A stretch of DNA of 64,000 nucleotides from Chloroflexota bacterium (GCA_020850535.1 JADZEM010000223.1:1-64000), one strand, 5' to 3'. Numbered from the stretch's first letter, positions 1 through 64,000 are shown. The notes: generated from the letters alone by a model not told the origin. Numbers and translations: made by a program.

Positions 1-43
1 CCCGACGCGGCGGCACGACGCGCTCAACATACGATTGCACTGG
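1..43. repeat. right end of a second copy of the nested palindromic element
   Basis: The first 43 bases align without gaps to positions 228–270, the right end of the element at 53–269. The first 20 bases are identical and most of the rest match. The window therefore opens inside another copy, only about 10 bases away from the complete one, which indicates a tandem arrangement. The rest of this copy lies outside the window. Confidence 0.7.
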
Positions 44-52
44 TAGCAGCAT

Positions 53-269
53 CAGGGCGATTGCATGTTCATTGGTGTTCCTGAAGCATCATGGAACGGG
101 CGGTCGGGGACTGAAGTCCCCGCCTACCGTCATTCAGTCGCTGCGCGACGGCCGTCGGGAACGGCCGGGGCTGGTGCGACTGGAGCGTCGCGCAGCGACT
201 GCAGGATGGTAGGCGGGGCTTTCAAGCCCCGACGCGGCGGCACGACGACATCAACATGCAATCGCCCTG
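53..269. repeat. 217-bp MITE-like nested palindromic element
   Basis: The outer ends (53–69 and 253–269) are a perfect 17-bp inverted repeat. Inside, 103–149 and 187–233 form a second inverted repeat matching at 40 of 47 positions. Each inner arm itself starts with a small hairpin, GGGGAC-TGAA-GTCCCC on one side and the complement of GGGGCT-TGAA-AGCCCC on the other. Four of the seven mismatches are paired changes that keep the small hairpin intact. No transposase is encoded, so it would be non-autonomous. It resembles REP/MITE-type intergenic elements; family membership was not checked. It ends 26 bases beyond the stop codon of the nucleotidyltransferase gene. Confidence 0.75.
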
Positions 270-294
270 CTCGCCCGATGCCTGCGCTTGCGTG

Positions 295-1593
295 CTAATG
301 GTGGGCGTGCGAGGACCGGGGCCGCGGCGATCTGGCGGTCGACCGTGGCCGGCCGGCCACCCTGCCCGCAAGCTGCACGCTCCGCTCGACGACCTCCTCC
401 CCGACCTGCTCCAGCAAGTGGAGGATGTGGCGCGGATAGTAGAGCGCCGAGAGGCCGGATGGCAGCGGATCGGTGGAAAGCTCGTGCTTAGTCGGCACCA
501 GGGCGACGTGCAGGCAGTAGCGCAGCCGCTGCCAGGCCGATTCCATCGCGCGGAGGTAGAAGAGGTTGCGCGCCGCGAACAGCTCGTCCGTCTCCGCGAA
601 CAACTGGCGGACCACCGTCTGCGCCAGATCGACCAGGATCGGATCGTCGGCGGCCCGCTTGACGACCCACGGTGGTATGGCGGCGTCCAGCAACTCGGCG
701 GCCAGGAGCAGCCCGAGCAGCAGCATCCGAGCGCTGCCCATCTCCGTCGCCAGCCGCACCAGCCGTGCCCAGTCCAGCTCCGGCCGCGAGGCGGCGATCT
801 CCGCAAGATCGCAGAGCCAGCGCAGCTGCTCCCAGCGGTGCTTGGCTCCGTGCAGGCAGAGGAACAGCAGCAGATCCGTCACGGCGAGGCTGCGGATCGT
901 GACGCCTTGCAGGTCGGCCGTCTCAAGCTCCCCCCAGAGCCGCGTCAGGTCGAAGGGGAGTGAAAAATAGTGCGGCATCAAGTCCCAGTGGACTTCGACC
1001 ATGATGGAGCCATCGGCGCTCACGAGATCGATGGCGCATTCGGACTGGGTGTAGGCGACCCGCCCCAGGCCGTGGAGGTCGAGGGCGCGCCGATAGCCGC
1101 GCTCGTGCAACAGTTGGAGCGCACGCCGCAGATCGCGCCGCTTGACCAGGATGTCCAGGTCGACGTACTGGCGCAGCGAAGGGTTGGCGTAGGCCGCCGC
1201 CGCCAGCACCGGCCCCTTGAACGGGACGGTGGCGACCCCCTGCCCTTCGAGCAGTTGCACGACGTCCAGCAGCTCGCGCTGCGAGAGCAGGTTGTGCGCC
1301 GCGTTCGCCAGGAACTGCGCGCGGAGGTCTGCGAGCACGCTCGGGGGCGACAGATCCCGGCCGTGGGCGTGGAGCTGCCAGGAGAGCAGCGCCGTCACGC
1401 CGTTGGCCTGGGCGATCCGCTGGAGGTACGCCCAGTCCAGGGGGCCAGCCAGCCGGGCGCGAAGCTGGGCTGCCGCCCTGGCGTCCAGGCGGGAGCGTGC
1501 ACCGAGCAGCAGTACCGCGGCCTCGGGACGCAGCCCCTGCGCCAGCCCCGCCATCGCCGAACGCACGGCCGCTCGTCCCGCCTCAGCCCGCAC
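295..1593 (-). CDS. nucleotidyltransferase-family protein associated with the lasso-peptide cluster
   Basis: A 432-residue protein of the type seen in the 'uncharacterised nucleotidyltransferase' family (NTP_transf_5). The N-terminal half carries VPFKGPVLA (residues 123–131) and RQYVDLDILV (141–150), whose D-x-D pair should bind the metal-nucleotide. Further on is the family-like HGAKHRWEQLRWLCDLAEI. It is transcribed divergently from the lasso operon. Related enzymes accompany lasso clusters that also have an HPr-kinase-like enzyme, where they are thought to elaborate the phosphate on the peptide C-terminus. That role is inferred here from context; an unrelated metabolite target is possible. 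The ATG at 1593 gives the longest reading; an internal ATG 13 codons later is an alternative. The C-terminal tail is Arg/Pro/His-rich. Confidence 0.8.
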   Translation of the reverse strand: MRAEAGRAAVRSAMAGLAQGLRPEAAVLLLGARSRLDARAAAQLRARLAGPLDWAYLQRIAQANGVTALLSWQLHAHGRDLSPPSVLADLRAQFLANAAHNLLSQRELLDVVQLLEGQGVATVPFKGPVLAAAAYANPSLRQYVDLDILVKRRDLRRALQLLHERGYRRALDLHGLGRVAYTQSECAIDLVSADGSIMVEVHWDLMPHYFSLPFDLTRLWGELETADLQGVTIRSLAVTDLLLFLCLHGAKHRWEQLRWLCDLAEIAASRPELDWARLVRLATEMGSARMLLLGLLLAAELLDAAIPPWVVKRAADDPILVDLAQTVVRQLFAETDELFAARNLFYLRAMESAWQRLRYCLHVALVPTKHELSTDPLPSGLSALYYPRHILHLLEQVGEEVVERSVQLAGRVAGRPRSTARSPRPRSSHAHH

Positions 1594-2094
1594 TACGCTG
1601 TCACCGCGCGGCCGCCTGCCGCCCGGGCGCCAGTGTCGTCATGGTGTACACGCGCTGTACCCTCCGGCCCGCCGCGCCTGGATCGCGCGCAGCCCGCCCG
1701 TGTGGCAGGCATACCCGCAAGCCATGCGTGAGAGTATGCACAGCGAGGCCCGCAGCCCGCTCGCTCACGGCGGCGTCACGACGTCGCCAATGTGATGATT
1801 TTGACATGATACGGAGAGCAGTATGCTGACCACTCAACCTCTTCTCAACATGCTTCATGTACTCAATCTGCCCTCAACCATTCCTCATTCTTTGGGCATT
1901 GACGGTGTAACAGTACCATACAGATCATCAGAATATCACACAAATTGGGTAGGAAAAGGACTTTACGACATTGTCGATACTTCCGTAAGATCACTGCACC
2001 GATCTCTCCTTCGCCGTTCGTCAGGTTGCCAGGATACGGCCGTTCTGGCTTCTGTGTGACCCCTGGCGCGATTTGCGTGAGCCGGAGGCGCCCT
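1594..2094. promoter_or_regulatory. divergent, partly AT-rich promoter region of the lasso cluster
   Basis: About 500 bases separate the divergent nucleotidyltransferase from the first lasso gene, and no convincing gene lies in them. From about 1795 to 2060 base composition drops to near balance, unlike the GC-rich surroundings. Candidate rightward promoters are TTGACG (1899–1904) with GATCAT 18 bases on, and TTTACG (1962–1967) with TAAGAT (1986–1991). TTGACA occurs at 1801–1806 with only a weak TATGCT 15 bases on. An imperfect dyad GTACA-CGCGC-TGTAC at 1646–1660 is a possible operator. None of these is proven. Confidence 0.4.
2084..2088 (+). promoter_or_regulatory. ribosome binding site of the B1 gene
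   Basis: GGAGG six bases before TTG 2095. It decides the start over the long upstream open frame, whose encoded residues are not domain-like. Confidence 0.6.
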
Positions 2095-2373
2095 TTGCAC
2101 AGCACACTCACGTTCCGCCCTGCCAGTCACGTCGCTGTCGCCGAGTTCGATGGTGAGACCGTCCTGCTCAACGTCTCGTCTGGCATCTACTTCGGCCTCA
2201 ACCCGATCGCCAGCCGCATCTGGCAGTTGCTGGGGACTGGCGCCAGTGAGCCGCTGATCGTCCAGACGCTGCTCGACGAGTATGACGTGGACGAGGCCCG
2301 TCTCCGCGCGGATGTCGCGGCGACGGTGCGGCAGCTCGCGGCTGATGGGCTGGTCTGTCAGGTTGAAGCGTAG
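2095..2373 (+). CDS. lasso-peptide leader-binding protein B1 (PqqD-like RRE)
   Basis: A 92-residue stand-alone PqqD-like domain, the RiPP recognition element that binds the precursor leader and presents it to the B2 protease. Typical features are FDGETVLLNVSSGIYFGLN, a short winged helix (IASRIWQLL), and a C-terminal helix ending in LAADGLVCQ. The frame stays open back to 1945, but the conserved domain begins only near 2104. I chose TTG at 2095 because GGAGG (2084–2088) stands six bases upstream and the resulting length suits B1 proteins; GTG at 2077 is the alternative. Its 3' end overlaps the B2 gene, so translation is probably coupled. Confidence 0.85.
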   Translation: MHSTLTFRPASHVAVAEFDGETVLLNVSSGIYFGLNPIASRIWQLLGTGASEPLIVQTLLDEYDVDEARLRADVAATVRQLAADGLVCQVEA

Positions 2374-2875
2374 CGCTGTGCGGCTCGATCTGGTGCGCCG
2401 CGCGTTGCGGTTGCCGCCATCCGAGTGGGTTGGCGTGCTGCGGGCAGCCGCCGGCCTGCTGCTGGTCGATCTGCACCTGCGACGGCGTGGCTTTCGGGAC
2501 ACGGCCCGGCTCGACGTGCCGGCCGGTGAGATCGGGACGTTGTCCTCGGCGGCGTGGCAGCAGGCGCGGCGCTACGTGCGCTGGATCGACGCGGCGGCGC
2601 TGGCGCTCCCGATCCAGGCGCGCTGCCTGCACCGCTCACTGCTGCTCCAGCGCTGGCTGCTGCGCGACGGTCTGCCGGCGGCCCTCTGCATCGGCGTGAG
2701 CCGGCCGGGTCGCCCGTTCCTGGCGCACGCCTGGATCGAGCTGCACGGCGTGGTGGTGAATGATACGGCGGCCAACATCGCGGATTTCGCGCCGCTGACC
2801 GGCCCGGCCATGTCGGCTGACGGCGCGGTCACGCCGGCGGTGCCCCTGTTTGTCGGCGTGGGGCAGCCAGCATGA
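2345..2875 (+). CDS. lasso-peptide leader peptidase B2 (transglutaminase-like)
   Basis: A 176-residue transglutaminase-like cysteine protease that removes the leader from the lasso precursor. The catalytic triad is visible: Cys94 in QARCLHRSLLLQRWL, His128 in FLAHAWIEL, and Asp140 in VVVND. The length matches split B2 enzymes that lack a fused recognition element. ATG 2345 lies inside the end of the B1 gene (29-bp overlap); TTG 2363 and GTG 2378 are possible later starts and the Shine-Dalgarno evidence does not settle the choice. The gene ends in an ATGA overlap with the cyclase gene. Confidence 0.9.
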   Translation: MGWSVRLKRSAVRLDLVRRALRLPPSEWVGVLRAAAGLLLVDLHLRRRGFRDTARLDVPAGEIGTLSSAAWQQARRYVRWIDAAALALPIQARCLHRSLLLQRWLLRDGLPAALCIGVSRPGRPFLAHAWIELHGVVVNDTAANIADFAPLTGPAMSADGAVTPAVPLFVGVGQPA

Positions 2876-4863
2876 GCGCGGTGTTTGGACTCGTGTACCG
2901 CGATGGCGAGGCTGCGCGTGCGGTGGAGCCGTGGCTGCTGCGGAAGATGGCCCAGAGCCTGCTGCATCGCGGGCCGGACGGACAGGGCATCTGGCACGAC
3001 GGCCCGGCTGGCCTGGGGCATCTGCTGCTGCACACCACGCCCGAGTCGGTCGGCGAGCGCCAGCCGCTCCACGATGCTGGGCGCGGCCTGGCCGCCACGG
3101 TCGATGCCCGGCTGGACAATCGAGCCGAGCTGCTGGCGGCCCTCGATCTGCCGTCGTCGGCCACCGACGCCGATCTCGTCCTGGCGGCCTACGCGCGCTG
3201 GGGCGAGGCCAGCCCGTCACACCTCCTGGGGGACTTCGCGTTCGTCATCTGGGATGGTGGCGCGCGGCGGCTGTTCTGCGCCCGCGATCATGCTGGCGTC
3301 AGGCCGCTGGTCTACGCCAGCGTCGGCGGTCTGTTCGCCTGCGCCTCCGAGTCCAAGGCGCTGCTGACGCTGCCCGCCCTGACGGGTGAGCGCGACGAGG
3401 CCCAGATCGCCGACTTCCTGCTGGGCGAACCGGCTGATGCCGCCGCCACGTTCTATCGCGAGATCCGCCGCCTGCCGCCGGCCCACACCCTGACCGTGGA
3501 CGGGGCCGGCCCGCGGCTGCAGCGCTACTGGTCGCCGTCCGACGTGCCGGAGCGCCGCCTTGGCTCGGACGCGGCCTACGCCGACGCGTTCCGTGAGACG
3601 TTCGCCGAGGCGGTCCGCTGCCGCCTGCGGAGCGGGCAGCCGGCCGGGGCGCTGCTGAGCGGCGGCCTCGACTCGTCGTCCATCGTCTGTGTGGCGAGCG
3701 CCATGCAGCCGGCCCCGCTCCCGACCTTCTCCTGTGTCTACGACGCCGTGCCGACCTGTGACGAGCGTCAGTATCAACAACTGGTGTTGCACGCGCGGCC
3801 CTGCACCTGGACGACCCTGGCGGCGGACGATCTCAGCCCGCTCAGCTACCTGGATGAGCTGACGATCCAGGCCGAGGGGCCACCGTTCGGCCCTGGTCTG
3901 GCCTCACAGGTTGCGCTCTACCGACTGGCGAGCGCCGCCGGCGTGCGGACGCTGCTGGATGGCCACGGCGGCGACGAGGTCGTGTCACATGGCGAGGGCT
4001 ACCTGAGCGAGCTGGCCCTGGCTCACCGCTGGCCGGCGCTGCTGCGGGAGGTCCGAGGCGTCGCCCGGACCTACGACGAGGCCGCCTGGTCGATGTTCGC
4101 CACCTACGCCCGTTTCGGCCTCAGCACGTCGGCCACCTTCCGCAGGCTCTGGCGGGCGGGCGGTGCGGTCTGGCATGGCGTGCGCCGCACGACGCCCCAG
4201 CCGGCCGGCGAGGCTCCACGGCTCGGCGTGGTGCTGCCGGCGCTGGCGGCCCGGGTAAACCTGGCAGATCGCGTGCGCGAGCGGCAGCGCGCCCAGGCCC
4301 GTGCTGCGCGCACCGAGCGCGGACTCCACCTTGCCACGCTGGACGATGGCCGACAGCCCCTGGCGCTGGAGGTGCTGGACCGCATCGCGAGCGCGGCCGG
4401 CGTCGATCCCCGCTACCCCTTCTGGGACAAGCGGCTGGTCGAGCTGTGCGTGAGCGTGCCGGCCGAGCAGAAGCTGCGGGGCGGCTGGCCCCGCTCGATC
4501 TTGCGGCGGGCGATGGAGGGCATCCTGCCGCCGGCGATCCAGTGGCGCGCCGACAAGACGGATTTCTCGCCGTCGCTCAGGCGAGGCTTTCTGACCTTCG
4601 AGCGGCAGCGACTCGACGCGGCCCTGCTCGACGGCAGCCCGGAGCTTGACGCGTACATCGACCGGGCCGCCCTGCGTCAGCGGTATGACCGCTGGCTCAC
4701 CGCCGAGCAGGGCGATGCCCACGGCGACATTCATCACATCTGGCGGGCAATGGCGTTGGGGCGCTGGCTCCAACTCACTGACCCGGTCCACCAGCAGGCA
4801 TCTCCAGTTCGCGGGGTCTTCAGTCAGGGCCTGCCTGCCGCCCAGCTCCACCTGGGCGCTTGA
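2872..4863 (+). CDS. lasso-peptide macrolactam synthetase C (asparagine-synthetase-like)
   Basis: A 663-residue AsnB homologue that adenylates the ring Asp/Glu side chain of the core so that the freed N-terminus can form the isopeptide bond. The C-terminal domain has the ATP pyrophosphatase loop LLSGGLDSSSIVCVAS (about residues 260–275) and LLDGHGGDEV (about 364). The N-terminal glutaminase-like domain begins MSAVFGLV, so the catalytic Cys2 of true asparagine synthetase is missing and no ammonia is generated. That difference plus the B1/B2/precursor neighbours rules out ordinary asparagine synthesis. It starts within the B2 stop codon (ATGA). Confidence 0.93.
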   Translation: MSAVFGLVYRDGEAARAVEPWLLRKMAQSLLHRGPDGQGIWHDGPAGLGHLLLHTTPESVGERQPLHDAGRGLAATVDARLDNRAELLAALDLPSSATDADLVLAAYARWGEASPSHLLGDFAFVIWDGGARRLFCARDHAGVRPLVYASVGGLFACASESKALLTLPALTGERDEAQIADFLLGEPADAAATFYREIRRLPPAHTLTVDGAGPRLQRYWSPSDVPERRLGSDAAYADAFRETFAEAVRCRLRSGQPAGALLSGGLDSSSIVCVASAMQPAPLPTFSCVYDAVPTCDERQYQQLVLHARPCTWTTLAADDLSPLSYLDELTIQAEGPPFGPGLASQVALYRLASAAGVRTLLDGHGGDEVVSHGEGYLSELALAHRWPALLREVRGVARTYDEAAWSMFATYARFGLSTSATFRRLWRAGGAVWHGVRRTTPQPAGEAPRLGVVLPALAARVNLADRVRERQRAQARAARTERGLHLATLDDGRQPLALEVLDRIASAAGVDPRYPFWDKRLVELCVSVPAEQKLRGGWPRSILRRAMEGILPPAIQWRADKTDFSPSLRRGFLTFERQRLDAALLDGSPELDAYIDRAALRQRYDRWLTAEQGDAHGDIHHIWRAMALGRWLQLTDPVHQQASPVRGVFSQGLPAAQLHLGA

Positions 4864-4921
4864 GCGTACGCGTGGGTCATTCCAGCGGTTGCATGGAATT
4901 CGAGAGAAAGGAGGATGGGAT

Positions 4922-5068
4922 ATGGCAGTAAAGAAGGAGTACCTGGCCCCGGAGGTCAAGGCGCTTGGAGACGTGCGTGCGCTGACGCAGCGCAACGTCT
5001 CGGGGACGAAGACCGACAAGGCGTTCCCCGCTGGCACGCCGATCAACCAGTTGACCTTTTCCACCTAA
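4922..5068 (+). CDS. lasso-peptide precursor A1
   Basis: A 48-residue precursor with a perfect AAGGAGG (4908–4914) seven bases before ATG. The leader MAVKKEYLAPEVKALG... carries the Y-x-x-P motif. With Thr22 at position -2, Tyr7, Pro10, Val12 and Gly16 fall at -17, -14, -12 and -8, the spacing known for lasso leaders. The predicted core is residues 24–48: RNVSGTKTD (ring, nine residues, Arg1 to Asp9) followed by a 16-residue tail ending TFST. The C-terminal Thr hydroxyl is the likely target of the downstream kinase. Core position 1 is usually Gly, so Arg1 is unusual. Cores starting at Asn25 or Val26 would also give legal rings but break the Thr -2 rule. Confidence 0.88.
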   Translation: MAVKKEYLAPEVKALGDVRALTQRNVSGTKTDKAFPAGTPINQLTFST

Positions 5069-5575
5069 CCCACGCGCAGCAGTTCAGCGTGACCCGGCTG
5101 GACGGGCGGCAGCAGGCTCTGACTGAGGACCTCGTGGTCCATGCTGTGCAGGGCGGGCCGGCAGTCGCCCGCTTCTGCCCAGACGTCCCGCCGGTGGCGG
5201 GCGGGCCGTGCCGAGCTTCGTGCAGCAAGCACGGCCGTGGCTGCTGTCGGGAAGGGTACGAGTCTGCACGTTCAACAGACCGGCCTCACGTGGGGCTGGG
5301 CGCGTGGACACAGCACATCGATCCGGTTTTCAGTTCAGGAGAGATGAAGGAGGCCCGGGACATGGCAAAGAAGACGGTGTACCTGACGCCAGAGGTGAAG
5401 GCGCTCGGCGACGTTCGGACGCTGACGCAGCGGAACGTCTCTGGCACCAAGATCGACAAGGCGTTCCCCGCTGGCACGCCCATCAACCAGATGACCTTCT
5501 CGTCCTGACCCTCGCGCCCGCGTTCAGGCTCACCTGACAGCCTGAGTTGCGTGGCAGTCGGCTCTGACTGAGGAC
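5069..5575 (+). repeat. footprint of the precursor-gene tandem duplication
   Basis: Sequence following A1 at 5108–5130 recurs after A2 at 5553–5575 with 21 of 23 bases matching (GGCAG, two variable bases, then GGCTCTGACTGAGGAC). The two copies are 445 bases apart, almost the same as the 440 bases between the two start codons, so one unit of roughly 440 bp was duplicated. The 293-base gap between the precursors holds no other gene that I can support. Confidence 0.7.
5362..5508 (+). CDS. lasso-peptide precursor A2
   Basis: A second 48-residue precursor, 40 of 48 residues identical to A1, with AAGGAGG (5347–5353) eight bases before ATG. Changes are mostly in the leader's first nine residues; in the core only Thr8 to Ile, Leu21 to Met and the terminal Thr to Ser differ. 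The predicted ring is RNVSGTKID with Asp at position 9, and the tail ends TFSS. The Ser C-terminus is exactly the residue phosphorylated in paeninodin-type peptides. A1 and A2 come from a local duplication that also copied downstream sequence. Together they should yield two closely related products. Confidence 0.88.
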   Translation: MAKKTVYLTPEVKALGDVRTLTQRNVSGTKIDKAFPAGTPINQMTFSS

Positions 5576-5680
5576 CCAGCGAACCATCAGCGCGTCCGGG
5601 CATGAGCGTGGCGACCGCCATGCTCGTACGCGCGCCACGTTGCTAGACGCAGCGGCAGACGCAGTACACGGGGGCAGTCG

Positions 5681-6661
5681 GTGTACAGGTACCGTGCCTA
5701 CGGCTTCATCATCGACGCGGAGATGCCGTTGCCGGAGCTTCGGTCGGCGGTGGATGGCCCTGCCGACGTCGCCATTCGTTACGGCGCGGTGGGCCGCCCG
5801 CCGGCCCCGCCCGATCCCCAGACCAGCGCCTACGCGGTCTCCCCAGACGACGTGCGCTTCTTCTGGGAGCTGGTTGGCTCGTTCCGAGTCCGGGCGGGCC
5901 GCGAGATCCTCGTGGATCCCGTGCCGGACGTCGAGCAGGCGTTGCTCCGGATCCCCCTGCTCGGCTCGGTGCTCGGCGTGCTGCTGCATCAGCGGGGCAG
6001 CTTCGTGCTGCACGCCAGCGCGGTGGACGTTGACGGGCGGGCCGCCATCTTTCTCGGGCCGAAAGGGCAGGGGAAGTCGACCACGGCGGCGCTGCTGGTG
6101 GGACGCGGCCATCCCCTGGTGGCGGACGATATCGTCGCGCTGGACATGGGGCCGCTCGACAAGGGTGCGCTCGACATGGGGGCCGGCGCTCTGGGCGCGC
6201 CCGCACCGACCGCAGGCGAGTCGATCCGGCTGCTCCCCAGCTTCCCGCAGATGAAGCTGTTCGACGACGCCGCGGCCGCGGCCTTCGGCGACGATCCCGA
6301 GGATCTGCCCCTGCTGGCTTCCCTGATCCCGAAGCGGGCGCGCCGCACGCCGGACCGCTTCGCGGACCGCCCGCTTGCGCCCGGCGCGATCTATGTCCTG
6401 GCTGACGGCCCGGAGCTGAGCATCAGCCGCCTGACCGGCCAGGACGCCGTCTGCGAGGTGATCGGCAGCTCGATCCCGGCCCGCTTCGGCAGCGACCTGC
6501 TGGATGGCCCGGCTTCGCTGACCCACTTTCAGCGGGCCATGACGCTGCTGCGGCAGGTCCCGGTCTACCAGTTGGCCCGCCCGCGCGACCTGGCTGGGTT
6601 GGGACGGCTCGGCGCGGCCATCGAGGCGATGCTGCGGCAGCCGGTTGGGGCGGGCGCCTGA
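5681..6661 (+). CDS. HPr-kinase-like lasso-precursor kinase K
   Basis: A 326-residue protein with the HPr kinase/phosphorylase fold region seen in lasso clusters of the paeninodin type, where it phosphorylates the hydroxyl of the C-terminal residue of the precursor. The P-loop is GPKGQGKSTTA (from residue 126), followed by VADDIVAL (147–154) with acidic metal/catalytic residues; HASAV precedes the P-loop as in the family. A Gly/Ala-rich insertion with a repeated LDMG follows. The terminal Ser/Thr of both precursors supplies a matching substrate. The start is GTG 5681, and the stop overlaps the exporter start by one base (TGATG). Confidence 0.88.
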   Translation: MYRYRAYGFIIDAEMPLPELRSAVDGPADVAIRYGAVGRPPAPPDPQTSAYAVSPDDVRFFWELVGSFRVRAGREILVDPVPDVEQALLRIPLLGSVLGVLLHQRGSFVLHASAVDVDGRAAIFLGPKGQGKSTTAALLVGRGHPLVADDIVALDMGPLDKGALDMGAGALGAPAPTAGESIRLLPSFPQMKLFDDAAAAAFGDDPEDLPLLASLIPKRARRTPDRFADRPLAPGAIYVLADGPELSISRLTGQDAVCEVIGSSIPARFGSDLLDGPASLTHFQRAMTLLRQVPVYQLARPRDLAGLGRLGAAIEAMLRQPVGAGA

Positions 6662-8622
6662 TGGCGGACGGGCAATCGCCCGGGGGGATCATCGGGCGGC
6701 TGCGTGAGAGCGCCGCGAGCCTGGTCTACTGGCCGCGCGCCTTTCGGCTGATCTGGACGGCCGCCCCGCGCCACACGGCGTGGTGGCTGGCCTTGCTGAC
6801 GGTGCAGGGCATCCTGCCGGCCGTCACGGTCTATCTGACCAAGGAGGTCGTTGACAGCATCGTCGGGGCGCTCGAGAGCGGCGGCGTCTGGGATCAGGCG
6901 GCCCCGGCGCTCGGGCTGATCGTGCTGGCGGCCCTGGTGCTCCTGGCGACGGAGAGCCTTCAGGGTATCGCGGACTGGGTTCGCACGGTCCAGACGGAGC
7001 GCGTCGAGGACTACGTCAAGGGGCTGGTTCATCACCAGTCGGTCGCGGCGGACTTCGCCGCGTTCGAGTCGTCCGAGTATCACGACCGGCTGGATCAGGC
7101 CCGCCGCGAGGCCGCCAGCCGGCCGGCTGCCCTGCTCGCCAGCCTCGGGAGCCTCGCCCAGAACGGGCTGACGCTGGTGGTGATGGCGGCCATGCTGTTC
7201 CCCTACGGCGTCTGGCTCCCGTTCGCCCTGGTGCTGAGCACCGCGCCGGCTGTCTACGTCGTGCTGGCCACGGGCTGGCGCTACCACCGCTGGTGGGAGG
7301 GCACGACCACGGCCCGCCGCTGGACTCACTACTACGACGCCCTGCTGAGCGACCGGCTGTACGCCCCGGAGCTGCGGCTGTTCGGGCTGGGGCGGCACGT
7401 CGCCGGGCTGTTTCAGCAGGGGCGGCAGACCCTCCGGGCCGAGCAATCGACGTTGCTGCGGCAGCAGGCCCTGGCCCGCCTCGGTGCGAGCGCGTTGGCG
7501 TTGCTGCTGACGGGCTGTGTGCTGGCCTGGATGGTGCTGCGGACGCTCCAGGGGGCGCTTACGCTCGGGGATCTGGCGCTGTTCTGGCAGGCGTTCAGCA
7601 GAGGGCAGGCCCTGGCGCAGTCACTCCTGGGACACGTGAGCCAGCTCTACACCAACACCCTGTTCCTGAAGAACCTGTTCGCCTTCCTCGATCTCAAGCA
7701 GGAGATCGTGTCGCCGGCCGTGCCGGCCCCCGTCCCGGAGCGGTTGACGCAGGGCATCGCCTTCAAGGACGTGACGTTCCGCTACCCGGGCGCCGAGCGG
7801 CCGGCCCTGGACGGCTTCTCGCTGACGGTGTCGGCCGGCTCGATTGTGGCGGTGGTCGGTCCGAACGGGGCCGGTAAGTCGTCGATGCTCAAGCTGCTCT
7901 GCCGGCTCTACGAGCCTGACGCCGGCAGCATCGAGATCGACGGCGTCGACCTGCGCACCTTTGACCTGGAGGAGCTGTGGGCACACATCGCCGTGCTGTT
8001 CCAGTATCCCGGCTGCTACGTGGCCACGGCCCGCGAGAACATCGCCTACGGCGACCTGCACGGCCAGCCGACGGCGGAGGCTATTGAGCGGGCGGCGCGG
8101 GCGGCCGGCGCGCACGAGCCGATCTCGCAGCTGCCGCGCGGCTACGACACGCTGCTCGGGAAGGGGTTCGGGGACGGACTCGACCTGAGCGGCGGCCAGT
8201 GGCAGCGGGTCGCGATGGCCCGCGCCTACCTGCGTGACGCCCCCATCGTCCTGCTGGACGAGCCAACCAGCTTCATGGACTCCTGGGCCGAGGCCGACTG
8301 GTTCGAGCGGCTGCGGACCCTGATGGCCGGGCGGACGGCGCTGGTCATCACGCATCGCTTCACCATCGCGCGGCGGGCCGACATCATCCAGGTGATGGAT
8401 GGTGGCAGGATCGTCGAGTCTGGCAGCCACGAGAGCCTGCTGCGGGCGAACGGCCGGTACGCTGAGTCGTGGCGAGCGCAGATGCGGGCCGGGCTCTCGC
8501 CCGACCCCGATCTGGATGGGGGTGCTCCCGAGCTGGACGCGCGGCTAGACGAGCGGCAGGGCAGCCGGCTTGAAGTTCAACTGGACAGTCAACACCAGCA
8601 GCGCCGCGAACAGCCCGCGTAG
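6661..8622 (+). CDS. lasso-peptide ABC exporter D
   Basis: A 653-residue ABC half-transporter with an N-terminal six-helix membrane domain (about residues 25–345) and a C-terminal ATPase: Walker A GPNGAGKSS (about 400), signature LSGGQWQRVAMARA, Walker B PIVLLDEPTS, and the H-loop in VITHRF. It should export the mature peptide and give self-immunity. A C-terminal extension of about 35 polar residues overlaps, in antisense, the end of the convergent SDR gene. The one-base overlap with the kinase gene indicates coupled translation. No isopeptidase or TonB receptor gene accompanies the cluster. Confidence 0.9.
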   Translation: MADGQSPGGIIGRLRESAASLVYWPRAFRLIWTAAPRHTAWWLALLTVQGILPAVTVYLTKEVVDSIVGALESGGVWDQAAPALGLIVLAALVLLATESLQGIADWVRTVQTERVEDYVKGLVHHQSVAADFAAFESSEYHDRLDQARREAASRPAALLASLGSLAQNGLTLVVMAAMLFPYGVWLPFALVLSTAPAVYVVLATGWRYHRWWEGTTTARRWTHYYDALLSDRLYAPELRLFGLGRHVAGLFQQGRQTLRAEQSTLLRQQALARLGASALALLLTGCVLAWMVLRTLQGALTLGDLALFWQAFSRGQALAQSLLGHVSQLYTNTLFLKNLFAFLDLKQEIVSPAVPAPVPERLTQGIAFKDVTFRYPGAERPALDGFSLTVSAGSIVAVVGPNGAGKSSMLKLLCRLYEPDAGSIEIDGVDLRTFDLEELWAHIAVLFQYPGCYVATARENIAYGDLHGQPTAEAIERAARAAGAHEPISQLPRGYDTLLGKGFGDGLDLSGGQWQRVAMARAYLRDAPIVLLDEPTSFMDSWAEADWFERLRTLMAGRTALVITHRFTIARRADIIQVMDGGRIVESGSHESLLRANGRYAESWRAQMRAGLSPDPDLDGGAPELDARLDERQGSRLEVQLDSQHQQRREQPA

Positions 8623-9591
8623 CACATCGACGATGCGGCGGCCGGGGCCAGCCGTGGGCGATGGGAAGGGCGCGAGCGCCGCCGTGACCACCTGCCGCGT
8701 CGTTCGCAACGAGATCGCCTCGCGACGCAGCAGCCCGAGATAGCCGATCCAGCGCCAGAAGACGCGTTGGGGGGTGTCCGTCGCATCGGGGAAGAAGTGC
8801 CCGGACAGGTGGTCCGCCCCGCCCCCAGCCAGGTAGACGCAGAGGCGGGCGGCGGCGTCGGGTGCTGAGAGCTGCAGGTGGCCGCCCTCGCTCTGCCGGT
8901 AGCGCGCCAACTGGCGGCTGAGCTGCTCGACGAGCCGCGTGTGTACGTGACCGGGATGCAGGGCGAACACGGAGATCCCCTGTGCCCGCACCTCCCGTGC
9001 GAGCGACTGGGTCAGGCTCACGACGCCCGCCTTCGATGCCGCATACGCCGAGAGCAGCGGCCACGGCCCCACGGCGCCGTTGCTGGCGATGTTGATGATG
9101 CGACCCCGCTGACGCTCGATCATGCCGGGCAGCACGGCGCGCGAGCAGAGAAACGCGCTGCCGAGATTCAGGTGGAGATCGGCGAGCCAGGCGTCGGGAT
9201 CACTCTCGGCGATGGGGGCGACGGACTGCGTGCCGCCGACGTTGTTGACGAGGATGGCGGGCGCTCCAAGCTGCGTCTGCACAGCCTGGATCATCGTGTC
9301 CACGCTCGACGCCTGCGTGACATCCGCCTCGATTGCCATCGCCCAGCCGCCTGCCTGCTTGATCTGCCGGCAGGTACGCCGTGCAGCCGCGCCGTCGATA
9401 TCGACAACGGCGGTTCTGGCGCCTGCGCGCGCCATCTCGCGGGCGATTGCCGAGCCGATGCCGCTACCGGCGCCCGTGACGATGGTGACTTGCCCGTGCA
9501 GGTGACGGTGAGGGCCGCGGTGCTGGATGGGGAGAGGGGAAGGCTGCGTGGTCGTGGAGGAAAGCGTGAGTGACGCTTCCTGAACGAGCAT
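8545..9591 (-). CDS. short-chain dehydrogenase/reductase with C-terminal hydrophobic extension
   Basis: A 348-residue NAD(P)-dependent SDR. It shows TGAGSGIG (cofactor loop), NNVGG, the Ser in NIASNGAV and the YAASK catalytic motif. A 33-residue N-terminal extension precedes the domain, but ATG 9591 has AGGAGG about ten bases upstream and is therefore kept. Beyond the usual SDR length the protein has about 75 extra residues, including a hydrophobic stretch (VLRGLFAALLVLTVQL) that could attach it to the membrane. The substrate is unknown. It is the last gene of the minus-strand surface-glycan locus and converges on, and overlaps by 78 bp, the exporter gene. Confidence 0.82.
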   Translation of the reverse strand: MLVQEASLTLSSTTTQPSPLPIQHRGPHRHLHGQVTIVTGAGSGIGSAIAREMARAGARTAVVDIDGAAARRTCRQIKQAGGWAMAIEADVTQASSVDTMIQAVQTQLGAPAILVNNVGGTQSVAPIAESDPDAWLADLHLNLGSAFLCSRAVLPGMIERQRGRIINIASNGAVGPWPLLSAYAASKAGVVSLTQSLAREVRAQGISVFALHPGHVHTRLVEQLSRQLARYRQSEGGHLQLSAPDAAARLCVYLAGGGADHLSGHFFPDATDTPQRVFWRWIGYLGLLRREAISLRTTRQVVTAALAPFPSPTAGPGRRIVDVLRGLFAALLVLTVQLNFKPAALPLV

Positions 9592-9674
9592 AGGGGACAG
9601 TCCTCCTGTAGACGGAGATGAACGCGCCCGCCTCCCCCGAGGTTGACTCGTCGGTCAGATAGGTAACCCGCACG

Positions 9675-10754
9675 TCAGGCTGCAAAGAGTGCTGCAACGC
9701 CGACATCCCTGAGCAGTTGCCCGAACAACGGCCCGACTTCTGGCCCTAGGACGAACAGCCCCAGGTTCAGCCCGATGTGCGCCAGAATCACGCCCACCAG
9801 CGAGCCGCTCGTGGCGCGGGCCAGCCCGAACACGCCGGCGATGGCCATGGCGCACAGGCCCAGCGGCGGCGAGAGATACCCGATGTGGAGCACGCCCACG
9901 ACCAGCACCACGAACGGCACAGCCAGCCGCCCGATGGCCCTGCGCGCGGCTTCGAGCAGCGCACCCTGGAACAGCAGGTCGTCCACGATGCCCAGCCCCG
10001 TGACGATGGGCAGGAACTTGTCGTCGAGGGTGTTCGGGTATGGCAGCGTGGTGACGAGTGACCGCTCCACGACGCCCAGGCCGACCCCAACACCGGCGAC
10101 AAGCAGGTAGAACGGGATCTGCCGCCACCGGAACACGATGCCGACGTCAGCCCAGGTGAAATCTGCCGCCCGGATGGCGATGACCGTGGCGATGCCGGTG
10201 AGCAGCCCTACCAGGGCCAGCCGCCAGATCGGCACGATCTCGTCGAGCGGCGCGCCGAACGCGATCAGGCGGCTGGTCGGCGCGACGGCCAGCGTCCAGA
10301 GCAACGTTCGCATCCGGCGGCTGGCGACCCTCCCACCCACGATCAGCAGCCCGAGCGTGAGCACGCCGTACAGGATCGTGCCCAGGCTGCCGGCCATCAC
10401 AATCGACAACTCCGCCACGGCGAGCAGCAGCAGCGTGACGGCGGCAGCGACCTTGAGTCGGGTCCGTGTGGACACAAGATCCAGGTACGGACGTGGGCCG
10501 CTGCGCGTCTCGGGCGGCTCCTGGCCGCCGGTGTCGTCGCCGACAGCCTCCAGCCGCCGCCGTTGCCGCTCCTGGGGGGTCAGCGAGAGGACGGTCAGCA
10601 TCACGAGGGCCGGCAGCGTCAACAGCGCCATGCGCGCAGGGGCCGCCGCTCCACGGAACAGGGGTCGCACGATCGCCCAGAACCGGGCGCTCGGCTCCGT
10701 CCCCGTCAGGACTCCCTGCACGTCAGGCCGTTGCGCCTGCTGCCGCTTCGTCAT
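9675..10754 (-). CDS. CPBP-family (CAAX protease-like) membrane protein with altered motif 1
   Basis: A 359-residue multi-pass membrane protein. The C-terminal half resembles the CPBP/Abi family: motif 2 VVGVLHIGY and motif 3 AHIGLNLGL (H-x-x-x-N) are present. Motif 1, normally EExxxR, here reads DDLLFQG, so both glutamates are aspartates and the arginine is glutamine; proteolytic activity is doubtful. ATG 10754 was chosen over the longer frame because GAGGAG stands just upstream and the earlier residues lie in the preceding gene's coding strand. It follows the DUF1616 gene by 13 bases, so it is probably co-transcribed. Confidence 0.75.
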   Translation of the reverse strand: MTKRQQAQRPDVQGVLTGTEPSARFWAIVRPLFRGAAAPARMALLTLPALVMLTVLSLTPQERQRRRLEAVGDDTGGQEPPETRSGPRPYLDLVSTRTRLKVAAAVTLLLLAVAELSIVMAGSLGTILYGVLTLGLLIVGGRVASRRMRTLLWTLAVAPTSRLIAFGAPLDEIVPIWRLALVGLLTGIATVIAIRAADFTWADVGIVFRWRQIPFYLLVAGVGVGLGVVERSLVTTLPYPNTLDDKFLPIVTGLGIVDDLLFQGALLEAARRAIGRLAVPFVVLVVGVLHIGYLSPPLGLCAMAIAGVFGLARATSGSLVGVILAHIGLNLGLFVLGPEVGPLFGQLLRDVGVAALFAA

Positions 10755-10767
10755 CCAGTGCTCCTCT

Positions 10768-11850
10768 TCACCGCTGACCGCTTCGCGCGCCGGCTCCTGG
10801 GGCGAACGGCTGCGGGACGGACATCGGAAGGTGCTGGCTGGGGGGTGGGGCCGGGGTCGGGCGGACGCCGCTGTCTCCAGGCGGCGCAAGGTTCGCCTCG
10901 ACGCCGCCGGCCAGATCGCTCTCGCCGGCGTTGGTGTCGCCGGCGGCTCCTGGCGCAACATCTACCCAGAGTCGCAGTCGCCGGTACGGCTGCTCCTCGC
11001 GGTTCAGGTAGAGCGCCAGCTCGATCATTTGATCGACGCCCGGGCGGGGCATCGTCCAGGTCAGCGGCCACTCGATCTTCTCGCCTGGGCCGACGGAGAG
11101 CGTCGATGGCGCGACCAGCACCTCGCGATCGCCCGGGTTCCAGGAATCGACGGTCCAGGCCTCGAAGCGGTAGCGCTGGCTGAACAGCTCGTGGTTGACG
11201 ATGCCAAGCGTCACGTTGACCGGCTCCCCGACCTCGACCTTGCGCGGCAGCTGCTCCGCGAGGCCGCCGCGCCCGAGCACGTACATCTCGGTCATCAGGT
11301 CGTCAGCCGTCGGCGTCAGCATCGTCACCAGGGCCGCGCCGCCCGCCAGCACCAGGGCGATCAGCACCAGCGGGAAGACGATGCGCTCCGGGCCGCTCAA
11401 CTGCCCGAGCCAGCGCCGCGTCGGGATCTGGGAGATGGCAGGGCGCATCGAGGGTGGCGGCTGCTGCGACCGCTGCCACAACGCCAGCAGGACGCAGGAC
11501 ACGATCCAGACGGTTTCAGCCATCACGACGGGCCAGGGGCGCAGGCCGCCCGGCGAGGCATCCAGCAGCAGCGCCAACAGCGGGATGATCGCCACGCTGA
11601 CGCCGATGCTGATGCCGATGCGTTCGGCCTGATCCAGCGACTGCCGGCGCGGCGCGAGGACGGCCAGCAGGCAGTAGCCCGGCAGGTACAACACGACGAT
11701 CAGCCCGAGCACCAGCCGAACGAACAGGACCGGCGCAGCGCGGCTCTCGATCAGCATCACCCCGAGCAGCAGCACCGCGCAGGCCACCGCTACCGCGAGA
11801 TCCCGCGAGCGCACGACGGCCCGCCCAGCGCCCTGCACTGCCACGGCCAT
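10768..11850 (-). CDS. DUF1616 family membrane protein
   Basis: A 360-residue protein with four N-terminal hydrophobic segments (about residues 18–35, 42–63, 78–95, 105–122), a fifth near 157–177, then an extracytoplasmic beta-rich part containing EVGEPVNVTLGIVNHE and LSVGPGEKIEWPLTW, typical of the DUF1616 family, and a Pro-rich tail. The function of the family is unknown; it often occurs with archaeal or bacterial surface-polysaccharide genes, which agrees with the neighbours here. It begins 42 bases after the upstream glycosyltransferase gene. Confidence 0.75.
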   Translation of the reverse strand: MAVAVQGAGRAVVRSRDLAVAVACAVLLLGVMLIESRAAPVLFVRLVLGLIVVLYLPGYCLLAVLAPRRQSLDQAERIGISIGVSVAIIPLLALLLDASPGGLRPWPVVMAETVWIVSCVLLALWQRSQQPPPSMRPAISQIPTRRWLGQLSGPERIVFPLVLIALVLAGGAALVTMLTPTADDLMTEMYVLGRGGLAEQLPRKVEVGEPVNVTLGIVNHELFSQRYRFEAWTVDSWNPGDREVLVAPSTLSVGPGEKIEWPLTWTMPRPGVDQMIELALYLNREEQPYRRLRLWVDVAPGAAGDTNAGESDLAGGVEANLAPPGDSGVRPTPAPPPSQHLPMSVPQPFAPGAGARSGQR

Positions 11851-11892
11851 CAGGTTTGACCCCTGGGTCCGGGGGTGAGGGCCTTCATTCCA

Positions 11893-13041
11893 TTAGCTTG
11901 CCACACGGTGGATGCCTCCCGTCACGCCGCGGTACACGTCGAGCGTGGCCTGGGCGGTGCGGTCCCAGGTGAACTGGGCTGCGCGCGCCAGACCGCGCGC
12001 GGCAAGCTCCTGGCGATGCGCAGGCTCGCGCAGCAGCTCACGCAGCGCCGTGGTCAGCCCCGGCACGTCCAGCGGATCGCAGAGGCGTGCTGCATCGCCA
12101 GCGATCTCCGGCAGCGACGACGTGGACGAGGTGATGACCGCCGTCCCGCAGGCCATCGCTTCGAGGACGGGCAGCCCGAACCCCTCGTAGAGGCTCGGGA
12201 AGACGAACAGGTCTGCGCCGCTGTAGAGGGCTGGCAGGTCGGCGTCTGGGACAAAGCCCAGGAAGCGGACCCGGTCCCCCAGCCGCAACTGCTCGACGGT
12301 GGCGTAGACCGGGCTGGACTTCCAGCCGGACGCCCCGACGATGACGAGCTGCCAGCCGCGCGCGTCCTCGGGGAGCGCCGCGAAGGCGTGCAGCAGCCGC
12401 GTCAGGTTCTTGCGCGCCTCCACCGAGCCGACGTAGAGGAGGTACGGCCCGGTGATGCCCTGCCGTGCCGTCACCGTAGTGATCTGCTCCGGCGTCGCGG
12501 GCGCGAACTCCGGCCCGACGGCGTTCGGCGTGACGTGGACCCGCGCGGGATCGACCCGCAGCAGCCGCACGATGTCGTGCCGCGAGCACTCGCTGACCGT
12601 CAGGATGGCGTCCAGCCGCCGGGCGACGCTCGGCAGCCACCGGTGGTAGATCAGGCGGTCGAGCGTGGTGCTGGCGGCCGGGTAGATCAGCGGGATCACG
12701 TCATGGATGGTCGCCACGCGCTGGCGCGTCGTCAGCAACAGCGGTGAGACGCCCGTCGGATCGTGGACGAGATCGAGATCGTGGCGGCGAGCGGCCCAGG
12801 CGATCTCGGCCTGGCCGACCGTCATCAGGCCGGGCAGCAGGCCAGCCCCAGGTAACTGCACCGTGGTGGGCGAGGGCGGCAATTCGCGGCCGGCCTGGAG
12901 GATGGTCAGCGGCAGCCCGGCCCGCAGCAAGGCGGCCCGCAGCTCGCGGGTGTACCGCGCGATGCCGCCCGTCGCCCGGTCGAGCGCGTAGGTGATCAGG
13001 CCAACGCGTGGCCCTGACTGAGGGCGCGGCAGAGCATTCAT
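11893..13041 (-). CDS. GT4-family glycosyltransferase
   Basis: A 382-residue GT-B glycosyltransferase. The N-terminal domain has the GGIARYTREL acceptor-side loop. The C-terminal donor-binding domain has LYVGSVEARKNLTRLL and the E-x7-E signature EGFGLPVLEAMACGTAV, followed by SLPEIAGDAA. It probably transfers a sugar from an NDP-sugar to the lipid-linked glycan made by this locus; donor and acceptor cannot be read from sequence. ATG 13041 overlaps the stop of the upstream membrane gene (ATGA) and removes an unlikely 82-residue extension. Confidence 0.87.
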   Translation of the reverse strand: MNALPRPQSGPRVGLITYALDRATGGIARYTRELRAALLRAGLPLTILQAGRELPPSPTTVQLPGAGLLPGLMTVGQAEIAWAARRHDLDLVHDPTGVSPLLLTTRQRVATIHDVIPLIYPAASTTLDRLIYHRWLPSVARRLDAILTVSECSRHDIVRLLRVDPARVHVTPNAVGPEFAPATPEQITTVTARQGITGPYLLYVGSVEARKNLTRLLHAFAALPEDARGWQLVIVGASGWKSSPVYATVEQLRLGDRVRFLGFVPDADLPALYSGADLFVFPSLYEGFGLPVLEAMACGTAVITSSTSSLPEIAGDAARLCDPLDVPGLTTALRELLREPAHRQELAARGLARAAQFTWDRTAQATLDVYRGVTGGIHRVAS

Positions 13042-14657
13042 CGCTGGAACGGACTCCTCGGCCGTGAGTGGTAGATCTGGGCCTGCCCGTTGTCGTAGGT
13101 GATCATGCTGTCGGCCTCCACGGGCAGCGGGACGCCGTAGCGGATCGCCTGCTCGCGGGTGACCTCCGAGATCATGAAGTCGCGGGTGCCCTCGTCCACG
13201 TCGAACTGATCGAACTTGATCTCGCGGGGTGTGGCTCCGCGCCGGATCTGCTCGCCGGTGTTGACGCGCTCGTCGTAGGCGACCCACAGCGAGCGCCCGC
13301 GCAGGGCCGTCTCAGCCCAGGTGATGGCCGTCGCCTCGCCGGGCTGGTAGTAGACCCACTTGTTGCTGAGCAGCGGCTCGTTCGTCGCCTTGAACAGCGA
13401 CAGCACGCTCAGGACGGCCACCAGCGTCCCGACCAGCACCGGCGCCGCCCACCGCACGACGCGGTTCTGCAGGGTCCAACTGGCCATCCAGCGGGCGGTC
13501 ACCGGCGCCGCGATCATCACGAAGCTCGGGAACATGCGGTGCTGCAGGTTCGCCGCCAGCGAGCCGCTCAGGTCGACGATGATGCTGGCCGCGCCCTGCA
13601 GCCCGAACGCCCCGTACAGCGCCCAGAGCAGGATCTCGTTCTCGGAGAACGGTTTGCGCCGGCGCAGCAGCCAGAGGATGCCCTGCGTCGCCCAGATCAG
13701 CCCGGACGAGGCCAGCAGCAGCCAGTTCGCGAGGCTGACCGTCAGGTAGACCGTGGGACTGAGCCAGCCGGTGTTGATGGCCACGTACGGGTTGGTGATC
13801 TGGGCGGGCGGCGCGTCCTTCTCGGGAGAGGGTGCGCCGAAGAACACGATGGCTATGCGCTCCTGCACCTGCTGGATCACGCGGACGTCGTGGATGGCCG
13901 GGCGGTAGGCGTGAAAGGTCAGGATGTAGGCGAAGATCATCGAGATCAACGCTGCGTAGCCCAGGCGGCGCAGGGCCGGCCCGATCATCAGCAGCGGCGT
14001 CCCGGTGATCCGCGTGATGATGATGGCGATGACCAGCGTGCAGATCAGGCCGGCCACGTACGACGTTGCCAGCAGGTTGTTGAACGAGAAGATGGCGTAG
14101 ACGCACATGTAGAACGCCACGACCAGCGCCCCGAACCTGACCGGATCGTCCCGCGAGCGGAGGCTCCGGAACAGCAGGTACAGCCCGAGCAGCATCAGGC
14201 CGCGCGTGAACTTCTCGTGGGTGCCCCGCATGATCGGGAAGAGGTACTCGGGCTGAATGTAGAGCAGGGCCGTGCCGAGGACGGCCCCCCGGACGGTGCC
14301 GGTCAGCTCCCGGAACAGCAGCCAGGCGGGCACAATCGTCCAGACCATCAGCAGGGCCGAGCCGTACATCGTCAGCGTGGCGAGACTCATCCCGGTGGCG
14401 CCGACCAGGAACGTGACGACCGCCTGGTAGGCGTACCCGTTCGGGTAGGCGAGGTCAGCGCCGGCCGGGATCAGCGTCGCGCCGTCCACCACCGCGCGGT
14501 TGGTGCGGATGATGCCGCTGGTGTCGCCCTCGCCCCAGAAGCCCCGGTACCGCGCGATGACGAACATCGACATCAGCACCGCCAGCCCCACCAGCACGAT
14601 GATGCTCCAGGCGGCGCGCGGGCTGAGTCGGTCGTTGTAGCGATGCTCGGCGATCAT
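13038..14657 (-). CDS. polytopic membrane protein, possible GT-C or glycan polymerase
   Basis: A 539-residue protein with about eleven hydrophobic segments followed by a C-terminal soluble part of about 110 residues. An early acidic loop (YRGFWGEGDTSGIIRTN) between the first helices recalls the acidic first loop of GT-C enzymes such as oligosaccharyltransferase and mannosyltransferase families, but no decisive motif is visible. Its position between glycosyltransferases and a flippase suits a polymerase or membrane glycosyltransferase. That is inference. Both ends overlap neighbours by four bases, so it belongs to the coupled block. Confidence 0.65.
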   Translation of the reverse strand: MIAEHRYNDRLSPRAAWSIIVLVGLAVLMSMFVIARYRGFWGEGDTSGIIRTNRAVVDGATLIPAGADLAYPNGYAYQAVVTFLVGATGMSLATLTMYGSALLMVWTIVPAWLLFRELTGTVRGAVLGTALLYIQPEYLFPIMRGTHEKFTRGLMLLGLYLLFRSLRSRDDPVRFGALVVAFYMCVYAIFSFNNLLATSYVAGLICTLVIAIIITRITGTPLLMIGPALRRLGYAALISMIFAYILTFHAYRPAIHDVRVIQQVQERIAIVFFGAPSPEKDAPPAQITNPYVAINTGWLSPTVYLTVSLANWLLLASSGLIWATQGILWLLRRRKPFSENEILLWALYGAFGLQGAASIIVDLSGSLAANLQHRMFPSFVMIAAPVTARWMASWTLQNRVVRWAAPVLVGTLVAVLSVLSLFKATNEPLLSNKWVYYQPGEATAITWAETALRGRSLWVAYDERVNTGEQIRRGATPREIKFDQFDVDEGTRDFMISEVTREQAIRYGVPLPVEADSMITYDNGQAQIYHSRPRSPFQR

Positions 14658-17206
14658 GTCTCGCGCCTCCGGGTCTCGCTGGAGCGGAGCAGCAGGGCCA
14701 CGACCACGCCGAACCCGACGGCCAGGAAGAACAGCGGGATCGACAGTTGGAAGAGCGTCTCCGTGCTCGGCAGCTGTGTCGCGATGGGGCCGGCCAGGAC
14801 GGAGCGCCGCCGCACCTGGACCTCTTGCGTCTCGGAGGCAACGGTCTTGCCGGTGGCGTCCTCGGCCCAGAGGCGGATCGTCCAGGGTCCGGAGCGGACC
14901 GGCTGCCAGGGAATCGCCATCTGGAACGGCTCGCCGGCCAGGACGTCGGTCTTGAAATCGCCCAGCATGGTCGAGACGCCGTCGCTGGAGACACGCTCCA
15001 GGCGAACGGTCAGGTTCGGAGCATCGTGCAGGCCGAGGTTGGTGACCGAGATGCGGACCAGTCCGGAGGCGTCGGCGGTCAGCATCCGCCCGGCCTCGCT
15101 CTCGCCCCAGAAGTCGAGCGCAAATGACGCTTCCGTCAGCGGATCGAGCGAGAAGACGCCATCCGTCCCACTCGCCACCACGTACCGCCCCGGCCGCACG
15201 CCGCGCAGATCGAGGAGCTGCGGACCCTCGGAGCCAGTTTGTGCCTGCACGTCCAGCACGAAGCGGAAGCCGCCGCCACTCAGGGCGCGGAACTCGCCCA
15301 TCTGGACGCCGCTGATGCGCTGCTCCTCGCCCTCGAACTGCTGCTGCATCTGGCGAAGGTCGCCAGCCGCCGGCTGCTTGCCCAGCGCATCAACGGCCCC
15401 CTTCAGGGCGCGCGCCTCGTCGCCGGTAGTCGGCACGACGGCCTCGTAGACGGAGGGCTTGACGGCAGCCTTCCGCAGCACCAGCTGGCCGCTGTCGCCG
15501 TAGACCAGGAAGCCGCTCAGGACGTGCAGCTCGCGCGTCTCGGTGATCTGCCCCTCGCCGTCGGCTTCGACATAGGTCCAGGAGTCGAGCCAGCCATCCT
15601 GGTTGGTGTCGGCGTAGCGGACGGCCGAGCTCTGGTTGACCTGCCAGACCCCGCCGGTGGACTTCTGGAGGTGCAGGCGTCGGTCAACGGGGCTGAGGTA
15701 GAGCAGCGGCCGAATCCCGAACTCGAACGCGTATTCGCCTCGGAAGCCCGGGCGCATCCCGCTGAACTTGCCGGCCGGCGGGATCGAGATGCTGCCCCGC
15801 AGATAGGGGCCGGCCGCCCGGCTCTGCTCGGCGGCGCGCGGGTCCATCTGGATCAGTTCGTTGTAGGACTTCTCCTCGATGGGCGCCCACTCGTAGATGC
15901 CCTCGGAGCTGGCGTAGCCCGGCCCCTCGCGCGCCACGAACGTCGCCATGTCCCAGGTGCGCTCGGCGACCCACCGCGGCAGCCGCTCGTACGGCACGAT
16001 GCCGATGTCGAACCCGCCGATCTTCACGGTGTCGGTGATCAGGTGCCGGCCGGCCAGCCCGAGCTTGTAGTCCCAGATCAGGCCGTTCGGGTTGTGGTCC
16101 GTCCAGGTGTAGCGGATCTCGTTGGCGGCGGGGACGACGTTCTCGCCGTGGCGGTCGCCGGCCTCGTAGTAGCGGTGCCGGATGAACAGCTCTGGGCGGT
16201 GGTCATGGTCGCCGTCCAGATCGTAGTAGGCCATCATGTTCTCGAAGTTCGGCACGGTGCGTACGTCGGGCAGCAGGTAGGTCAGCGCGTTGATGTGGAA
16301 GCCCTGCTCGACGGGGTAGCCGATCAGGCCTGCGTCTACGATCCGCCCGCGTGTCCAGTCGACCTCGATGGTGGGGGCGGAGTCAAAGTAGCTGCCGGCC
16401 CGGTCGGCAGCGCCGCGCCCGAGCAGCGGCCAGAGGATGGCGGCGGCGTTCTCGCGCGGGTGGACGCGGCCGGAGTTGTACTGGACGCCCATGCGGTGCA
16501 GGCCCGACGACTCCGGCGACGGCGCGAGCAGCCGGTTGAGCATGTACTCGGGCGTACCGTCGCCGTCCTCGTCCGCGAAGATGGTCTCGGCGTCCACGCG
16601 GCCATCGCGCCTCATGGCGTTGACCAGCTCCTGTGAGTTCTCCTCGCCGGGAAACAGGCCGTCTTGTGCGAAGCGCAGGTTGTAGGACAGGCCGCCGTCG
16701 CCGCGCGTCCAGGTTGACCAGGTGGAAACGGTCAGGCGGGGGAAGCGCGTCTCGGTGATGACCGGCTGGCCCAGGGCGTTGACGTGGTACGCCACCATCC
16801 CGTCGCCGTCGTCGTCGTCGAACATGCGGGCCTCGACGCGCGTCTCGTCGACCCGCGCGAACTGGATGATCAGCTCGGCGCGGTTGTTGCCGCCCACGTC
16901 GAAGACCCAGGTGTCGTTCTCGAAGTCCGTGGCGGTGGCCCAGTCTTCGCTGGTGGCCATGTCCTCGCCGCCGTCGAAGACCTGGATGCGGTCAGCGCCG
17001 CCGGCGAAGTTCGACTCGATGGTGGTGAGGTCCATCCGACCGTCGCCGTTCTGGTCGGTCTGGAAGACGCGGCTGATCTCCAGCTCAGGCTGCGGCGTCG
17101 GGGTGGCCGTCTGGCCTTGCGCCACGGTCGGCGGCCCGATCAGCGCGGTGCTGCACGCGAACGCGAGCGCGCCGCCGAGAGCGATGGAGCGTAGACGCTG
17201 CTTCAT
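14654..17206 (-). CDS. large secreted/anchored protein with EF-hand-like calcium loops
   Basis: An 850-residue protein with a signal peptide (MKQRLRSIALGGALAFACST..., cleavage near AQGQ) and a C-terminal transmembrane helix (about residues 820–845, LFFLAVGFGVVVALLL) followed by a short basic tail. At least five D-x-D/N-x-D-G loops are visible, including DQNGDGRMD, DDDGDGMV, DEDGDGTPE and DTNQDGWLD, the pattern of calcium-binding dockerin or FG-GAP-like proteins. The C-terminal third looks like CARDB/Ig-like domains (VRISVTNLGLHDAPNLTVRLER). It is an exported, membrane-tethered calcium-dependent protein; its enzymatic role is unknown. Overlaps of four bases at both ends place it in the glycan operon. 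Confidence 0.75.
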   Translation of the reverse strand: MKQRLRSIALGGALAFACSTALIGPPTVAQGQTATPTPQPELEISRVFQTDQNGDGRMDLTTIESNFAGGADRIQVFDGGEDMATSEDWATATDFENDTWVFDVGGNNRAELIIQFARVDETRVEARMFDDDDGDGMVAYHVNALGQPVITETRFPRLTVSTWSTWTRGDGGLSYNLRFAQDGLFPGEENSQELVNAMRRDGRVDAETIFADEDGDGTPEYMLNRLLAPSPESSGLHRMGVQYNSGRVHPRENAAAILWPLLGRGAADRAGSYFDSAPTIEVDWTRGRIVDAGLIGYPVEQGFHINALTYLLPDVRTVPNFENMMAYYDLDGDHDHRPELFIRHRYYEAGDRHGENVVPAANEIRYTWTDHNPNGLIWDYKLGLAGRHLITDTVKIGGFDIGIVPYERLPRWVAERTWDMATFVAREGPGYASSEGIYEWAPIEEKSYNELIQMDPRAAEQSRAAGPYLRGSISIPPAGKFSGMRPGFRGEYAFEFGIRPLLYLSPVDRRLHLQKSTGGVWQVNQSSAVRYADTNQDGWLDSWTYVEADGEGQITETRELHVLSGFLVYGDSGQLVLRKAAVKPSVYEAVVPTTGDEARALKGAVDALGKQPAAGDLRQMQQQFEGEEQRISGVQMGEFRALSGGGFRFVLDVQAQTGSEGPQLLDLRGVRPGRYVVASGTDGVFSLDPLTEASFALDFWGESEAGRMLTADASGLVRISVTNLGLHDAPNLTVRLERVSSDGVSTMLGDFKTDVLAGEPFQMAIPWQPVRSGPWTIRLWAEDATGKTVASETQEVQVRRRSVLAGPIATQLPSTETLFQLSIPLFFLAVGFGVVVALLLRSSETRRRET

Positions 17207-18435
17207 GCGGTCCCCCGGGCAAGGTCCGGATGGTCGGGCGTGGCCGTGTCGCGGGCCGGCGTCCGCCCGTACAGCAGGTCGAGCTGCGCCGCCGAGGCAG
17301 CCCACGAGAATTGCGCGGCGTGCTGACGGCCACCCTCGCCGAGCCGACGCCGCAGCTCCGGATCGGCGATGAGCGTCCGCATGGCGGCCAGCAGGGCGTC
17401 CTCGTCGCCGGGCGGCACGGTGATGCCGCAGGCCGGCGTCACGATCTCGGGCAGACCGCCGGTCGCCGAGGCGATCACTGGCCGACTGCTCGCCGCCGCT
17501 TCGAGCGCCACCAGCCCGAACGCTTCGTGCCAGACGGACGGCACAACCAGGATGTCGGCAGCGGCGTAGACGGCTGGCATCTCGCGGGATGGCACGTTCC
17601 CGAGCGCCCGCACGGCCCCCGAGGCGATGCCGTCCGCCAGTGCGGCGTAGACGGTCTGGTCGTAGCCGCCGTCGTCCTCGCGGTGGACCCGGCCGCCCCA
17701 GAGATCGCGCCCGCCGGCCAGCACCAGCCGCGCTGCTCCCGTGCCCAGACGCTCGTAGGCCCGCGCCAGATGCAGGACGCCCTTCTCCGGCACGACGGCC
17801 CCGGCGTAGAGCAGCACCGGCTCGTCGCGGCGGACGCCCCAGGAGGCTCGCAACTGGGCGGCCTGCTCGGCCACCTGCGAGCCGCCGTACCGCCCATACT
17901 CGACGCCGCAGTAGACCGTGTGGACGTTGCCAGCCGCGCCCAGCCCGCGCCTGACCTGGGCCGTCACAAAGTGGCTGTTGCCGACCTGGACATGGCTGGT
18001 CCGGGCCACCAGGGCGAAATCAGCCGGTGAGAAATCGGTCCGAACGCCCCGCGTACTGACGTAGAGTGGGTCGGCGTGGAAGTGGATCACGCGGCGGCCG
18101 ACCGGCAGGCCGCGCAGGTAGTAGTAGTTGTGGGCATGCACCACGTCCGGCCGCAGCTTGAGGCAGTACAGCAGGTTCGCCAGGTGCGTTCGGAAATCGA
18201 TGGACCGCCCGGCCACGCGCACCTGCCCCCACGAGACCGCCCGACGCACGGCGAGGCGGACGCCCCGCCAGCGCGTCTCCCAGGCCTCCGCGCCGACTGC
18301 CAGGATCGTCACGTCGTGGCCGCGCTGCACCTGGGCGGCCGCCAGCTCCAGCGCGGCCCGAACCACCCCGCTGCTGCCGGTGGTGTCCGGTTGCCGCGGC
18401 AGGCGGCGGTCGCCGAGCAGGTGCAGGATTCTCAT
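17203..18435 (-). CDS. GT4-family glycosyltransferase
   Basis: A 410-residue GT-B protein starting MRILHLLGDRRLP. The donor-binding domain shows LLYAGAVVPEKGVLHL, the E-x7-E motif in HEAFGLVALEAAASSRPVIAS, and GGLPEIVTP. The N-terminal domain has DVVHAHNYYYLRGLP and HFHADPLY. ATG 18435 overlaps the flippase stop by four bases; the much longer upstream frame is the flippase gene read in another frame. It is one of three glycosyltransferases of the locus (two GT4, one GT2), suggesting a repeat unit of several sugars. Confidence 0.87.
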   Translation of the reverse strand: MRILHLLGDRRLPRQPDTTGSSGVVRAALELAAAQVQRGHDVTILAVGAEAWETRWRGVRLAVRRAVSWGQVRVAGRSIDFRTHLANLLYCLKLRPDVVHAHNYYYLRGLPVGRRVIHFHADPLYVSTRGVRTDFSPADFALVARTSHVQVGNSHFVTAQVRRGLGAAGNVHTVYCGVEYGRYGGSQVAEQAAQLRASWGVRRDEPVLLYAGAVVPEKGVLHLARAYERLGTGAARLVLAGGRDLWGGRVHREDDGGYDQTVYAALADGIASGAVRALGNVPSREMPAVYAAADILVVPSVWHEAFGLVALEAAASSRPVIASATGGLPEIVTPACGITVPPGDEDALLAAMRTLIADPELRRRLGEGGRQHAAQFSWAASAAQLDLLYGRTPARDTATPDHPDLARGTA

Positions 18436-20027
18436 GGGGTGCCGCCGCGCAAGCTGAGCAGCAGCTTGAGGTAGCCGAGCCACCAGAGCAGCCCGACGTA
18501 GGCCACGGCGGCCGCGACGATCGCCAGCACCAGCCCGAGCAGGTCCGGCATCAGCTCGTGGATGACCGTCGGCAGGATGTAGGTACTGACGATGCCGGCC
18601 GCCAGGATCGTGCCGGCCCGCTTCCAGGGCAGATCGAGCCTGTAGAACAGGTACGCACAGACCATCAGCATGGTGGCGGTCGTCAGCTGCGAGACGGTGT
18701 TCGCCATCGCGCTGCCCACGGCGCCGTAGCGCGGCACCAGCACGAGGTTTGCCAGGATGCTGACGGTGGCGGAGATCAGCCCGAGCCGCACGTGCAGCCA
18801 GATACCGCCGATGGCGCTGATGGTCAGCCCGAAGACGGCGGTGATGACGCCCGGCAGCAGCCCGGCGAACAGCACCTGCGCGACCGGGATCGAGGGCGCA
18901 ACCTTCTCGCCGTAGACGAGCGGCAGCAGGAACGGGAGCATCGCCAGCCCGCCCAGGCTGACCGGTGCGGCGTACAGGCTCGCCAGCTCGACGGCCTGGT
19001 GCAGCCGCCGCCGGATGCCGGCCCAGTCGCCGGCGCCGTAGTCGTGCGAGATGGCCGGGTAGTAGCCCTGCACGAGCGCCCATCCGAGCGCCAGAAACAG
19101 GCTGAACCCGGTGAAGGCGAGGCTGTAGTAGCCGATCTGATCCAGGGTGCTCTCGCGCTCCAGGAAGAAGACGCCCGAGCGCTGCCAGATGAGCTGATCG
19201 GAGAACTGGACGAACGCCGCCGGCGCGGCGAAGGCAACGTACCGCCGCAGGATCGCCGTGTCCGGCAGCCCGAGGCGCGGCAGGCTGAGCTTCGGCAGGG
19301 ACCACCCGACGACGGCCAGCAGCCCCAGGCACGGCGCGGCGTTCAGCGCCAGCGCGGCGATCAGGAAGCCGGTCACGTGCCAGTGCAGCCAGACCGCCAC
19401 GCCGATCAGTGCGAGGTGGACGCCCGTCGCCAGGATCGTGACGATGGAGACCGGGCGGTAGCGCTGGTCAGCCCAGAGGTGGGAGCGGAGCACGGCGGTC
19501 AGGGCGACCGGGATGACGCTCAGGGCGATGACGAGCTGGTAGGTGCGGTCTGGGAGCCCGTTCGTGAAGGCCCAGGCCACCAGCGCCAGGGCGATCGTAA
19601 GGTTGAGCGCCAGCAGGATCGCGACCACGAGGCCAGAGAGCATTCCGGCCTGATCGTCGAGCTGCTCGCCGCGCAGCTCCGAGCGGATCTTGGTCAGCGC
19701 GTTGGGCAGCGCCAGCGAGCCGAGCGTCCCCAGGATGCTGGCGAGCCACAGGTAGTAGCTGAACGCGCCGTACTCGTCCGGGGTCAGCCCCCGCACGATG
19801 ACGACCGAGCCGACCAGTCCGGCCACCGCGCCGGCCAGACTCGCGAGGCTGCTCCAGAGGCCATTGCGGACCGCCAGGGTGCTGGAGGCGCGCTGATGCG
19901 GGCGCGCCTCGCCGGGGGTGGCCGCCCCCGCGTTGAGCGGGGGCAGTGCAGCGGCCTGGACGGCCGGCACAGGCGTCAGGCGAGACCGCCGTGCGCCCGC
20001 ATTTGAAGAGAACGGTCGAATGGTCAC
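18432..20027 (-). CDS. Wzx-type polysaccharide flippase (MATE/MVF-like)
   Basis: A 531-residue protein with a polar N-terminal extension of about 55 residues and then about 13–14 hydrophobic segments. The family-like start of the membrane part is NGLWSSLASLAGAVAGLVGSVVIVRGLTPDEYGAFSY (quoted only in part as the pattern 'N..S...G...V.R.L.P.EYG.'), typical of polysaccharide transporters that flip lipid-linked repeat units. Its neighbours are three glycosyltransferases and sugar-nucleotide genes, so it is probably the exporter of the glycan. It is coupled to both neighbours by ATGA overlaps. Confidence 0.85.
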   Translation of the reverse strand: MTIRPFSSNAGARRSRLTPVPAVQAAALPPLNAGAATPGEARPHQRASSTLAVRNGLWSSLASLAGAVAGLVGSVVIVRGLTPDEYGAFSYYLWLASILGTLGSLALPNALTKIRSELRGEQLDDQAGMLSGLVVAILLALNLTIALALVAWAFTNGLPDRTYQLVIALSVIPVALTAVLRSHLWADQRYRPVSIVTILATGVHLALIGVAVWLHWHVTGFLIAALALNAAPCLGLLAVVGWSLPKLSLPRLGLPDTAILRRYVAFAAPAAFVQFSDQLIWQRSGVFFLERESTLDQIGYYSLAFTGFSLFLALGWALVQGYYPAISHDYGAGDWAGIRRRLHQAVELASLYAAPVSLGGLAMLPFLLPLVYGEKVAPSIPVAQVLFAGLLPGVITAVFGLTISAIGGIWLHVRLGLISATVSILANLVLVPRYGAVGSAMANTVSQLTTATMLMVCAYLFYRLDLPWKRAGTILAAGIVSTYILPTVIHELMPDLLGLVLAIVAAAVAYVGLLWWLGYLKLLLSLRGGTP

Positions 20028-22561
20028 CGGCCGCCCCCTGATACGCCCAGCGTCCAGTTGGCGGATGTGACGTTCGGGCCGACGACCTTGCCGCGCTCTT
20101 GCACGACGGCTTCCAGGCCAGTACTGATCTCAATCACGTTGTCTTTCACCTCGTACCGCCCAATGGTTCCATCGGCTCCAGCGCAGTTGATGGTCTGCCC
20201 AGAGACGTTCACGAGCTGTCGAGCATTCCGCACGCGATTGCCGATCACCTTGCTGCCAATGTGCTCGTAGGGGAGGTTCGCCCACCGCTGCGAGCAGCGA
20301 TTGGCGAAGTCGGCCAGCATCTGGACGCCCCCCTTGACCTGATTGCCGGTGATCAGGGCGTTTGCGCCGGTGTAGCTGACGATCGAGTAGAGGCTCCGAC
20401 CGTTGGCATCGGCGTTGAACGTGTTGTTTGCGACGACGATGTAGTTGGAGTGGCGCATTTCGCCGGGATCCCACTGGTCGTTGCCGTTGAGATCCAGCGA
20501 GAAGTCGTCGTTGGTCAGGAACAGCAGGCCGCCAGAGCCGAAGCCCGGCTCGATGGTCGAACCGATGACGCCTGAGCCCTGCGCGCCGTCGAAGTAGAGC
20601 GCGTACCGCTCGTTGCCCACGAAGTGGCTGCCGCGTACCCAGATGTTGTCGAGCATGGCCGTCGCCGAGATCAGGCCACGGTGATGCTCCTTCGGGTCGG
20701 CGTAGTTCTGCAGGGTGATGTTGTCGAACAGCACATCTCGGGCCGCGCTCAGGCTGATGGCTTGCAGCGCGGTCCCTTCGCCGTCGAACGTCAGGTTCTT
20801 GAAGTAGATGTTCTGGATGCGCTCGGTGGTGGCGCAGCGCAGAGCGTCCGGATCCTTCCTGGCAAACGCCGTGTTGAACGGGCCGTAATCCAGCCCCACG
20901 GTGCAGCCGGAGATCTGGGCGGGGCCTCCCTTGAGGATCGCGCCGCCGTCTGAGACGAAGTGGACGTTGCTCTTGCCCACGAGCTTGAAGGCCGCGCTGT
21001 AGGAGCCCGGCTCGAAGTAGAGCGTCCCGCCGTTGCCCGGCAGCGCGTCGATGGCCGTCTGGATGTTGCCGCCGTACTGGCGGGCCACGTTGACGACGTT
21101 CGGCGGCGAGACGATGGCGTCCTCGGAGATGTGGCAGAGGCTGTCCGGGTTGAGCGGGTGCCCCGCCCACCATTTGGTGACCTCGGCGGTGTAGTCCACG
21201 GGGTACGGCGGGACGCCGCCCTCGTAGGCGCCGGCCGCCGTCTGGCCGTCTTCGACCAGCTCGAAGACGGCGCCGCTGCCGGCCTCGAAGGGGATCGGCT
21301 GGCCCAGCTCGTAGCTGCGGCAGTCGTTCCCGGTCAGGCTGCGGAGCCGGCCGCCGATCTTCGAGGTGATCGCCACCTCGTGCGCCCGCAGCACGTCGCG
21401 GTTGACGACCACGGCGAGCTTGCGGCCATCATCGCGCTGGAGCGTGCTGACGTAGGCGCTGTTGTCGCCGCTGACCTGGAAGGCGTCATCCGCCTTGACC
21501 GAGCGGACCAGCGACTCCCGCACCGGCCGGATCTGCGTTGCGAAGTTGGCAACCTCCGTCATCAGGCCAGGGTTGTCCTTCAGGCCGGTCCAGCCCTGCT
21601 GCGAGCTGTAGACGAACCAGAAGATGCCTGTTGCGCCCTCGCCCACGGCCAGCCAGTTCTGGACGCGCAGCTCAGCCGGGATCGGCTGGCGCAGCTCCTC
21701 CTTGAAGCTGTGGGTCTGGAGGATCATCCAGAGCGGTGTGCCGGGCTCTCGCTGCTGGCTGACTGCCCGCACGTAGCTGATGAAGTCCATGAACCAGTAG
21801 CCGTAGCCCGTCATCGAGAGATCGCCGACGGGGTTCTTGAAGCCGAACGGGTACACGTCGATCAGGAGCACGCGCGGCTTCGCCGCCTGGTAGAGCGGCT
21901 GCGCGCGATCCAGCCCGATCAAGATCGGCATGGCCGGGCGCTCCGGATCGAGCGTGTGGAAGACGTCCGTCAACACCGCCAGCTTGTCCTTCAGGTCGAG
22001 CGTCGGCTCGTCGGCGATGGAGTACCCCTTCAGGCTGGGGTGCCCGGCCAGCCGCTCGATGGCCGGCCGCACGAGCGCCTCGGCGCGGGCGCGGTCGGCT
22101 GGGGCGTCGTCCGCCCACCAGGGCTGCTGCAGATCGGTCAGCGCAAAGAAGACGTTCATCCCGAGCCGGTCCGAGACGTCCAGCAGGCTGGCGTCGCGGC
22201 TGGCGTAGCTGTTGGTCAGCAGCACCGAGTCGAGGCCGCGCGCCTGGAGGTCGGTCAGCATCGCCTCGAACCGCCCGCCGCGCCCGCCGATCATCTGGGC
22301 GTCCTCGAACACGCCGAGCGGGAACGTGGCGTTGATCGAGTTCGGGCTGGCGGCTGCGACGCTCACGGTTGACTGTGCTGCGCGCGGCGAGCGCAGGATA
22401 CCCGCGCTCACCACCACGAGGATGGCCAGAACGGCCGAAAGCCCGAGCAAGATGAGCCGCAACACGCTGCGCGGGCGCCCCGCAGTTCGTGGAGGTGGTG
22501 GCAGCGGCGGCCGGGCGGATCGTGACGGCTGCGGCCGGCTGGGCGGCGACGGGTGCCCCAC
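20024..22561 (-). CDS. membrane-anchored glycosidase-like plus right-handed beta-helix protein (paralogue 1)
   Basis: An 845-residue protein with a Pro-rich cytoplasmic tail, one transmembrane segment (about 33–56), a TIM-barrel-like glycosidase domain (about 80–425: FPLGVFEDAQ, LKGYSIADEPT with a candidate acid/base Glu, ATGIFWFVYSSQQGW) and then a parallel beta-helix domain (about 440–840: WWAGHPLNPDS, GGTLYFEPGSY, NIYFKNLTFDG). Inside the helix, DLNGNDQWDPGE is an EF-hand-like loop. The two domains are also found, in opposite order, in the protein at 36252–39803. A pectate-lyase or C5-epimerase-like action on polysaccharide is possible but unproven. GTG 22561 starts five bases after the GT2 stop. 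Confidence 0.8.
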   Translation of the reverse strand: MGHPSPPSRPQPSRSARPPLPPPPRTAGRPRSVLRLILLGLSAVLAILVVVSAGILRSPRAAQSTVSVAAASPNSINATFPLGVFEDAQMIGGRGGRFEAMLTDLQARGLDSVLLTNSYASRDASLLDVSDRLGMNVFFALTDLQQPWWADDAPADRARAEALVRPAIERLAGHPSLKGYSIADEPTLDLKDKLAVLTDVFHTLDPERPAMPILIGLDRAQPLYQAAKPRVLLIDVYPFGFKNPVGDLSMTGYGYWFMDFISYVRAVSQQREPGTPLWMILQTHSFKEELRQPIPAELRVQNWLAVGEGATGIFWFVYSSQQGWTGLKDNPGLMTEVANFATQIRPVRESLVRSVKADDAFQVSGDNSAYVSTLQRDDGRKLAVVVNRDVLRAHEVAITSKIGGRLRSLTGNDCRSYELGQPIPFEAGSGAVFELVEDGQTAAGAYEGGVPPYPVDYTAEVTKWWAGHPLNPDSLCHISEDAIVSPPNVVNVARQYGGNIQTAIDALPGNGGTLYFEPGSYSAAFKLVGKSNVHFVSDGGAILKGGPAQISGCTVGLDYGPFNTAFARKDPDALRCATTERIQNIYFKNLTFDGEGTALQAISLSAARDVLFDNITLQNYADPKEHHRGLISATAMLDNIWVRGSHFVGNERYALYFDGAQGSGVIGSTIEPGFGSGGLLFLTNDDFSLDLNGNDQWDPGEMRHSNYIVVANNTFNADANGRSLYSIVSYTGANALITGNQVKGGVQMLADFANRCSQRWANLPYEHIGSKVIGNRVRNARQLVNVSGQTINCAGADGTIGRYEVKDNVIEISTGLEAVVQERGKVVGPNVTSANWTLGVSGGGR

Positions 22562-22566
22562 GCGAA

Positions 22567-23601
22567 TCAGCCTGTTCTCGCCTGAGCGCGGGGTGCGGCA
22601 GCACGCAAGCCTCGCATGGCGGTGGAGGTCGAGTAGGTCAGACGCCAGAGGCCGCTGCGGACCTTTGGCGAGACGGGCAGCGCCGAGATCGCCCCGGCCA
22701 CCATCACGTCGAGACGCCGGCCGCCGGACCGGCGGGCCGTCTCAAGCGCTGCGCCGGCCTCGTCGGCGGAGCCGGAGTGCAGGAGGTTGAAGCCGAGGTT
22801 CGCGGCGCGCTCCTGGACGGCCTGCCTGCGCGCACGTTCGAGGGCGGGTGGGCAGACCGGCGCGAAGCCTTCGGTCAGCAGGCGGATCTCCTCCCGCAGG
22901 CGCGGCACGAGGTTCGCCGGCATGGTGAGCGCATCCGGGTGCTTGCGGAAGTAGGCCAGCGGCTCGTCCAGGTAGTAGGCCTGCGCGCCACGCCCAAACA
23001 GCTGGAGGTACAGGCTCCAGTCCATCGTAGCGGTGTAGCGGTTGTCCCACAGCTCGCCGGGCGGGCGGGGATGGATGCGCTCGACGGCGGCCCGCCGAGC
23101 CAGGGCCGTCGGGTAGCAGATGTAGCAGCCGCGAATCAGCTCGCGCAGGGCCTGGTGCCGGCCAGCCGGCGGCAGCGCCGTCCAGAGGTCCGACCAGCAG
23201 TTGAGGATCGCGCCCTCGGCGTCGGTGCGGTAGGAGTCGGTGTGGACGAGGGTCACGTCCGGCTCGCGGTCCATCACGCCGACCGTCTTCTCAAGGTACG
23301 TCGGCGCCCAGCGGTCATCGGACGGCAGGCAGACCCAGAACTCGGCGTCCGGCGAGGACCGCGCATACGCGAGGTTGAAGTTCCGCGTCAGGCCGACGTT
23401 CTCGTCGTTGCGGAAGTAGCGGACGCGGGAGTCCCGGGCCGCGTACTCGCGGACCAGCGCCTCGGTGTCATCCGTGGACGCGTTGTCGCTGACGATGATC
23501 TCGAAGTCCGGCATCGTCTGGGACAGGGCGCTGTCGAGCGCGTCTGGCAGGAAGCGCGCACGGTTCCAGGTCGCCAACAGGATGCTGACGCGCGGTGTCA
23601 A
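22567..23601 (-). CDS. GT2-family glycosyltransferase
   Basis: A 344-residue family-2 glycosyltransferase with an N-terminal GT-A fold: VSILLATWNRARFL, DFEIIVSDNASTDDT, VGLTRNFNLA, and the metal-binding region PSDDRW. The C-terminal third is helical and Arg-rich without a clear membrane anchor. It probably initiates or extends the repeat unit of the locus. The start is TTG 23601 with GGAGG-like sequence upstream; no nearer alternative fits the conserved beta-strand 1. Confidence 0.85.
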   Translation of the reverse strand: MTPRVSILLATWNRARFLPDALDSALSQTMPDFEIIVSDNASTDDTEALVREYAARDSRVRYFRNDENVGLTRNFNLAYARSSPDAEFWVCLPSDDRWAPTYLEKTVGVMDREPDVTLVHTDSYRTDAEGAILNCWSDLWTALPPAGRHQALRELIRGCYICYPTALARRAAVERIHPRPPGELWDNRYTATMDWSLYLQLFGRGAQAYYLDEPLAYFRKHPDALTMPANLVPRLREEIRLLTEGFAPVCPPALERARRQAVQERAANLGFNLLHSGSADEAGAALETARRSGGRRLDVMVAGAISALPVSPKVRSGLWRLTYSTSTAMRGLRAAAPRAQARTG

Positions 23602-23701
23602 GGATCACTCCTCCGCTCGCTCCTGGGGAGCTGAACTGGGCCGCTGATGAGGTGGTGGGCGAGGCGGCGCGGCGGGGAGGCTCGCGTCGCCCCCGCGCGA
23701 A

Positions 23702-24937
23702 TCAGGCCGGGACCAGCTCCGGCTGGAGGCCCATCTTTTCGAGGTCCGCCCCGATCTCGTCGAGGTAGATCGGGTTCATGACGATGACCACGTCTGGCCG
23801 ATAGCGCTGCAGCTCGGCCGGCGGCAGGATCTGGTGGCCCGGCCCGGCCAGGAACTGGCCCTGACGCTGCGGGTTGATGTCCACGACGAACGCCACCTCG
23901 TCGGTGACGCCCAGCAGCGAGAGGTAGGAGACGGCCTTCGACCCTCCCCCCCAGATGACCGCTCGCTTGCGGGACTGGCGGATACGCTGCAACTGCGCGC
24001 GCCACTTCTCCAGCTGCTGGGGATAGATCTGCTGGAACCGTTCGACCAGTGCGACGGTCTGTCCCAGATCGTTCTCGGCCGGCAGCGGCGGCGTGGGCTG
24101 GCCGCGCGACGGCCGGGCCACGATCAGGCAGTACTGATCCTCGTAGCCAAGCTCCAGCTCCAGCACGTCGAAATCGGCCGCGCGGAACTGCCGCGCCAGC
24201 GCGCCGAGCGTGAAGTAGGAGCAGTGCTCGTAGTGGATGTCCCAGACCGAGAGGTCGCGCAGCACACGGGCCACGTCCGGCACTTCGAAGAAGACGACGG
24301 TGTCGCGGTCCCCGATGGAGCGGCGCACCATCCGCAGGAACTCGGTGGTCGGCTGGACGTGCTCCAGCGTGTGGCGGCAGCAGATCAGGTCGGCTTCGAT
24401 ACCCGCATGCTGCTCCCCGTAGAACTCGGGGATGAACTGTATGCGCTCCAGGGCCGGGCTCTGGATGTCGCCGGCACGGTAGCTCGGATCGATGCCGATG
24501 CCGCGATTGTTGCCGGCCTCGCAGAGCATGGCCAGGAAGTCGCCGCGCCCGCAGCCGATCTCCAGCACCGTCTTGTTCCGGATACCGTAGCCATCGACCA
24601 GCCGGCTCGTCAGGCCGCCGGCGAAGCGCCGGAAGCGGGGCGAGAACGACTGCGTCTCCTCGTAGCTGGAGGAGTAGTCGATGATGGACGGGTCGAAGCG
24701 GGTGTTGGTGATGAAGCCGCACGCCCGGCAGAGCGCCAGCTCGATGGCGCCGCGCGGGTAGCTGCGCGCCTCCTCGCCGTCATCTGCGAGCAGGCAGCTG
24801 GCCGCCGGCATGCTCTCGACCCGGTGGAACGGCTGCAAGCCATCAGCCCCACAGGCCGGGCACACCGTTACCTCGCGCATGAGGCCCACGGCGGCGCCCT
24901 GCGACCGCTGCGGAGCGAAGACCTTTCGACCTGCCAT
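23702..24937 (-). CDS. NDP-sugar C-methyltransferase-like protein
   Basis: A 411-residue SAM-dependent methyltransferase with three parts: an N-terminal zinc-binding module (VCPACGADG and LCRACGFITNT), a Rossmann methyltransferase core (KTVLEIGCGRGDFLAML, ADLICCRHTLEHV), and a C-terminal module (RAVIWGGGSKAVSYL, PDVVIVMNPIYLDEI). This architecture is that of sugar C-methyltransferases making branched-chain deoxysugars. With the upstream CDP-glucose-type nucleotidyltransferase and epimerase it suggests a C-methylated CDP-sugar. ATG 24937 is preceded by AGGAGAGG; the longer frame runs into an intergenic repeat and was rejected. Confidence 0.83.
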   Translation of the reverse strand: MAGRKVFAPQRSQGAAVGLMREVTVCPACGADGLQPFHRVESMPAASCLLADDGEEARSYPRGAIELALCRACGFITNTRFDPSIIDYSSSYEETQSFSPRFRRFAGGLTSRLVDGYGIRNKTVLEIGCGRGDFLAMLCEAGNNRGIGIDPSYRAGDIQSPALERIQFIPEFYGEQHAGIEADLICCRHTLEHVQPTTEFLRMVRRSIGDRDTVVFFEVPDVARVLRDLSVWDIHYEHCSYFTLGALARQFRAADFDVLELELGYEDQYCLIVARPSRGQPTPPLPAENDLGQTVALVERFQQIYPQQLEKWRAQLQRIRQSRKRAVIWGGGSKAVSYLSLLGVTDEVAFVVDINPQRQGQFLAGPGHQILPPAELQRYRPDVVIVMNPIYLDEIGADLEKMGLQPELVPA

Positions 24938-25027
24938 TACCACCTCTCCTGCCTGCTGGCGGAACCTGACGCGTTGACGGTTGGTGTTGAGGGGCGAGTC
25001 CGTCGCCATGCCGGATGTGACGGGTCT

Positions 25028-25161
25028 GTCATCCCGACCCCATTCGGCAAGCTCAAAGCAAGCTACGCGGGGAACGAGCGAAACGGAGGGATCTTCCTCG
25101 CACGGGTGTACAGGAGAAGCTCCCTCGACTGCGCTCGCACGCTCGCTCCGCTCGGGATGAC
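25028..25161. repeat. dispersed inverted repeat (GTCATCCCGA type), copy 1
   Basis: The ends GTCATCCCGA (25028–25037) and TCGGGATGAC (25152–25161) are perfect inverted repeats. Inner segments (GAGGGATCTTC and GAAGCTCCCTC) can also pair. The element fills most of the 350-base gap (24938–25287) between the epimerase and methyltransferase genes, in which I see no gene. Related elements lie at 52209–52305 and 54856–54959. Confidence 0.7.
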
Positions 25162-25287
25162 GGTAGGACATCGCCTTCTGCGTGGTGAAGTACGAGCCCG
25201 GGCGGTGAGAGCCCTTCTCGCACCGGGGTGAGGGCCATTCCTGGCCTCGCGGCCGGGGTGCGGACTCCCGGGCCGTATGGTTTCGGC

Positions 25288-26343
25288 CTAGACCAGCACC
25301 GACGCCGGGTGCGCGGTCGCGCCGGCCATCCAGCGCAAGTCGTCCTGCAGCTGCCCCTCGGCCAGCAGCTGGCGAATGTGCCGAATGCGCTGGAAGCGCG
25401 GACCGATCAGGTCGTCGAACTGGAGGTGGTGCCGGTGGTACGACTCCAGGAGCTGCTCGATGCCCTTCTTCACGGACCACGTCGGGCGGAAGCCGGGCAG
25501 CCCGTCGCGCGCCTTCGCGAAGCTCACGCGGTAGCAGCGCTTGTCCGGGCTGGCGTCCGAGGCGTACTGCACGGTGCTGCCGGCGACGGCCTCGCGGACC
25601 ATCTCGGCGACGTCCCGAATCTGGTAGTTCTCGTCGTCCCGACCGATGTTAAACGCCTGGTTGTGGATCGCCTCGCGCGGCGCTTCGAGCGCGCAGAGGA
25701 CGCCGAGCGAGATGTCCTCGACGTGGACGAACGGGCGCCAGGGCGAGCCGTCGCTCATGATCTCGACGCGGCCGGTGGTGAAGGCGAAGCCGGCCAGGTT
25801 GTTGACGGCGAGATCGCCGCGCAGCCGAGGCGAGGCCCCGTAGGCCGTGGCATTCCGCAGGAAGACGGGCGAGAAGTCGTCCGTCGCGAGCGGGGCCACG
25901 TCCTGCTCGACCTTGATCTTCGAGCTGCCGTACGCCGTCACCGGGTTGAAGGCGGCGGTCTCCGTCACCATCTCGTCGCCGCTTGCGCCGTACAGGCTGC
26001 ACGAGGAGGCGAAGACGAACCGCTCGACGCCGGCGGCCCGCGCCAGCCGCGCCAGCCGGACCGAGGCCCGGTGGTTGATCTCGAAGGTCAGATCGGCGTT
26101 CAGATCGCCCAGCGGGTCGTTGGAGAGCCCGGCGAGGTGCACGATGGCATCGAAGCCAGCCAGGTCGTCCTGGGCGACGTCGCGGATGTCGAGCCGCATC
26201 GCCGGAAGCGCGTCGGCCCGTCCGAGGAGGTTGCCCTCGAACAGTCCGGTATCCAGGCCGATGACCTCATGCCCTGCCCGCGCGAGCATCGGCGCCATGA
26301 CTGTTCCGATGTAGCCCGTGTGCCCCGTCAGTAGGACTCGCAA
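25288..26343 (-). CDS. NAD-dependent epimerase/dehydratase of the sugar-nucleotide pathway
   Basis: A 351-residue extended SDR acting on a nucleotide sugar. It shows the Rossmann loop LLTGHTGYIGT, VHLAGLSNDP, SSCSLYG, the YGSSK catalytic motif and RPFVHVEDI. TTG 26343 is preferred because it gives the usual start right before the first beta strand (LRVLLTG) and has GGGGG five bases upstream; ATG 26385 would add 14 residues and overlap rfbF further. The gene overlaps rfbF by 16 bases. It may act as 4,6-dehydratase, epimerase or reductase on the CDP-sugar; sequence alone does not decide. Confidence 0.85.
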   Translation of the reverse strand: MRVLLTGHTGYIGTVMAPMLARAGHEVIGLDTGLFEGNLLGRADALPAMRLDIRDVAQDDLAGFDAIVHLAGLSNDPLGDLNADLTFEINHRASVRLARLARAAGVERFVFASSCSLYGASGDEMVTETAAFNPVTAYGSSKIKVEQDVAPLATDDFSPVFLRNATAYGASPRLRGDLAVNNLAGFAFTTGRVEIMSDGSPWRPFVHVEDISLGVLCALEAPREAIHNQAFNIGRDDENYQIRDVAEMVREAVAGSTVQYASDASPDKRCYRVSFAKARDGLPGFRPTWSVKKGIEQLLESYHRHHLQFDDLIGPRFQRIRHIRQLLAEGQLQDDLRWMAGATAHPASVLV

Positions 26344-27170
26344 TGGTTCCCCCAGACTTTCCAGGGCGGATTGCCCCGGTCCCACAGTTCTTGCAGCAGC
26401 TGCTTCTCACGCAGCGTGTCCATGCACTGCCAGAAGGAGTCGTGCCGGTACGCCACCAGCTGCCCATCCCGCGCCAGCGCTTCGAGCGGCTCCCGCTCCC
26501 AGACCGTGTCATCCCCCTGGATGTAGTCGAGCACCTCCGGCTCGCAGACAAAGAAGCCGCCGTTGATCCAGCCCTCGTCCGTCGTGCGCTTCTCGCGGAA
26601 GCTGGTGACGCGGTCACCATCGATCTGCAGGATGCCGAAGCGGGCCGTTGGTTTGACGGCGGTGACGGTGGCGAGCCGCCCATGCTGCCGGTGGAATGCC
26701 AGAAGCGCGCGCAGGTCCACGTCGGCGACGCCGTCACCGTAGGTGACCATGAAGGTGGAGTCCTTCAGGTACGGCGTCAGGCGCTTGATGCGCCCCCCGG
26801 TCTGCGTCGTCTCGCCGGTCTCGACCAGGTCAACGCGCCAGGATTCGATTCCCGCTGCACGGTCGTAGCCATTGGTGTGATGGCCAGTCCCGTTCCCGTT
26901 GTGGCCGTTGGCGTCATGGTGGACACCGCGCTCGGCATAGTCGATATGGAGCGACCCGTTCAGCCGATACAGGTCGAGCATGTAGCGCTTGATATCGTCC
27001 CCACGATATCCCAGCGCCACAGCGAAGTCGCTGAAACCATGATGCGCGTACAGCTGCATGATGTGCCAGAGAATCGGCTTGCCGCCGATCTCGACCAGTG
27101 GCTTTGGCCGCACCGATGTTTCTTCGGCCAGGCGGGTGCCCATCCCCCCGGCCAGGATCGCAACCTTCAC
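26328..27170 (-). CDS. rfbF: glucose-1-phosphate cytidylyltransferase
   Basis: A 280-residue sugar-1-phosphate nucleotidyltransferase that activates glucose-1-phosphate with CTP to CDP-glucose. It shows MKVAILAGGMGTRLAEET, RPKPLVEIGGKPILWHIM, VDLVETGETTQTGGRIKR, FMVTYGDGVADVD, and WINGGFFVCEPEVLDYI, typical of RfbF. An unusual Gly/Asn/His-rich insertion (HDANGHNGNGTGHHTNG) sits before the LVETG motif. GTG 27170 with GGGAGA upstream is chosen; the longer frame is non-family sequence. It is the first gene of the minus-strand glycan locus. Confidence 0.9.
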   Translation of the reverse strand: MKVAILAGGMGTRLAEETSVRPKPLVEIGGKPILWHIMQLYAHHGFSDFAVALGYRGDDIKRYMLDLYRLNGSLHIDYAERGVHHDANGHNGNGTGHHTNGYDRAAGIESWRVDLVETGETTQTGGRIKRLTPYLKDSTFMVTYGDGVADVDLRALLAFHRQHGRLATVTAVKPTARFGILQIDGDRVTSFREKRTTDEGWINGGFFVCEPEVLDYIQGDDTVWEREPLEALARDGQLVAYRHDSFWQCMDTLREKQLLQELWDRGNPPWKVWGNHCESY

Positions 27171-28644
27171 GGCTTCTCTCCCGATAGTCTCGGCGTGGCG
27201 CCGCCTGCGGACAGGCGGAGTGGCGATGGTGGCACGCCGGTGCAGACCAGAAGCTCTCGCCGATTCGAGTGTAGAAAAAGGCAGTTGACCACTTCTGGAT
27301 TGCGTGTTGAGAACAATTTGAGGGGGCAGGTGGTCAGGGGCCGACCGGTACGCGCAGCCGGCCGGCATCGAGATGCTGATGGGCGGTGCTTGTTACGGCT
27401 CACCCTGGCAGATCGGACCAGACCCACGCTCATCGTGGGTGTTACGTTTGTGTGGCGACCTGCGTACGCCTACGTATCATCCGGATGAGGCGCTGGCTGC
27501 GCCTGCTGAGTGACTGTCTGTTCAAGATACACATGCCTTGCGGTGTCAAAGACAGCGATGCATCGGGTAAGATATCCTTCTCTGAAGCATTGATGAGAGA
27601 TAGATGAAGCATATCTGAGAGTCGCTGGATACATTCAAGAGACAAGCTCGCACCGGCAACCAGGCGCCACGCAAGAATGGACGTCCAACAGGGAGATATC
27701 GCAGAGCGTCGCCGCTGTTACACTTCTTCAATGATAAAAAGGGACGGCGGAAGCTGACTATTCTTCACCGAGAAAAGTAGCCCGTACGTACTATCGCCAG
27801 CGCGCTACTGATCTAGAACTTCACGTGTTCGTCACGAAAACTCACTCAACTAAGGTAGGACTGTCAACTCATATACAAAGATCAACGTTGCGTTGATTAC
27901 ACCCCGGCCATATGGACAATCTAGCGCGGTATCATCTATCGTAACCCATGTCCTGATGATTTCGGTGTGGACAGATGCGGTACCGCGTAGCTTGGACTTC
28001 TCCGGGGCGAACAGTGTCGTTCGTCACCTCTCGCGCTTTTGTAGTGGCGTCGTTGCAACGGTGGAACGGCGATCGCGTCAGCTGAGAGAAAGGAACCTCT
28101 CCTGATATGCGGCGACCCTTCCGCCCGCCATTAGTGGAAGCGAGTGTGTAGATCGGACCAGCGCGTCTGCTGCTGGTCCGATTGGGAAATCCGGCGTGTG
28201 CAACGCGCACCTCTGCCTGGCGTTCTCCGGTGGGCGCCTCGTGGGCGTCAGGCGAGAGCAGGTGTGCATGGGCGTTCCTTGAATGTCGATGAGCACCCGT
28301 TTTGGGGCGGCTCGTCGGTGTGAGCATTCGGGGTGGACGCTGTGGCGATATGTAGGCATTGACACCGGGGGAAGCGGGTGGCGCTTCCTGGTACGGCCCA
28401 GCGACTGGATCTCAGGGCCGTCCGTGGTTGTAGGCGTCAATTGCTATCGCACTCGACTCGCAGGCCCGCGCTCCCTCGGGGCAATCTGGGGAGTGGTGGG
28501 GTCATACGTTACCCGTGGGGTCGTTCAGCCTCGCGAAGCGTAAGTAGCGTTCGCGGACTCATGGTGAGTTGCTGGCTACGCAGAGACAGACGTAGCGACT
28601 CGGAGGCCGGTGACCTGCTCTGCGCGGACTGAATGGGGTAGGGC
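27171..28644. other. 1.47-kb non-coding, AT-richer intergenic stretch
   Basis: No open frame here has family-like content, good codon use or a convincing ribosome binding site. Base composition between about 27.5 and 28.1 kb is close to balanced, unlike the flanks. It separates the leftward glycan locus from the rightward regulators and so must contain promoters for both. I could not identify a clear -35/-10 pair, riboswitch or tRNA. A strong hairpin at 28152–28182 is listed separately. Confidence 0.5.
28152..28182. terminator. terminator-like hairpin
   Basis: A perfect 11-bp stem (ATCGGACCAGC / GCTGGTCCGAT) with a nine-base loop. No T-run follows on either side, so it may instead be a regulatory or RNA-stabilising hairpin. 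Confidence 0.4.
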
Positions 28645-29322
28645 ATGAAGGTGCTGCTTGCCGATGACGATCTGGATACCCTCGACATTACGAGTTATGC
28701 GCTTCGCAAGGAGGGCTTTGACATCGTAACGGCGAGGAATGGAAAGCAGGCGCTAAGCCGCTGGGAGGATGAGCCGACCGATCTGGTTGTTGTGTCGTCC
28801 ACATTGCCGAAGATCAATGGGTTCGATGTGTGCCAGCGGATTCGGGCGGCTCAGCACCTCCCGGTGATCGTGCTGCTTCCGCGCAATGATGAAGAGGATA
28901 TTCTCCGGGGGTTCCGGAGTGGCGCTGACGACTGTCTCGCCAAGCCGGTGAGCGTCCGCCAGTTGAGCGCGCGGATGCGCCGGATCGGGTGGCGGTACCA
29001 GGTCAGGCCGTTGCTGACGCCGCCCTCAGTGCTGCGGATCGCCGATCTGGAGATCGACTTCCACGCACATCAGGCATTCAAGGGGGGTGAGTCCATCCAG
29101 TTGACGCCGCTGGAGTTCAGGATTCTGAACGTGCTGGCGCTCAATGCCGGGCGGACGGTCTCCTACGCGCACCTGCTCGACCATACCTGGGGGTATGGCC
29201 GCGGGCAGGCAACGCTCCTTCGCGCACACATCACCCATCTTCGCCGAAAGCTCGGGCTGGGCTACGGGCGACAGGCGGGCATCCGCTCGATTCAGAGCGT
29301 CGGCTATGCGCTTGTCTCGTAG
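28645..29322 (+). CDS. OmpR-type response regulator lacking the phospho-acceptor Asp
   Basis: A 225-residue regulator with an N-terminal receiver domain (1–120) and a C-terminal winged-helix DNA-binding domain (QLTPLEFRILNVLALNAGRTVSY..., RAHITHLRRKLG, IRSIQSVGYAL). The acidic pocket is present (Asp7-Asp8) and so is the Lys in CLAKPVS. The position of the phospho-acceptor Asp in DLVVVSSTLP is Ser51, and the switch Thr (usually LTA) is Leu in VIVLLPRND. It should therefore act without Asp phosphorylation. No histidine kinase lies nearby. It is followed by a second degenerate-receiver regulator and may control the secreted beta-helix genes. Confidence 0.88.
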   Translation: MKVLLADDDLDTLDITSYALRKEGFDIVTARNGKQALSRWEDEPTDLVVVSSTLPKINGFDVCQRIRAAQHLPVIVLLPRNDEEDILRGFRSGADDCLAKPVSVRQLSARMRRIGWRYQVRPLLTPPSVLRIADLEIDFHAHQAFKGGESIQLTPLEFRILNVLALNAGRTVSYAHLLDHTWGYGRGQATLLRAHITHLRRKLGLGYGRQAGIRSIQSVGYALVS

Positions 29323-29442
29323 TGGTTTGGACTGGTGAAGCGTTGCAGACGCCAGGGCGCGGCGGCTGGCATGGCCCAGCGCGGTCCTGCCGCCGACGCG
29401 CGCCGGGATGGCGTCCAGGGTGATCGCGAAAGGAGTGGGGGC

Positions 29443-29598
29443 GTGCTTGCAACCCGTGTCGGCGACCGTCAGCTGTTGCGCCGTGCTGTAGCACGCGGTC
29501 CCCTGCGCGGGACTCGACCACCGCACGGGGCCGGGGCGTACGCTCGTGCTGCCCTGCCCCACTACCTGCCATTGGCCGAGCAGCGAGGAGCGTCGTGA
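29443..29598 (+). CDS. candidate 51-residue small protein
   Basis: GTG 29443 is preceded by AAAGGAG (29429–29435) at seven bases, and the stop overlaps the next gene's GTG start (GTGA), an arrangement typical of translational coupling. The product (MLATRVGDRQLLRRAVARG...) is Arg-rich and matches nothing I recognise. It could be a leader peptide that couples translation of the LuxR-type regulator, or a chance frame. Confidence 0.3.
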   Translation: MLATRVGDRQLLRRAVARGPLRGTRPPHGAGAYARAALPHYLPLAEQRGAS

Positions 29599-30386
29599 TC
29601 GAGAGAAGACTAGGGGCGAATCCGGCGCCAGGCAGCTGGCAGCACCCACAATGGTCAGGGAGCGCCTCGGGGGAGGGGCGACTGCACACACATGATTCCG
29701 TCAGCAACATGAACGTGCGTGACCCGGCGCAAATGCCGATCTCTGTCGTGCTGGGCGACAGCAACTTGCTGTTGGTCCGGACGCTCGGCGCGTTGATCGA
29801 TGCACAGCCAGACTTCCAGGTGGTCAGATCGCAGACCGACGCCGAGCAGGTGTTCGATACCATCTTGACGGTCGAGCCGGACGTGGTCCTCCTGGGAACG
29901 GACTTGCTGCTGCAGGACTTCCCTCGCTGGGTCGCCCTCTTTCGGGAGGGGCGGTCCTCCTCGAAGCTGATCATCATGTCGTCGAGCGAGGACGAGGCGG
30001 TCCTTGAGGCTAGTATCCGGGCTGGCGCGGTGGGCTACATCCACGGCGGCCTGCCGCCAGAAGAGATCGTCAATGCCGTCCGCCGCGTCAACAACGGCGA
30101 CGTGCTGTTCGCGCCGCAGGTGCTTGTCGGCCTGCTGCAGCGGCCGAACCGCCCGCCAGAGCCCACGGAGAGCTCGCCCTCGTCAGCCCCTGGCCGCCGT
30201 GAGCTGGAGGTGCTGCGCGCCCTGGCCCGTGGCCTGAGCACGCAGGAGGTCTCCGAGCACCTGGGGATCACCTCCCACACCGTGCGGAGCCACGTGCGCA
30301 ACGTGATGGCGAAGCTTCAAGCGCGGACCAAACTTGAGGCTGTCATGATTGCGTTACGCGAAGGGCTCATCAAACTTGAACGATAG
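29595..30386 (+). CDS. NarL/LuxR-type response regulator with degenerate receiver
   Basis: A 263-residue protein with an N-terminal receiver-like domain and a C-terminal LuxR helix-turn-helix (RRELEVLRALARGLSTQEV, LGITSHTVRSHVRNVMAKL). In the receiver, the acidic pair is reduced (LGDSN), the phospho-acceptor Asp is Gly (DVVLLGTD), and the conserved Lys is missing (GYIHGG), so normal phosphotransfer is unlikely. GTG 29595 with GAGGAG upstream gives a 38-residue extension before the domain; ATG 29709 is the alternative. It follows the OmpR-type regulator on the same strand. Confidence 0.85.
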   Translation: MIERRLGANPAPGSWQHPQWSGSASGEGRLHTHDSVSNMNVRDPAQMPISVVLGDSNLLLVRTLGALIDAQPDFQVVRSQTDAEQVFDTILTVEPDVVLLGTDLLLQDFPRWVALFREGRSSSKLIIMSSSEDEAVLEASIRAGAVGYIHGGLPPEEIVNAVRRVNNGDVLFAPQVLVGLLQRPNRPPEPTESSPSSAPGRRELEVLRALARGLSTQEVSEHLGITSHTVRSHVRNVMAKLQARTKLEAVMIALREGLIKLER

Positions 30387-30785
30387 TCCTGCCGGAATGC
30401 CACGACTGTAGTAGCAACGTGGGTTGCGATCCTGTTGCGCCGCTGGCCGCCGTAGCGTTGCCACGCGCGCAGCAGGATCGACCGCTGTTGACTGCGTAGA
30501 GCGCGGTGGCGGGAACTTTCGAGACGCGTCGATGCGTAGATGGTCGCGTGGAGGGGCAGTTCTGGCCGCTCCGCGCCAGCGTCAATCGTCGACTCTTCTC
30601 AACCGCCGATCAACGACTGCGAGTGATATGGATTCCTACACTGCCGGATATCCTGCATCGTTCTCGCAGGCCGCCCGGGCCGGCCATCTGGCCGTGTTGT
30701 GGCGCGGTCCGCGCGGCGACCGCTCCGGTAGGGGAGCCGCGGTAGTCGCCTGCTGCTGGAGGACGTGTCACGCTAGGAGTACCAC
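30387..30785. other. intergenic region with a terminator-like hairpin
   Basis: No gene is supported in these 399 bases. A hairpin at 30428–30479 is listed separately. The remaining sequence should contain the promoter of the adaptor-like gene, but no clear -35/-10 pair is visible; the sequence AGGAG lies just before its ATG. Confidence 0.45.
30428..30479 (+). terminator. terminator-like hairpin after the regulator genes
   Basis: GATCCTGTTGCGC (30428–30440) pairs with GCGCAGCAGGATC (30467–30479), 12 of 13 positions Watson-Crick plus one G-T, with a 26-base loop. There is no T-run, so factor-independent termination is uncertain. Confidence 0.4.
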
Positions 30786-32843
30786 ATGCCTGGAGTAGCG
30801 CTGAGGCGGCGGAGCTATCTCGCAGTCGGGGGACTGTCGCTGCTCGTGATGTCGGTGGCGTGTACCGGGCCTGGTCCGGCGAGCCGTCAAGCGCCGCCGC
30901 CCGCCGCTGAGGTGGTGGCTGTCGCATCGCCGACGCCGGTCCCGCCCACGGGTTTCCAGGTCGGCGCGGTGCGTGTCGGCCCGATCACGGAGTCTGTCGC
31001 GCTTACCGGGCGGGTTGCCGACCGCTCGGAGACACCCATCACCGCGCCAGTCGCCGTCCGTATCGCCTCCTATCTCGTGGAGCTGGGAAAGCCCGTGACC
31101 GAGGGGCAGCAGCTGGCCGAGGTGGACGCGACCGGCGCTGAACGTGAGTTGAGCGACACACGCGCGCGAAAGGAGGCGGCCGATGCGCGCCTGGAGCGCG
31201 CGCGCGGCGTCCTCAACGCGCGGCGGCAGCGCGCCGACGAGGATCTCACGCGGATGACTGCGCCGCCGGCCCAATCCGAGCAGCTTCAGGCGGCCGGTGC
31301 GGTGGCGACCGCGCGCGAGAATCTCCGCAAGGCCGAGGCTGACGTCGCTCGGCTCAATTCGCCAGCGGCCTCAGCGGACGCCAAGGTGGCGGAGCAGGCG
31401 GTCCTCTCGGCCCAATCGATGCTCAAGAAGGCCGAGACGGATCTCGCGCGCTTGAAGAAGGGTGCCGATCCTTCGGATCTGCGGCGCGCGCAGAACGACG
31501 TGGCGACGGCCGAGAGTAACCTCGCCAAGGCGGTCGAGGCCCACCGTGTGCTGACGGCCGGCCCCGAGCCGTTCGCGCTGCGGGCCGCCGAGCGCGCAGT
31601 GATGGACGCCGAGCAGCAATTGCGGACCGCCGAGAGCATCAAGCCGCTGCCGATCGTCTACTCGCGGACGAACGACGGCAAGACGGACCGCGAGGCGCGC
31701 CGGCGCGCGGAGCAGGAGGCTGAGAACGCCCGCGTGGCGCGGGATGCCGACATCAAGAAGGCCGAGCTGGGGCTGAAGAACGCCATCGACCAGCTCAACA
31801 AGGTGCGCCAGCCGCCGCCAGCTTCAGAGGTGCAGTCCGCCGTGCGGGCTGTCGAGTCTGGCGAGCGGAGCCTGACCGATGCGAAGGAGAAGCTCGCCCT
31901 GGTGCAGGCCGGGCCGAAGCCCGAGGAGATCGAAGCGGCAGAGATCGCCGTGACGAGCGCCCAGGCGACGCTGGACCGGGCGGTCATCAACTTGGAGACG
32001 GCCCGCTCCGGCCCGTCCGAGAGCGATGCTGCATCCGCCCGGGCCAGCCTGGTGAGTGCGCGGTCCAACCTCGAAGTGGCCGTCGCACGGCAGAACGAGC
32101 TGATGGCCGGCAAGAATCCGGATTCGACGGAGGTGCGCGCCGCCCAGGACCGCATCGCCCTGCTCGACAAGCTTGCTGAGTCGTCGCTGGAGGCCATCGA
32201 CGAGCAGGCGTCCAGCATCGATCCGAAGGACAAGGAGATGCTCGACGCCGTCGGGCTGTACCGCGACGCGCTCAAGGCGGCAGCCGACGAGCAGGCGCGG
32301 CTCACGCAGGCCGAGCAGGCTGTCCAGGCGACGCGGCTGGTGGCGCCGAGTGCCGGGGTCGTGACGGCCATCGTGACGCAGCCGGGTGAGCAGACGCAGC
32401 CGGGCAAGCCGGTCCTCTTCCTGGCGAAGCCAGGGGAGCCGATCGTCAAGGCCGATATCCCGGCGCGGGATGGCGGGCGCATCGCCAACGGGCAGGCAGC
32501 GAAGGTGGAGCTGGCCGAGCAGCCCGGCACGATCTACGACGCGACGGTCGTCGACGTGGCCGACAGCGAGTCCGGACGGCGGGTGACCCTCCAGGCGGTC
32601 TGGGGCGGCAACCCGCCAGCGTACGGCCAGGTGATCCAGTCGACGGTCGTGGTGCAGGAGAAGCCGGCCGCCTTGCTGGTTCCGCGCCGCGCGGTCACGA
32701 GCGTGGGCAGCCGCCGCTACGTTGATATCTTCGACCGGACACCGCCGCGCCGCGTGGCTGTCGAAGTCGGCCTGTCGAACGCCGACGAGGTCGAAGTGAC
32801 TGGCGACATCCGCGAAGGGCAACCGGTGCTCGTCGCCCCGTGA
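30786..32843 (+). CDS. HlyD/RND adaptor-like lipoprotein with long coiled coil
   Basis: A 685-residue membrane-fusion-type protein. A lipoprotein signal ends in VMSVAC (lipid-modified Cys26). A barrel-sandwich half (VAVRIASYLVELGKPVTEGQQLAEVD) leads into a very long Ala/Glu/Arg-rich coiled coil (about residues 115–515), then the second half motif (LVAPSAGVVTAIVTQPGEQTQPG) and beta-barrel domains. Such adaptors link inner-membrane transporters to export machinery, but no permease or ATPase gene adjoins it. It lies between the two atypical regulators and the secreted beta-helix genes, so assisting export or surface assembly of those proteins is a speculation. A bidirectional-looking terminator follows. 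Confidence 0.82.
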   Translation: MPGVALRRRSYLAVGGLSLLVMSVACTGPGPASRQAPPPAAEVVAVASPTPVPPTGFQVGAVRVGPITESVALTGRVADRSETPITAPVAVRIASYLVELGKPVTEGQQLAEVDATGAERELSDTRARKEAADARLERARGVLNARRQRADEDLTRMTAPPAQSEQLQAAGAVATARENLRKAEADVARLNSPAASADAKVAEQAVLSAQSMLKKAETDLARLKKGADPSDLRRAQNDVATAESNLAKAVEAHRVLTAGPEPFALRAAERAVMDAEQQLRTAESIKPLPIVYSRTNDGKTDREARRRAEQEAENARVARDADIKKAELGLKNAIDQLNKVRQPPPASEVQSAVRAVESGERSLTDAKEKLALVQAGPKPEEIEAAEIAVTSAQATLDRAVINLETARSGPSESDAASARASLVSARSNLEVAVARQNELMAGKNPDSTEVRAAQDRIALLDKLAESSLEAIDEQASSIDPKDKEMLDAVGLYRDALKAAADEQARLTQAEQAVQATRLVAPSAGVVTAIVTQPGEQTQPGKPVLFLAKPGEPIVKADIPARDGGRIANGQAAKVELAEQPGTIYDATVVDVADSESGRRVTLQAVWGGNPPAYGQVIQSTVVVQEKPAALLVPRRAVTSVGSRRYVDIFDRTPPRRVAVEVGLSNADEVEVTGDIREGQPVLVAP

Positions 32844-32901
32844 TCTCCGGCGGGCGTGCCGCCCGCGCCGCGAGGCTGCCAGGACGGTAGCCAGCTCTCT
32901 G

Positions 32902-32939
32902 AAAAAGCCGCCCCCTCAACGACGAGGGGGCGGCTTTTT
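32902..32939 (+). terminator. strong intrinsic terminator
   Basis: A perfect 16-bp stem (AAAAAGCCGCCCCCTC and its complement) with loop AACGAC, ending in a run of five T. It terminates the adaptor gene; the A-run on the other arm would also allow termination of leftward transcription. Confidence 0.9.
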
Positions 32940-33361
32940 GCCGTCCGCCGGGGGGCGTGAACGCCAGCCGCCCCGGGGGTGAAATCGTAACCGGAAGATG
33001 GCGAACTTGTTGAGGATCGCACGCTAGTCCACGTGGAATACCACAATTGTGGGAGTCCTTGATCCACACGGGTTACGCCATCTCCTCGGTTTCTTATGGC
33101 GACGTGAAATCACATCAGCTTCGTGTCAGATTTCGCGGTGTTGTGTCCTCTCCGGATTCTCTGTCGCGTTTGGACTGCTGAAGCGCTGACCGGGCACATG
33201 CGGGCTGTTGCAGTCCGAAGCGGCCTCCGAAAGCGCTCAGGTGTTCCGATGCTGGCCGTACACAGACGGCTGCATCGGCAGAGATTCGGCACTGAGCGGG
33301 CCATCCAACGGCGCCTGGACCTGGCCTGCCCCCTGTCACCACGCGTTCGAGAGGACACACC
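32940..33361. other. promoter/leader region of beta-helix gene 2
   Basis: No gene is supported. A perfect 12-bp palindrome CCACAATTGTGG (33041–33052) is a possible operator in a locally AT-richer segment. GAGAGGA precedes the GTG start at 33362. No riboswitch was recognised. Confidence 0.35.
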
Positions 33362-35824
33362 GTGAGGCTTTCTTCCGCTCGCAGTCAATCAGCTTCTCGC
33401 TGGTGGCGCATCATCTCGGTCATGTTCAGCGTCCTGGTTGCAGGCGCGGGCACGATCGGCAGTGTGACCGCTACCCCGGGCGTTGCCGTCGCAGCCGCGA
33501 GCTGGGATGGCGTCCCGAGTGTGTCGGCGGACTACTCGCGTGACGTTGAGTCGTGGTGGGCGGATCACCCCTTCAACCCCGATTCGGCCAACTACGCGCC
33601 GTCGATCGCCTCGCCGTCGAATCAGGTCAACGTCCGGACGCAGTTCAACGGCAGTATCAACTCGGCTATCAACTCGCTGCCGGCCAGCGGCGGCACGCTG
33701 TACCTGCCGGCGGGTACCTACACCGGCGGCTTCAGTCTGATCGGCAAGAGTCACGTCCACTTCATCGGCGAGCCCGGCACCATCATCCGGGGCAGCGGCC
33801 AGAACTACGTGCTTGGCTGCTCGATGGCCGGGGACTATGCCACCTTCTCCTCGAAGGTCAAGGAGCGCGACCCGGCGGCCCTCGTCTGTGCCACCACCGG
33901 GCGGATCCAGGACGTCTACTTCAAGAACATCACGTTTGATGGCTCGGGCTCTGGCCTGGTCGGCGTCTACCTGGCGGCTGCGCGCGATGTCGTCTTCGAC
34001 AACGTGACCCTCCAGAACTACTACGATCCGAAGAGCAGCCATCGCGGCCTGATCACCGGCAACGCCCTGCTCGACAACGTCTGGGTCCGCGACTCGAAGT
34101 TCGTGGGCAGCGAGCGGTACGCGCTCTACCTGGACGGCCTGCATGGCGGTGGCGTCATCAACTCGACCGTCGAGGCCGGCTTCAGCGGCGGCGGCTTCCT
34201 CTTCCTGACGAACGACGACTTCTCCCGTGACATCAACGGCAATGGCCGCATCGACCTCCCCGAGCAGCGCACCGCCCAGCAGGTGGTGGTCTACGGCAAC
34301 ACGTTCAAGGGCAGCACCTACGATCTGGTGAGCGCCACCGGCCGCGAGATCCTGGTGACGAAGAACACGGCCACTGGCGTCAACGCCGTGGTCGCGAACT
34401 TCCAGTCCAAGAGCTCGCACATCGACGGCAACCTCGTCTACGAGTATTTCGGTAACCGTGTCGTCGCCAACAAGATCTACCAGGCGCGGAACCTGATCGA
34501 GATCGCCGCCTCGGTGACCTGCCCGATGGGCAGTAACTGCGCGCGTGTCGGCCAGTACCAGGCCCGCGACAACGATATCGCCCGCAACTCGACCTGGGCC
34601 GGCCCGGCCAAGGTCATCAACACCACCTACGGGACTGTCGAGGGTCCGAGCGTCGAGAGCAACAACTGTGTCGGCTCCAACTGCTCGAGTGGCGCGACGC
34701 CCGCGCCGACCAGCACGTCAGCCCCGACGAACACGCCGGCCCCCACAAACACGCCGGCCCCCACGAGCACTCCAGCCCCGACCAGCACGACAGCTCCCGC
34801 ACCCACCAACACACCGGTGCCCACCAGCACACCGGTCACGCCGCCCCCGACGGCCACCGCTGCCCCCGCCTCGCCGCCCGCGAGTGGCACAGACCTCGTC
34901 ACGAACGGCTCGTTTGACGCGGCGACCTCCGGCTACCCGACCGGCTGGCGCGCACGCGCCAACGCCGCCTGGGACGGATCCACCAAGCGCTCTGGTGCCG
35001 GCTCGATCAAGATCAGTGGCCCGGCGGCCTCGACCTACTCGGATCAGAGCCTGCGGCTCCAGCCGAACACCACGTACGCCGTCAGCTACTGGGTCAAGGC
35101 GCAGGGCGTCACTGGCTCGGGCATCAGCGTGCGCTACGCCCAGACCAGCCCATCCACCTACATCCTTCGCCAGGGAGACAGGGTCACCGGCTCGCAGGGC
35201 TGGAAGCAGCAGACCTTCACGTTCACCACGCCGGCCAACTACGGCGATGGCCGCCTGGATGTGGTCTGGGACATCACCGGCGGGCAGGCCTGGATCGACG
35301 ATCTGACGCTCGTCGCTGGCTCCACGCCGATTGCCGATGCGCCGTCGAGCGACGCCCCCGTCACCGGAACGCCCTCGCCGACGAACCTGCTGGTGAACGG
35401 TGCGCTTGACGATGCCACCGACGGCTACCCGACGGGCTGGCGGCCGCGCTCGATGGCGGCCTGGGACGGCGCAGTCAAGCACGGTGGCGCTGGCTCCATC
35501 AAGATCAGCGGCCCGACCGCGTCGATCTACTCGGACCAGTCCGTCAGGCTGAAGGCTGGTACGGCCTACACTGTCCGCTTCTGGGTCAAGACGGACAACG
35601 TCACCGGCCCCGGGGTCGGCATGCGCTTCGCCCAGTTGAGCCCGACGTCGTACACCGTCGCGCAGAGCGACCGCACGACGGGCACCCAGGCCTGGACGCA
35701 GAAGAGCTTCACCTTCAGCACGCCCGCCAACCACACGGACGGTCGCATCGACCTGCAGTGGGAGCTGACCGGCGGGCAGGCCTGGATCGACGATGTCGAG
35801 CTGGTCGAGGAGAGCGGCAGCTAA
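33362..35824 (+). CDS. secreted beta-helix protein with TP-rich linker and two carbohydrate-binding-like modules (paralogue 2)
   Basis: An 820-residue exoprotein. A signal peptide (MRLSSARSQSASRWWRIISV..., cleavage after AVAAA) precedes a parallel beta-helix (about 50–435) with family signatures WWADHPFNPDS, GGTLYLPAGTY, FFKNITFDG-like YFKNITFDGSG and YDLVSATGR. A canonical 12-residue EF-hand loop DINGNGRIDLPE is embedded. Paired Cys around LGCS and LVCATT suggest a disulfide. A Thr/Pro/Ala linker (about 445–510) leads to two jelly-roll modules, each starting LVTNGSFD- or LLVNGALD-like and containing YSDQS and GGQAWIDD, resembling CenC-type carbohydrate-binding modules. It probably acts on or binds extracellular polysaccharide; the activity is unknown. 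Confidence 0.83.
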   Translation: MRLSSARSQSASRWWRIISVMFSVLVAGAGTIGSVTATPGVAVAAASWDGVPSVSADYSRDVESWWADHPFNPDSANYAPSIASPSNQVNVRTQFNGSINSAINSLPASGGTLYLPAGTYTGGFSLIGKSHVHFIGEPGTIIRGSGQNYVLGCSMAGDYATFSSKVKERDPAALVCATTGRIQDVYFKNITFDGSGSGLVGVYLAAARDVVFDNVTLQNYYDPKSSHRGLITGNALLDNVWVRDSKFVGSERYALYLDGLHGGGVINSTVEAGFSGGGFLFLTNDDFSRDINGNGRIDLPEQRTAQQVVVYGNTFKGSTYDLVSATGREILVTKNTATGVNAVVANFQSKSSHIDGNLVYEYFGNRVVANKIYQARNLIEIAASVTCPMGSNCARVGQYQARDNDIARNSTWAGPAKVINTTYGTVEGPSVESNNCVGSNCSSGATPAPTSTSAPTNTPAPTNTPAPTSTPAPTSTTAPAPTNTPVPTSTPVTPPPTATAAPASPPASGTDLVTNGSFDAATSGYPTGWRARANAAWDGSTKRSGAGSIKISGPAASTYSDQSLRLQPNTTYAVSYWVKAQGVTGSGISVRYAQTSPSTYILRQGDRVTGSQGWKQQTFTFTTPANYGDGRLDVVWDITGGQAWIDDLTLVAGSTPIADAPSSDAPVTGTPSPTNLLVNGALDDATDGYPTGWRPRSMAAWDGAVKHGGAGSIKISGPTASIYSDQSVRLKAGTAYTVRFWVKTDNVTGPGVGMRFAQLSPTSYTVAQSDRTTGTQAWTQKSFTFSTPANHTDGRIDLQWELTGGQAWIDDVELVEESGS

Positions 35825-35936
35825 CGCTCAGCCACACGGCCAGACACTACCCCCTGCCGCGACCGCTCGATGGCGCGGCAGGGCGCCGATTTCACCGCTC
35901 GACTCGGTCAGATCGACGAATCGTGAGAATTCGGTG

Positions 35937-35980
35937 AAAAACCCCTGCGAGCATCCACCTGGATGTTCGCAGGGGTTTTT
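35937..35980 (+). terminator. strong intrinsic terminator
   Basis: A 20-bp stem with one G-T pair, loop ACCT, flanked by A5 on the left and T6 on the right. It ends the beta-helix gene 2 unit and can work in both directions. Confidence 0.9.
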
Positions 35981-36251
35981 TGTCACGTTGCAGATGTGCC
36001 ACGAATCTGTGTCAGTTACCTGGATCATTGCCCCCAGATGGGCCATCCTGGCCCCACATCCGCAGGATCGAGCATCTCGCACGGTGAGGATCGATCATTG
36101 CTATGCGTACGTCATTCTCAGGACGCTCCTGCAAATCGATGATGAACCTACAAAGAGAGTGTTGTCTCGACAGGACGTTTATCGATCTGCTTTATTTAGG
36201 CCGCGCTCCAATCCGTAACGTTTGCCATACTGGCAGGAGGATGCTGAGACG
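35981..36251. other. AT-richer promoter/leader region of beta-helix gene 3
   Basis: No gene is supported. The segment around 36.08–36.23 kb is AT-richer than the flanks. AGGAGG (36235–36240) precedes the gene but stands directly before an out-of-frame ATG; the in-frame TTG lies 11 bases downstream. Confidence 0.35.
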
Positions 36252-39200
36252 TTGCTTTCCCTATATCCCCGTAGTCCTGTGCGCGCAACGGCCCTGATCC
36301 TGCTGCTGTTCACGCTTTTTGGTTTCACTGGTATCGCCCCTGGCAACCTGTCACTCACCGGCAGCGCGGACCCGGCGCTTGCTGCCGCCCCCTGGAACGG
36401 CGTCCCCCATATCACCGTTGACTACACCAAAGACGTCGAGACCTGGTGGGCCTCCCATCCATTCAACCCTGAGTCTCCGGCCTACGCCCCCAACATCACC
36501 TCGCCCGCCAACCAGCTGAACGTCAGAACGCAGTACGGCGGCAACATCCAGGCCGCCATCGACGCCCTGCCGGCCACGGGCGGCACCCTGTTCTTCCCAG
36601 CGGGCGCCTACAACGGCAACTTCCGGCTCGTCGGCAAGAGCAACATCCACTTCCGAGGCGAGACCGGCAGCGTCATCCGAGGGACCGGCCAGAACCGGAT
36701 CGCCGGCTGCGCCCTGGCCGACGACTATTCGACGTTCGGCGCGTATATCCAGGCCCGCGTCCCAGAGGCCCTGCTCTGCGCCACCACCGGCCGCATCAAG
36801 AACCTCTACTTCAAGGATCTGGTCTTCGACGGCGGCGGCGTCGCGTCTGAGGCGTTCGACATGTCCGCCGCCATGGACATCGTCTTTGACAATATCGTCT
36901 TCCAGAACTTCAAGGATCCGGGCGTCGGCCATCCCGGCATCATCTCGGGCAACGCCGTTATCGATAACATCTGGGTCCGCAACTCGCGGTTTGTCGGGCA
37001 AGAGCAGTACGCCATGTACCTGGATGGTATCCACGGTGGCGGCGTCATCAACTCGACCATCGAGAACGGCTTCTCGCGCAGTGCCTTCCTCTTCTTGACC
37101 AACGACGACTACTCTCGTGACTACGACGGCGACGGCACCATCGAGGTGCCCGAGCAGCGCATGTCACAGCATGTCGTGGTCTACGGCAACACCTTCGCTG
37201 GCGGCACCTACGACCTCGTCAGCGCCACCGGCCGCAACATCCTGATCATGGCGAACACCATCGCCGTGCCCGTGGTGACCGTCGCCAACTTCCAGTCGAA
37301 AAGCTCGGCGGTGGACGCGCGGCTGACCTACGAATACTTCAGCAACCGGGTGGTCCGCAACTACTTCCGGTCGATCCACCAGTTCATCGAGATCTCGCCG
37401 CCGCCGCAGTGCCCCAAGGTCACGAACTGCGCCAAAATCGGCCAGTACCAGATCCGCGACAACGTGGTGGAGTCGGCGGCCAACTACGTGCGCCCGGCCA
37501 CGGCCTCGACCTCGACCTACGGCACGGTCACTGGCCCGAACACCGTCAGCGGCAACTGCATCGCCGATCCGGCCTGCCGCGGCGTGGCCGGTGGCGGCGG
37601 CGCAACGCCGACCGCCACGCCCACCGGCAGCTCGACGATCAGCCAGCGGTTCCCGCTCGGCCTCTTCGAGGATGCCAACATGACGGAAGGCCTGAACACG
37701 AAGTTCCAGACCCTCATCAACGATGCGAAGGCGAAGGGGCTCGACTCGGTCCTGTTCAACAACAACTACGTGGACCGCGACGAGCCGATGCTCTCGCTCT
37801 CGGACAGCCAGAACTTCAACGTCTATTTCGCGCCGCACCGCGAGTTGAACAGCGGATGGTTCTACGGCTCCGCGCCGTCCACCATCGAGGCGGCCCGCGC
37901 CCTGGCCTACCCCATCGTCGACCGGATCAAGGCCCACCCGAGCCTGCGCGGCTACAACCTCGTGGACGAGCCGGGCGTCGAGCACCAGGACAAGCTCACG
38001 CTGATGGTGCGCGCGTTCAAGGAGCGCGACGCCACCCGCCCCTCGCTGCCGGTCCTGATCGGCCTGAACCGCGGAGACACGTTGTTCTCGGCCGCGCAGC
38101 CGGGCGTCTTCCTGGCGGACGTCTACCCGATGGGCAACGCGAACGCCCCGTGCAACTACACCATGACCGGCTTCGGCTACACCCAGGAGGATTTCTCCTC
38201 GTACATCCGCCGGCTGACCGCCAACAAGCCGGCCGGCACCCCGCTCTGGGTGATCCTCCAGACCCACAAGCACAGCGAGGGGCCGTCCTACGCCTTGCGC
38301 GTCCCGACGGCGCCGGAGCTTCGGGCGCAGCAGTGGATGGCCGTTGGCGAGGGGGCCACCGGGATCTTCTGGTTCGTGTACTCCACCCAGCAGGATTGGA
38401 CCGGTCTCAAGGACTCGCCGGCCCTCTTCACGGAGGTCGGCAACCTCGCCAACCGGCTCGGGCCGCTCCGCACCACGCTGGTCGATACGGACCGCGTCGC
38501 CAACATCTTCACCGTCACCGGGCCGAACAGCCCGTACGTCAGCACGCTCAAGTCGAATGATGGCAGGCGGACGTTCGCGGTGGTCGTCAACAAGGGGACG
38601 TGCTCGGGCTCGGCCGGGCTGGCGGTCAGCTCGGGGATCGGCGGTACGCTCAAGGATCTGGAGACGGGTGCCGTCTTCGCCCAGGGCGCGCAGATCACCT
38701 TCGCGGCCGGGGATGGCAAGGTCTTCGAGCTGATTCCGGATGGCTCGTCAACACCGGCGCCCACCACGACAGCAACCCGGACGCCGACCGCTCCGGCGGC
38801 GACGGCGACCCGCACGCCGACCGCCCCGGCCGGTGCGACGGCCACCCCCACTCGCACCCCGACCCGCACGCCAACGGCCCCGGCTGGCGCCACCGCGACG
38901 CCCGTGTCAACGCCGTCCAGCACCGGCAACCTCGTCAAGAACAGCTCGTTCGACACGCTGACGAGCGGCTACTCGACGGACTGGCGGCAGCGCAGTAACT
39001 CGTCATACGACCCTGGCATCAGCCACACCGGCCGAGGCTCGCTCCGACTGGCCTCGCCTGCCTCCAGCTCCTACGTCGATCAGGCGATAGCGTTGAAGCC
39101 GTCCACCACCTACGTGCTGCGCTTCTGGACTCGCACGCTCGACGCCGTGGGCACTGGCGTGGCCGTCCGCTACGCCCAGACTGCCCCAGCCGCCCAGACG

Positions 39201-39803
39201 CTGATTCAGGCCGGCTACGTGAACGGCACGAAGGAGTGGAAGGAGCAGACGTACACGTTCACCACTCCGGCCAATCACGCCGGCGGGCGCATCGACGTCC
39301 AGTGGACCATGTCCAGCGGCGTGGCCTGGGTTGACGATATCTCGCTCGAAGAGCTCAACCCGGCGGCCACCAACCTCGTCACCAATGGCACGTTCGATCA
39401 GGCCACCAGCGGCTTCCCGACCGCCTGGCGCGCCCGGCCGAACGCCGTCTGGACGAGCAACGTGGTCCGCACGGGGGCTGGCTCGTTCGAGGTTCGTGGG
39501 CCGGCGCCGGACGCCTACTCCGACCAGGCGATCAAGCTGCGCCCGAACACCTCGTACATCCTGACCTACTGGGTCCGCACCATGAACGCCACCGGGCCGG
39601 GCGTCTCGGTGCGCTACTCGCAGCTCTCCCCGACGCCGCTGACGCTGGTGGTCTCGCCGGAGACGACGGGCAGCCGGGCCTGGACCCAGATCACCGTCCG
39701 ATTCACCACGCCGGCGAACTACACCGATGGCCGCCTGGATATCCGCTGGAACCTGACCGGCGGCTACGCCTGGATCGACGATATGGCCCTCTTCGAGGAC
39801 TGA
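36252..39803 (+). CDS. secreted beta-helix plus glycosidase-like protein with two carbohydrate-binding-like modules (paralogue 3)
   Basis: An exoprotein of 1183 residues from TTG 36252 (GTG 36279 or TTG 36222 are alternatives). Order of parts: signal peptide (RATALILLLFTLFGFTG), beta-helix (about 45–445: WWASHPFNPES, GGTLFFPAGAY, EF-hand loop DYDGDGTIEVPE), glycosidase-like TIM barrel (about 463–825: FPLGLFEDAN, LRGYNLVDEPG, ATGIFWFVYSTQQDW), a TP-rich linker (about 833–890), then two modules starting LVKNSSFD and LVTNGTFD. The barrel matches that of the protein at 20024–22561, where it precedes the helix, so the two proteins differ in domain order. A polysaccharide-degrading or -modifying role is inferred. 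Confidence 0.82.
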   Translation: MLSLYPRSPVRATALILLLFTLFGFTGIAPGNLSLTGSADPALAAAPWNGVPHITVDYTKDVETWWASHPFNPESPAYAPNITSPANQLNVRTQYGGNIQAAIDALPATGGTLFFPAGAYNGNFRLVGKSNIHFRGETGSVIRGTGQNRIAGCALADDYSTFGAYIQARVPEALLCATTGRIKNLYFKDLVFDGGGVASEAFDMSAAMDIVFDNIVFQNFKDPGVGHPGIISGNAVIDNIWVRNSRFVGQEQYAMYLDGIHGGGVINSTIENGFSRSAFLFLTNDDYSRDYDGDGTIEVPEQRMSQHVVVYGNTFAGGTYDLVSATGRNILIMANTIAVPVVTVANFQSKSSAVDARLTYEYFSNRVVRNYFRSIHQFIEISPPPQCPKVTNCAKIGQYQIRDNVVESAANYVRPATASTSTYGTVTGPNTVSGNCIADPACRGVAGGGGATPTATPTGSSTISQRFPLGLFEDANMTEGLNTKFQTLINDAKAKGLDSVLFNNNYVDRDEPMLSLSDSQNFNVYFAPHRELNSGWFYGSAPSTIEAARALAYPIVDRIKAHPSLRGYNLVDEPGVEHQDKLTLMVRAFKERDATRPSLPVLIGLNRGDTLFSAAQPGVFLADVYPMGNANAPCNYTMTGFGYTQEDFSSYIRRLTANKPAGTPLWVILQTHKHSEGPSYALRVPTAPELRAQQWMAVGEGATGIFWFVYSTQQDWTGLKDSPALFTEVGNLANRLGPLRTTLVDTDRVANIFTVTGPNSPYVSTLKSNDGRRTFAVVVNKGTCSGSAGLAVSSGIGGTLKDLETGAVFAQGAQITFAAGDGKVFELIPDGSSTPAPTTTATRTPTAPAATATRTPTAPAGATATPTRTPTRTPTAPAGATATPVSTPSSTGNLVKNSSFDTLTSGYSTDWRQRSNSSYDPGISHTGRGSLRLASPASSSYVDQAIALKPSTTYVLRFWTRTLDAVGTGVAVRYAQTAPAAQTLIQAGYVNGTKEWKEQTYTFTTPANHAGGRIDVQWTMSSGVAWVDDISLEELNPAATNLVTNGTFDQATSGFPTAWRARPNAVWTSNVVRTGAGSFEVRGPAPDAYSDQAIKLRPNTSYILTYWVRTMNATGPGVSVRYSQLSPTPLTLVVSPETTGSRAWTQITVRFTTPANYTDGRLDIRWNLTGGYAWIDDMALFED

Positions 39804-39843
39804 GCCGCGCTCGCCGCCCCCGTCGGCGCGGCACGCTCATCAG

Positions 39844-39891
39844 AACGGCAATGCGACGCTCCCTCATATGAGGGAGCGTCGCATTGCCGTT
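39844..39891. terminator. perfect 48-bp palindrome, probable terminator hairpin
   Basis: Two 24-base arms are exact reverse complements with no spacer (centre CTCAT|ATGAG). In RNA it would form a very stable hairpin 40 bases after the stop codon. No T-run follows, so it may act as a transcript stabiliser or protein-binding site rather than a factor-independent terminator. Confidence 0.6.
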
Positions 39892-40191
39892 ACCGCGCAG
39901 ATGTGCGCCCGCCGCAGAATAGTGCGTAGGTGGTGGCGCTCGTGGCGGACATGGCAGCCGCGGGCAGACATGTCGCGGAGATGCGACATACCCCCCGTCA
40001 CCTGCGCGGGCGTATCCCCGTTGGTCTAGGTAGGCGAGCGGCGTGAGGCGCGGGCAACCGAAGTGGTCCCGGGCGCGCTCGCAGATGAGCGTTCGTCGGG
40101 TCGAGACCGGGTCAGCGAGGCAGTCGTCTGCGCGCCGCTCCTCGATGGATGCCGCGCATGCGTGCTGATTTTCGCCGAGGACCGTCCGACC
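39892..40191. other. intergenic region upstream of beta-helix gene 4
   Basis: No gene is supported in these 300 bases. An open frame continues upstream of the chosen ATG but its residues are not signal-like. No clear promoter motif was identified. Confidence 0.35.
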
Positions 40192-42087
40192 ATGGCTCAG
40201 GCTGCCCCCGCTCCGAGACGCCGCCGGCAACAGCGACGGTGGCCGACACCGCTGCTGCGTGTCGCGCTGCTGGCCGTCCTGGTGCTCGGGCTGGCGGTCG
40301 GGCGCGGCGCGTGGGAGGGCGTCCAGACCGCCGATGCGACCGTCTGCTCGCCCCGTCCGCCGGTCTCGGTGCGGATCGAGGCCAGTGGCGGCCGGCTGCA
40401 CGCGACGGTCTCCGCCGGGGCCGGCAACCTCCGGCAGATGACCGTCCGCCCGAGCGTCAACGCGGCGGTTACCCTGAACGGGCGCACTGTGGACGGCAAC
40501 GGCGAGACGACGACGCTGGCCACCGGCAGCGCCACCAGTACGCTGACGGTCGTGCCGGTGCAGTGGGGGCAGCCCGTCACCGTGCCGATTGTCGTGACCG
40601 ACGACTGTGGTCCGTGGACGACGTTTGTCGGGGGCGGCGCGGAGGCGTTCGGGCCGATGCCGCCGCCCCCGACGGCCACCGTCGCCGTTGCCACGCCGAC
40701 AGCCACGGTCCCGATGGCGACCGCGACGACAACCGCAACGGCGACGCCGACCGGCGTTCCGTTGACGCCGACGCCCACCCGCACGCCGGCCCCGACGACG
40801 CCCACCGTCACCCCAACCCAGATCCCGATGCCCGCGCCGCCCGTCTCGAACCGGCCGGCCTGGAACGGCGTGCCACGCGTCTCGCTGGACTACACCCAGG
40901 ATGCCGAGACGTGGTGGGCCGGCCACCCATTCAATCCCGAGTCGTCGGGCTACGCGCCGGAGATCGCCTCACCAGGCTACGAGATCAACGTGCTGACCCA
41001 GTATGGCGGCAACATCCAGGCCGCCATCGACGCCCTGCCATCGTCCGGCGGCACGCTCATCTTCCCGGCGGGGGCCTACACGGGTGGCTTCCGGCTGGTG
41101 GGCCGGAGCCATGTCCACTTCCTGGGCGAGCCAGGGGCGATCGTCCAGGCGACGACCGAGAACATGATCCTGGGCTGTCCCGTGGCGGCGGACTACGCCG
41201 CCTTCGGGGCGCAGCTTCAGGCGCGCGCGCCGAGCGCCCTGGCCTGCGCCACGACGGACCGCATCCGCGACGTCTACATCAGGGGGTTGACGTTCGACGG
41301 GATGGGGACGGCGCTCCAGGGGCTCCAGCTGGCTGCCGCCCAGGATGTCGTCTTCGACGGGGTCACGCTGCAGAACTACGCCAACCCGGGCGATCATCAC
41401 CGTGGGCTGGTCTCGGGGAACGCCTCGCTGGAGAACGTCTGGTTCCGTGGCGTGCGGTTCGTCGGGCGGGAGCGCTACGCCCTCTACCTGGACGGCCTCC
41501 ATGGCGGCGGCGTCATCGGCTCCGTAGTGGAGAACGGCTTCAGCGGCGGCGCGCTGCTCTTCCTGACCAACGACGACTTCTCCCGCGACTACGACAGCAG
41601 CGGAACGGTGGAGCTGCCTGAGCAGCGGATGTCCCAGTACATCGCCGTGTACGGCAACACGTTCGCCGGCGGCACCTACGACGTGGTCAGCGCCACCGGC
41701 CGCGCCATGCTGGTCAAGAACAACCGGGTAGTAGGATCGCTGGTGACGCTCGCGAACTTCCAGTCGAAAAGCTCCTACATGGACAGCCGCCTGACCTACG
41801 ACTATGACGGCAACCGCGTGATCGGCAATCGCGTGCGGCAGGCGCGGCAACTGGTCGAAGTCTCCGCGCCGCCCACCTGCCCGAAGACGGTCAACTGCGC
41901 GGCCATCGGGGCGTACCAGATCCGCGACAACGTGGTGGAGAGCGCCAGCACCTACCAGCAGCCGGTAAAGGAGGTCAGCACAGTGTTCGGGACGATCCAC
42001 GGGCCAAACGTCATCTCGAACACCTGCGTCGGCGGCGTCTGCGCGGCGGGGGCCTCCACTGGAGCACGGGCAGAGCGCAACCCGTGA
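40192..42087 (+). CDS. membrane-anchored or secreted beta-helix protein with N-terminal beta domain (paralogue 4)
   Basis: A 631-residue protein. A basic N-terminus (APRRRRQQRR) precedes a hydrophobic segment (LLRVALLAVLVLGLAVG), a beta-rich domain of about 120 residues (ASGGRLHATVSAGAGNLRQM...), a TP-rich linker (about 160–215), and the beta-helix (about 220–620: WWAGHPFNPES, GGTLIFPAGAY, VYIRGLTFDGMG). The embedded EF-hand-like loop is DYDSSGTVELPE. Conserved Cys occur around LGCP and LACATT, and CPKTVNC. It has neither the glycosidase-like barrel nor the C-terminal modules of its paralogues. ATG 40192 fits the signal/anchor start; the frame is open earlier. Confidence 0.8.
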   Translation: MAQAAPAPRRRRQQRRWPTPLLRVALLAVLVLGLAVGRGAWEGVQTADATVCSPRPPVSVRIEASGGRLHATVSAGAGNLRQMTVRPSVNAAVTLNGRTVDGNGETTTLATGSATSTLTVVPVQWGQPVTVPIVVTDDCGPWTTFVGGGAEAFGPMPPPPTATVAVATPTATVPMATATTTATATPTGVPLTPTPTRTPAPTTPTVTPTQIPMPAPPVSNRPAWNGVPRVSLDYTQDAETWWAGHPFNPESSGYAPEIASPGYEINVLTQYGGNIQAAIDALPSSGGTLIFPAGAYTGGFRLVGRSHVHFLGEPGAIVQATTENMILGCPVAADYAAFGAQLQARAPSALACATTDRIRDVYIRGLTFDGMGTALQGLQLAAAQDVVFDGVTLQNYANPGDHHRGLVSGNASLENVWFRGVRFVGRERYALYLDGLHGGGVIGSVVENGFSGGALLFLTNDDFSRDYDSSGTVELPEQRMSQYIAVYGNTFAGGTYDVVSATGRAMLVKNNRVVGSLVTLANFQSKSSYMDSRLTYDYDGNRVIGNRVRQARQLVEVSAPPTCPKTVNCAAIGAYQIRDNVVESASTYQQPVKEVSTVFGTIHGPNVISNTCVGGVCAAGASTGARAERNP

Positions 42088-42113
42088 GGCGACTGTACGG
42101 CATCGACGGATAG

Positions 42114-42132
42114 TACGGCTTTGCCGTATAAT
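42114..42132 (+). promoter_or_regulatory. operator overlapping a -10 box of the marR gene
   Basis: The dyad TACGGC-TTT-GCCGTA (42114–42128) runs into a consensus TATAAT (42127–42132). The GTG start follows at 42140, where transcription would be expected to begin, so the mRNA is probably leaderless. A MarR-type repressor bound at the dyad would block its own promoter. No good -35 box is visible. Confidence 0.55.
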
Positions 42133-42139
42133 CGGTGGT

Positions 42140-42685
42140 GTGCGAGACGACGAACGGCAGGCACGGTTTCGGAAGGCGTTCTGGCGGGCCTTCAGCGAGG
42201 CCGACTCGATCAGGTTGCGCCAGTGGGAGCGGTCCAGTGTGACGCTCCCACAGTTGCGGGTGCTCTACCACCTGCGACGGCGGCCCCACTCTACCACCGG
42301 CGAGCTGGCGAGGCGGCTCGGGATCACCGTCTCGACCACCAGCGGGCTGGTCATCAAGCTGGTGGACCGTGGGCTGGTGGCGCGCGGCAGCCTCGCAGAC
42401 GACCGGCGGCAGGCTCCCCTCAGCCTGACGGACGAGGGCGCGGCGCTGCTGGGCGAGCTGTCCGAGGAGGGGCGGGCGTTCCTGGCGCGGGTGGCGGACC
42501 GGCTCGGGGACGATCTCGACACGGTCACGGCGGCGCTGGAGCGGCTGGCCGAGGCCGGCCTGCTCGCCGACGAGGCGGAACGCGCCGACGAGGCGCCGCC
42601 CCGCTGCAAGCCGTCGCGCCGGCCACCGCGCGATGCACCGGCCCCGGCCGGCGACACCACGGCTCGGGGAGGGTCATCCACATGA
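42140..42685 (+). CDS. MarR-family transcriptional regulator
   Basis: A 181-residue MarR-type winged-helix protein: TLPQLRVLYHLRRRPHSTTGELARRLGITVSTTSGLVIKL (seen here in overlapping pieces) and the wing RGSLADDRRQAPLSLTDEG. The C-terminal 35 residues are Pro/Arg-rich and not part of the fold. It presumably represses itself and the downstream transporter, with which it shares an ATGA overlap, through the dyad at 42114–42128; the inducer is unknown. Confidence 0.9.
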   Translation: MRDDERQARFRKAFWRAFSEADSIRLRQWERSSVTLPQLRVLYHLRRRPHSTTGELARRLGITVSTTSGLVIKLVDRGLVARGSLADDRRQAPLSLTDEGAALLGELSEEGRAFLARVADRLGDDLDTVTAALERLAEAGLLADEAERADEAPPRCKPSRRPPRDAPAPAGDTTARGGSST

Positions 42686-44034
42686 AGCGGCTCACGCAAG
42701 ATCGACCGCGGGCGGAGGACGGCGAGACGAGCGTGCCCGGCCCGCTCGACGCGCCGCGCACAGACGTCGCCGTGCGCATGGGCCACACGTTCCGTGCGCT
42801 CCGGCACGCCGACTTCCGCGCGTTCTGGGTGGGGCAGGTCGTCTCCAACACGGGCACCTGGATGCAGAGCATCGCCCAGGCGTGGTTGATTCTCAAGCTG
42901 ACCAACTCGCCGCTGGCGCTCGGGACGCTCACGATGCTCCAGGCGCTGCCGGTGCTGCTGCTCGGGCTGTTCGGCGGGGTCATCGCGGACCGCTTCCCGA
43001 AGCGGACGCTGCTGCTGGTCACCCAGAGCATCATGTTCGTGCAGGCCGTGGCGCTCGGCGTGCTGACCTACACCGACACGATTCAGATCTGGCAGCTGTA
43101 CACGCTGGCGCTGAGCCTTGGCGTGCTCAACGCCCTGGACAACCCCACCCGCCAGACGCTCGTCTCCGAGCTGGTGCCCGCCGAAGACCTCCCGAACGCG
43201 GTGGCGCTGAACTCCCTGAGCTTCAACACCTCGCGCCTGCTCGGGCCGGCCATCGGCGGGGTGACCATCGCGCTGGTGGGTGTGGCCGGCTGCTACTTCC
43301 TGAACGCCGTCAGCTTCATGGGGGTGATCTCCAGCCTGCTGCTGATCCGCGCCCGGCCGAAGCCCGCGCCAGCGGATCGGCGGCGCGGCTCGATGCTGCT
43401 GCAGGTCCGTGAGGGACTGCACTACGCCTGGAACACGCCAGACGTGATGTTCGTGGTGATCGCGATGGCCGCCATCGGGACGTTTGGCTACAACTTCCAG
43501 ACGGTGCTGCCGCTCGTCGCCGAGTACGTGCTGAACGCCAGCCCGGCCAGCTTCGGCCTGCTCACCTCCTCCATGGCGCTCGGGTCCGTCGGGTCGGCGC
43601 TGTTCATGGCCAGCCGGGGCAGCGTCTCACGGCAGCGGATCTTCGTGGGGGCTATCGGCTTCAGCGTCCTGCTGTTCTCGGTCTCGTTTGCCAGCTCGTG
43701 GTACGTGCTGATCCCGCTGCTGGTGGCCCTCGGCGTGTTCAGTATCCTGTTCGGGTCGAGCGTCAATGTGCATCTGCAGACGGTCACGCCGCCGGCCTTG
43801 CGCGGCCGGGTGATGAGCATCTACACGCTCCTGTTCCTCGGCTCGACGCCCTTCGGCAGCATGATCGTCGGCACGCTGGCCGAGCACCAGGGCGTGCAGG
43901 TGGCGCTTGCCGAGATGGCGATCTGCTGCGGCATCGGTGTGCTGGCGAGCCTGCTGTACTTGAGCCGCGTGCGTCACGTGCTCGACGCCACGGACCTCGC
44001 CGGGCAGACGCCGGAGCCAGCCACCGCCGCGTGA
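42682..44034 (+). CDS. MFS transporter (enterobactin-exporter/DHA3-like)
   Basis: A 450-residue major-facilitator protein with twelve predicted helices. It begins FRALRHADFRAFWVGQVVSNTGTWMQSIAQAWL, pattern 'R...FR.FW.GQ.VS..GTWMQ', characteristic of the DHA3/EntS-like branch. GGVIADRFPKRTLLL is the loop 2–3 motif. It probably exports a drug-like or secondary metabolite under control of the preceding MarR regulator. It converges on the MBL-fold gene with a five-base gap. Confidence 0.88.
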   Translation: MKRLTQDRPRAEDGETSVPGPLDAPRTDVAVRMGHTFRALRHADFRAFWVGQVVSNTGTWMQSIAQAWLILKLTNSPLALGTLTMLQALPVLLLGLFGGVIADRFPKRTLLLVTQSIMFVQAVALGVLTYTDTIQIWQLYTLALSLGVLNALDNPTRQTLVSELVPAEDLPNAVALNSLSFNTSRLLGPAIGGVTIALVGVAGCYFLNAVSFMGVISSLLLIRARPKPAPADRRRGSMLLQVREGLHYAWNTPDVMFVVIAMAAIGTFGYNFQTVLPLVAEYVLNASPASFGLLTSSMALGSVGSALFMASRGSVSRQRIFVGAIGFSVLLFSVSFASSWYVLIPLLVALGVFSILFGSSVNVHLQTVTPPALRGRVMSIYTLLFLGSTPFGSMIVGTLAEHQGVQVALAEMAICCGIGVLASLLYLSRVRHVLDATDLAGQTPEPATAA

Positions 44035-44039
44035 CCCCC

Positions 44040-44975
44040 CTACATGCTCCACCAGCGGACCACGCCGCTGATGTTCGCGGCCAGCCCGTTCTGGAAGTTC
44101 GCCCAGGAGCCGTAGCGCGGCGTGAGCGCCGTCCGCACCGCCGCGATCATCGCCTCTGAGTTGTCGGCGTGGCCGGCCGCCCGGGCGTCGCGGATGGCAG
44201 CCATCAGATCCAGGTAGTACTGGCGATGGTCCTGCAAGTCCTGGCGCGTGCCCCAGATGTTGGCCTGGGGACCGTGCCCCGACAGGACGACCTCGAAGTC
44301 AAACGACTGGTCCACCCGCTCCAGGAAGGCGACGAACGCCTCCGGCGAGGCCTGCGGGAGATCGCTGAACGGCAGCGTGCGGATGCGGCCAAGATCGACG
44401 GTCATGATGACCTTCTGGGCCGGGTAGGCGAAGATCAGGTAGTCGGTCTGCTCGGTGATGCCGGCCCAGTGCAGCTCGAAATGCTTGCCGCCAAGATCCA
44501 GGGGCATGGTCTTGTCGAACGTCACCGTTGGCGCGGGCGAGGTCGGATCGTTGCGCGACTCGAACGCCGCCTTCGCGTTGGCGTGGCTCACGAACGTGGC
44601 CGTGTCCGAGAAGACGGCCCCGCCGGTGCCATGGTCCGGCGCCGCGTGGCTGTACACCAGGAACTTCACGGGCTGTGGGGTGATCGAGGCAATCGCCGCC
44701 TTCAGGGCGACTGGCGCTTGCGGGTTGCCGCCGCCGCCAATCGGGTCGACCACCACGACGCCTTCGTCGGTGGGCACAAACAGCGACACGTGGTTCAGGT
44801 AGCGGAACGCGTAGACATCCTCGCGCACCCGCACCAGCTCCGCCACGGACTGCGGCAGTTGTGGCTGCTGCTGCTGCGCGAGCGCTGGCGAGACGCCGGC
44901 CAGCACCAGCGTCAGCAGGGCAAGGAACGCCGCGAACCGGGCCGTGCTCGCAGCACGCTGCACCACCATCATCAT
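44040..44975 (-). CDS. secreted metallo-beta-lactamase-fold hydrolase with altered metal motif
   Basis: A 311-residue protein with a signal peptide (MMMVVQRAASTARFAAFLAL..., cleavage after ALAQ) and an MBL fold: HVSLFVPTDEGVVVVDP, then YSHAAPDHGTGG where HxHxDH is expected, so the second metal-binding His is Ala. Later ligands may be the Asp in TVDLGRIR and the His in VLSGHGP. It could still bind one metal, like some MBL-fold relatives, or be inactive. The start lies in a run of three ATG codons with GGGAGG upstream; 44975 is the first of these, and ATG 44999 is possible. Confidence 0.78.
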   Translation of the reverse strand: MMMVVQRAASTARFAAFLALLTLVLAGVSPALAQQQQPQLPQSVAELVRVREDVYAFRYLNHVSLFVPTDEGVVVVDPIGGGGNPQAPVALKAAIASITPQPVKFLVYSHAAPDHGTGGAVFSDTATFVSHANAKAAFESRNDPTSPAPTVTFDKTMPLDLGGKHFELHWAGITEQTDYLIFAYPAQKVIMTVDLGRIRTLPFSDLPQASPEAFVAFLERVDQSFDFEVVLSGHGPQANIWGTRQDLQDHRQYYLDLMAAIRDARAAGHADNSEAMIAAVRTALTPRYGSWANFQNGLAANISGVVRWWSM

Positions 44976-45390
44976 CAGTCCTCCCGGCCTCGCGCTCACG
45001 GCGAGGCATCCTCGAGACCTCGACGCCGGCCGCGCTGCCGTCGTCGGATGAGCCGTCGCTTCCTCCGTCCGCCGCCATCAGCCGCGAGTGCCATCAGCCG
45101 CGAGGATGGGCGACCGCTCTCCCCGCATACGCATGACAGGGATTTCAGGATTTCTGCCACCTCACCCTGAGACGGTATCCTCCCCACCACTGATTGATCG
45201 GCGGGCTTCGCTTCGGCTCCCCGCTCTCGCGCACAGGGACGTTGGCGACACGGAGAGGCGGCGCAGCCGAGATGATGTCGGCGAAGCCGATGTTCGCGCC
45301 CAGCATGGGCCGTCGTTCGTGAAAGCCGATGTTCGCGCCGCGCAGCGGAGGGGTTGGGGGTGAGGGCCTCCTGGCAGGGAGCACAGAACC
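44976..45390. other. intergenic region with a 17-bp direct repeat
   Basis: No gene is supported. AAGCCGATGTTCGCGCC occurs at 45284–45300 and again at 45323–45339. This looks like a fragment of a dispersed intergenic repeat. The region should contain divergent promoters for the MBL-fold gene and the SDR gene, but none is clear. Confidence 0.45.
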
Positions 45391-46158
45391 ATGCGACTGG
45401 AAGGAAAGGTCGCCGTCATCACCGGCGCGGCGACCGGCATCGGGCGGGCCACCGCCGTACGCTTCGCGCAGGAGGGCGCGCGCGTCGTCTTCGGGGACGT
45501 CAACGACGTTGAGGCCGACGAGACGCTGCGGCAGATCGGGCTGGCCGGCGGCCAGGGCACGTTCCTGCACTGCGACGTGCGCCGCTCGGAGGATGTGCAT
45601 CGGCTGGTTGACGCCGCCGTGACGGCCCACGGGCAGCTCGACATCATGATGAACAACGTCGGCGTCAACTTCTACGGCAAGGTGCATGAGACGGCCGAAG
45701 AGGACTGGCAAGCCTGCCTCAACCTGAATCTCGGCAGCGTCTACCGTGGCATGCACGCGGCGATCCCGCACATGCTCGAGGCCGGCAGGGGCTCGGTCAT
45801 CAACACGGCGTCCAATCAAGGGCTGGTGGCGTTCAACGGCTTCGCGGCGTACGCGGCGGCCAAGGGGGCGATCGTGCAGCTCTCGCGGCAGGCGTCGTTG
45901 GACTACGCCCCGAACAACATCCGGGTGAACTGTATCTGCCCGGGGGCCGTCCGCACGCCGATGAACCCCGAATTGCTGGACCCGAGTCTGGACGGCGGCG
46001 CTCGGCTGGAGCGCTCGTCGTCGCGCATCCCGATGCTGCGGATCGGCGAGCCGGAGGAGGTGGCGCAGGCGGCGCTCTACCTCGCCAGCGACGAATCGGC
46101 CTGGGTGACCGGGCTGGCGCTGGTGATCGACGGCGGCGTGACGGTCAAGGGGCCGTAG
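45391..46158 (+). CDS. short-chain dehydrogenase/reductase
   Basis: A 255-residue classical SDR with TGAATGIGRATA, CDVRRSEDV, NNVGVNFYG, the catalytic Ser in NTASNQG, YAAAK, and NCICPGAVRTPM. The ending WVTGLALVIDGGVTVKGP is typical of the classical fold. It probably oxidises or reduces a small alcohol or ketone with NAD(P); the substrate cannot be read. GGGAG precedes ATG at about ten bases. Confidence 0.9.
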   Translation: MRLEGKVAVITGAATGIGRATAVRFAQEGARVVFGDVNDVEADETLRQIGLAGGQGTFLHCDVRRSEDVHRLVDAAVTAHGQLDIMMNNVGVNFYGKVHETAEEDWQACLNLNLGSVYRGMHAAIPHMLEAGRGSVINTASNQGLVAFNGFAAYAAAKGAIVQLSRQASLDYAPNNIRVNCICPGAVRTPMNPELLDPSLDGGARLERSSSRIPMLRIGEPEEVAQAALYLASDESAWVTGLALVIDGGVTVKGP

Positions 46159-46176
46159 GTTCGTGTTGCGCGGCAC

Positions 46177-46195
46177 CCCTCACCCGGGGTGAGGG
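46177..46195. terminator. short hairpin between convergent genes
   Basis: CCCTCACCC and GGGTGAGGG are separated by one base, so in RNA the stem is about 8 bp with a tri-nucleotide loop. It lies between the stops of the SDR and phosphatase genes and may serve both as terminator; no T-run is present. Confidence 0.4.
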
Positions 46196-46197
46196 CG

Positions 46198-46785
46198 TTA
46201 CAGGCGGGCCGCCCGGATCAGGTCATATTTGGGGACCGGGATGCGCTCCCAGGAGGCGTTCGGCGGGAGCGTCGCCAGCGCTTCCCGGAGCGTCATCCCC
46301 TGCAACTCGTGCTTGACGACGGCCATGCTGACGCTGTGCGCCACCACGCAGATCGTCAGCCCCTGGTGCAGCAGCATCATGTCGTCCAGGGCGTCCCGCA
46401 CCCGCATGCGGACCTCTTCCAGCGTCTCGCCCTCTGGCAGCCGGAGGTCGATGGGGTGATCCTGCCAGGCGGCCAGTTTCTCGGGGTGGTGCAGCATGAT
46501 CTCGTCGTGCCGCATCCCTTCCCACTGGCCCTGGTCGATCTCGTCAAGGCGGGCATCGCGGCGGACCTGCAGCCCGCGCGGCGTTGCGATCTCGACGGCG
46601 GTATCGTAGGCTCGCTCCAGGGTGCTGGAGTAGACGACATGGATGGCCATATCGGCCAAGGTGCCGGCCAACTGGCGGGCCTGCTGGCGGCCGAAGTCGT
46701 TGAGGGGGACGTCCGTCCGTCCCTGGTACCGCCCCTGGGTGTTCCAGTCAGTCTGGCCGTGGCGGCATAAGATGATCTCCGTCAC
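46198..46785 (-). CDS. gpgP: histidine phosphatase, probable glucosyl-3-phosphoglycerate phosphatase
   Basis: A 195-residue phosphoglycerate-mutase-like phosphatase. The phospho-accepting His is in ILCRHGQTDWN, the second Arg/Glu in LDEIDQGQWEGM, and the second catalytic His in VVAHSVSMAVV. Its start overlaps the stop of the Usp-gpgS gene (ATGA). In mycobacteria a histidine phosphatase (GpgP) dephosphorylates glucosyl-3-phosphoglycerate to glucosylglycerate. The coupling here supports the same role, though other histidine phosphatases look alike; the specific name is inferred from context. Confidence 0.75.
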   Translation of the reverse strand: MTEIILCRHGQTDWNTQGRYQGRTDVPLNDFGRQQARQLAGTLADMAIHVVYSSTLERAYDTAVEIATPRGLQVRRDARLDEIDQGQWEGMRHDEIMLHHPEKLAAWQDHPIDLRLPEGETLEEVRMRVRDALDDMMLLHQGLTICVVAHSVSMAVVKHELQGMTLREALATLPPNASWERIPVPKYDLIRAARL

Positions 46786-48893
46786 CGGGACTCTCCGGGG
46801 TGCGCCGGCGCACTCGGCGGCCGGGCTGCTGGTGGCGTAGAGGCGTTGCGTCTTGGGCGCGGCGGGTGGGCCGCCTGGTACTCGGGGATCAGCGCGATGG
46901 GCGGGCGCTCGGCATCGCCGACCTGCCGCAGCTCCACGTGGAACTGGTCGCGCTGATGCTGGATCAGCTTCATGGTGGTGTTAACCTCGGTCATCAACTG
47001 GAGACGGTGGCGCTGTTCGAGGCGCTTCATCACCACCTGATGAATGACAAACGACATCACACTTAACGACGCAAGGGACTGATTACGGTGCACCCGCCGC
47101 TTGAGATCGACCTGCCCAATGGCCCGCAGGCCGAATTGGAGCAGCAAATCGATCAGCAGGCCGGTCTCGACGCCGTAGCCGGTGAAGAACGGCAGTTGCT
47201 CCAGCGCGGAGCGCCGCCCGGCCTGCTCGCCGGCCAGTGGCTGGATCAGTCCGGACAGCTCTGGGTAGTAGAGATTCATCATCGGCCGTGCCACCAGCTC
47301 GGTCACGCGCCCGCCGCCCGTGGACTGGAGCACCCCGCCCGGCCCACGGATCGGCCGCTTGTAGAACCCCTTCACGAACTGCAGCCGCTGATCCCGCAAG
47401 AACGGTCCGATCAGGCCGTAGACGAAGCGCGGGTGGATGTTGCGGATGTCCGTGTCGATCCAGGCGATGATGTCGCCTTTGAGCACGTACAGGCTCTTCC
47501 AGAGAGCCTCACCCTTGCCGCGCAGGGAGCCTTGCTCCGGCAGGATGTCCTGGTGAATGTAGACGGGGACGCCCAGTTCCTCGCAGATCTCGCGGGTGCG
47601 GTCCGTGGAGCGGCTGTCGATCACCACGATCTCGTCGAGGAGGGGGTGGCGGTCCATCAGCTCGGTGCGGATCATCTTGACGATCTGGCCGATGGTCTCC
47701 TCTTCGTTGAGGGCCGGCAGGCCGAGGCTGATGGTGACGCCTTGCTGGCGCTTGAGCCGCACCAGCTGCTCGATGTTCTCGAACTCTTCGCTGTCGTAGG
47801 TGTTCTCCGCGAACCACTTGTCCACGATCTGCGAGATGTCTGGGGCCTCGGCGGCCGTCGCCGTCCGGCCGTAGAGCTGCTCCCACTCTTCGTGGGTGGC
47901 CGTGCCCGCGAGCTTCGTCTTGACGACGACGAGCCCCTTGTCGAGCCGCCGCGCGATCTCCTCGGCAATCGGACCGAAGGTCTCATTGGGGTTCTGCGCG
48001 CTGGCCGCCGCGCCCATCACCACGACCTGATGCGTCTCGGCCTGCCGCAGGATGGCGTCCACGACGGACTGGGCCTCGACCACGACCTCGCGGACGCGGT
48101 CCGGGCGGGGGGCGGTCGCGAGGACGGCCTCGAACTCCACGCGGTCACGCTCGCGGCTGGCGATGGTCCCCTCGTCTGGGCCGCCGGGGCCACCCGGTCG
48201 CTCGATGCGGAGGGCGGTCACCACGCCGTCAACCCGCTCGGCCAGACCAGTCGCCAGCTTGAACGCCAGGGCTGCGTGCGGACCACCGCGAATCGGCACC
48301 AGGATGCGCTTGGCGCTCTGGATACTGACGCCCTTGGCGATGGCGATGTCGCAGGGGGCGTTGCGGACGGCTTCGTCGATGGTGGTGCCCAGGACCGAGT
48401 TTGCGTTGACGCGGCCGCTCCAGCCGAGCAGGATCAGGTTGGCGTGCTCTTCCTTGGCGGCCTCGATGATCCCTTGCCAGACTTGCCGATGAACCCGCAC
48501 GAGGGTTCGCAGCTCGATCTGGGGCGAGCGGTTGACCCGCCGCAGCCGGCCGAGCATCTGGCGGTGGATGCGGGCCGGCACGGCCCCGGCGCTGAACCCG
48601 ATCTCCTCGGGGATCTCGACCACGCCGAGCGGCAGTACACGGCCGCGGGCCTCGCCTTCGTGGACGGGCATCAGGGCGGCAGCCACCTGGATCAGCCGGC
48701 CAGCCGTGCTGAGATCGGTGGTGGGGACCAGGATGGTGAACTCGTCCTCGTCGCCAATGGACTCATCTACCAGGAGCTGCGGAACGACGTTCGGCTCGGG
48801 CGACGCGGCGTTCTGACTGTTGGCCGGTCCACCGTGTTCCCCCGTCGCAGAGTCCTCCGTGGTGTGCGCGTCAGTTCGGGGATCGACGAGCAT
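46782..48893 (-). CDS. gpgS: Usp-domain fusion to glucosyl-3-phosphoglycerate synthase
   Basis: A 703-residue protein. Two universal-stress-protein-like domains occupy about residues 45–330 (for example LILLGWSGRVNANSVLGTTIDEAV and VVVMGAAASAQNPNETFGPI, seen as 'G.......G.....'), and a GT-A domain of the GpgS/GT81 type follows (about 385–640): SLGLPALNEEETIGQIV, VIDSRSTDRT, GKGEALWKSL, and WIDTDIRNIHPRFVYGL with the DxD metal site, then GYGVETGLLIDLL. It should glucosylate 3-phosphoglycerate from an NDP-glucose. ATG 48893 with GAGGAG upstream is used; the longer frame lies in the neighbour. It overlaps the upstream GT4 gene by 23 bases. Confidence 0.85.
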   Translation of the reverse strand: MLVDPRTDAHTTEDSATGEHGGPANSQNAASPEPNVVPQLLVDESIGDEDEFTILVPTTDLSTAGRLIQVAAALMPVHEGEARGRVLPLGVVEIPEEIGFSAGAVPARIHRQMLGRLRRVNRSPQIELRTLVRVHRQVWQGIIEAAKEEHANLILLGWSGRVNANSVLGTTIDEAVRNAPCDIAIAKGVSIQSAKRILVPIRGGPHAALAFKLATGLAERVDGVVTALRIERPGGPGGPDEGTIASRERDRVEFEAVLATAPRPDRVREVVVEAQSVVDAILRQAETHQVVVMGAAASAQNPNETFGPIAEEIARRLDKGLVVVKTKLAGTATHEEWEQLYGRTATAAEAPDISQIVDKWFAENTYDSEEFENIEQLVRLKRQQGVTISLGLPALNEEETIGQIVKMIRTELMDRHPLLDEIVVIDSRSTDRTREICEELGVPVYIHQDILPEQGSLRGKGEALWKSLYVLKGDIIAWIDTDIRNIHPRFVYGLIGPFLRDQRLQFVKGFYKRPIRGPGGVLQSTGGGRVTELVARPMMNLYYPELSGLIQPLAGEQAGRRSALEQLPFFTGYGVETGLLIDLLLQFGLRAIGQVDLKRRVHRNQSLASLSVMSFVIHQVVMKRLEQRHRLQLMTEVNTTMKLIQHQRDQFHVELRQVGDAERPPIALIPEYQAAHPPRPRRNASTPPAARPPSAPAHPGESR

Positions 48894-50343
48894 CGACAGG
48901 CTCCTCTGGCTGGGTGGCGTGGCCGTCTCCGGGTGGATGGCCGACACCCGCGTGGGTCTGGTCAGCAGGAACGGAGGCTGGCGGCACGAGCAGCGGCGCG
49001 ATCCGCTCGCGGTAGACGCGCTCCCAGGCGTACTGTCGCAGGACGGTGTGGCGCAGCCGGGTGGCAGGGTCTGTTTCCAGGAAATGGGCGATACGCGCGG
49101 CGGTCTCGGCGGGCGGGGCATCGAGCGCGAAGCGATGGACGCGGTCCCCCGCGATCTCGCGGAACGGCGGGATGTCCGAGCAGAAGACGGGCAGGCGCAC
49201 CAGGCCGGCCTCGAGGAGCGGTATCCCGAATCCCTCCTGGGCGCTCGGGAAGATCAGCAGGTCGGCAAGCTGATAGAGATCGTCCATCATCGGGTCGGTG
49301 GCTGTCCAGAAACGGCCGCGCGGGTCGTTCTGGCGGCGCTCCTCGTAGAGGAAGATGACCTCGTTGTGGACATCCAGCTGGGCGCGCTCGGCCTGCAGCT
49401 CATCGACATAGTCGACCGAGCGGACGTTGTGCGGCCCGGGCGGCCCGGTCACCAGCAGACGGGGCCAGAGGCCGAGATCCCGCAGAGCGCGGGTCACGCC
49501 GATGGCGTACTCGATGTTCTTACGTTTGGTGATCCTGGCGGGCAGCAGCATGAAGGGCCAGCCGTCGTCCAGGCGCAGTTGGCGGACGAGCTGGAGGGTG
49601 GCGGCGCGCAGGCGGAGCTTGGCGCGCGAGGAGACGCCGGCCGGCACGACGACGGGATCGGACGCGGGTTTGGGGGTCTGGGTTTCAGGTGTCAGGGGGC
49701 GGGAGCGAGCATCTTCTGACCGCCGATTGCTGACGGCTGACTGCTCCCACAGGCGCAGCAGGTCCTGGCGGCGGTCTTCGGAGACGACGACGTAGCGCAC
49801 GCCCGGCAGGCGCGTCTTGAGCAATGACCACGGCTCGCGCTCCCGCATCAGCGGGGTGTAGAGCGGGTTCGTCCACGAGAGATCGTGGTTCCAGGCGACC
49901 AGCAGCGGCGCCCGTCCTTCGGCGATCAGCCGAGCGAAGGCGGCGGTCAGCGGCAGGTTGAAGTGCAGGGAGAGGGCGTTGTGGACGATGCAGACGTCGA
50001 GGCCTGCGAGGTGCTCGCGGAGGAGGGCCAGCAGCTCCGTCGCCAGGGCGTCAAATCGGGGTGAGACCTCGCCCGTTTTCAGCTCGTCGTTGACGGCGAG
50101 CAGGGCCGGGTGCTTCGAGTCCAGGGGCGGCAGCAGCGTCACGGGGACGGCGGGATTGAAGCGCCCGCCTCGGCCGGCCAGCACGCGGACGGAGTGCCCC
50201 TCGGCCAGGAGCAGCTCGGCGTGCTGGCCCATCAGCAGCTCAACGCCGCCGACGATGGGCGGGCAGGTGAAGTGGAGAATACCAACGCGCAGAGAGCCGG
50301 TCACGGGATCCGCCGTGGCGCGGCTCTCCAGGCTACTGGGCAC
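48871..50343 (-). CDS. GT4-family glycosyltransferase with an in-frame repeat insertion
   Basis: A 490-residue GT-B protein: [18 protein letters not shown] in the N-terminal domain; [21 protein letters not shown] and the E-x7-E motif [12 protein letters not shown] in the donor domain. Between the domains about 28 residues ([16 protein letters not shown]...) are encoded by low-complexity sequence like that of intergenic repeats and look inserted without breaking the frame. GTG 50343 overlaps the cysE stop; GTG 50304 is an alternative. Together with gpgS/gpgP it may extend glucosylglycerate or a glycolipid, but the acceptor is unknown. Confidence 0.83.
49664..49746. repeat. repeat-like insertion inside the GT4 gene
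   Basis: The coding strand here reads as short CAGTCA/GCCGTCAGC/ACCTGAAACC words resembling the palindrome at 63865–63922 and other intergenic repeats, not like the flanking GT4 coding sequence. The length keeps the frame. The boundaries are approximate. Confidence 0.45.
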
Positions 50344-50986
50344 GACTGGCGTCTCGCTCCAGCCAGGCCAGGCGCTCTTCCAGCTCGACGAGCCGTTGCT
50401 GGAGCGCGGCGATAGTCTCCGCTGCCGGGTCGGGGAGGCGCTGCACGGGCTTGGTGTCCGGGAAGCGCACGCCGACCGTCCGCCCAGGGACGCCCACGAC
50501 CGTCGAGTACGGCGGCACGTCCGTCACGACGACGGAGCCTGCGCCGACGCGCGCACCCTCGCCGACCTCGATCGCGCCGATCAGCTGGGCGTGCGCCCCG
50601 ACGGTCACGCCATCGCGCAGGGTCGGGTGGCGCTTCTCGTGGAGGCGGCTGGTGCCGCCAAGGGTGACGCCCTGGTAGAGCATGACGTCGTCGCCGATCT
50701 CGGCGGTTTCTCCGATGACGACGCCCATGCCGTGATCGATGAAGAAGCCTTCGCCGATGGTGGCGGCAGGGTGGATCTCGATGCCGGTCACGGCGCGATT
50801 GGCGTGCGAGAGCGCGCGCGCCAGCAGCGGATGACCGCGATGGTGCAGGGCGTTCGCCAGCCGGTGCAGCTGGCGGGCGTGGAAGCCCGGGTAGAACAGG
50901 ACGACTTCGACGTTACTGCGAGCGGCAGGATCGCGCTCGCGGGCGGAACGGATGTCCCGCCGGATGCTCTTGAGAAGACTTCGCAT
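50333..50986 (-). CDS. cysE: serine O-acetyltransferase
   Basis: A 217-residue left-handed beta-helix acetyltransferase that makes O-acetylserine from serine and acetyl-CoA, the committed step of cysteine synthesis. It shows [31 protein letters not shown] (in overlapping pieces), GVTLGGT, KRHPTL, and [18 protein letters not shown]. The C-terminus ends in a predicted coiled coil ([19 protein letters not shown]) rather than the usual short tail. ATG 50986 is the family-like start. It is in an operon with two upstream hypotheticals and the downstream GT4; no cysK is present. Confidence 0.92.
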
Positions 50987-51005
50987 AGCAGCGCAGGAGA
51001 CTCCG

Positions 51006-51470
51006 TTAGACGCGCCCGCGCGGGCGAATGGCGATGAACCCGTACAGCGTCGGCTCGAACCGGTTGGCGATGCGGAGGTACTCCTCTTCATTCCCTTCAA
51101 TCATGAGCTTGTGCATCAGGACAACGTCTCCGTCCGGAATGGGGTCCACCGGCTGGACGCAGAGCGCCATGATCGGCACGCCCCCCTCGTAGACTTTGAC
51201 CTGGCCCTGATGCCTCGGGACGCGGTAGATGCGCCGTGGACGGGAGCGGCTGGGCACTTCGAGATACCCGCGCCTGCACAGATGATGGTACTCCTCCGTG
51301 GGAAGAACGTCACGGAGCATCTGCTCGGCGCGCTCCTGCGCTTCGCGCCAGTCCGAGCGGCGGCCGCCGCCCAGCGGCTGATGGGCCAGCACGCCGACGG
51401 GTGCACGGCAGAGCAGGCAGACGATCAGCAGGACGAAGAGCAGCTCAAGGGCGATGACGGTGACGACCAC
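51006..51470 (-). CDS. hypothetical protein with N-terminal membrane anchor
   Basis: A 154-residue protein: one N-terminal hydrophobic helix ([19 protein letters not shown]) and a soluble part of about 130 residues with [16 protein letters not shown] and [18 protein letters not shown] do not recognise the family. It ends 19 bases before cysE on the same strand, so co-transcription is likely. The start MVVTVI directly precedes the helix. Confidence 0.7.
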
Positions 51471-51671
51471 GGACCTTCAACCTGAGTGGGTGCAGCAACG
51501 GGTCGCGTACGCACGGGGGCCTGGGATAGGGGCTGATTGCCTCAGAGGGATGATGGCAGACAGGCACAGGGCGATGCGAGGAGCAGCCGAGCGGACGGCA
51601 CGGCCCGCCCGGCGAGCGACCGGCAGGAGGAAGCGGCAGCCTGATCTGGCGCCGCGCGCCGCCCGCGGGCG

Positions 51672-51917
51672 TCAGCCGCCGGCGACCCTCGGCACCATGA
51701 TGATCTGCTCGGCGGTGCGGTCGAACGTGTCGATCCGCTGGGCCGGCTTGTCTGGCAGGACTTTGAAGGCGGTCGCGCCTCGGGAGCGCTGCTCCTCGAA
51801 GATGCGCTCGGCCTCGCGCACGGCTGCCAGCGCATCAGGATCACCCGTCACGAGCTTGCGTTCGTCCCACTCCAGCACGGTGTCGCCTCGTGCTGACAGC
51901 ACTCGCAGCTTCGACAT
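51672..51917 (-). CDS. small hypothetical protein
   Basis: An 81-residue protein (MSKLRVLSARGDTVLEWDER...), with acidic and basic patches and ending IIMVPRVAGG. ATG 51917 has an excellent AAGGAGG eight bases upstream, which supports its being real. It looks like a short DUF-type protein whose central part (DALAAVREAERIFEEQRSRGATAF) could bind a small ligand; no function is assigned. Confidence 0.72.
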   Translation of the reverse strand: MSKLRVLSARGDTVLEWDERKLVTGDPDALAAVREAERIFEEQRSRGATAFKVLPDKPAQRIDTFDRTAEQIIMVPRVAGG

Positions 51918-52371
51918 CTGAGCTTCCTCCTTTGCCGGTCGCGGTCGTCCGTGGAAGCACAGAACCCGCCCAGACCCATGTTGCCAGCCCGGGCGGGCGA
52001 GAGGGTGCGTGTATCAGCGGACGATGCGAGTCAGAAGGCGGCGAACGCGCGCCGGCGCCTCTGCCAATGCCTCGGGGCCAGTGTCCGTACTGGCTCCGCC
52101 TGTATCAGCCAGTATACTCGGCTCCCCCCCGCTGTCAAGCTGAATTTCGGGCAGGGAGGCGGCAGCGGTTGGAATCGGCGCGCGGATGGGTTGTGTTCGT
52201 GGTCGACTCCCGTGTCATCCTGAGCGCAGCGAAGGGTCTCACCCGCTGACGCGAGCGTTGACGGCCAGCGGGTGACATCCTTCGCTGCGCTCAGGATGAC
52301 ACGGGATGTTGCATGCTTTGCACGCGGTCACAGCCTGATTCTGGCCGACACCGCGTGCTTTCACCCCCGTC
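51918..52371. other. intergenic region dominated by a cruciform repeat
   Basis: No gene is supported. The half next to the amidase gene holds the inverted repeat at 52209–52305. The half next to the small hypothetical protein contains its ribosome binding site and presumably its promoter, which I could not pinpoint. Confidence 0.5.
52209..52305. repeat. dispersed inverted repeat (GTCATCCTGA type), copy 2
   Basis: A perfect 27-bp inverted repeat (52209–52235 and 52279–52305) encloses a second perfect 10-bp one (52239–52248 and 52266–52275), so nearly the whole element can fold as one hairpin. It lies 66 bases downstream of the amidase stop codon and may terminate or stabilise that transcript. 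Its ends share GTCATCC(C/T)GA with the elements at 25028–25161 and 54856–54959. Confidence 0.85.
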
Positions 52372-54762
52372 TCAGGCCGGTTCGAGCGTCTGGCGGCTTT
52401 CGGCGTCTGCCTCGATGCTGGCCCAGGTGTAGAGCATCGGGTTGAGCCGCTGCTCGCTCCAGGCCGCGACTTGATCGGCGTAGTGGGGGCTGGCCGGGTG
52501 GCCGGTGCCGCCGATGGGGCTGGTCCAGCCGCTGTTGTCCCAGTCCGCGAGGTCGAAGGCGTAGCGGGTGACGGAGGAGACTGTCACGGTGAAATCGACG
52601 CCGTCTGAACAGGCATGGGTGCCGTTCTGGGGCGTGTCGCCATCACCGCCGACGCCCACGGACGGCGGATCGAGCAGGTCCGCGTACTGGGGGAAGACGC
52701 CGGAGAGCGGGTGGCGCAGGCGGGTACGGTGGATCTCCTGCCAGCGCCAGCCGTCCTGGTCCGCGCCGAGCCGCTCGGTCAACTGGGCGACGGTGGCCGC
52801 GAGCGCCCGCGCACCGAGCGTCTCCCAGGTATCGCCCGGGGGCAGCACCGACGTGTCGCCCTGGAGCAGCAGCCCGAAGAAGACGTTGCGGAGGCGCTGG
52901 GCGGGCGGCATCACCTGGGTCGGCAGGGGATCCCACTTGCGGCTGGCATCCACCAGCGGCCTGAAGTCGGGGCCAGCCAGGATGGCCTGGGTGATCTGCT
53001 CACGCCAGACGGCGTAGATGGTCGGCGCGACGCCATCCGGCAGCATGTCGCCGTCCCAGGTGAGGAGGCGGTCGCGGGCAGCGGCCGAGGAGGCGTCTGC
53101 CGGCTCCAGGCGGCGGGCGAGATCGACGAACGCCGCGCTGGGGATGGAGACCTTGTCGGCGTGGACGGCCGCCATTTCGGCGATGGTGGCGGCGGGCATC
53201 TCGCGCAGGCGGGCGTTGACGCGCATGGCACGGTGCGGCGGCGACCAGTCATTGGAGATGTGGTGGGGGTAGTCCGTGCCGACGATGCGCTGGTTGGCGG
53301 TGGCGATGAAGCCCTGCTCGGGGTTGCGGGCGCGCGGCATCTCCTCGAAGGGGATGATGCCCTGCCACTCGTGCTCGCCGGTCCAGCCGGGGACGGGCAG
53401 CCAGTGGTTGGCGGCCGACCGGACGGGCACCTGCCCACGCGTCAGATATCCGATGTTGCCCGAGGTGTCGGCCATGACGAAGTTGTTGTCGGGATCGACC
53501 CAGGGGCGCTTGGCCTCCTCCAACTCGGCCACGCTGGTGGCGCGGAGCATCGGGAGGATCGACTCGAACGAGCGGTTCGGCTCGATGACGGCGAGGGCGC
53601 GGGCTGCCAGGGCCGTGCCGCTGGCGGGATCGCCGACGATGACAGGGCCGTGGTGGGTGGTGGTGATGTCGATCTCGACGGGGGCCTCGCCGCGCACCTC
53701 GATGGTCTCGGTGCGGCGGTCGGCCCTGCGCCACTCGCCCTGGTACTGGTAGCGGGCGGGATCGCCGGGCGCGAACTTCTCGACGTACAGGTCTTGCTGG
53801 TCCGAGGTGGCGGTGGTGACGCCCCAGGCGACGTGCTGGTTGTGCCCGAAATGGGTGATGCCAGGGACGCCGACGAAGGCGTAGCCGATGGCGTCGAACT
53901 CGGGGCCTGCGATGTGGTGCTGGTAGTAGACGTTGGGCACGTCGATGGCACGGTGGGGATCGCCGGCCAGCAGCGGCTTGCCGGAGGCAGTACGGCTGCC
54001 GTGGACGGTCCAGTTGTTGCTGCCGCCGTCGACGTCCCCGAGGCCGAGCGCGAGGGCGGTGAGGCTGACCGACTCGCCGTAGCCGTCGGGCACGTCGTAA
54101 TAGGTCAGGCCGGGCGGCACCACGAGCGGGGCCCTTTCGCCGGAGCCAGCACGGAGCTTCGTGATCCAGTCCGGGCCGAGGGTCTTGGCGATGCGGAGTC
54201 GCCAGAGCTTGGCGGCCATCGAGCCCATGAGCGCGTGGCGCACCTTGAAGACCGCGCCGCAGTGCCAGGGCTGCCACGGCTCGGGCTGTACGCCGAGCAA
54301 CTGCAACTCGATGGGGAGGGCGATGGTGGTGCTGATGAAGGCGTTGACGCCAGCGCTGTAGGCGTCGAGCATGGCGCGGGTCTCGGCGTTGAGGACGGCG
54401 TAGTCGGCCTGGGCGCTGGCGGCGAGGCCGAGGCGGCGGGTCAGTTTGTCGGAGTCGAGGCCGCCAGGACCGACGTAGGCGGCCCACCGTCCGAGGGCGC
54501 GGGCGCGGTCGTACTCCATATGCCAGAGGCGGTCCTGGGCGTGGACGAACCCCTGCGCGAAGAAGGCGTCATGGGTGGTGGTGGCCTTGATGTGCGGGAT
54601 GCCGAGATGGTCTCGGACCACCTGGACGGGGCCGTCAAGGCCGGGCAGCGCGAGCGTGCCGTCGAGGGCGGGGATGGCCGAGCGGGCGCGCTCGGTGGGG
54701 GACGACGTGGCTGTCACCGTTGACCCTCCTGCCAGGAGTGCGGGTGCTGTTGTGGCGATCAT
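52372..54762 (-). CDS. penicillin-acylase-family amidase (Ntn hydrolase)
   Basis: A 796-residue pro-enzyme of the penicillin G acylase / acyl-homoserine-lactone acylase family. The N-terminal part has DHLGIPHIKA, FFAQGFVHAQDRLWHMEYDR. The nucleophile Ser is in DVDGGSNNWTVHG, where autocleavage between Gly and Ser yields two chains; GVPGITHFGHNQHVAWGVT and NRIVGTDYP-like NQRIVGTDYP follow, and the C-terminal HPLS/GDGDTPQNG region is typical. No signal peptide is visible, so it may be cytoplasmic, unlike many relatives. The substrate (an amide such as an N-acyl lactone or beta-lactam side chain) is unknown. Confidence 0.9.
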   Translation of the reverse strand: MIATTAPALLAGGSTVTATSSPTERARSAIPALDGTLALPGLDGPVQVVRDHLGIPHIKATTTHDAFFAQGFVHAQDRLWHMEYDRARALGRWAAYVGPGGLDSDKLTRRLGLAASAQADYAVLNAETRAMLDAYSAGVNAFISTTIALPIELQLLGVQPEPWQPWHCGAVFKVRHALMGSMAAKLWRLRIAKTLGPDWITKLRAGSGERAPLVVPPGLTYYDVPDGYGESVSLTALALGLGDVDGGSNNWTVHGSRTASGKPLLAGDPHRAIDVPNVYYQHHIAGPEFDAIGYAFVGVPGITHFGHNQHVAWGVTTATSDQQDLYVEKFAPGDPARYQYQGEWRRADRRTETIEVRGEAPVEIDITTTHHGPVIVGDPASGTALAARALAVIEPNRSFESILPMLRATSVAELEEAKRPWVDPDNNFVMADTSGNIGYLTRGQVPVRSAANHWLPVPGWTGEHEWQGIIPFEEMPRARNPEQGFIATANQRIVGTDYPHHISNDWSPPHRAMRVNARLREMPAATIAEMAAVHADKVSIPSAAFVDLARRLEPADASSAAARDRLLTWDGDMLPDGVAPTIYAVWREQITQAILAGPDFRPLVDASRKWDPLPTQVMPPAQRLRNVFFGLLLQGDTSVLPPGDTWETLGARALAATVAQLTERLGADQDGWRWQEIHRTRLRHPLSGVFPQYADLLDPPSVGVGGDGDTPQNGTHACSDGVDFTVTVSSVTRYAFDLADWDNSGWTSPIGGTGHPASPHYADQVAAWSEQRLNPMLYTWASIEADAESRQTLEPA

Positions 54763-54855
54763 AGCGCCGGGGCAGGGTACGGCTCACCCCGGCATGCTGC
54801 GCGACGCCTCTGCTTGACGATTCCGCCTGCGAAGCGAGATCGCCGGCGAAGCTGT

Positions 54856-54959
54856 GTCATCCCGACCGAAGCGAGGTACGAGCGGAGTGGGGATCTTTCC
54901 CATGCAGCTGCCAGAAGATCCCTCCACGTCGCTCGCAGGCTCGCTCCGCTCGGGATGAC
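54856..54959. repeat. dispersed inverted repeat (GTCATCCCGA type), copy 3
   Basis: GTCATCCCGA (54856–54865) and TCGGGATGAC (54950–54959) are perfect inverted ends. The interior shares GCTCGCTCCGCTCGGGATGAC-like sequence with copy 1 at 25028–25161. It fills much of the 229-base gap between the amidase and the cysteine-ligase gene. Confidence 0.75.
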
Positions 54960-54991
54960 CGAGAGGCTGTATGCTGCTGCCGAGCGCAGTC

Positions 54992-56233
54992 TTACCCCGG
55001 CAGCCTGGCCCCGAGGATCCCCGTCAGCGCGCGCAGGTCGGCCTGGGCGTCTGCGACCGGCCGGCCGGACTTCGCGGCTGCCAGGATACTGTCGGCCAGC
55101 TCGCGCAACACGGCGATGGCCTGCGGCGTGTCGAGGTCGTCCTCCATCGCCGCCACGAAGCGCGCGCGCAGCGCGGCCGACTCGAAGGGCGCGCCGCTGG
55201 TGCCGCCAGCGACCGTGGCCGCCGCCTCCAGGTGCGAGACCAGCAGCCCGGCCTCCACCAGCGTCCGCGGGTTCCACTCCAGCACGTCGCGGTAGCGGAC
55301 GCCGGACAGGTAGAGCCGGATCGCCTCCGGGCGGTGCTCCTTGATGAGGTCGTGGACGAACACCATGTTGCCCAGCGACTTGCTCATCTTCTCGCCGTCC
55401 ATCCGCAGCATGCCGATGTGCATCCAGACGCGGGCGAACGGCTTCTGGCCGGTCCAGGTCTCGGACTGGGCGATCTCCGACTCGTGGTGCGGGTAGACGA
55501 GATCGCCGCCGCCGCCGTGGATGTCCAGCGTCTCGCCCAGGTAGCGGATCGACATGGCGGAGCACTCGATGTGCCATCCTGGCCGGCCCGGCCCCCAGGG
55601 GCTGGGCCACGTCGGCTCGCCGGGCTTGGCGGCCTGCCAGAGCAGGAAGTCGATCGGCTGCTCCTTGCGCGGATCGTTGGCCGGGTCGCCGGTCTCCGTC
55701 AGGCGGACGGCCATCTCGTCGGCCGGCAGGCGGGAGAGGGAGCCGTACTCCGGATCGCTGGCGACGCGGAAGTAGACGTTTCCGTCCACCTCGTAGGCGT
55801 GCCCCTTCGAGATCAGCGTGTCGATCATCTCGACCATCAGCGGGATCTCTTCGGTGGCGCGGGGGTACTTGACGGGCGGGAGGACGTTCAGGTTGTCGAG
55901 CGCGGTCTGGTGGATCTTGACGTACCGGTTGCCCAGCTCATCCCACGGCTCGCTAACCTCGTTGGCCTTGCGGAGGATGTCATTGTCGATGTCAGTGATG
56001 TTCTGGATGTAGCGGACCTTGTACCCCTGGTACTGGAGGAACCTGCTCAGCACGTCGAACGAGACGTAACAGAACGCATGGCCCAGGTGCGCGGTGTCGT
56101 AGGGGGTGACGCCGCAGACGTAGATGCGGACCTCGTCGCCCTCCGGCTGGAACTCTTCAATGGTCCGACTCAACGTGCTGTACAGCCGCAGGCTCACGCC
56201 GCTCACTCCAAACGAGAGGTTCCGACTCGCCAT
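54992..56233 (-). CDS. cysteinyl-tRNA synthetase-family ligase (CysS or MshC-like)
   Basis: A 413-residue class I ligase that adenylates cysteine. The HIGH region reads YVCGVTPYDTAHLGHA, KMSKS is MDGEKMSKSLGN, and the zinc site uses this Cys plus GWHIECSAMS and YPHHESEIA. PYD.AHLGHA and KPGEPTWPSPWGPGRPGWH resemble the mycothiol enzyme MshC, and the length of about 413 (MshC about 412; CysS usually 460–490) as well as the shortened C-terminal part agree. IHGGG.DL and EIAQSE are CysS-like. It is therefore either a short cysteinyl-tRNA synthetase or a cysteine-ligase of thiol metabolism. ATG 56233 follows family length. Confidence 0.8.
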   Translation of the reverse strand: MASRNLSFGVSGVSLRLYSTLSRTIEEFQPEGDEVRIYVCGVTPYDTAHLGHAFCYVSFDVLSRFLQYQGYKVRYIQNITDIDNDILRKANEVSEPWDELGNRYVKIHQTALDNLNVLPPVKYPRATEEIPLMVEMIDTLISKGHAYEVDGNVYFRVASDPEYGSLSRLPADEMAVRLTETGDPANDPRKEQPIDFLLWQAAKPGEPTWPSPWGPGRPGWHIECSAMSIRYLGETLDIHGGGGDLVYPHHESEIAQSETWTGQKPFARVWMHIGMLRMDGEKMSKSLGNMVFVHDLIKEHRPEAIRLYLSGVRYRDVLEWNPRTLVEAGLLVSHLEAAATVAGGTSGAPFESAALRARFVAAMEDDLDTPQAIAVLRELADSILAAAKSGRPVADAQADLRALTGILGARLPG

Positions 56234-56399
56234 TGTAGGCGCACCGTCGTGGTGCGCGTCGCCGGCAGAGGGAACACAGACCGTGCCCGATTTGTTCCCA
56301 CCGGCCGCGCGCGTGGGGCCGAAAACCCGAACCCGCTCACCCACGCCATATGCTACGGTTCCAGGCAGACGCTCGGGCGGACGACGCTCGTGGAGGAGC

Positions 56400-56717
56400 A
56401 TGGTGGACGGGATCGCGCAGAATCAGGGAGATGCGCCGCGCCTCGGCTTGGGACGCCCGACCTTCGGCATGACGCGTGACCAGGGCAAGCGCGTCGAGGT
56501 GAGCCTGGCGCTCAAGAACGGCGGCAGCATCGTGGCCGTCGAGGAGCTGAGCGAGTCGATCTCGGCTGACGTGCTGGCGGACTACGCCAAGGGCCTCACG
56601 AAAGACATCGCCGAGGGCAAGCCGCGCACGTTCTCCGACGCCTGGACCGCGACCGGCCAGTACGTGTGGGTCAACCTGGCGGAAGTCGTCGCGTTCTCGC
56701 TGCGGCCGGCCAAGTAG
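56400..56717 (+). CDS. hypothetical protein
   Basis: A 105-residue protein (MVDGIAQNQGDAPRLGLGRP...). The middle (KRVEVSLALKNGGSIVAVEEL) looks like a small beta sheet, and the C-terminus has YVWVNLAEVVAFSLRPAK. ATG 56400 is preceded by GAGGAG. I do not recognise the family. It is read divergently from the cysteine-ligase gene and 49 bases before the zinc-motif gene, which may be in the same operon. Confidence 0.65.
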   Translation: MVDGIAQNQGDAPRLGLGRPTFGMTRDQGKRVEVSLALKNGGSIVAVEELSESISADVLADYAKGLTKDIAEGKPRTFSDAWTATGQYVWVNLAEVVAFSLRPAK

Positions 56718-56766
56718 GCCAGCGGCTCCAGCCCACCAGCACCGTAGGGGAGACAGGCACGCTGCA

Positions 56767-57474
56767 ATGGCGCCTCGCAAACCGCGACGCCACGCCGGCG
56801 AGCATGACCTGATCGAGGCGTTCGGGCAGCCGGGCTGCCCGGTCTGCCGCCTTGCCACCGAGGCGGTGGATGCGTACCTGACCTCGGTCTGCTACGAGCA
56901 GGTCAACGACCTTGACCTGCGCGCGCAATTGCGGACGGCCGGGGGCTTCTGCCGGCCGCACGCCGAGCGCTTCATCCGGCAGCGGCTCGGGCAGCTCGCG
57001 GCGGCCATCGTCTACCGCGACGTGCTGAACACGGCCCGCAAGCGGCTGGCGGCCGGCGGGTGGGGCGGCCGGGGCCGCTCGATGCTCTCCGGCTGGTTCG
57101 GGCGGGCGAAGAGCGCCGCCCGCGGCCTGCCGCCGTGCCCCGGTTGCGAGGTCGAGGCCGAGGCCGAGGGCCGCTACCTGGCGGCGCTGCGGAATCGCCT
57201 GCGCGAGCCGTCCGTCCGCGAAAAGTACCAGGCCGGCGATGGCCTCTGCCTGCCGCACATCGACCAGGCGCTGGAGACGGACGACGCGGGCGCTGAGACG
57301 CTGGCGTCGGCGTCCGTCGAGATGCTGGGGACCATCGTCGAGCAGCTCGACGAGTACATCAAGAAGCACGACTATCGCTTTCACAACCCGGTCTGGGACG
57401 GCGGCGAGGACACGCCCGAGCGTGCGGTGGAGCGGGCCGTCGGGCACCGGCCGCCGCCGGAGTTCGTGTCGTAG
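56767..57474 (+). CDS. DUF6062-like protein with two C-x-x-C / C-x-x-H zinc motifs
   Basis: A 235-residue protein with an internal repeat: PGCPVCRLATEAVDAYL ... GGFCRPHAERF (residues about 18–65) and PPCPGCEVEAEAEGRYL ... GDGLCLPHIDQAL (about 122–165). Each repeat offers three Cys and one His, fit for a zinc ion. This matches the uncharacterised DUF6062 type. The function is unknown; a regulatory or metal-sensing role is possible. ATG 56767 was taken as the first start before the conserved part. Confidence 0.72.
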   Translation: MAPRKPRRHAGEHDLIEAFGQPGCPVCRLATEAVDAYLTSVCYEQVNDLDLRAQLRTAGGFCRPHAERFIRQRLGQLAAAIVYRDVLNTARKRLAAGGWGGRGRSMLSGWFGRAKSAARGLPPCPGCEVEAEAEGRYLAALRNRLREPSVREKYQAGDGLCLPHIDQALETDDAGAETLASASVEMLGTIVEQLDEYIKKHDYRFHNPVWDGGEDTPERAVERAVGHRPPPEFVS

Positions 57475-57549
57475 TGGCAGGCCCGGGCTTGCAACATTTC
57501 GCGGCTCGTCGCCGTCCCTCCAGTACACTTGTGGCTGGGGCCGTGTTCG

Positions 57550-60500
57550 ATGATTTGTCCCCGCTGCCAGGAGCTCACCCCCGACGACAGCAAGTTCTGT
57601 AACCAGTGCGGAACTGCGCTGTCGCTCGTCTGTGAGTCCTGCTCGACCGTCAACACCGTCGGCAGTCGCTTCTGCTCGCAGTGCGGCCGGCCGCTCCTGA
57701 CGGGCGGCCTCCCGAGCGCTGGCGAGCGTGGGCTGGCGCGCTCCCCGATTCTCGGGGACGAGCAGCGGCGTCCCGTGACCGTCGTGTTTGCCGACATCGT
57801 CGGGTTCACGGCGCTCTCGGAGCGGCTCGATCCTGAAGAGGTGCGCGACGTGACCGCCGCCTGTTTCGGGCGGCTGGTCGAGGAGATCGTGCGGCGGGGC
57901 GGGACCGTTGACAAGTTCATCGGCGATGCGGTGATGGCTCTGTTCGGCACGCCCGTCGCCCACGAGGACGACGCCGTCCGGGCTGTCGACGCTGCCCTGG
58001 CGATGCAGGCCACGCTGGGCGAGATCAACGGCGAGCTGGAGCGGGACCACGGCCTGCGCCTGGAGCTGCGGATCGGGGTGAACACCGGCGAGGTGGTGGC
58101 GGGCGTCCGCGAGGTCGGTGGGTTCCACGACGCCACCGTCATCGGGGACACCGTCAACACGGCCTCGCGGCTGCAGACGGCGGCCCCGCCCAGCAGCGTC
58201 CTCGTCGGCGAGATGACTGCCCGCCTCGCGCGGCACCTGTTCGAGCTGGAGCCGACGCTGCCGCTCACCCTCAAGGGAAAGGCCGAGCCGGTCCAGGCGT
58301 ACCGCGCGCTCGGGCCGCTGACCACCGTGCCGCTGGCCGACGCCGCCACCTTGCCCATCGTCGGGCGGGCCGACGAGCTGACCGCCCTGGCGGCTCGGCT
58401 GGATCGCCTGGAGGCCGGCGAGGGCGGCATCGTCGTGGTGACCGGCGAGCCGGGCGCGGGGAAGTCGCGCCTGCTGGCCGAGATGAAGCGGATGGTGGAC
58501 GCCCGTCCGTCCCTCCGGATGGCGGAGGCCCACGCGACGCCGTACGGCCCCGGCCAGACGGTCCTGATGTACGCGCCCTGGGCCTGGGCGTTCTTCGGCT
58601 ACGAGTTGATCGATCTCGCGGCGGCCCGGGCGGTGGACGCGCAGGCCGGCAGCATCGACGACGGCCCTGACAGCCTCGGTGTGCGGACCGTCAACCGGCT
58701 GCGCGCCCGCCTGGACGGGCTGGGCGTCCCCGAAGCGCTGCCGTTCCTCTGCTTCCTGCTGGAGCTTCCCCGCCCGGCGATCCATGCCGACCTGGAAGAC
58801 CTCTCCCAGGAAGAGCTGCACCGCCGCAGCCTGCGCGCCGTCCGCAAGCTGCACCGCCAGCTTGCCGCCGAGGGGCCGTGCGTGGTGCTCATGGACGATC
58901 TCCACTGGGCCGGCCCGACGATCCTCAACTTTCTGGAAGCGGCCGGCGAGCTGAGCGTCGAGTCGCCGCTGCTGCTGGTGCTCAGCTTCCGGTCGGACGT
59001 GGACGCGCCCTCCTGGGCGCTCCGCGAGCACGCCCGGCGCGTCGCCGGGGATCGGTACGTCGAGCTGGCGCTCCAGCCGCTGGCCCAGGCCGAGACGCGG
59101 CTGCTGGCGCGGGCGCTGCTGGGTGGCGCAGCGCTCGACGCGCAGGCCGAGAAGCTTCTGCTCTCGCGGATCGACGGCAACCCGCTGTACGCCTTCCAGA
59201 TGATCCAGACGCTGGTGGACCGGGGCGCGCTGGTGGTCCGCGACCGGCAGGTGATCCTCGACGCCGAGGCGGCGCAACGTATCCCGGAGTCGCTCCAGGC
59301 GACCATCCTGGCGCGCATCGACCGGCTGCCGGAGGAGGCGCGCCGCGTGGTGCAGACCGGGGCCGTGCTCGGGCGGACGTTCTCAGGCCAGTTGCTGACG
59401 CGCGTCTTCGGGGACGGGCCAGCGCTGGAGCGCGGCGTCCGCGAAGCGATCAAGGCCGGGGTGCTGGTCGAGCGCCCGAATCCGGTCCTGCCTGGCTACA
59501 CCTTCACCCAGAGCCTCGTGCAGGAAGTGGCCGAGCGGACGCTGCTGCTCCGGCGTCGTCGCGAGCTGCACCGGCTGACGCTGGATGCCATCGAGGCGCT
59601 CTATCCAGACGAGCTGAGCGCCCACGCCGAGGGGCTGACCCGCCACGCGATGGAAGCGGAGGCCTGGGAGGCGGGGGCGCGCTACGCCCTGCTGGCGGCC
59701 GAGCGTGCGTCCGCTGGCTACTCCACCCGTGAGGCGTTGCGACACTACGATCTCGGGCTGGAGGCCGCCGAGCGTCTCGCGGAGGAGGCCTCGCCGTTGA
59801 TCCGCTGTGAGCTGCTGGCCGGGCGTGGCCGGATGCTCTGGAACATCGGGCAGGTGGACGAGAGCGCGGCGGCGTTCCAGGCCGCGTTCGACGTTGCCAG
59901 GGCGTCCGCCTTTGCCGAGGAGGCGCTGGCGGCGAACCGGCTCGATCCCCGCCGCTGGCAGGCGCGGCTGGCCCTCCAGGCCGCGACGATCTTCCTCCAG
60001 CAGCTCGACATCGACGCCGCCAGCGCCACCGTCGACGCGGCGTTCGGCGTGCTCAACGACACCCATCCCGAGCTGGCGAGTGCCTGGGCGCTGCGGTCCT
60101 CGGTGCTGATGCACCGCAACCAGACCGCCGACGCCGCCCAGGCTGCGCGCACGGCGCTGCGGCTGGCCCTGGCGACGGGCGGTTTCGAGGAACGCTCGCG
60201 GGCGTACTCGGCGCTGACCAAGCCCGGGCTGGCCGGCGAGATCGGCCCGGACATCGCGCGGTACGCTCAGGAGGCGATTCGGCTGGCGCGCGAGCACGGC
60301 CAGGACTTCGTGCTGTTCGAGGCGTTGATCTCGGCGGAGGTGCTGCGGCAGATCTGCCTGCAGCCGCACACGCCGGACGCCCTGGCGCACGCCCAGGAAG
60401 CGCTCGACCTGGCGCTGAAGATGGATTCCGTGGTGGCCGAGGGCTGCGCGCGGATCATCCTGGGCGCGGCGAACATGACGGGTGGGCACTGGGACGACGC

Positions 60501-61221
60501 CGAGCGCGAGCTGACCTCCGACGTGGCCGTGCAGTGCGCGATCACGGCCGCTGCCATGATGCGCGGCATTGTGCTGGCGCGGCTGCTCTCGGCGCGCGGC
60601 AAGCTCGACGCAGCCGGCGCGGTGCTGGCGGCGCTCGACGAGCACAGCTACCCGCACGGCGACGTCTGGTTCCTGACCTCGGTGATGGTCTACCGGCTGG
60701 CGGCCGGCGACGTGGGCGGTGCGCGCCGGGCCGTCGCCGAAGCGACGGCGGCTCAGGATCGTATCGGGTGCCTGACCTGCGAGGGGATGCTCGGCGGGAT
60801 GGGCTCCGAGGTGCTGGCGGCCATCGGCGACCGCGAGCAGGCGTTGGCGCTGGCCGCGCGGGCGGACCATGCCGGGGAGGGCGCGTATCTCGCCGGCCGG
60901 CTGATGGCGGCCCGGGCCAGGGTGAATGTGGCGCTCGACCTGGGCGACTGGGAGACGGCCATCGTCACGGCGACGGATGCCCTGCCGCTGGCCGAGGGTG
61001 TCGGGCAGCCGTTCGAGTCGGCCCGCCTGCTGCAGCTCCTGGGAACAGCCTACGCGTGGCGCGCTCGGGCCGGCGACACGGTCCAGGCGCAGGGTCTGCT
61101 GCGCGATGCCGCCGCGCTCTTCGAGTCGATGGGGGCGCGCCCGTCGCTGGAGGCCACCCTCGCGGAGCTGGGCCGTTTGGACGGGGCCGCGAGCGAGAAA
61201 ACGGCGCTGCCATCGACGTGA
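57550..61221 (+). CDS. class III nucleotide cyclase–AAA ATPase–TPR protein with double zinc ribbon
   Basis: A 1223-residue signalling protein. An N-terminal double zinc ribbon (MICPRCQELTPDDSKFCNQCG, CESCSTVNTVGSRFCSQCG, in pieces) precedes a class III cyclase domain (about 70–270: VFADIVGFTALSERL with both metal-binding Asp, KFIGDAVMALFG). An AAA_16-type ATPase follows (about 280–620: TGEPGAGKSRLL Walker A, VVLMDDLHWAG Walker B), then a long helical TPR-like region (about 700–1210). It may produce cAMP or cGMP under control of the ATPase. ATG 57550 fits the zinc ribbon start. The stop overlaps the hydrolase gene (GTGA). Confidence 0.85.
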   Translation: MICPRCQELTPDDSKFCNQCGTALSLVCESCSTVNTVGSRFCSQCGRPLLTGGLPSAGERGLARSPILGDEQRRPVTVVFADIVGFTALSERLDPEEVRDVTAACFGRLVEEIVRRGGTVDKFIGDAVMALFGTPVAHEDDAVRAVDAALAMQATLGEINGELERDHGLRLELRIGVNTGEVVAGVREVGGFHDATVIGDTVNTASRLQTAAPPSSVLVGEMTARLARHLFELEPTLPLTLKGKAEPVQAYRALGPLTTVPLADAATLPIVGRADELTALAARLDRLEAGEGGIVVVTGEPGAGKSRLLAEMKRMVDARPSLRMAEAHATPYGPGQTVLMYAPWAWAFFGYELIDLAAARAVDAQAGSIDDGPDSLGVRTVNRLRARLDGLGVPEALPFLCFLLELPRPAIHADLEDLSQEELHRRSLRAVRKLHRQLAAEGPCVVLMDDLHWAGPTILNFLEAAGELSVESPLLLVLSFRSDVDAPSWALREHARRVAGDRYVELALQPLAQAETRLLARALLGGAALDAQAEKLLLSRIDGNPLYAFQMIQTLVDRGALVVRDRQVILDAEAAQRIPESLQATILARIDRLPEEARRVVQTGAVLGRTFSGQLLTRVFGDGPALERGVREAIKAGVLVERPNPVLPGYTFTQSLVQEVAERTLLLRRRRELHRLTLDAIEALYPDELSAHAEGLTRHAMEAEAWEAGARYALLAAERASAGYSTREALRHYDLGLEAAERLAEEASPLIRCELLAGRGRMLWNIGQVDESAAAFQAAFDVARASAFAEEALAANRLDPRRWQARLALQAATIFLQQLDIDAASATVDAAFGVLNDTHPELASAWALRSSVLMHRNQTADAAQAARTALRLALATGGFEERSRAYSALTKPGLAGEIGPDIARYAQEAIRLAREHGQDFVLFEALISAEVLRQICLQPHTPDALAHAQEALDLALKMDSVVAEGCARIILGAANMTGGHWDDAERELTSDVAVQCAITAAAMMRGIVLARLLSARGKLDAAGAVLAALDEHSYPHGDVWFLTSVMVYRLAAGDVGGARRAVAEATAAQDRIGCLTCEGMLGGMGSEVLAAIGDREQALALAARADHAGEGAYLAGRLMAARARVNVALDLGDWETAIVTATDALPLAEGVGQPFESARLLQLLGTAYAWRARAGDTVQAQGLLRDAAALFESMGARPSLEATLAELGRLDGAASEKTALPST

Positions 61222-62351
61222 GGCCCAGCAACAGGCGGCGGTTTCTGCTTCTGGCGCTGGCCGTCCTGGTGCTGCTCGGGTTCACGCACCCCGTCCGGGT
61301 GGGCTTCCTGGCCCTGGCGGTCTTGCCCTCGGCCATCGGCACGCTGCCGTTCGATCCGCTGACCCGCCTGACGCCGCCGCCCCTCCGCGAGCGCGTCGCC
61401 TTTGCGTACCCGGTGGGGACCGTCGAGGCCGACATCTACAGCCCCGGACGTGGCGGCCCCCATGGCGCCATCGTGCTGCTGCTCGGGGCGCGGCCCGTCG
61501 ATCACGATGAGCCGCCGCTGGTGCGCTTCGCGGAGGGGATGAGCCGCACCGGGCTGGTGGTGATGGTGCCGGTCTCGTCGGGCCTGTCCGAAGGCCGCAT
61601 CCAGCGCGAGGAGATCGACGCGCTGGTGCTGGAGGTCGAGACGCTGCGCGCCCGCCCCGACGTGGACCCGGCCCGTATCGGCGTGCTCGGATTTTCGGTG
61701 GGCGGGTCGGTGGCCATCGAGGCGGCGGCAGATCCCCGGCTCGACGGCAAGCTGACGTTCGTCAACGCGTTCGGCAGCTACTTCGACACGACCGACTTCG
61801 TCCGGGCGATCTCGACGCGCAGCCTGGCCTACGCCGGCATCGACGAGGTCTGGGAGCCAGACCCGCTGGTGCTGTTCGTGGTGGCCCGGCAGATGGTGGA
61901 TACGCTGCCGTACGCGCCCGACCGCGACATCCTCGACCGACTCTACCTCCAGGGCGACATAGCCGCCCGCGCCGATGTCGGCTTCATGTCGCCGGCCGGC
62001 CGCGCTGCCCTGGCCCTGCTCGACGGCCTGCCGCCAACCGAGACCGAGGCCGCCCTGGCGCAACTGCCACCCGAGACGCTGGCCCGCCTCCAGGCGATCT
62101 CGCCGTCACGCAGCATCGAGCGGGTCAAGACGCGCCTCTTCCTGATGCATGACCTGGGCGATCGTGTCGTGCCGTACACCGAGACGCGGCGGATGGCCGC
62201 AAAGACGCCTGCGGCCATCCTGGAGCGGTATGCCGAGTTCGACCTCTTCGACCACGTGATGCCCAATCGACCGCCAGCCGACTGGTCGTTCTACGTTGAG
62301 CTGGTGCGGCTGTTCCGCCAGTTTCACGGCGTTCTCACGTACGTCCTGTAG
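61218..62351 (+). CDS. alpha/beta hydrolase with N-terminal membrane segments
   Basis: A 377-residue protein with a hydrophobic N-terminal part (RRFLLLALAVLVLLGFTHP and VGFLALAVLPSAIG) followed by an alpha/beta-hydrolase fold: IVLLLGARP, nucleophile elbow GVLGFSVGGS, and late FLMHDLGDRVVPYTE with a candidate acid and FDLFDHVMP with the His. The substrate is unknown. GTG 61218 overlaps the stop of the cyclase/AAA gene, so the pair is translationally coupled and may act in one signalling response. Confidence 0.82.
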   Translation: MRPSNRRRFLLLALAVLVLLGFTHPVRVGFLALAVLPSAIGTLPFDPLTRLTPPPLRERVAFAYPVGTVEADIYSPGRGGPHGAIVLLLGARPVDHDEPPLVRFAEGMSRTGLVVMVPVSSGLSEGRIQREEIDALVLEVETLRARPDVDPARIGVLGFSVGGSVAIEAAADPRLDGKLTFVNAFGSYFDTTDFVRAISTRSLAYAGIDEVWEPDPLVLFVVARQMVDTLPYAPDRDILDRLYLQGDIAARADVGFMSPAGRAALALLDGLPPTETEAALAQLPPETLARLQAISPSRSIERVKTRLFLMHDLGDRVVPYTETRRMAAKTPAAILERYAEFDLFDHVMPNRPPADWSFYVELVRLFRQFHGVLTYVL

Positions 62352-62540
62352 GCTAGAGTGCGCCGGGCCATGGCGCGGAACATGCGTAGTGGGACAGCGC
62401 CGCTTGCGAGATACGAGCTAGAACGCGGTGACACGGTCTGCGATAATGGCGACCGGCAGGGTCCGCCGCGCATAGTGGGCGGTTCACAGATTCGGGATCT
62501 CGGTCGGCTTCGGGGCCGCCTGGAGCTGGAGGACGTCGGC

Positions 62541-63854
62541 GTGAGTGTCGTAGCAGTCATTCTGGCTGGTGGACAGGGAGAGCGCCTGTCCGTGCTCTCG
62601 GTAAAGCGTGCGAAGCCCGCCGTCCCGTTCGCGGGGAAGTACCGCATCATCGACTTCGCCCTGTCGAACTGTGTCAACTCGGGCATCTACCACGCCGCCA
62701 TCCTGACGCAGTATCGCCCGCACTCACTCCACGACCATATCGGCGTGGGCAAGCCGTGGGATCTCGACCGGGCGCGCGGCGGTGTGCGGTTGCTCCAGCC
62801 GTACCTGGGGCGGCGCGAGTCCGACTGGTATAAGGGCACGGCGGATGCCGTCTTCCAGAACCTTCCGATGCTTGCGGACTGGAAGATGGACCTGGCCCTG
62901 ATCCTGTCCGGCGATCACATCTACAAGATGGATTACGGGAGGATGATCGACTTCCACCGTGACAACAAGGCCGACGTAACGGTCGGCGTCATGGAAGTCC
63001 CCATCGATGAGGCCCACCGCTTCGGCACGCTGATCGTGGACGACGACGGCCGCGTCACCGAGTTCGACGAGAAGCCGCCGGAGCCGCGCAGCAACCTGAT
63101 CTCGATGGGCATCTACGTCTTCAACCCCGAGATCCTGACCCAGCGCCTGACCGAAGACTCGCGGATGCGCGGCTCGGCGCACGACTTCGGCAAGGACGTC
63201 ATCCCGCGCATGGTCGGCATGGACCGTGTGTTCGCCTACCGCTTCGGCGACTACTGGCGGGACGTCGGCACCATCGCTTCCTACTGGGAAGCGAACATGG
63301 GCCTGCTCAAGGATCCGCCCGACTTCGAGATGTACGATTACGACTGGGTCATCCACACCCGCAGCGAGGAGCGCCCGCCGGCCAAGATCGGAGCCGGGGC
63401 GAAGGTCGCGAACAGCCTGATCTCGCACGGTTGCCACATCCTCGGCACCGTCGAGCACAGCGTGCTCTCGCCGGGCGTGTTCGTGGCCGAGGGCGCCGTG
63501 GTCCGCGACTCGATCGTGATGAACGACTCGATCATCGGGCGGAACGCGGTGGTGAACTACGCCATCCTCGACAAGGAAGTGGTGATCGGGGCGAGCGCGG
63601 TCGTCGGGTTTGGCGACGACAAGACGCCGAGCCGGATGGAGCCGAAGAACCTCTCGACGGGCATCTCAGTCGTCGGGAAGCGGGTCCGCATCCCCCCCGG
63701 GCTGCGGCTCGGCCGGAACGTCCGCGTGGATGCCGACGTGGTCGAAGCCGACTTCGAGCACGTGCCCCACGTGGACGGGATCATCGCCAGCGGCGAGACG
63801 GTGCTGGCCCCGAGCCGCCGCGAGGCCGTCCGCCCGAGGACACGAACAGCGTAA
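62541..63854 (+). CDS. glgC: glucose-1-phosphate adenylyltransferase
   Basis: A 437-residue ADP-glucose pyrophosphorylase, the first committed step of glycogen synthesis. It shows VILAGGQGERLSVLSVKRAKPAVPFAGKYRIIDFALSNC (in overlapping pieces), GTADAVFQN, SGDHIYKMDYG, FDEKPPEPRSNL, SMGIYVFN and DYWRDVGTIASYWEAN, then a C-terminal left-handed beta-helix with hexapeptide-like repeats (SIVMNDSIIGRNAVV). GTG 62541 with GGAGG about ten bases upstream is chosen because the conserved VAVILAGG begins there. No other glycogen gene is in the window. Confidence 0.92.
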   Translation: MSVVAVILAGGQGERLSVLSVKRAKPAVPFAGKYRIIDFALSNCVNSGIYHAAILTQYRPHSLHDHIGVGKPWDLDRARGGVRLLQPYLGRRESDWYKGTADAVFQNLPMLADWKMDLALILSGDHIYKMDYGRMIDFHRDNKADVTVGVMEVPIDEAHRFGTLIVDDDGRVTEFDEKPPEPRSNLISMGIYVFNPEILTQRLTEDSRMRGSAHDFGKDVIPRMVGMDRVFAYRFGDYWRDVGTIASYWEANMGLLKDPPDFEMYDYDWVIHTRSEERPPAKIGAGAKVANSLISHGCHILGTVEHSVLSPGVFVAEGAVVRDSIVMNDSIIGRNAVVNYAILDKEVVIGASAVVGFGDDKTPSRMEPKNLSTGISVVGKRVRIPPGLRLGRNVRVDADVVEADFEHVPHVDGIIASGETVLAPSRREAVRPRTRTA

Positions 63855-63864
63855 GTGTAGTTGC

Positions 63865-63922
63865 CAGTCATCAGTGTTCAAGTATCAGAGGACGTTGCCT
63901 GACAACTGAACACTGATGACTG
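63865..63922. repeat. 16-bp inverted repeat between glgC and the convergent gene
   Basis: CAGTCATCAGTGTTCA (63865–63880) and TGAACACTGATGACTG (63907–63922) are perfect inverted repeats with a 26-base loop. The words CAGTCATCAG and AGTATCAG recall the insertion in the GT4 gene at 49664–49746. It lies 10 bases after the glgC stop and may act as terminator, and it overlaps the 3' end of the convergent gene. Confidence 0.65.
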
Positions 63923-64000
63923 ATACCTGCGCACGGCTTCCCTGAGCCGCCGGATGCCCTCGCGGATGCCGTCCTCGTCCAGGGCCGCGTAGCCGAGGAT
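63878..64000 (-). CDS. C-terminal fragment of a probable PLP-dependent aminotransferase
   Basis: The last 40 codons of a minus-strand gene whose start lies beyond the window: ILGYAALDEDGIREGIRRL followed by REAVRRYQ and then residues encoded by the palindromic repeat. The ending 'GYA.L....I..G..RL..A' resembles the C-terminus of MocR-type or class I/II aminotransferases. It is too short for certainty. Confidence 0.45.
   Translation of the reverse strand: MLGYAALDEDGIREGIRRLREAVRRYQSSVFSCQATSSDT

Follow-up and report, generated by a model that had tools for sequence, protein, structure and literature searches.

Homologues of HPr kinase are encoded in several lasso-peptide clusters, and those of the paeninodin (pade) and SyanA/SyanK systems phosphorylate the C-terminal Ser of the peptide, as do ThcoK and PsmK; a set of His, Lys, Asp and Asp residues has been found essential in such kinases by mutagenesis (PMC9266682). 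In pseudomycoidin, the product of the psm cluster of Bacillus pseudomycoides, the kinase is accompanied by a nucleotidyltransferase, PsmN. PsmK places a phosphate on the tail Ser, whereupon PsmN adds one or two hexoses (PMC9266682). The bsf cluster of Bradymonas sediminis likewise combines both enzymes in the gene set A, B1, B2, C, D, K and N, and its kinase, BsfK, phosphorylates Ser3 of the core rather than the C-terminus (PMC10368454). Paeninodins are restricted to Bacillota and carry WxxP leaders; an association of these peptides and their linear analogues with polysaccharide genes has been remarked on in Bacilli (PMC13381572).

Gene set and host of the cluster

The window, a stretch of 64,000 nucleotides from a Chloroflexota bacterium, carries a complete lasso-peptide cluster at positions 295-8622. 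Translation and a Pfam and NCBIfam scan show all the expected genes: a divergent nucleotidyltransferase and, collinear on the plus strand, B1, B2, C, two precursors, an HPr-kinase-like enzyme and an ABC exporter. This bears out the original prediction, which had named these genes from the sequence. The profile scores, and the recurrence of this gene set in dozens of related loci, rule out a chance assembly. The joint presence of kinase and nucleotidyltransferase is itself already known from pseudomycoidin and bsf, and the window shares the full bsf gene set.

B1 (about 2077-2373, plus strand) is a leader-binding RRE of the PqqD type (PqqD E=1e-18) that scores 54-60 bits with the lasso PqqD models, under the cut-offs of those models. 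Its start is probably the GTG at 2077, the mechanical frame opening at 1945. B2 (2282-2875, plus) is a transglutaminase-like leader peptidase (NF033537, 68 bits against a cut-off of 33; PF13471, Transglut_core3, E=3.2e-23), in whose translation the Cys, His and Asp residues are present (RCLHRS...HAWIE...VND). Its mechanical ATG start overlaps B1, and the true start probably lies later. C (2872-4863, plus) is a lasso macrolactam synthetase with an SGGLDS ATP motif, scoring 662 bits with the lasso cyclase model NF033535 (cut-off 525). D (6661-8622, plus) is an ABC exporter with permease and ATPase parts (ABC_tran E=5e-29; MsbA-like matches along the protein).

The original prediction had specified what would tell against it, namely a C protein falling among the glutamine-dependent asparagine synthetases, or two small proteins devoid of PqqD and transglutaminase domains. 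Both domains are found, and the 662 bits of C as a lasso cyclase compare with 261 bits as a glutamine-hydrolysing AsnB, short of the 267 that this model requires. Identity with AsnB is therefore rejected, the more so since the N-terminus of C, MSAV, is without the Cys2 of the glutaminase-type enzyme. The locus thus has the three proteins by which lasso clusters are recognised, a PqqD-type RRE, a transglutaminase-like peptidase and a lasso-group cyclase. Scans for promoter and terminator consensus sequences gave no usable signal.

RpoB groups the genome with Chloroflexi, as had been predicted: it gives long alignments, at 62-67%, to three Chloroflexi-labelled genomes, and shorter aligned pieces only to Acidobacteria, Cyanobacteria, Proteobacteria and Firmicutes. 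The precursor occurs in one of the 400 Chloroflexota genomes searched, the source genome, which contains one such cluster. Wide distribution of the cluster in the phylum is rejected on this count, and its rarity suggests that it was gained from outside. Its closest relatives, judged by kinase, cyclase and precursor, belong to the Alphaproteobacteria and Cyanobacteria. A broader precursor profile has weak matches in other Chloroflexota, which represent lasso-like precursors of other kinds, L082 and L083 among them.

Precursors and the LTFS family

Two frames of 48 amino acids, each preceded by a GGAG-type ribosome-binding site, agree with the two precursors originally proposed. A1 (4922-5068, plus) would be divided into leader MAVKKEYLAPEVKALGDVRALTQ and core RNVSGTKTDKAFPAGTPINQLTFST, and A2 (5362-5508, plus) into leader MAKKTVYLTPEVKALGDVRTLTQ and core RNVSGTKIDKAFPAGTPINQMTFSS. 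They are 83% identical, and A2 is a tandem duplication of A1 and its flanking DNA (81% over 178 nt; 440-bp period). Both leaders follow the ruler Y-17, P-14, V-12, G-8 and T-2, with Asp at core position 9; that is, they have a YxxPx[L/V] motif (YLAP or YLTP, of the YxxP and not the WxxP type) and Thr(-2). The core borders were set accordingly, since the experimentally cut Bsf precursor has the same ruler, with YxxPxL at -17 to -12 (PMC10368454). The two differ in that Bsf has Ile(-2) and a Gly1-Asp8 ring, whereas the window has Thr(-2). As read from the translations, the products would be class II lasso peptides, lacking cysteines and having a 9-residue ring closed on Asp9 and a 16-residue tail. 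The calculated masses of the dehydrated cores are 2632.36 Da (A1) and 2648.34 Da (A2).

The LTFS-type family is defined here by the core spacing D9, F12, T16, T22 and S24 and by a kinase of the same clade. Its members were gathered by a cyclase search, from plasmids and, in further genomes, by a precursor profile. The window has both the core spacing and a kinase of the clade. Among the 25 cores of this design, its own two included, D9, T16 and T22 are kept in all, and F12 and S24 in 24 each. As far as sequence can tell, the window core thus belongs to a family with members in Alphaproteobacteria and Cyanobacteria, and the new sequence class that had been claimed for it falls away. SyanA may also belong to this family; if it does, what is known of SyanK, which poly-phosphorylates the terminal Ser, would apply directly to the window. 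The first core residue is Gly in 21 of the 25; Arg1 is found in the window only, in none of the other 23. A1 ends in Thr and A2 in Ser, so that the conserved Ser24 is penultimate in both. Besides the window, only three cyanobacterial precursors continue beyond Ser24, with longer extensions (LTFSGTF, LTFSDTY). What is new in small is the predicted Arg1 and the extra tail residue; the broader lead is the family's link with polysaccharide genes.

Alphaproteobacterial LTFS clusters, such as those of Paracoccus sp. MC1862 (plasmid, L091) and Pseudaestuariivita rosea (L016), resemble the window in having K and D, usually a divergent nucleotidyltransferase, and polysaccharide genes alongside. They have the same core design, xxxxGxxxDxxFPxGTPxxxLTFS. 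Unlike the window, in which two precursors with Arg-first cores follow C, they carry the precursor before B1 and a core that is usually Gly-first and one residue shorter at the C-terminus.

Midpoint-rooted FastTree phylogenies of the loci gathered in this analysis agree with the precursor family in both kinase and cyclase. The family kinases form one clade (0.88), where that of the window is sister to the kinase of the cyanobacterial member L208 (0.97), and the window cyclase is sister to those of the alphaproteobacterial LTFS-type clusters (0.90). The nucleotidyltransferase groups with those of cyanobacterial lasso clusters (0.97), not with the alphaproteobacterial ones, indicating that it is not strictly co-inherited. 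The kinases of Bacillota lie in another clade. The window, with its YLAP and YLTP leaders and an RpoB grouping with Chloroflexi, is therefore not of the paeninodin type in the strict sense (WxxP leader, Bacillota), contrary to what had been predicted. The psm cluster, paeninodin-like by its published description and from Bacillota, has a precursor of a different sequence class; it has in common with the window the HPr-kinase homologue and the nucleotidyltransferase.

Putative tailoring enzymes and polysaccharide neighbourhood

K (5681-6661, plus) matches the HPr-kinase C domain with 32.8 bits, just under the Pfam cut-off of 33.3. The four residues of the lasso kinase motif, H111, K132, D149 and D150, are all present, and the motif is invariant among homologues. 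A profile of 26 K homologues matches solved HprK/P structures (E=2e-10), and the predicted model (pLDDT 90) has a PEPCK/HprK fold. K thus combines an HprK-like fold with the His-Lys-Asp-Asp motif and is, like the kinases of the pade and SyanA systems, an HPr-kinase homologue.

The nucleotidyltransferase (295-1593, minus) is PsmN/BsfN-like, with a PF14907 match of E=1.9e-61. K126-G127, R141, D145-x-D147 and H202 are invariant across 21 homologues, so that the cluster has a PF14907-type enzyme with its conserved residues intact, as would be expected of a pseudomycoidin-like system. PsmN, from its annotation as a nucleotidyltransferase, is presumably also a PF14907 protein. The AlphaFold model (pLDDT 89) has a core matching nucleotidyltransferase folds in the PDB, and its weak fold matches include the phospho-ribitol transferase FKRP (TM-score 0.22 on the query), a modelled likeness that is no more than suggestive. 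Searching PDB sequences with a profile of the nucleotidyltransferase returned nothing useful. The double tailoring foreseen in the original prediction, phosphate and sugar, is plausible by analogy with PsmK and PsmN of pseudomycoidin (PMC9266682).

A polysaccharide locus, which the original prediction did not mention, lies at 10768-27368 on the minus strand. Gene by gene, Pfam identifies DUF1616, GT4, a Wzx flippase, a beta-helix protein, GT2, a C-methyltransferase, an epimerase and a nucleotidyl transferase. Plasmid-borne relatives also sit among glycosyltransferases, flippase, sugar transferase or O-antigen ligase, and the context was consequently tested on further loci found by the precursor profile alone, scored for the presence of at least two polysaccharide markers within about 10 kb. 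Twelve new genomes of Alphaproteobacteria, six each from the orders of G404 and G403, made up the sample together with three loci from a single cyanobacterium. As controls, 40 regions of 20 kb were taken at random from most of these genomes. Some of the marker queries were taken from an alphaproteobacterial relative and applied alike to tests and controls. All 12 alphaproteobacterial loci had the markers, as against none of the 40 controls, and the three cyanobacterial loci had none within about 10 kb. Over all the precursor-profile loci the count is 12 of 15 against 0 of 40 (Fisher p about 1e-9), a value that treats the loci as more independent than they are, the alphaproteobacterial ones having a single layout in common. 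Around the 85 lasso loci that the cyclase and plasmid searches yielded, the enrichment is modest (3.8 against 1.4 matches per 100 kb) and some of the queries derive from those very loci, which is why the precursor-profile set is relied upon.

Most members of the LTFS family, which is common to Chloroflexota, Alphaproteobacteria and Cyanobacteria, are thus housed with polysaccharide genes. This extends to other phyla an association remarked on in Bacilli, and leads to a proposal that can be tested: that these peptides serve in the cell envelope, whether instead of or in addition to killing competitors.

Proposed pathway and competing readings

In the order of steps that we infer, B1 would bind the Y(-17)xxP(-14) leader and present the precursor, and K would phosphorylate a tail hydroxyl, most likely that of the conserved Ser24 or of the adjacent terminal Thr/Ser25. 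B2 would then cut after Thr(-2)-Gln(-1), and C would join the amino group of Arg1 to Asp9 to form the ring. By analogy with PsmN, which adds one or two hexoses, the nucleotidyltransferase may elaborate the tail phosphate before D exports the product. The peptide would act at, or become part of, the cell envelope; the prevalence of exopolysaccharide genes around the family makes an envelope-related function probable. We hold this proposal as a whole, a class II pathway with an elaborated tail phosphate and an envelope role, to be likely. Counted against it are the Arg1 unmatched in the family, the HPr-kinase score just under the cut-off, the grouping of the nucleotidyltransferase, and L208, which has neither a nucleotidyltransferase nor polysaccharide markers within about 10 kb.

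To our knowledge, Arg occurs at core position 1 of no characterised lasso peptide, so the predicted ring would add to the residues known to be tolerated by lasso cyclases. Cleavage one residue later would give Asn1 and an 8-residue Asn1-Asp8 ring (2476.26 Da for A1). Rings of 8 residues are common, and Asn1 has experimental precedent in metanodin, in a 2025 paper that still terms it unprecedented (PMC12670498). That register, however, would move Thr to -3 and Tyr to -18, against the Tyr-17, Thr-2 and Asp9 of 25 of 25 family members, and Bsf cleavage follows a ruler of the Tyr-17 type (PMC10368454), which makes it very improbable. K might instead modify another residue, for instance Ser4, Thr6 or Thr8 of the ring, the tail Ser and Thr being kept for, e.g., threading. 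BsfK offers a precedent for action away from the C-terminus, many Nostocales clusters have an intact kinase beside precursors whose last residue is N, R, P or F, and core position 3 is Ser or Thr in 12 of the 25 family cores. Yet a site of the BsfK type is absent from the window, where this position is Val; Ser24 and Thr22 are kept in 24 and 25 of 25 across three phyla; and PadeK, ThcoK, SyanK and PsmK use the C-terminal Ser (PMC9266682), so we find a target other than the tail hydroxyls unlikely. The original proposal of the C-terminal hydroxyl is nonetheless weakened. A tail hydroxyl is still the likeliest target, but BsfK uses Ser3, and comparison across the family points to Ser24, the final residue of most relatives and the second-last one here. 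Were the kinase to measure from the C-terminus, Thr25 or Ser25 would be the site instead.

Loci for surface polysaccharides belong to the variable parts of genomes, and the association could reflect mere co-residence in variable islands, devoid of functional meaning. Several relatives are on plasmids beside transposases, the cyanobacterial family locus is without such a context, and the arrangement of the alphaproteobacterial loci is conserved (GT2, GH16, sugar transferase, Wzy), so that they do not amount to 12 independent events. Against this, the window has a different polysaccharide gene set in another phylum, as do the Halopiger and Azospirillum relatives, and the same association is reported for paeninodins and their linear analogues in Bacilli (PMC13381572). 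We rate co-residence as a serious possibility, somewhat short of an even chance. A functional association could go further than the envelope role proposed here: LTFS peptides might be building blocks or anchors of surface polysaccharide, a sugar or sugar-phosphate, added to the lasso-tail phosphate by the nucleotidyltransferase with its faintly FKRP-like core, allowing the product to join or prime the exopolysaccharide of the neighbouring genes as a lasso-peptide glycoconjugate, an idea that we consider improbable and put forward as speculation.

A haloarchaeal lasso cluster and its DUF1616 neighbour

The window's kind of lasso cluster also occurs in a haloarchaeon, Halopiger xanaduensis, on plasmid pHALXA01 (locus L096). 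Alongside B1, B2 and C, this archaeal plasmid encodes a nucleotidyltransferase, an ABC transporter, a flippase and a DUF1616 protein, together with an HPr-kinase-like stretch that is annotated as separate fragments. A candidate precursor of the locus is found at 6920-7054. A DUF1616 neighbour is common to pHALXA01 and to the lasso/polysaccharide region of the window, which the DUF1616 protein adjoins at 10768-11850.

Precursors in cyanobacterial genomes

Each of four Nostocales loci (L004, L005, L019 and L022) combines three precursors with an intact HPr-like kinase. The last residue of these precursors is N, R, P, Q or K, not Ser/Thr. Five precursors of the LTFS type, the family to which both precursors of the window belong, are present in a single cyanobacterial genome, G1100 (loci L208-L210). 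Three of the five lie inside one lasso cluster and two elsewhere; no lasso biosynthesis genes were detected within about 10 kb of the two outlying precursors. Three of the five extend beyond LTFS.

A dispersed palindromic repeat near the start of the window

Near its start the window carries a palindromic dispersed repeat (unit about 53-269) whose core, GTCGGGGACTGAAGTCCCCGCCTACC, occupies positions 103-128. At up to three mismatches this core has 264 copies in the genome, versus none for the reversed control. The arms of the palindrome lie at 103-150 and at 186-233 and make up an inverted repeat of 48 nt. In the genome-wide count, copies are frequently close to contig ends.
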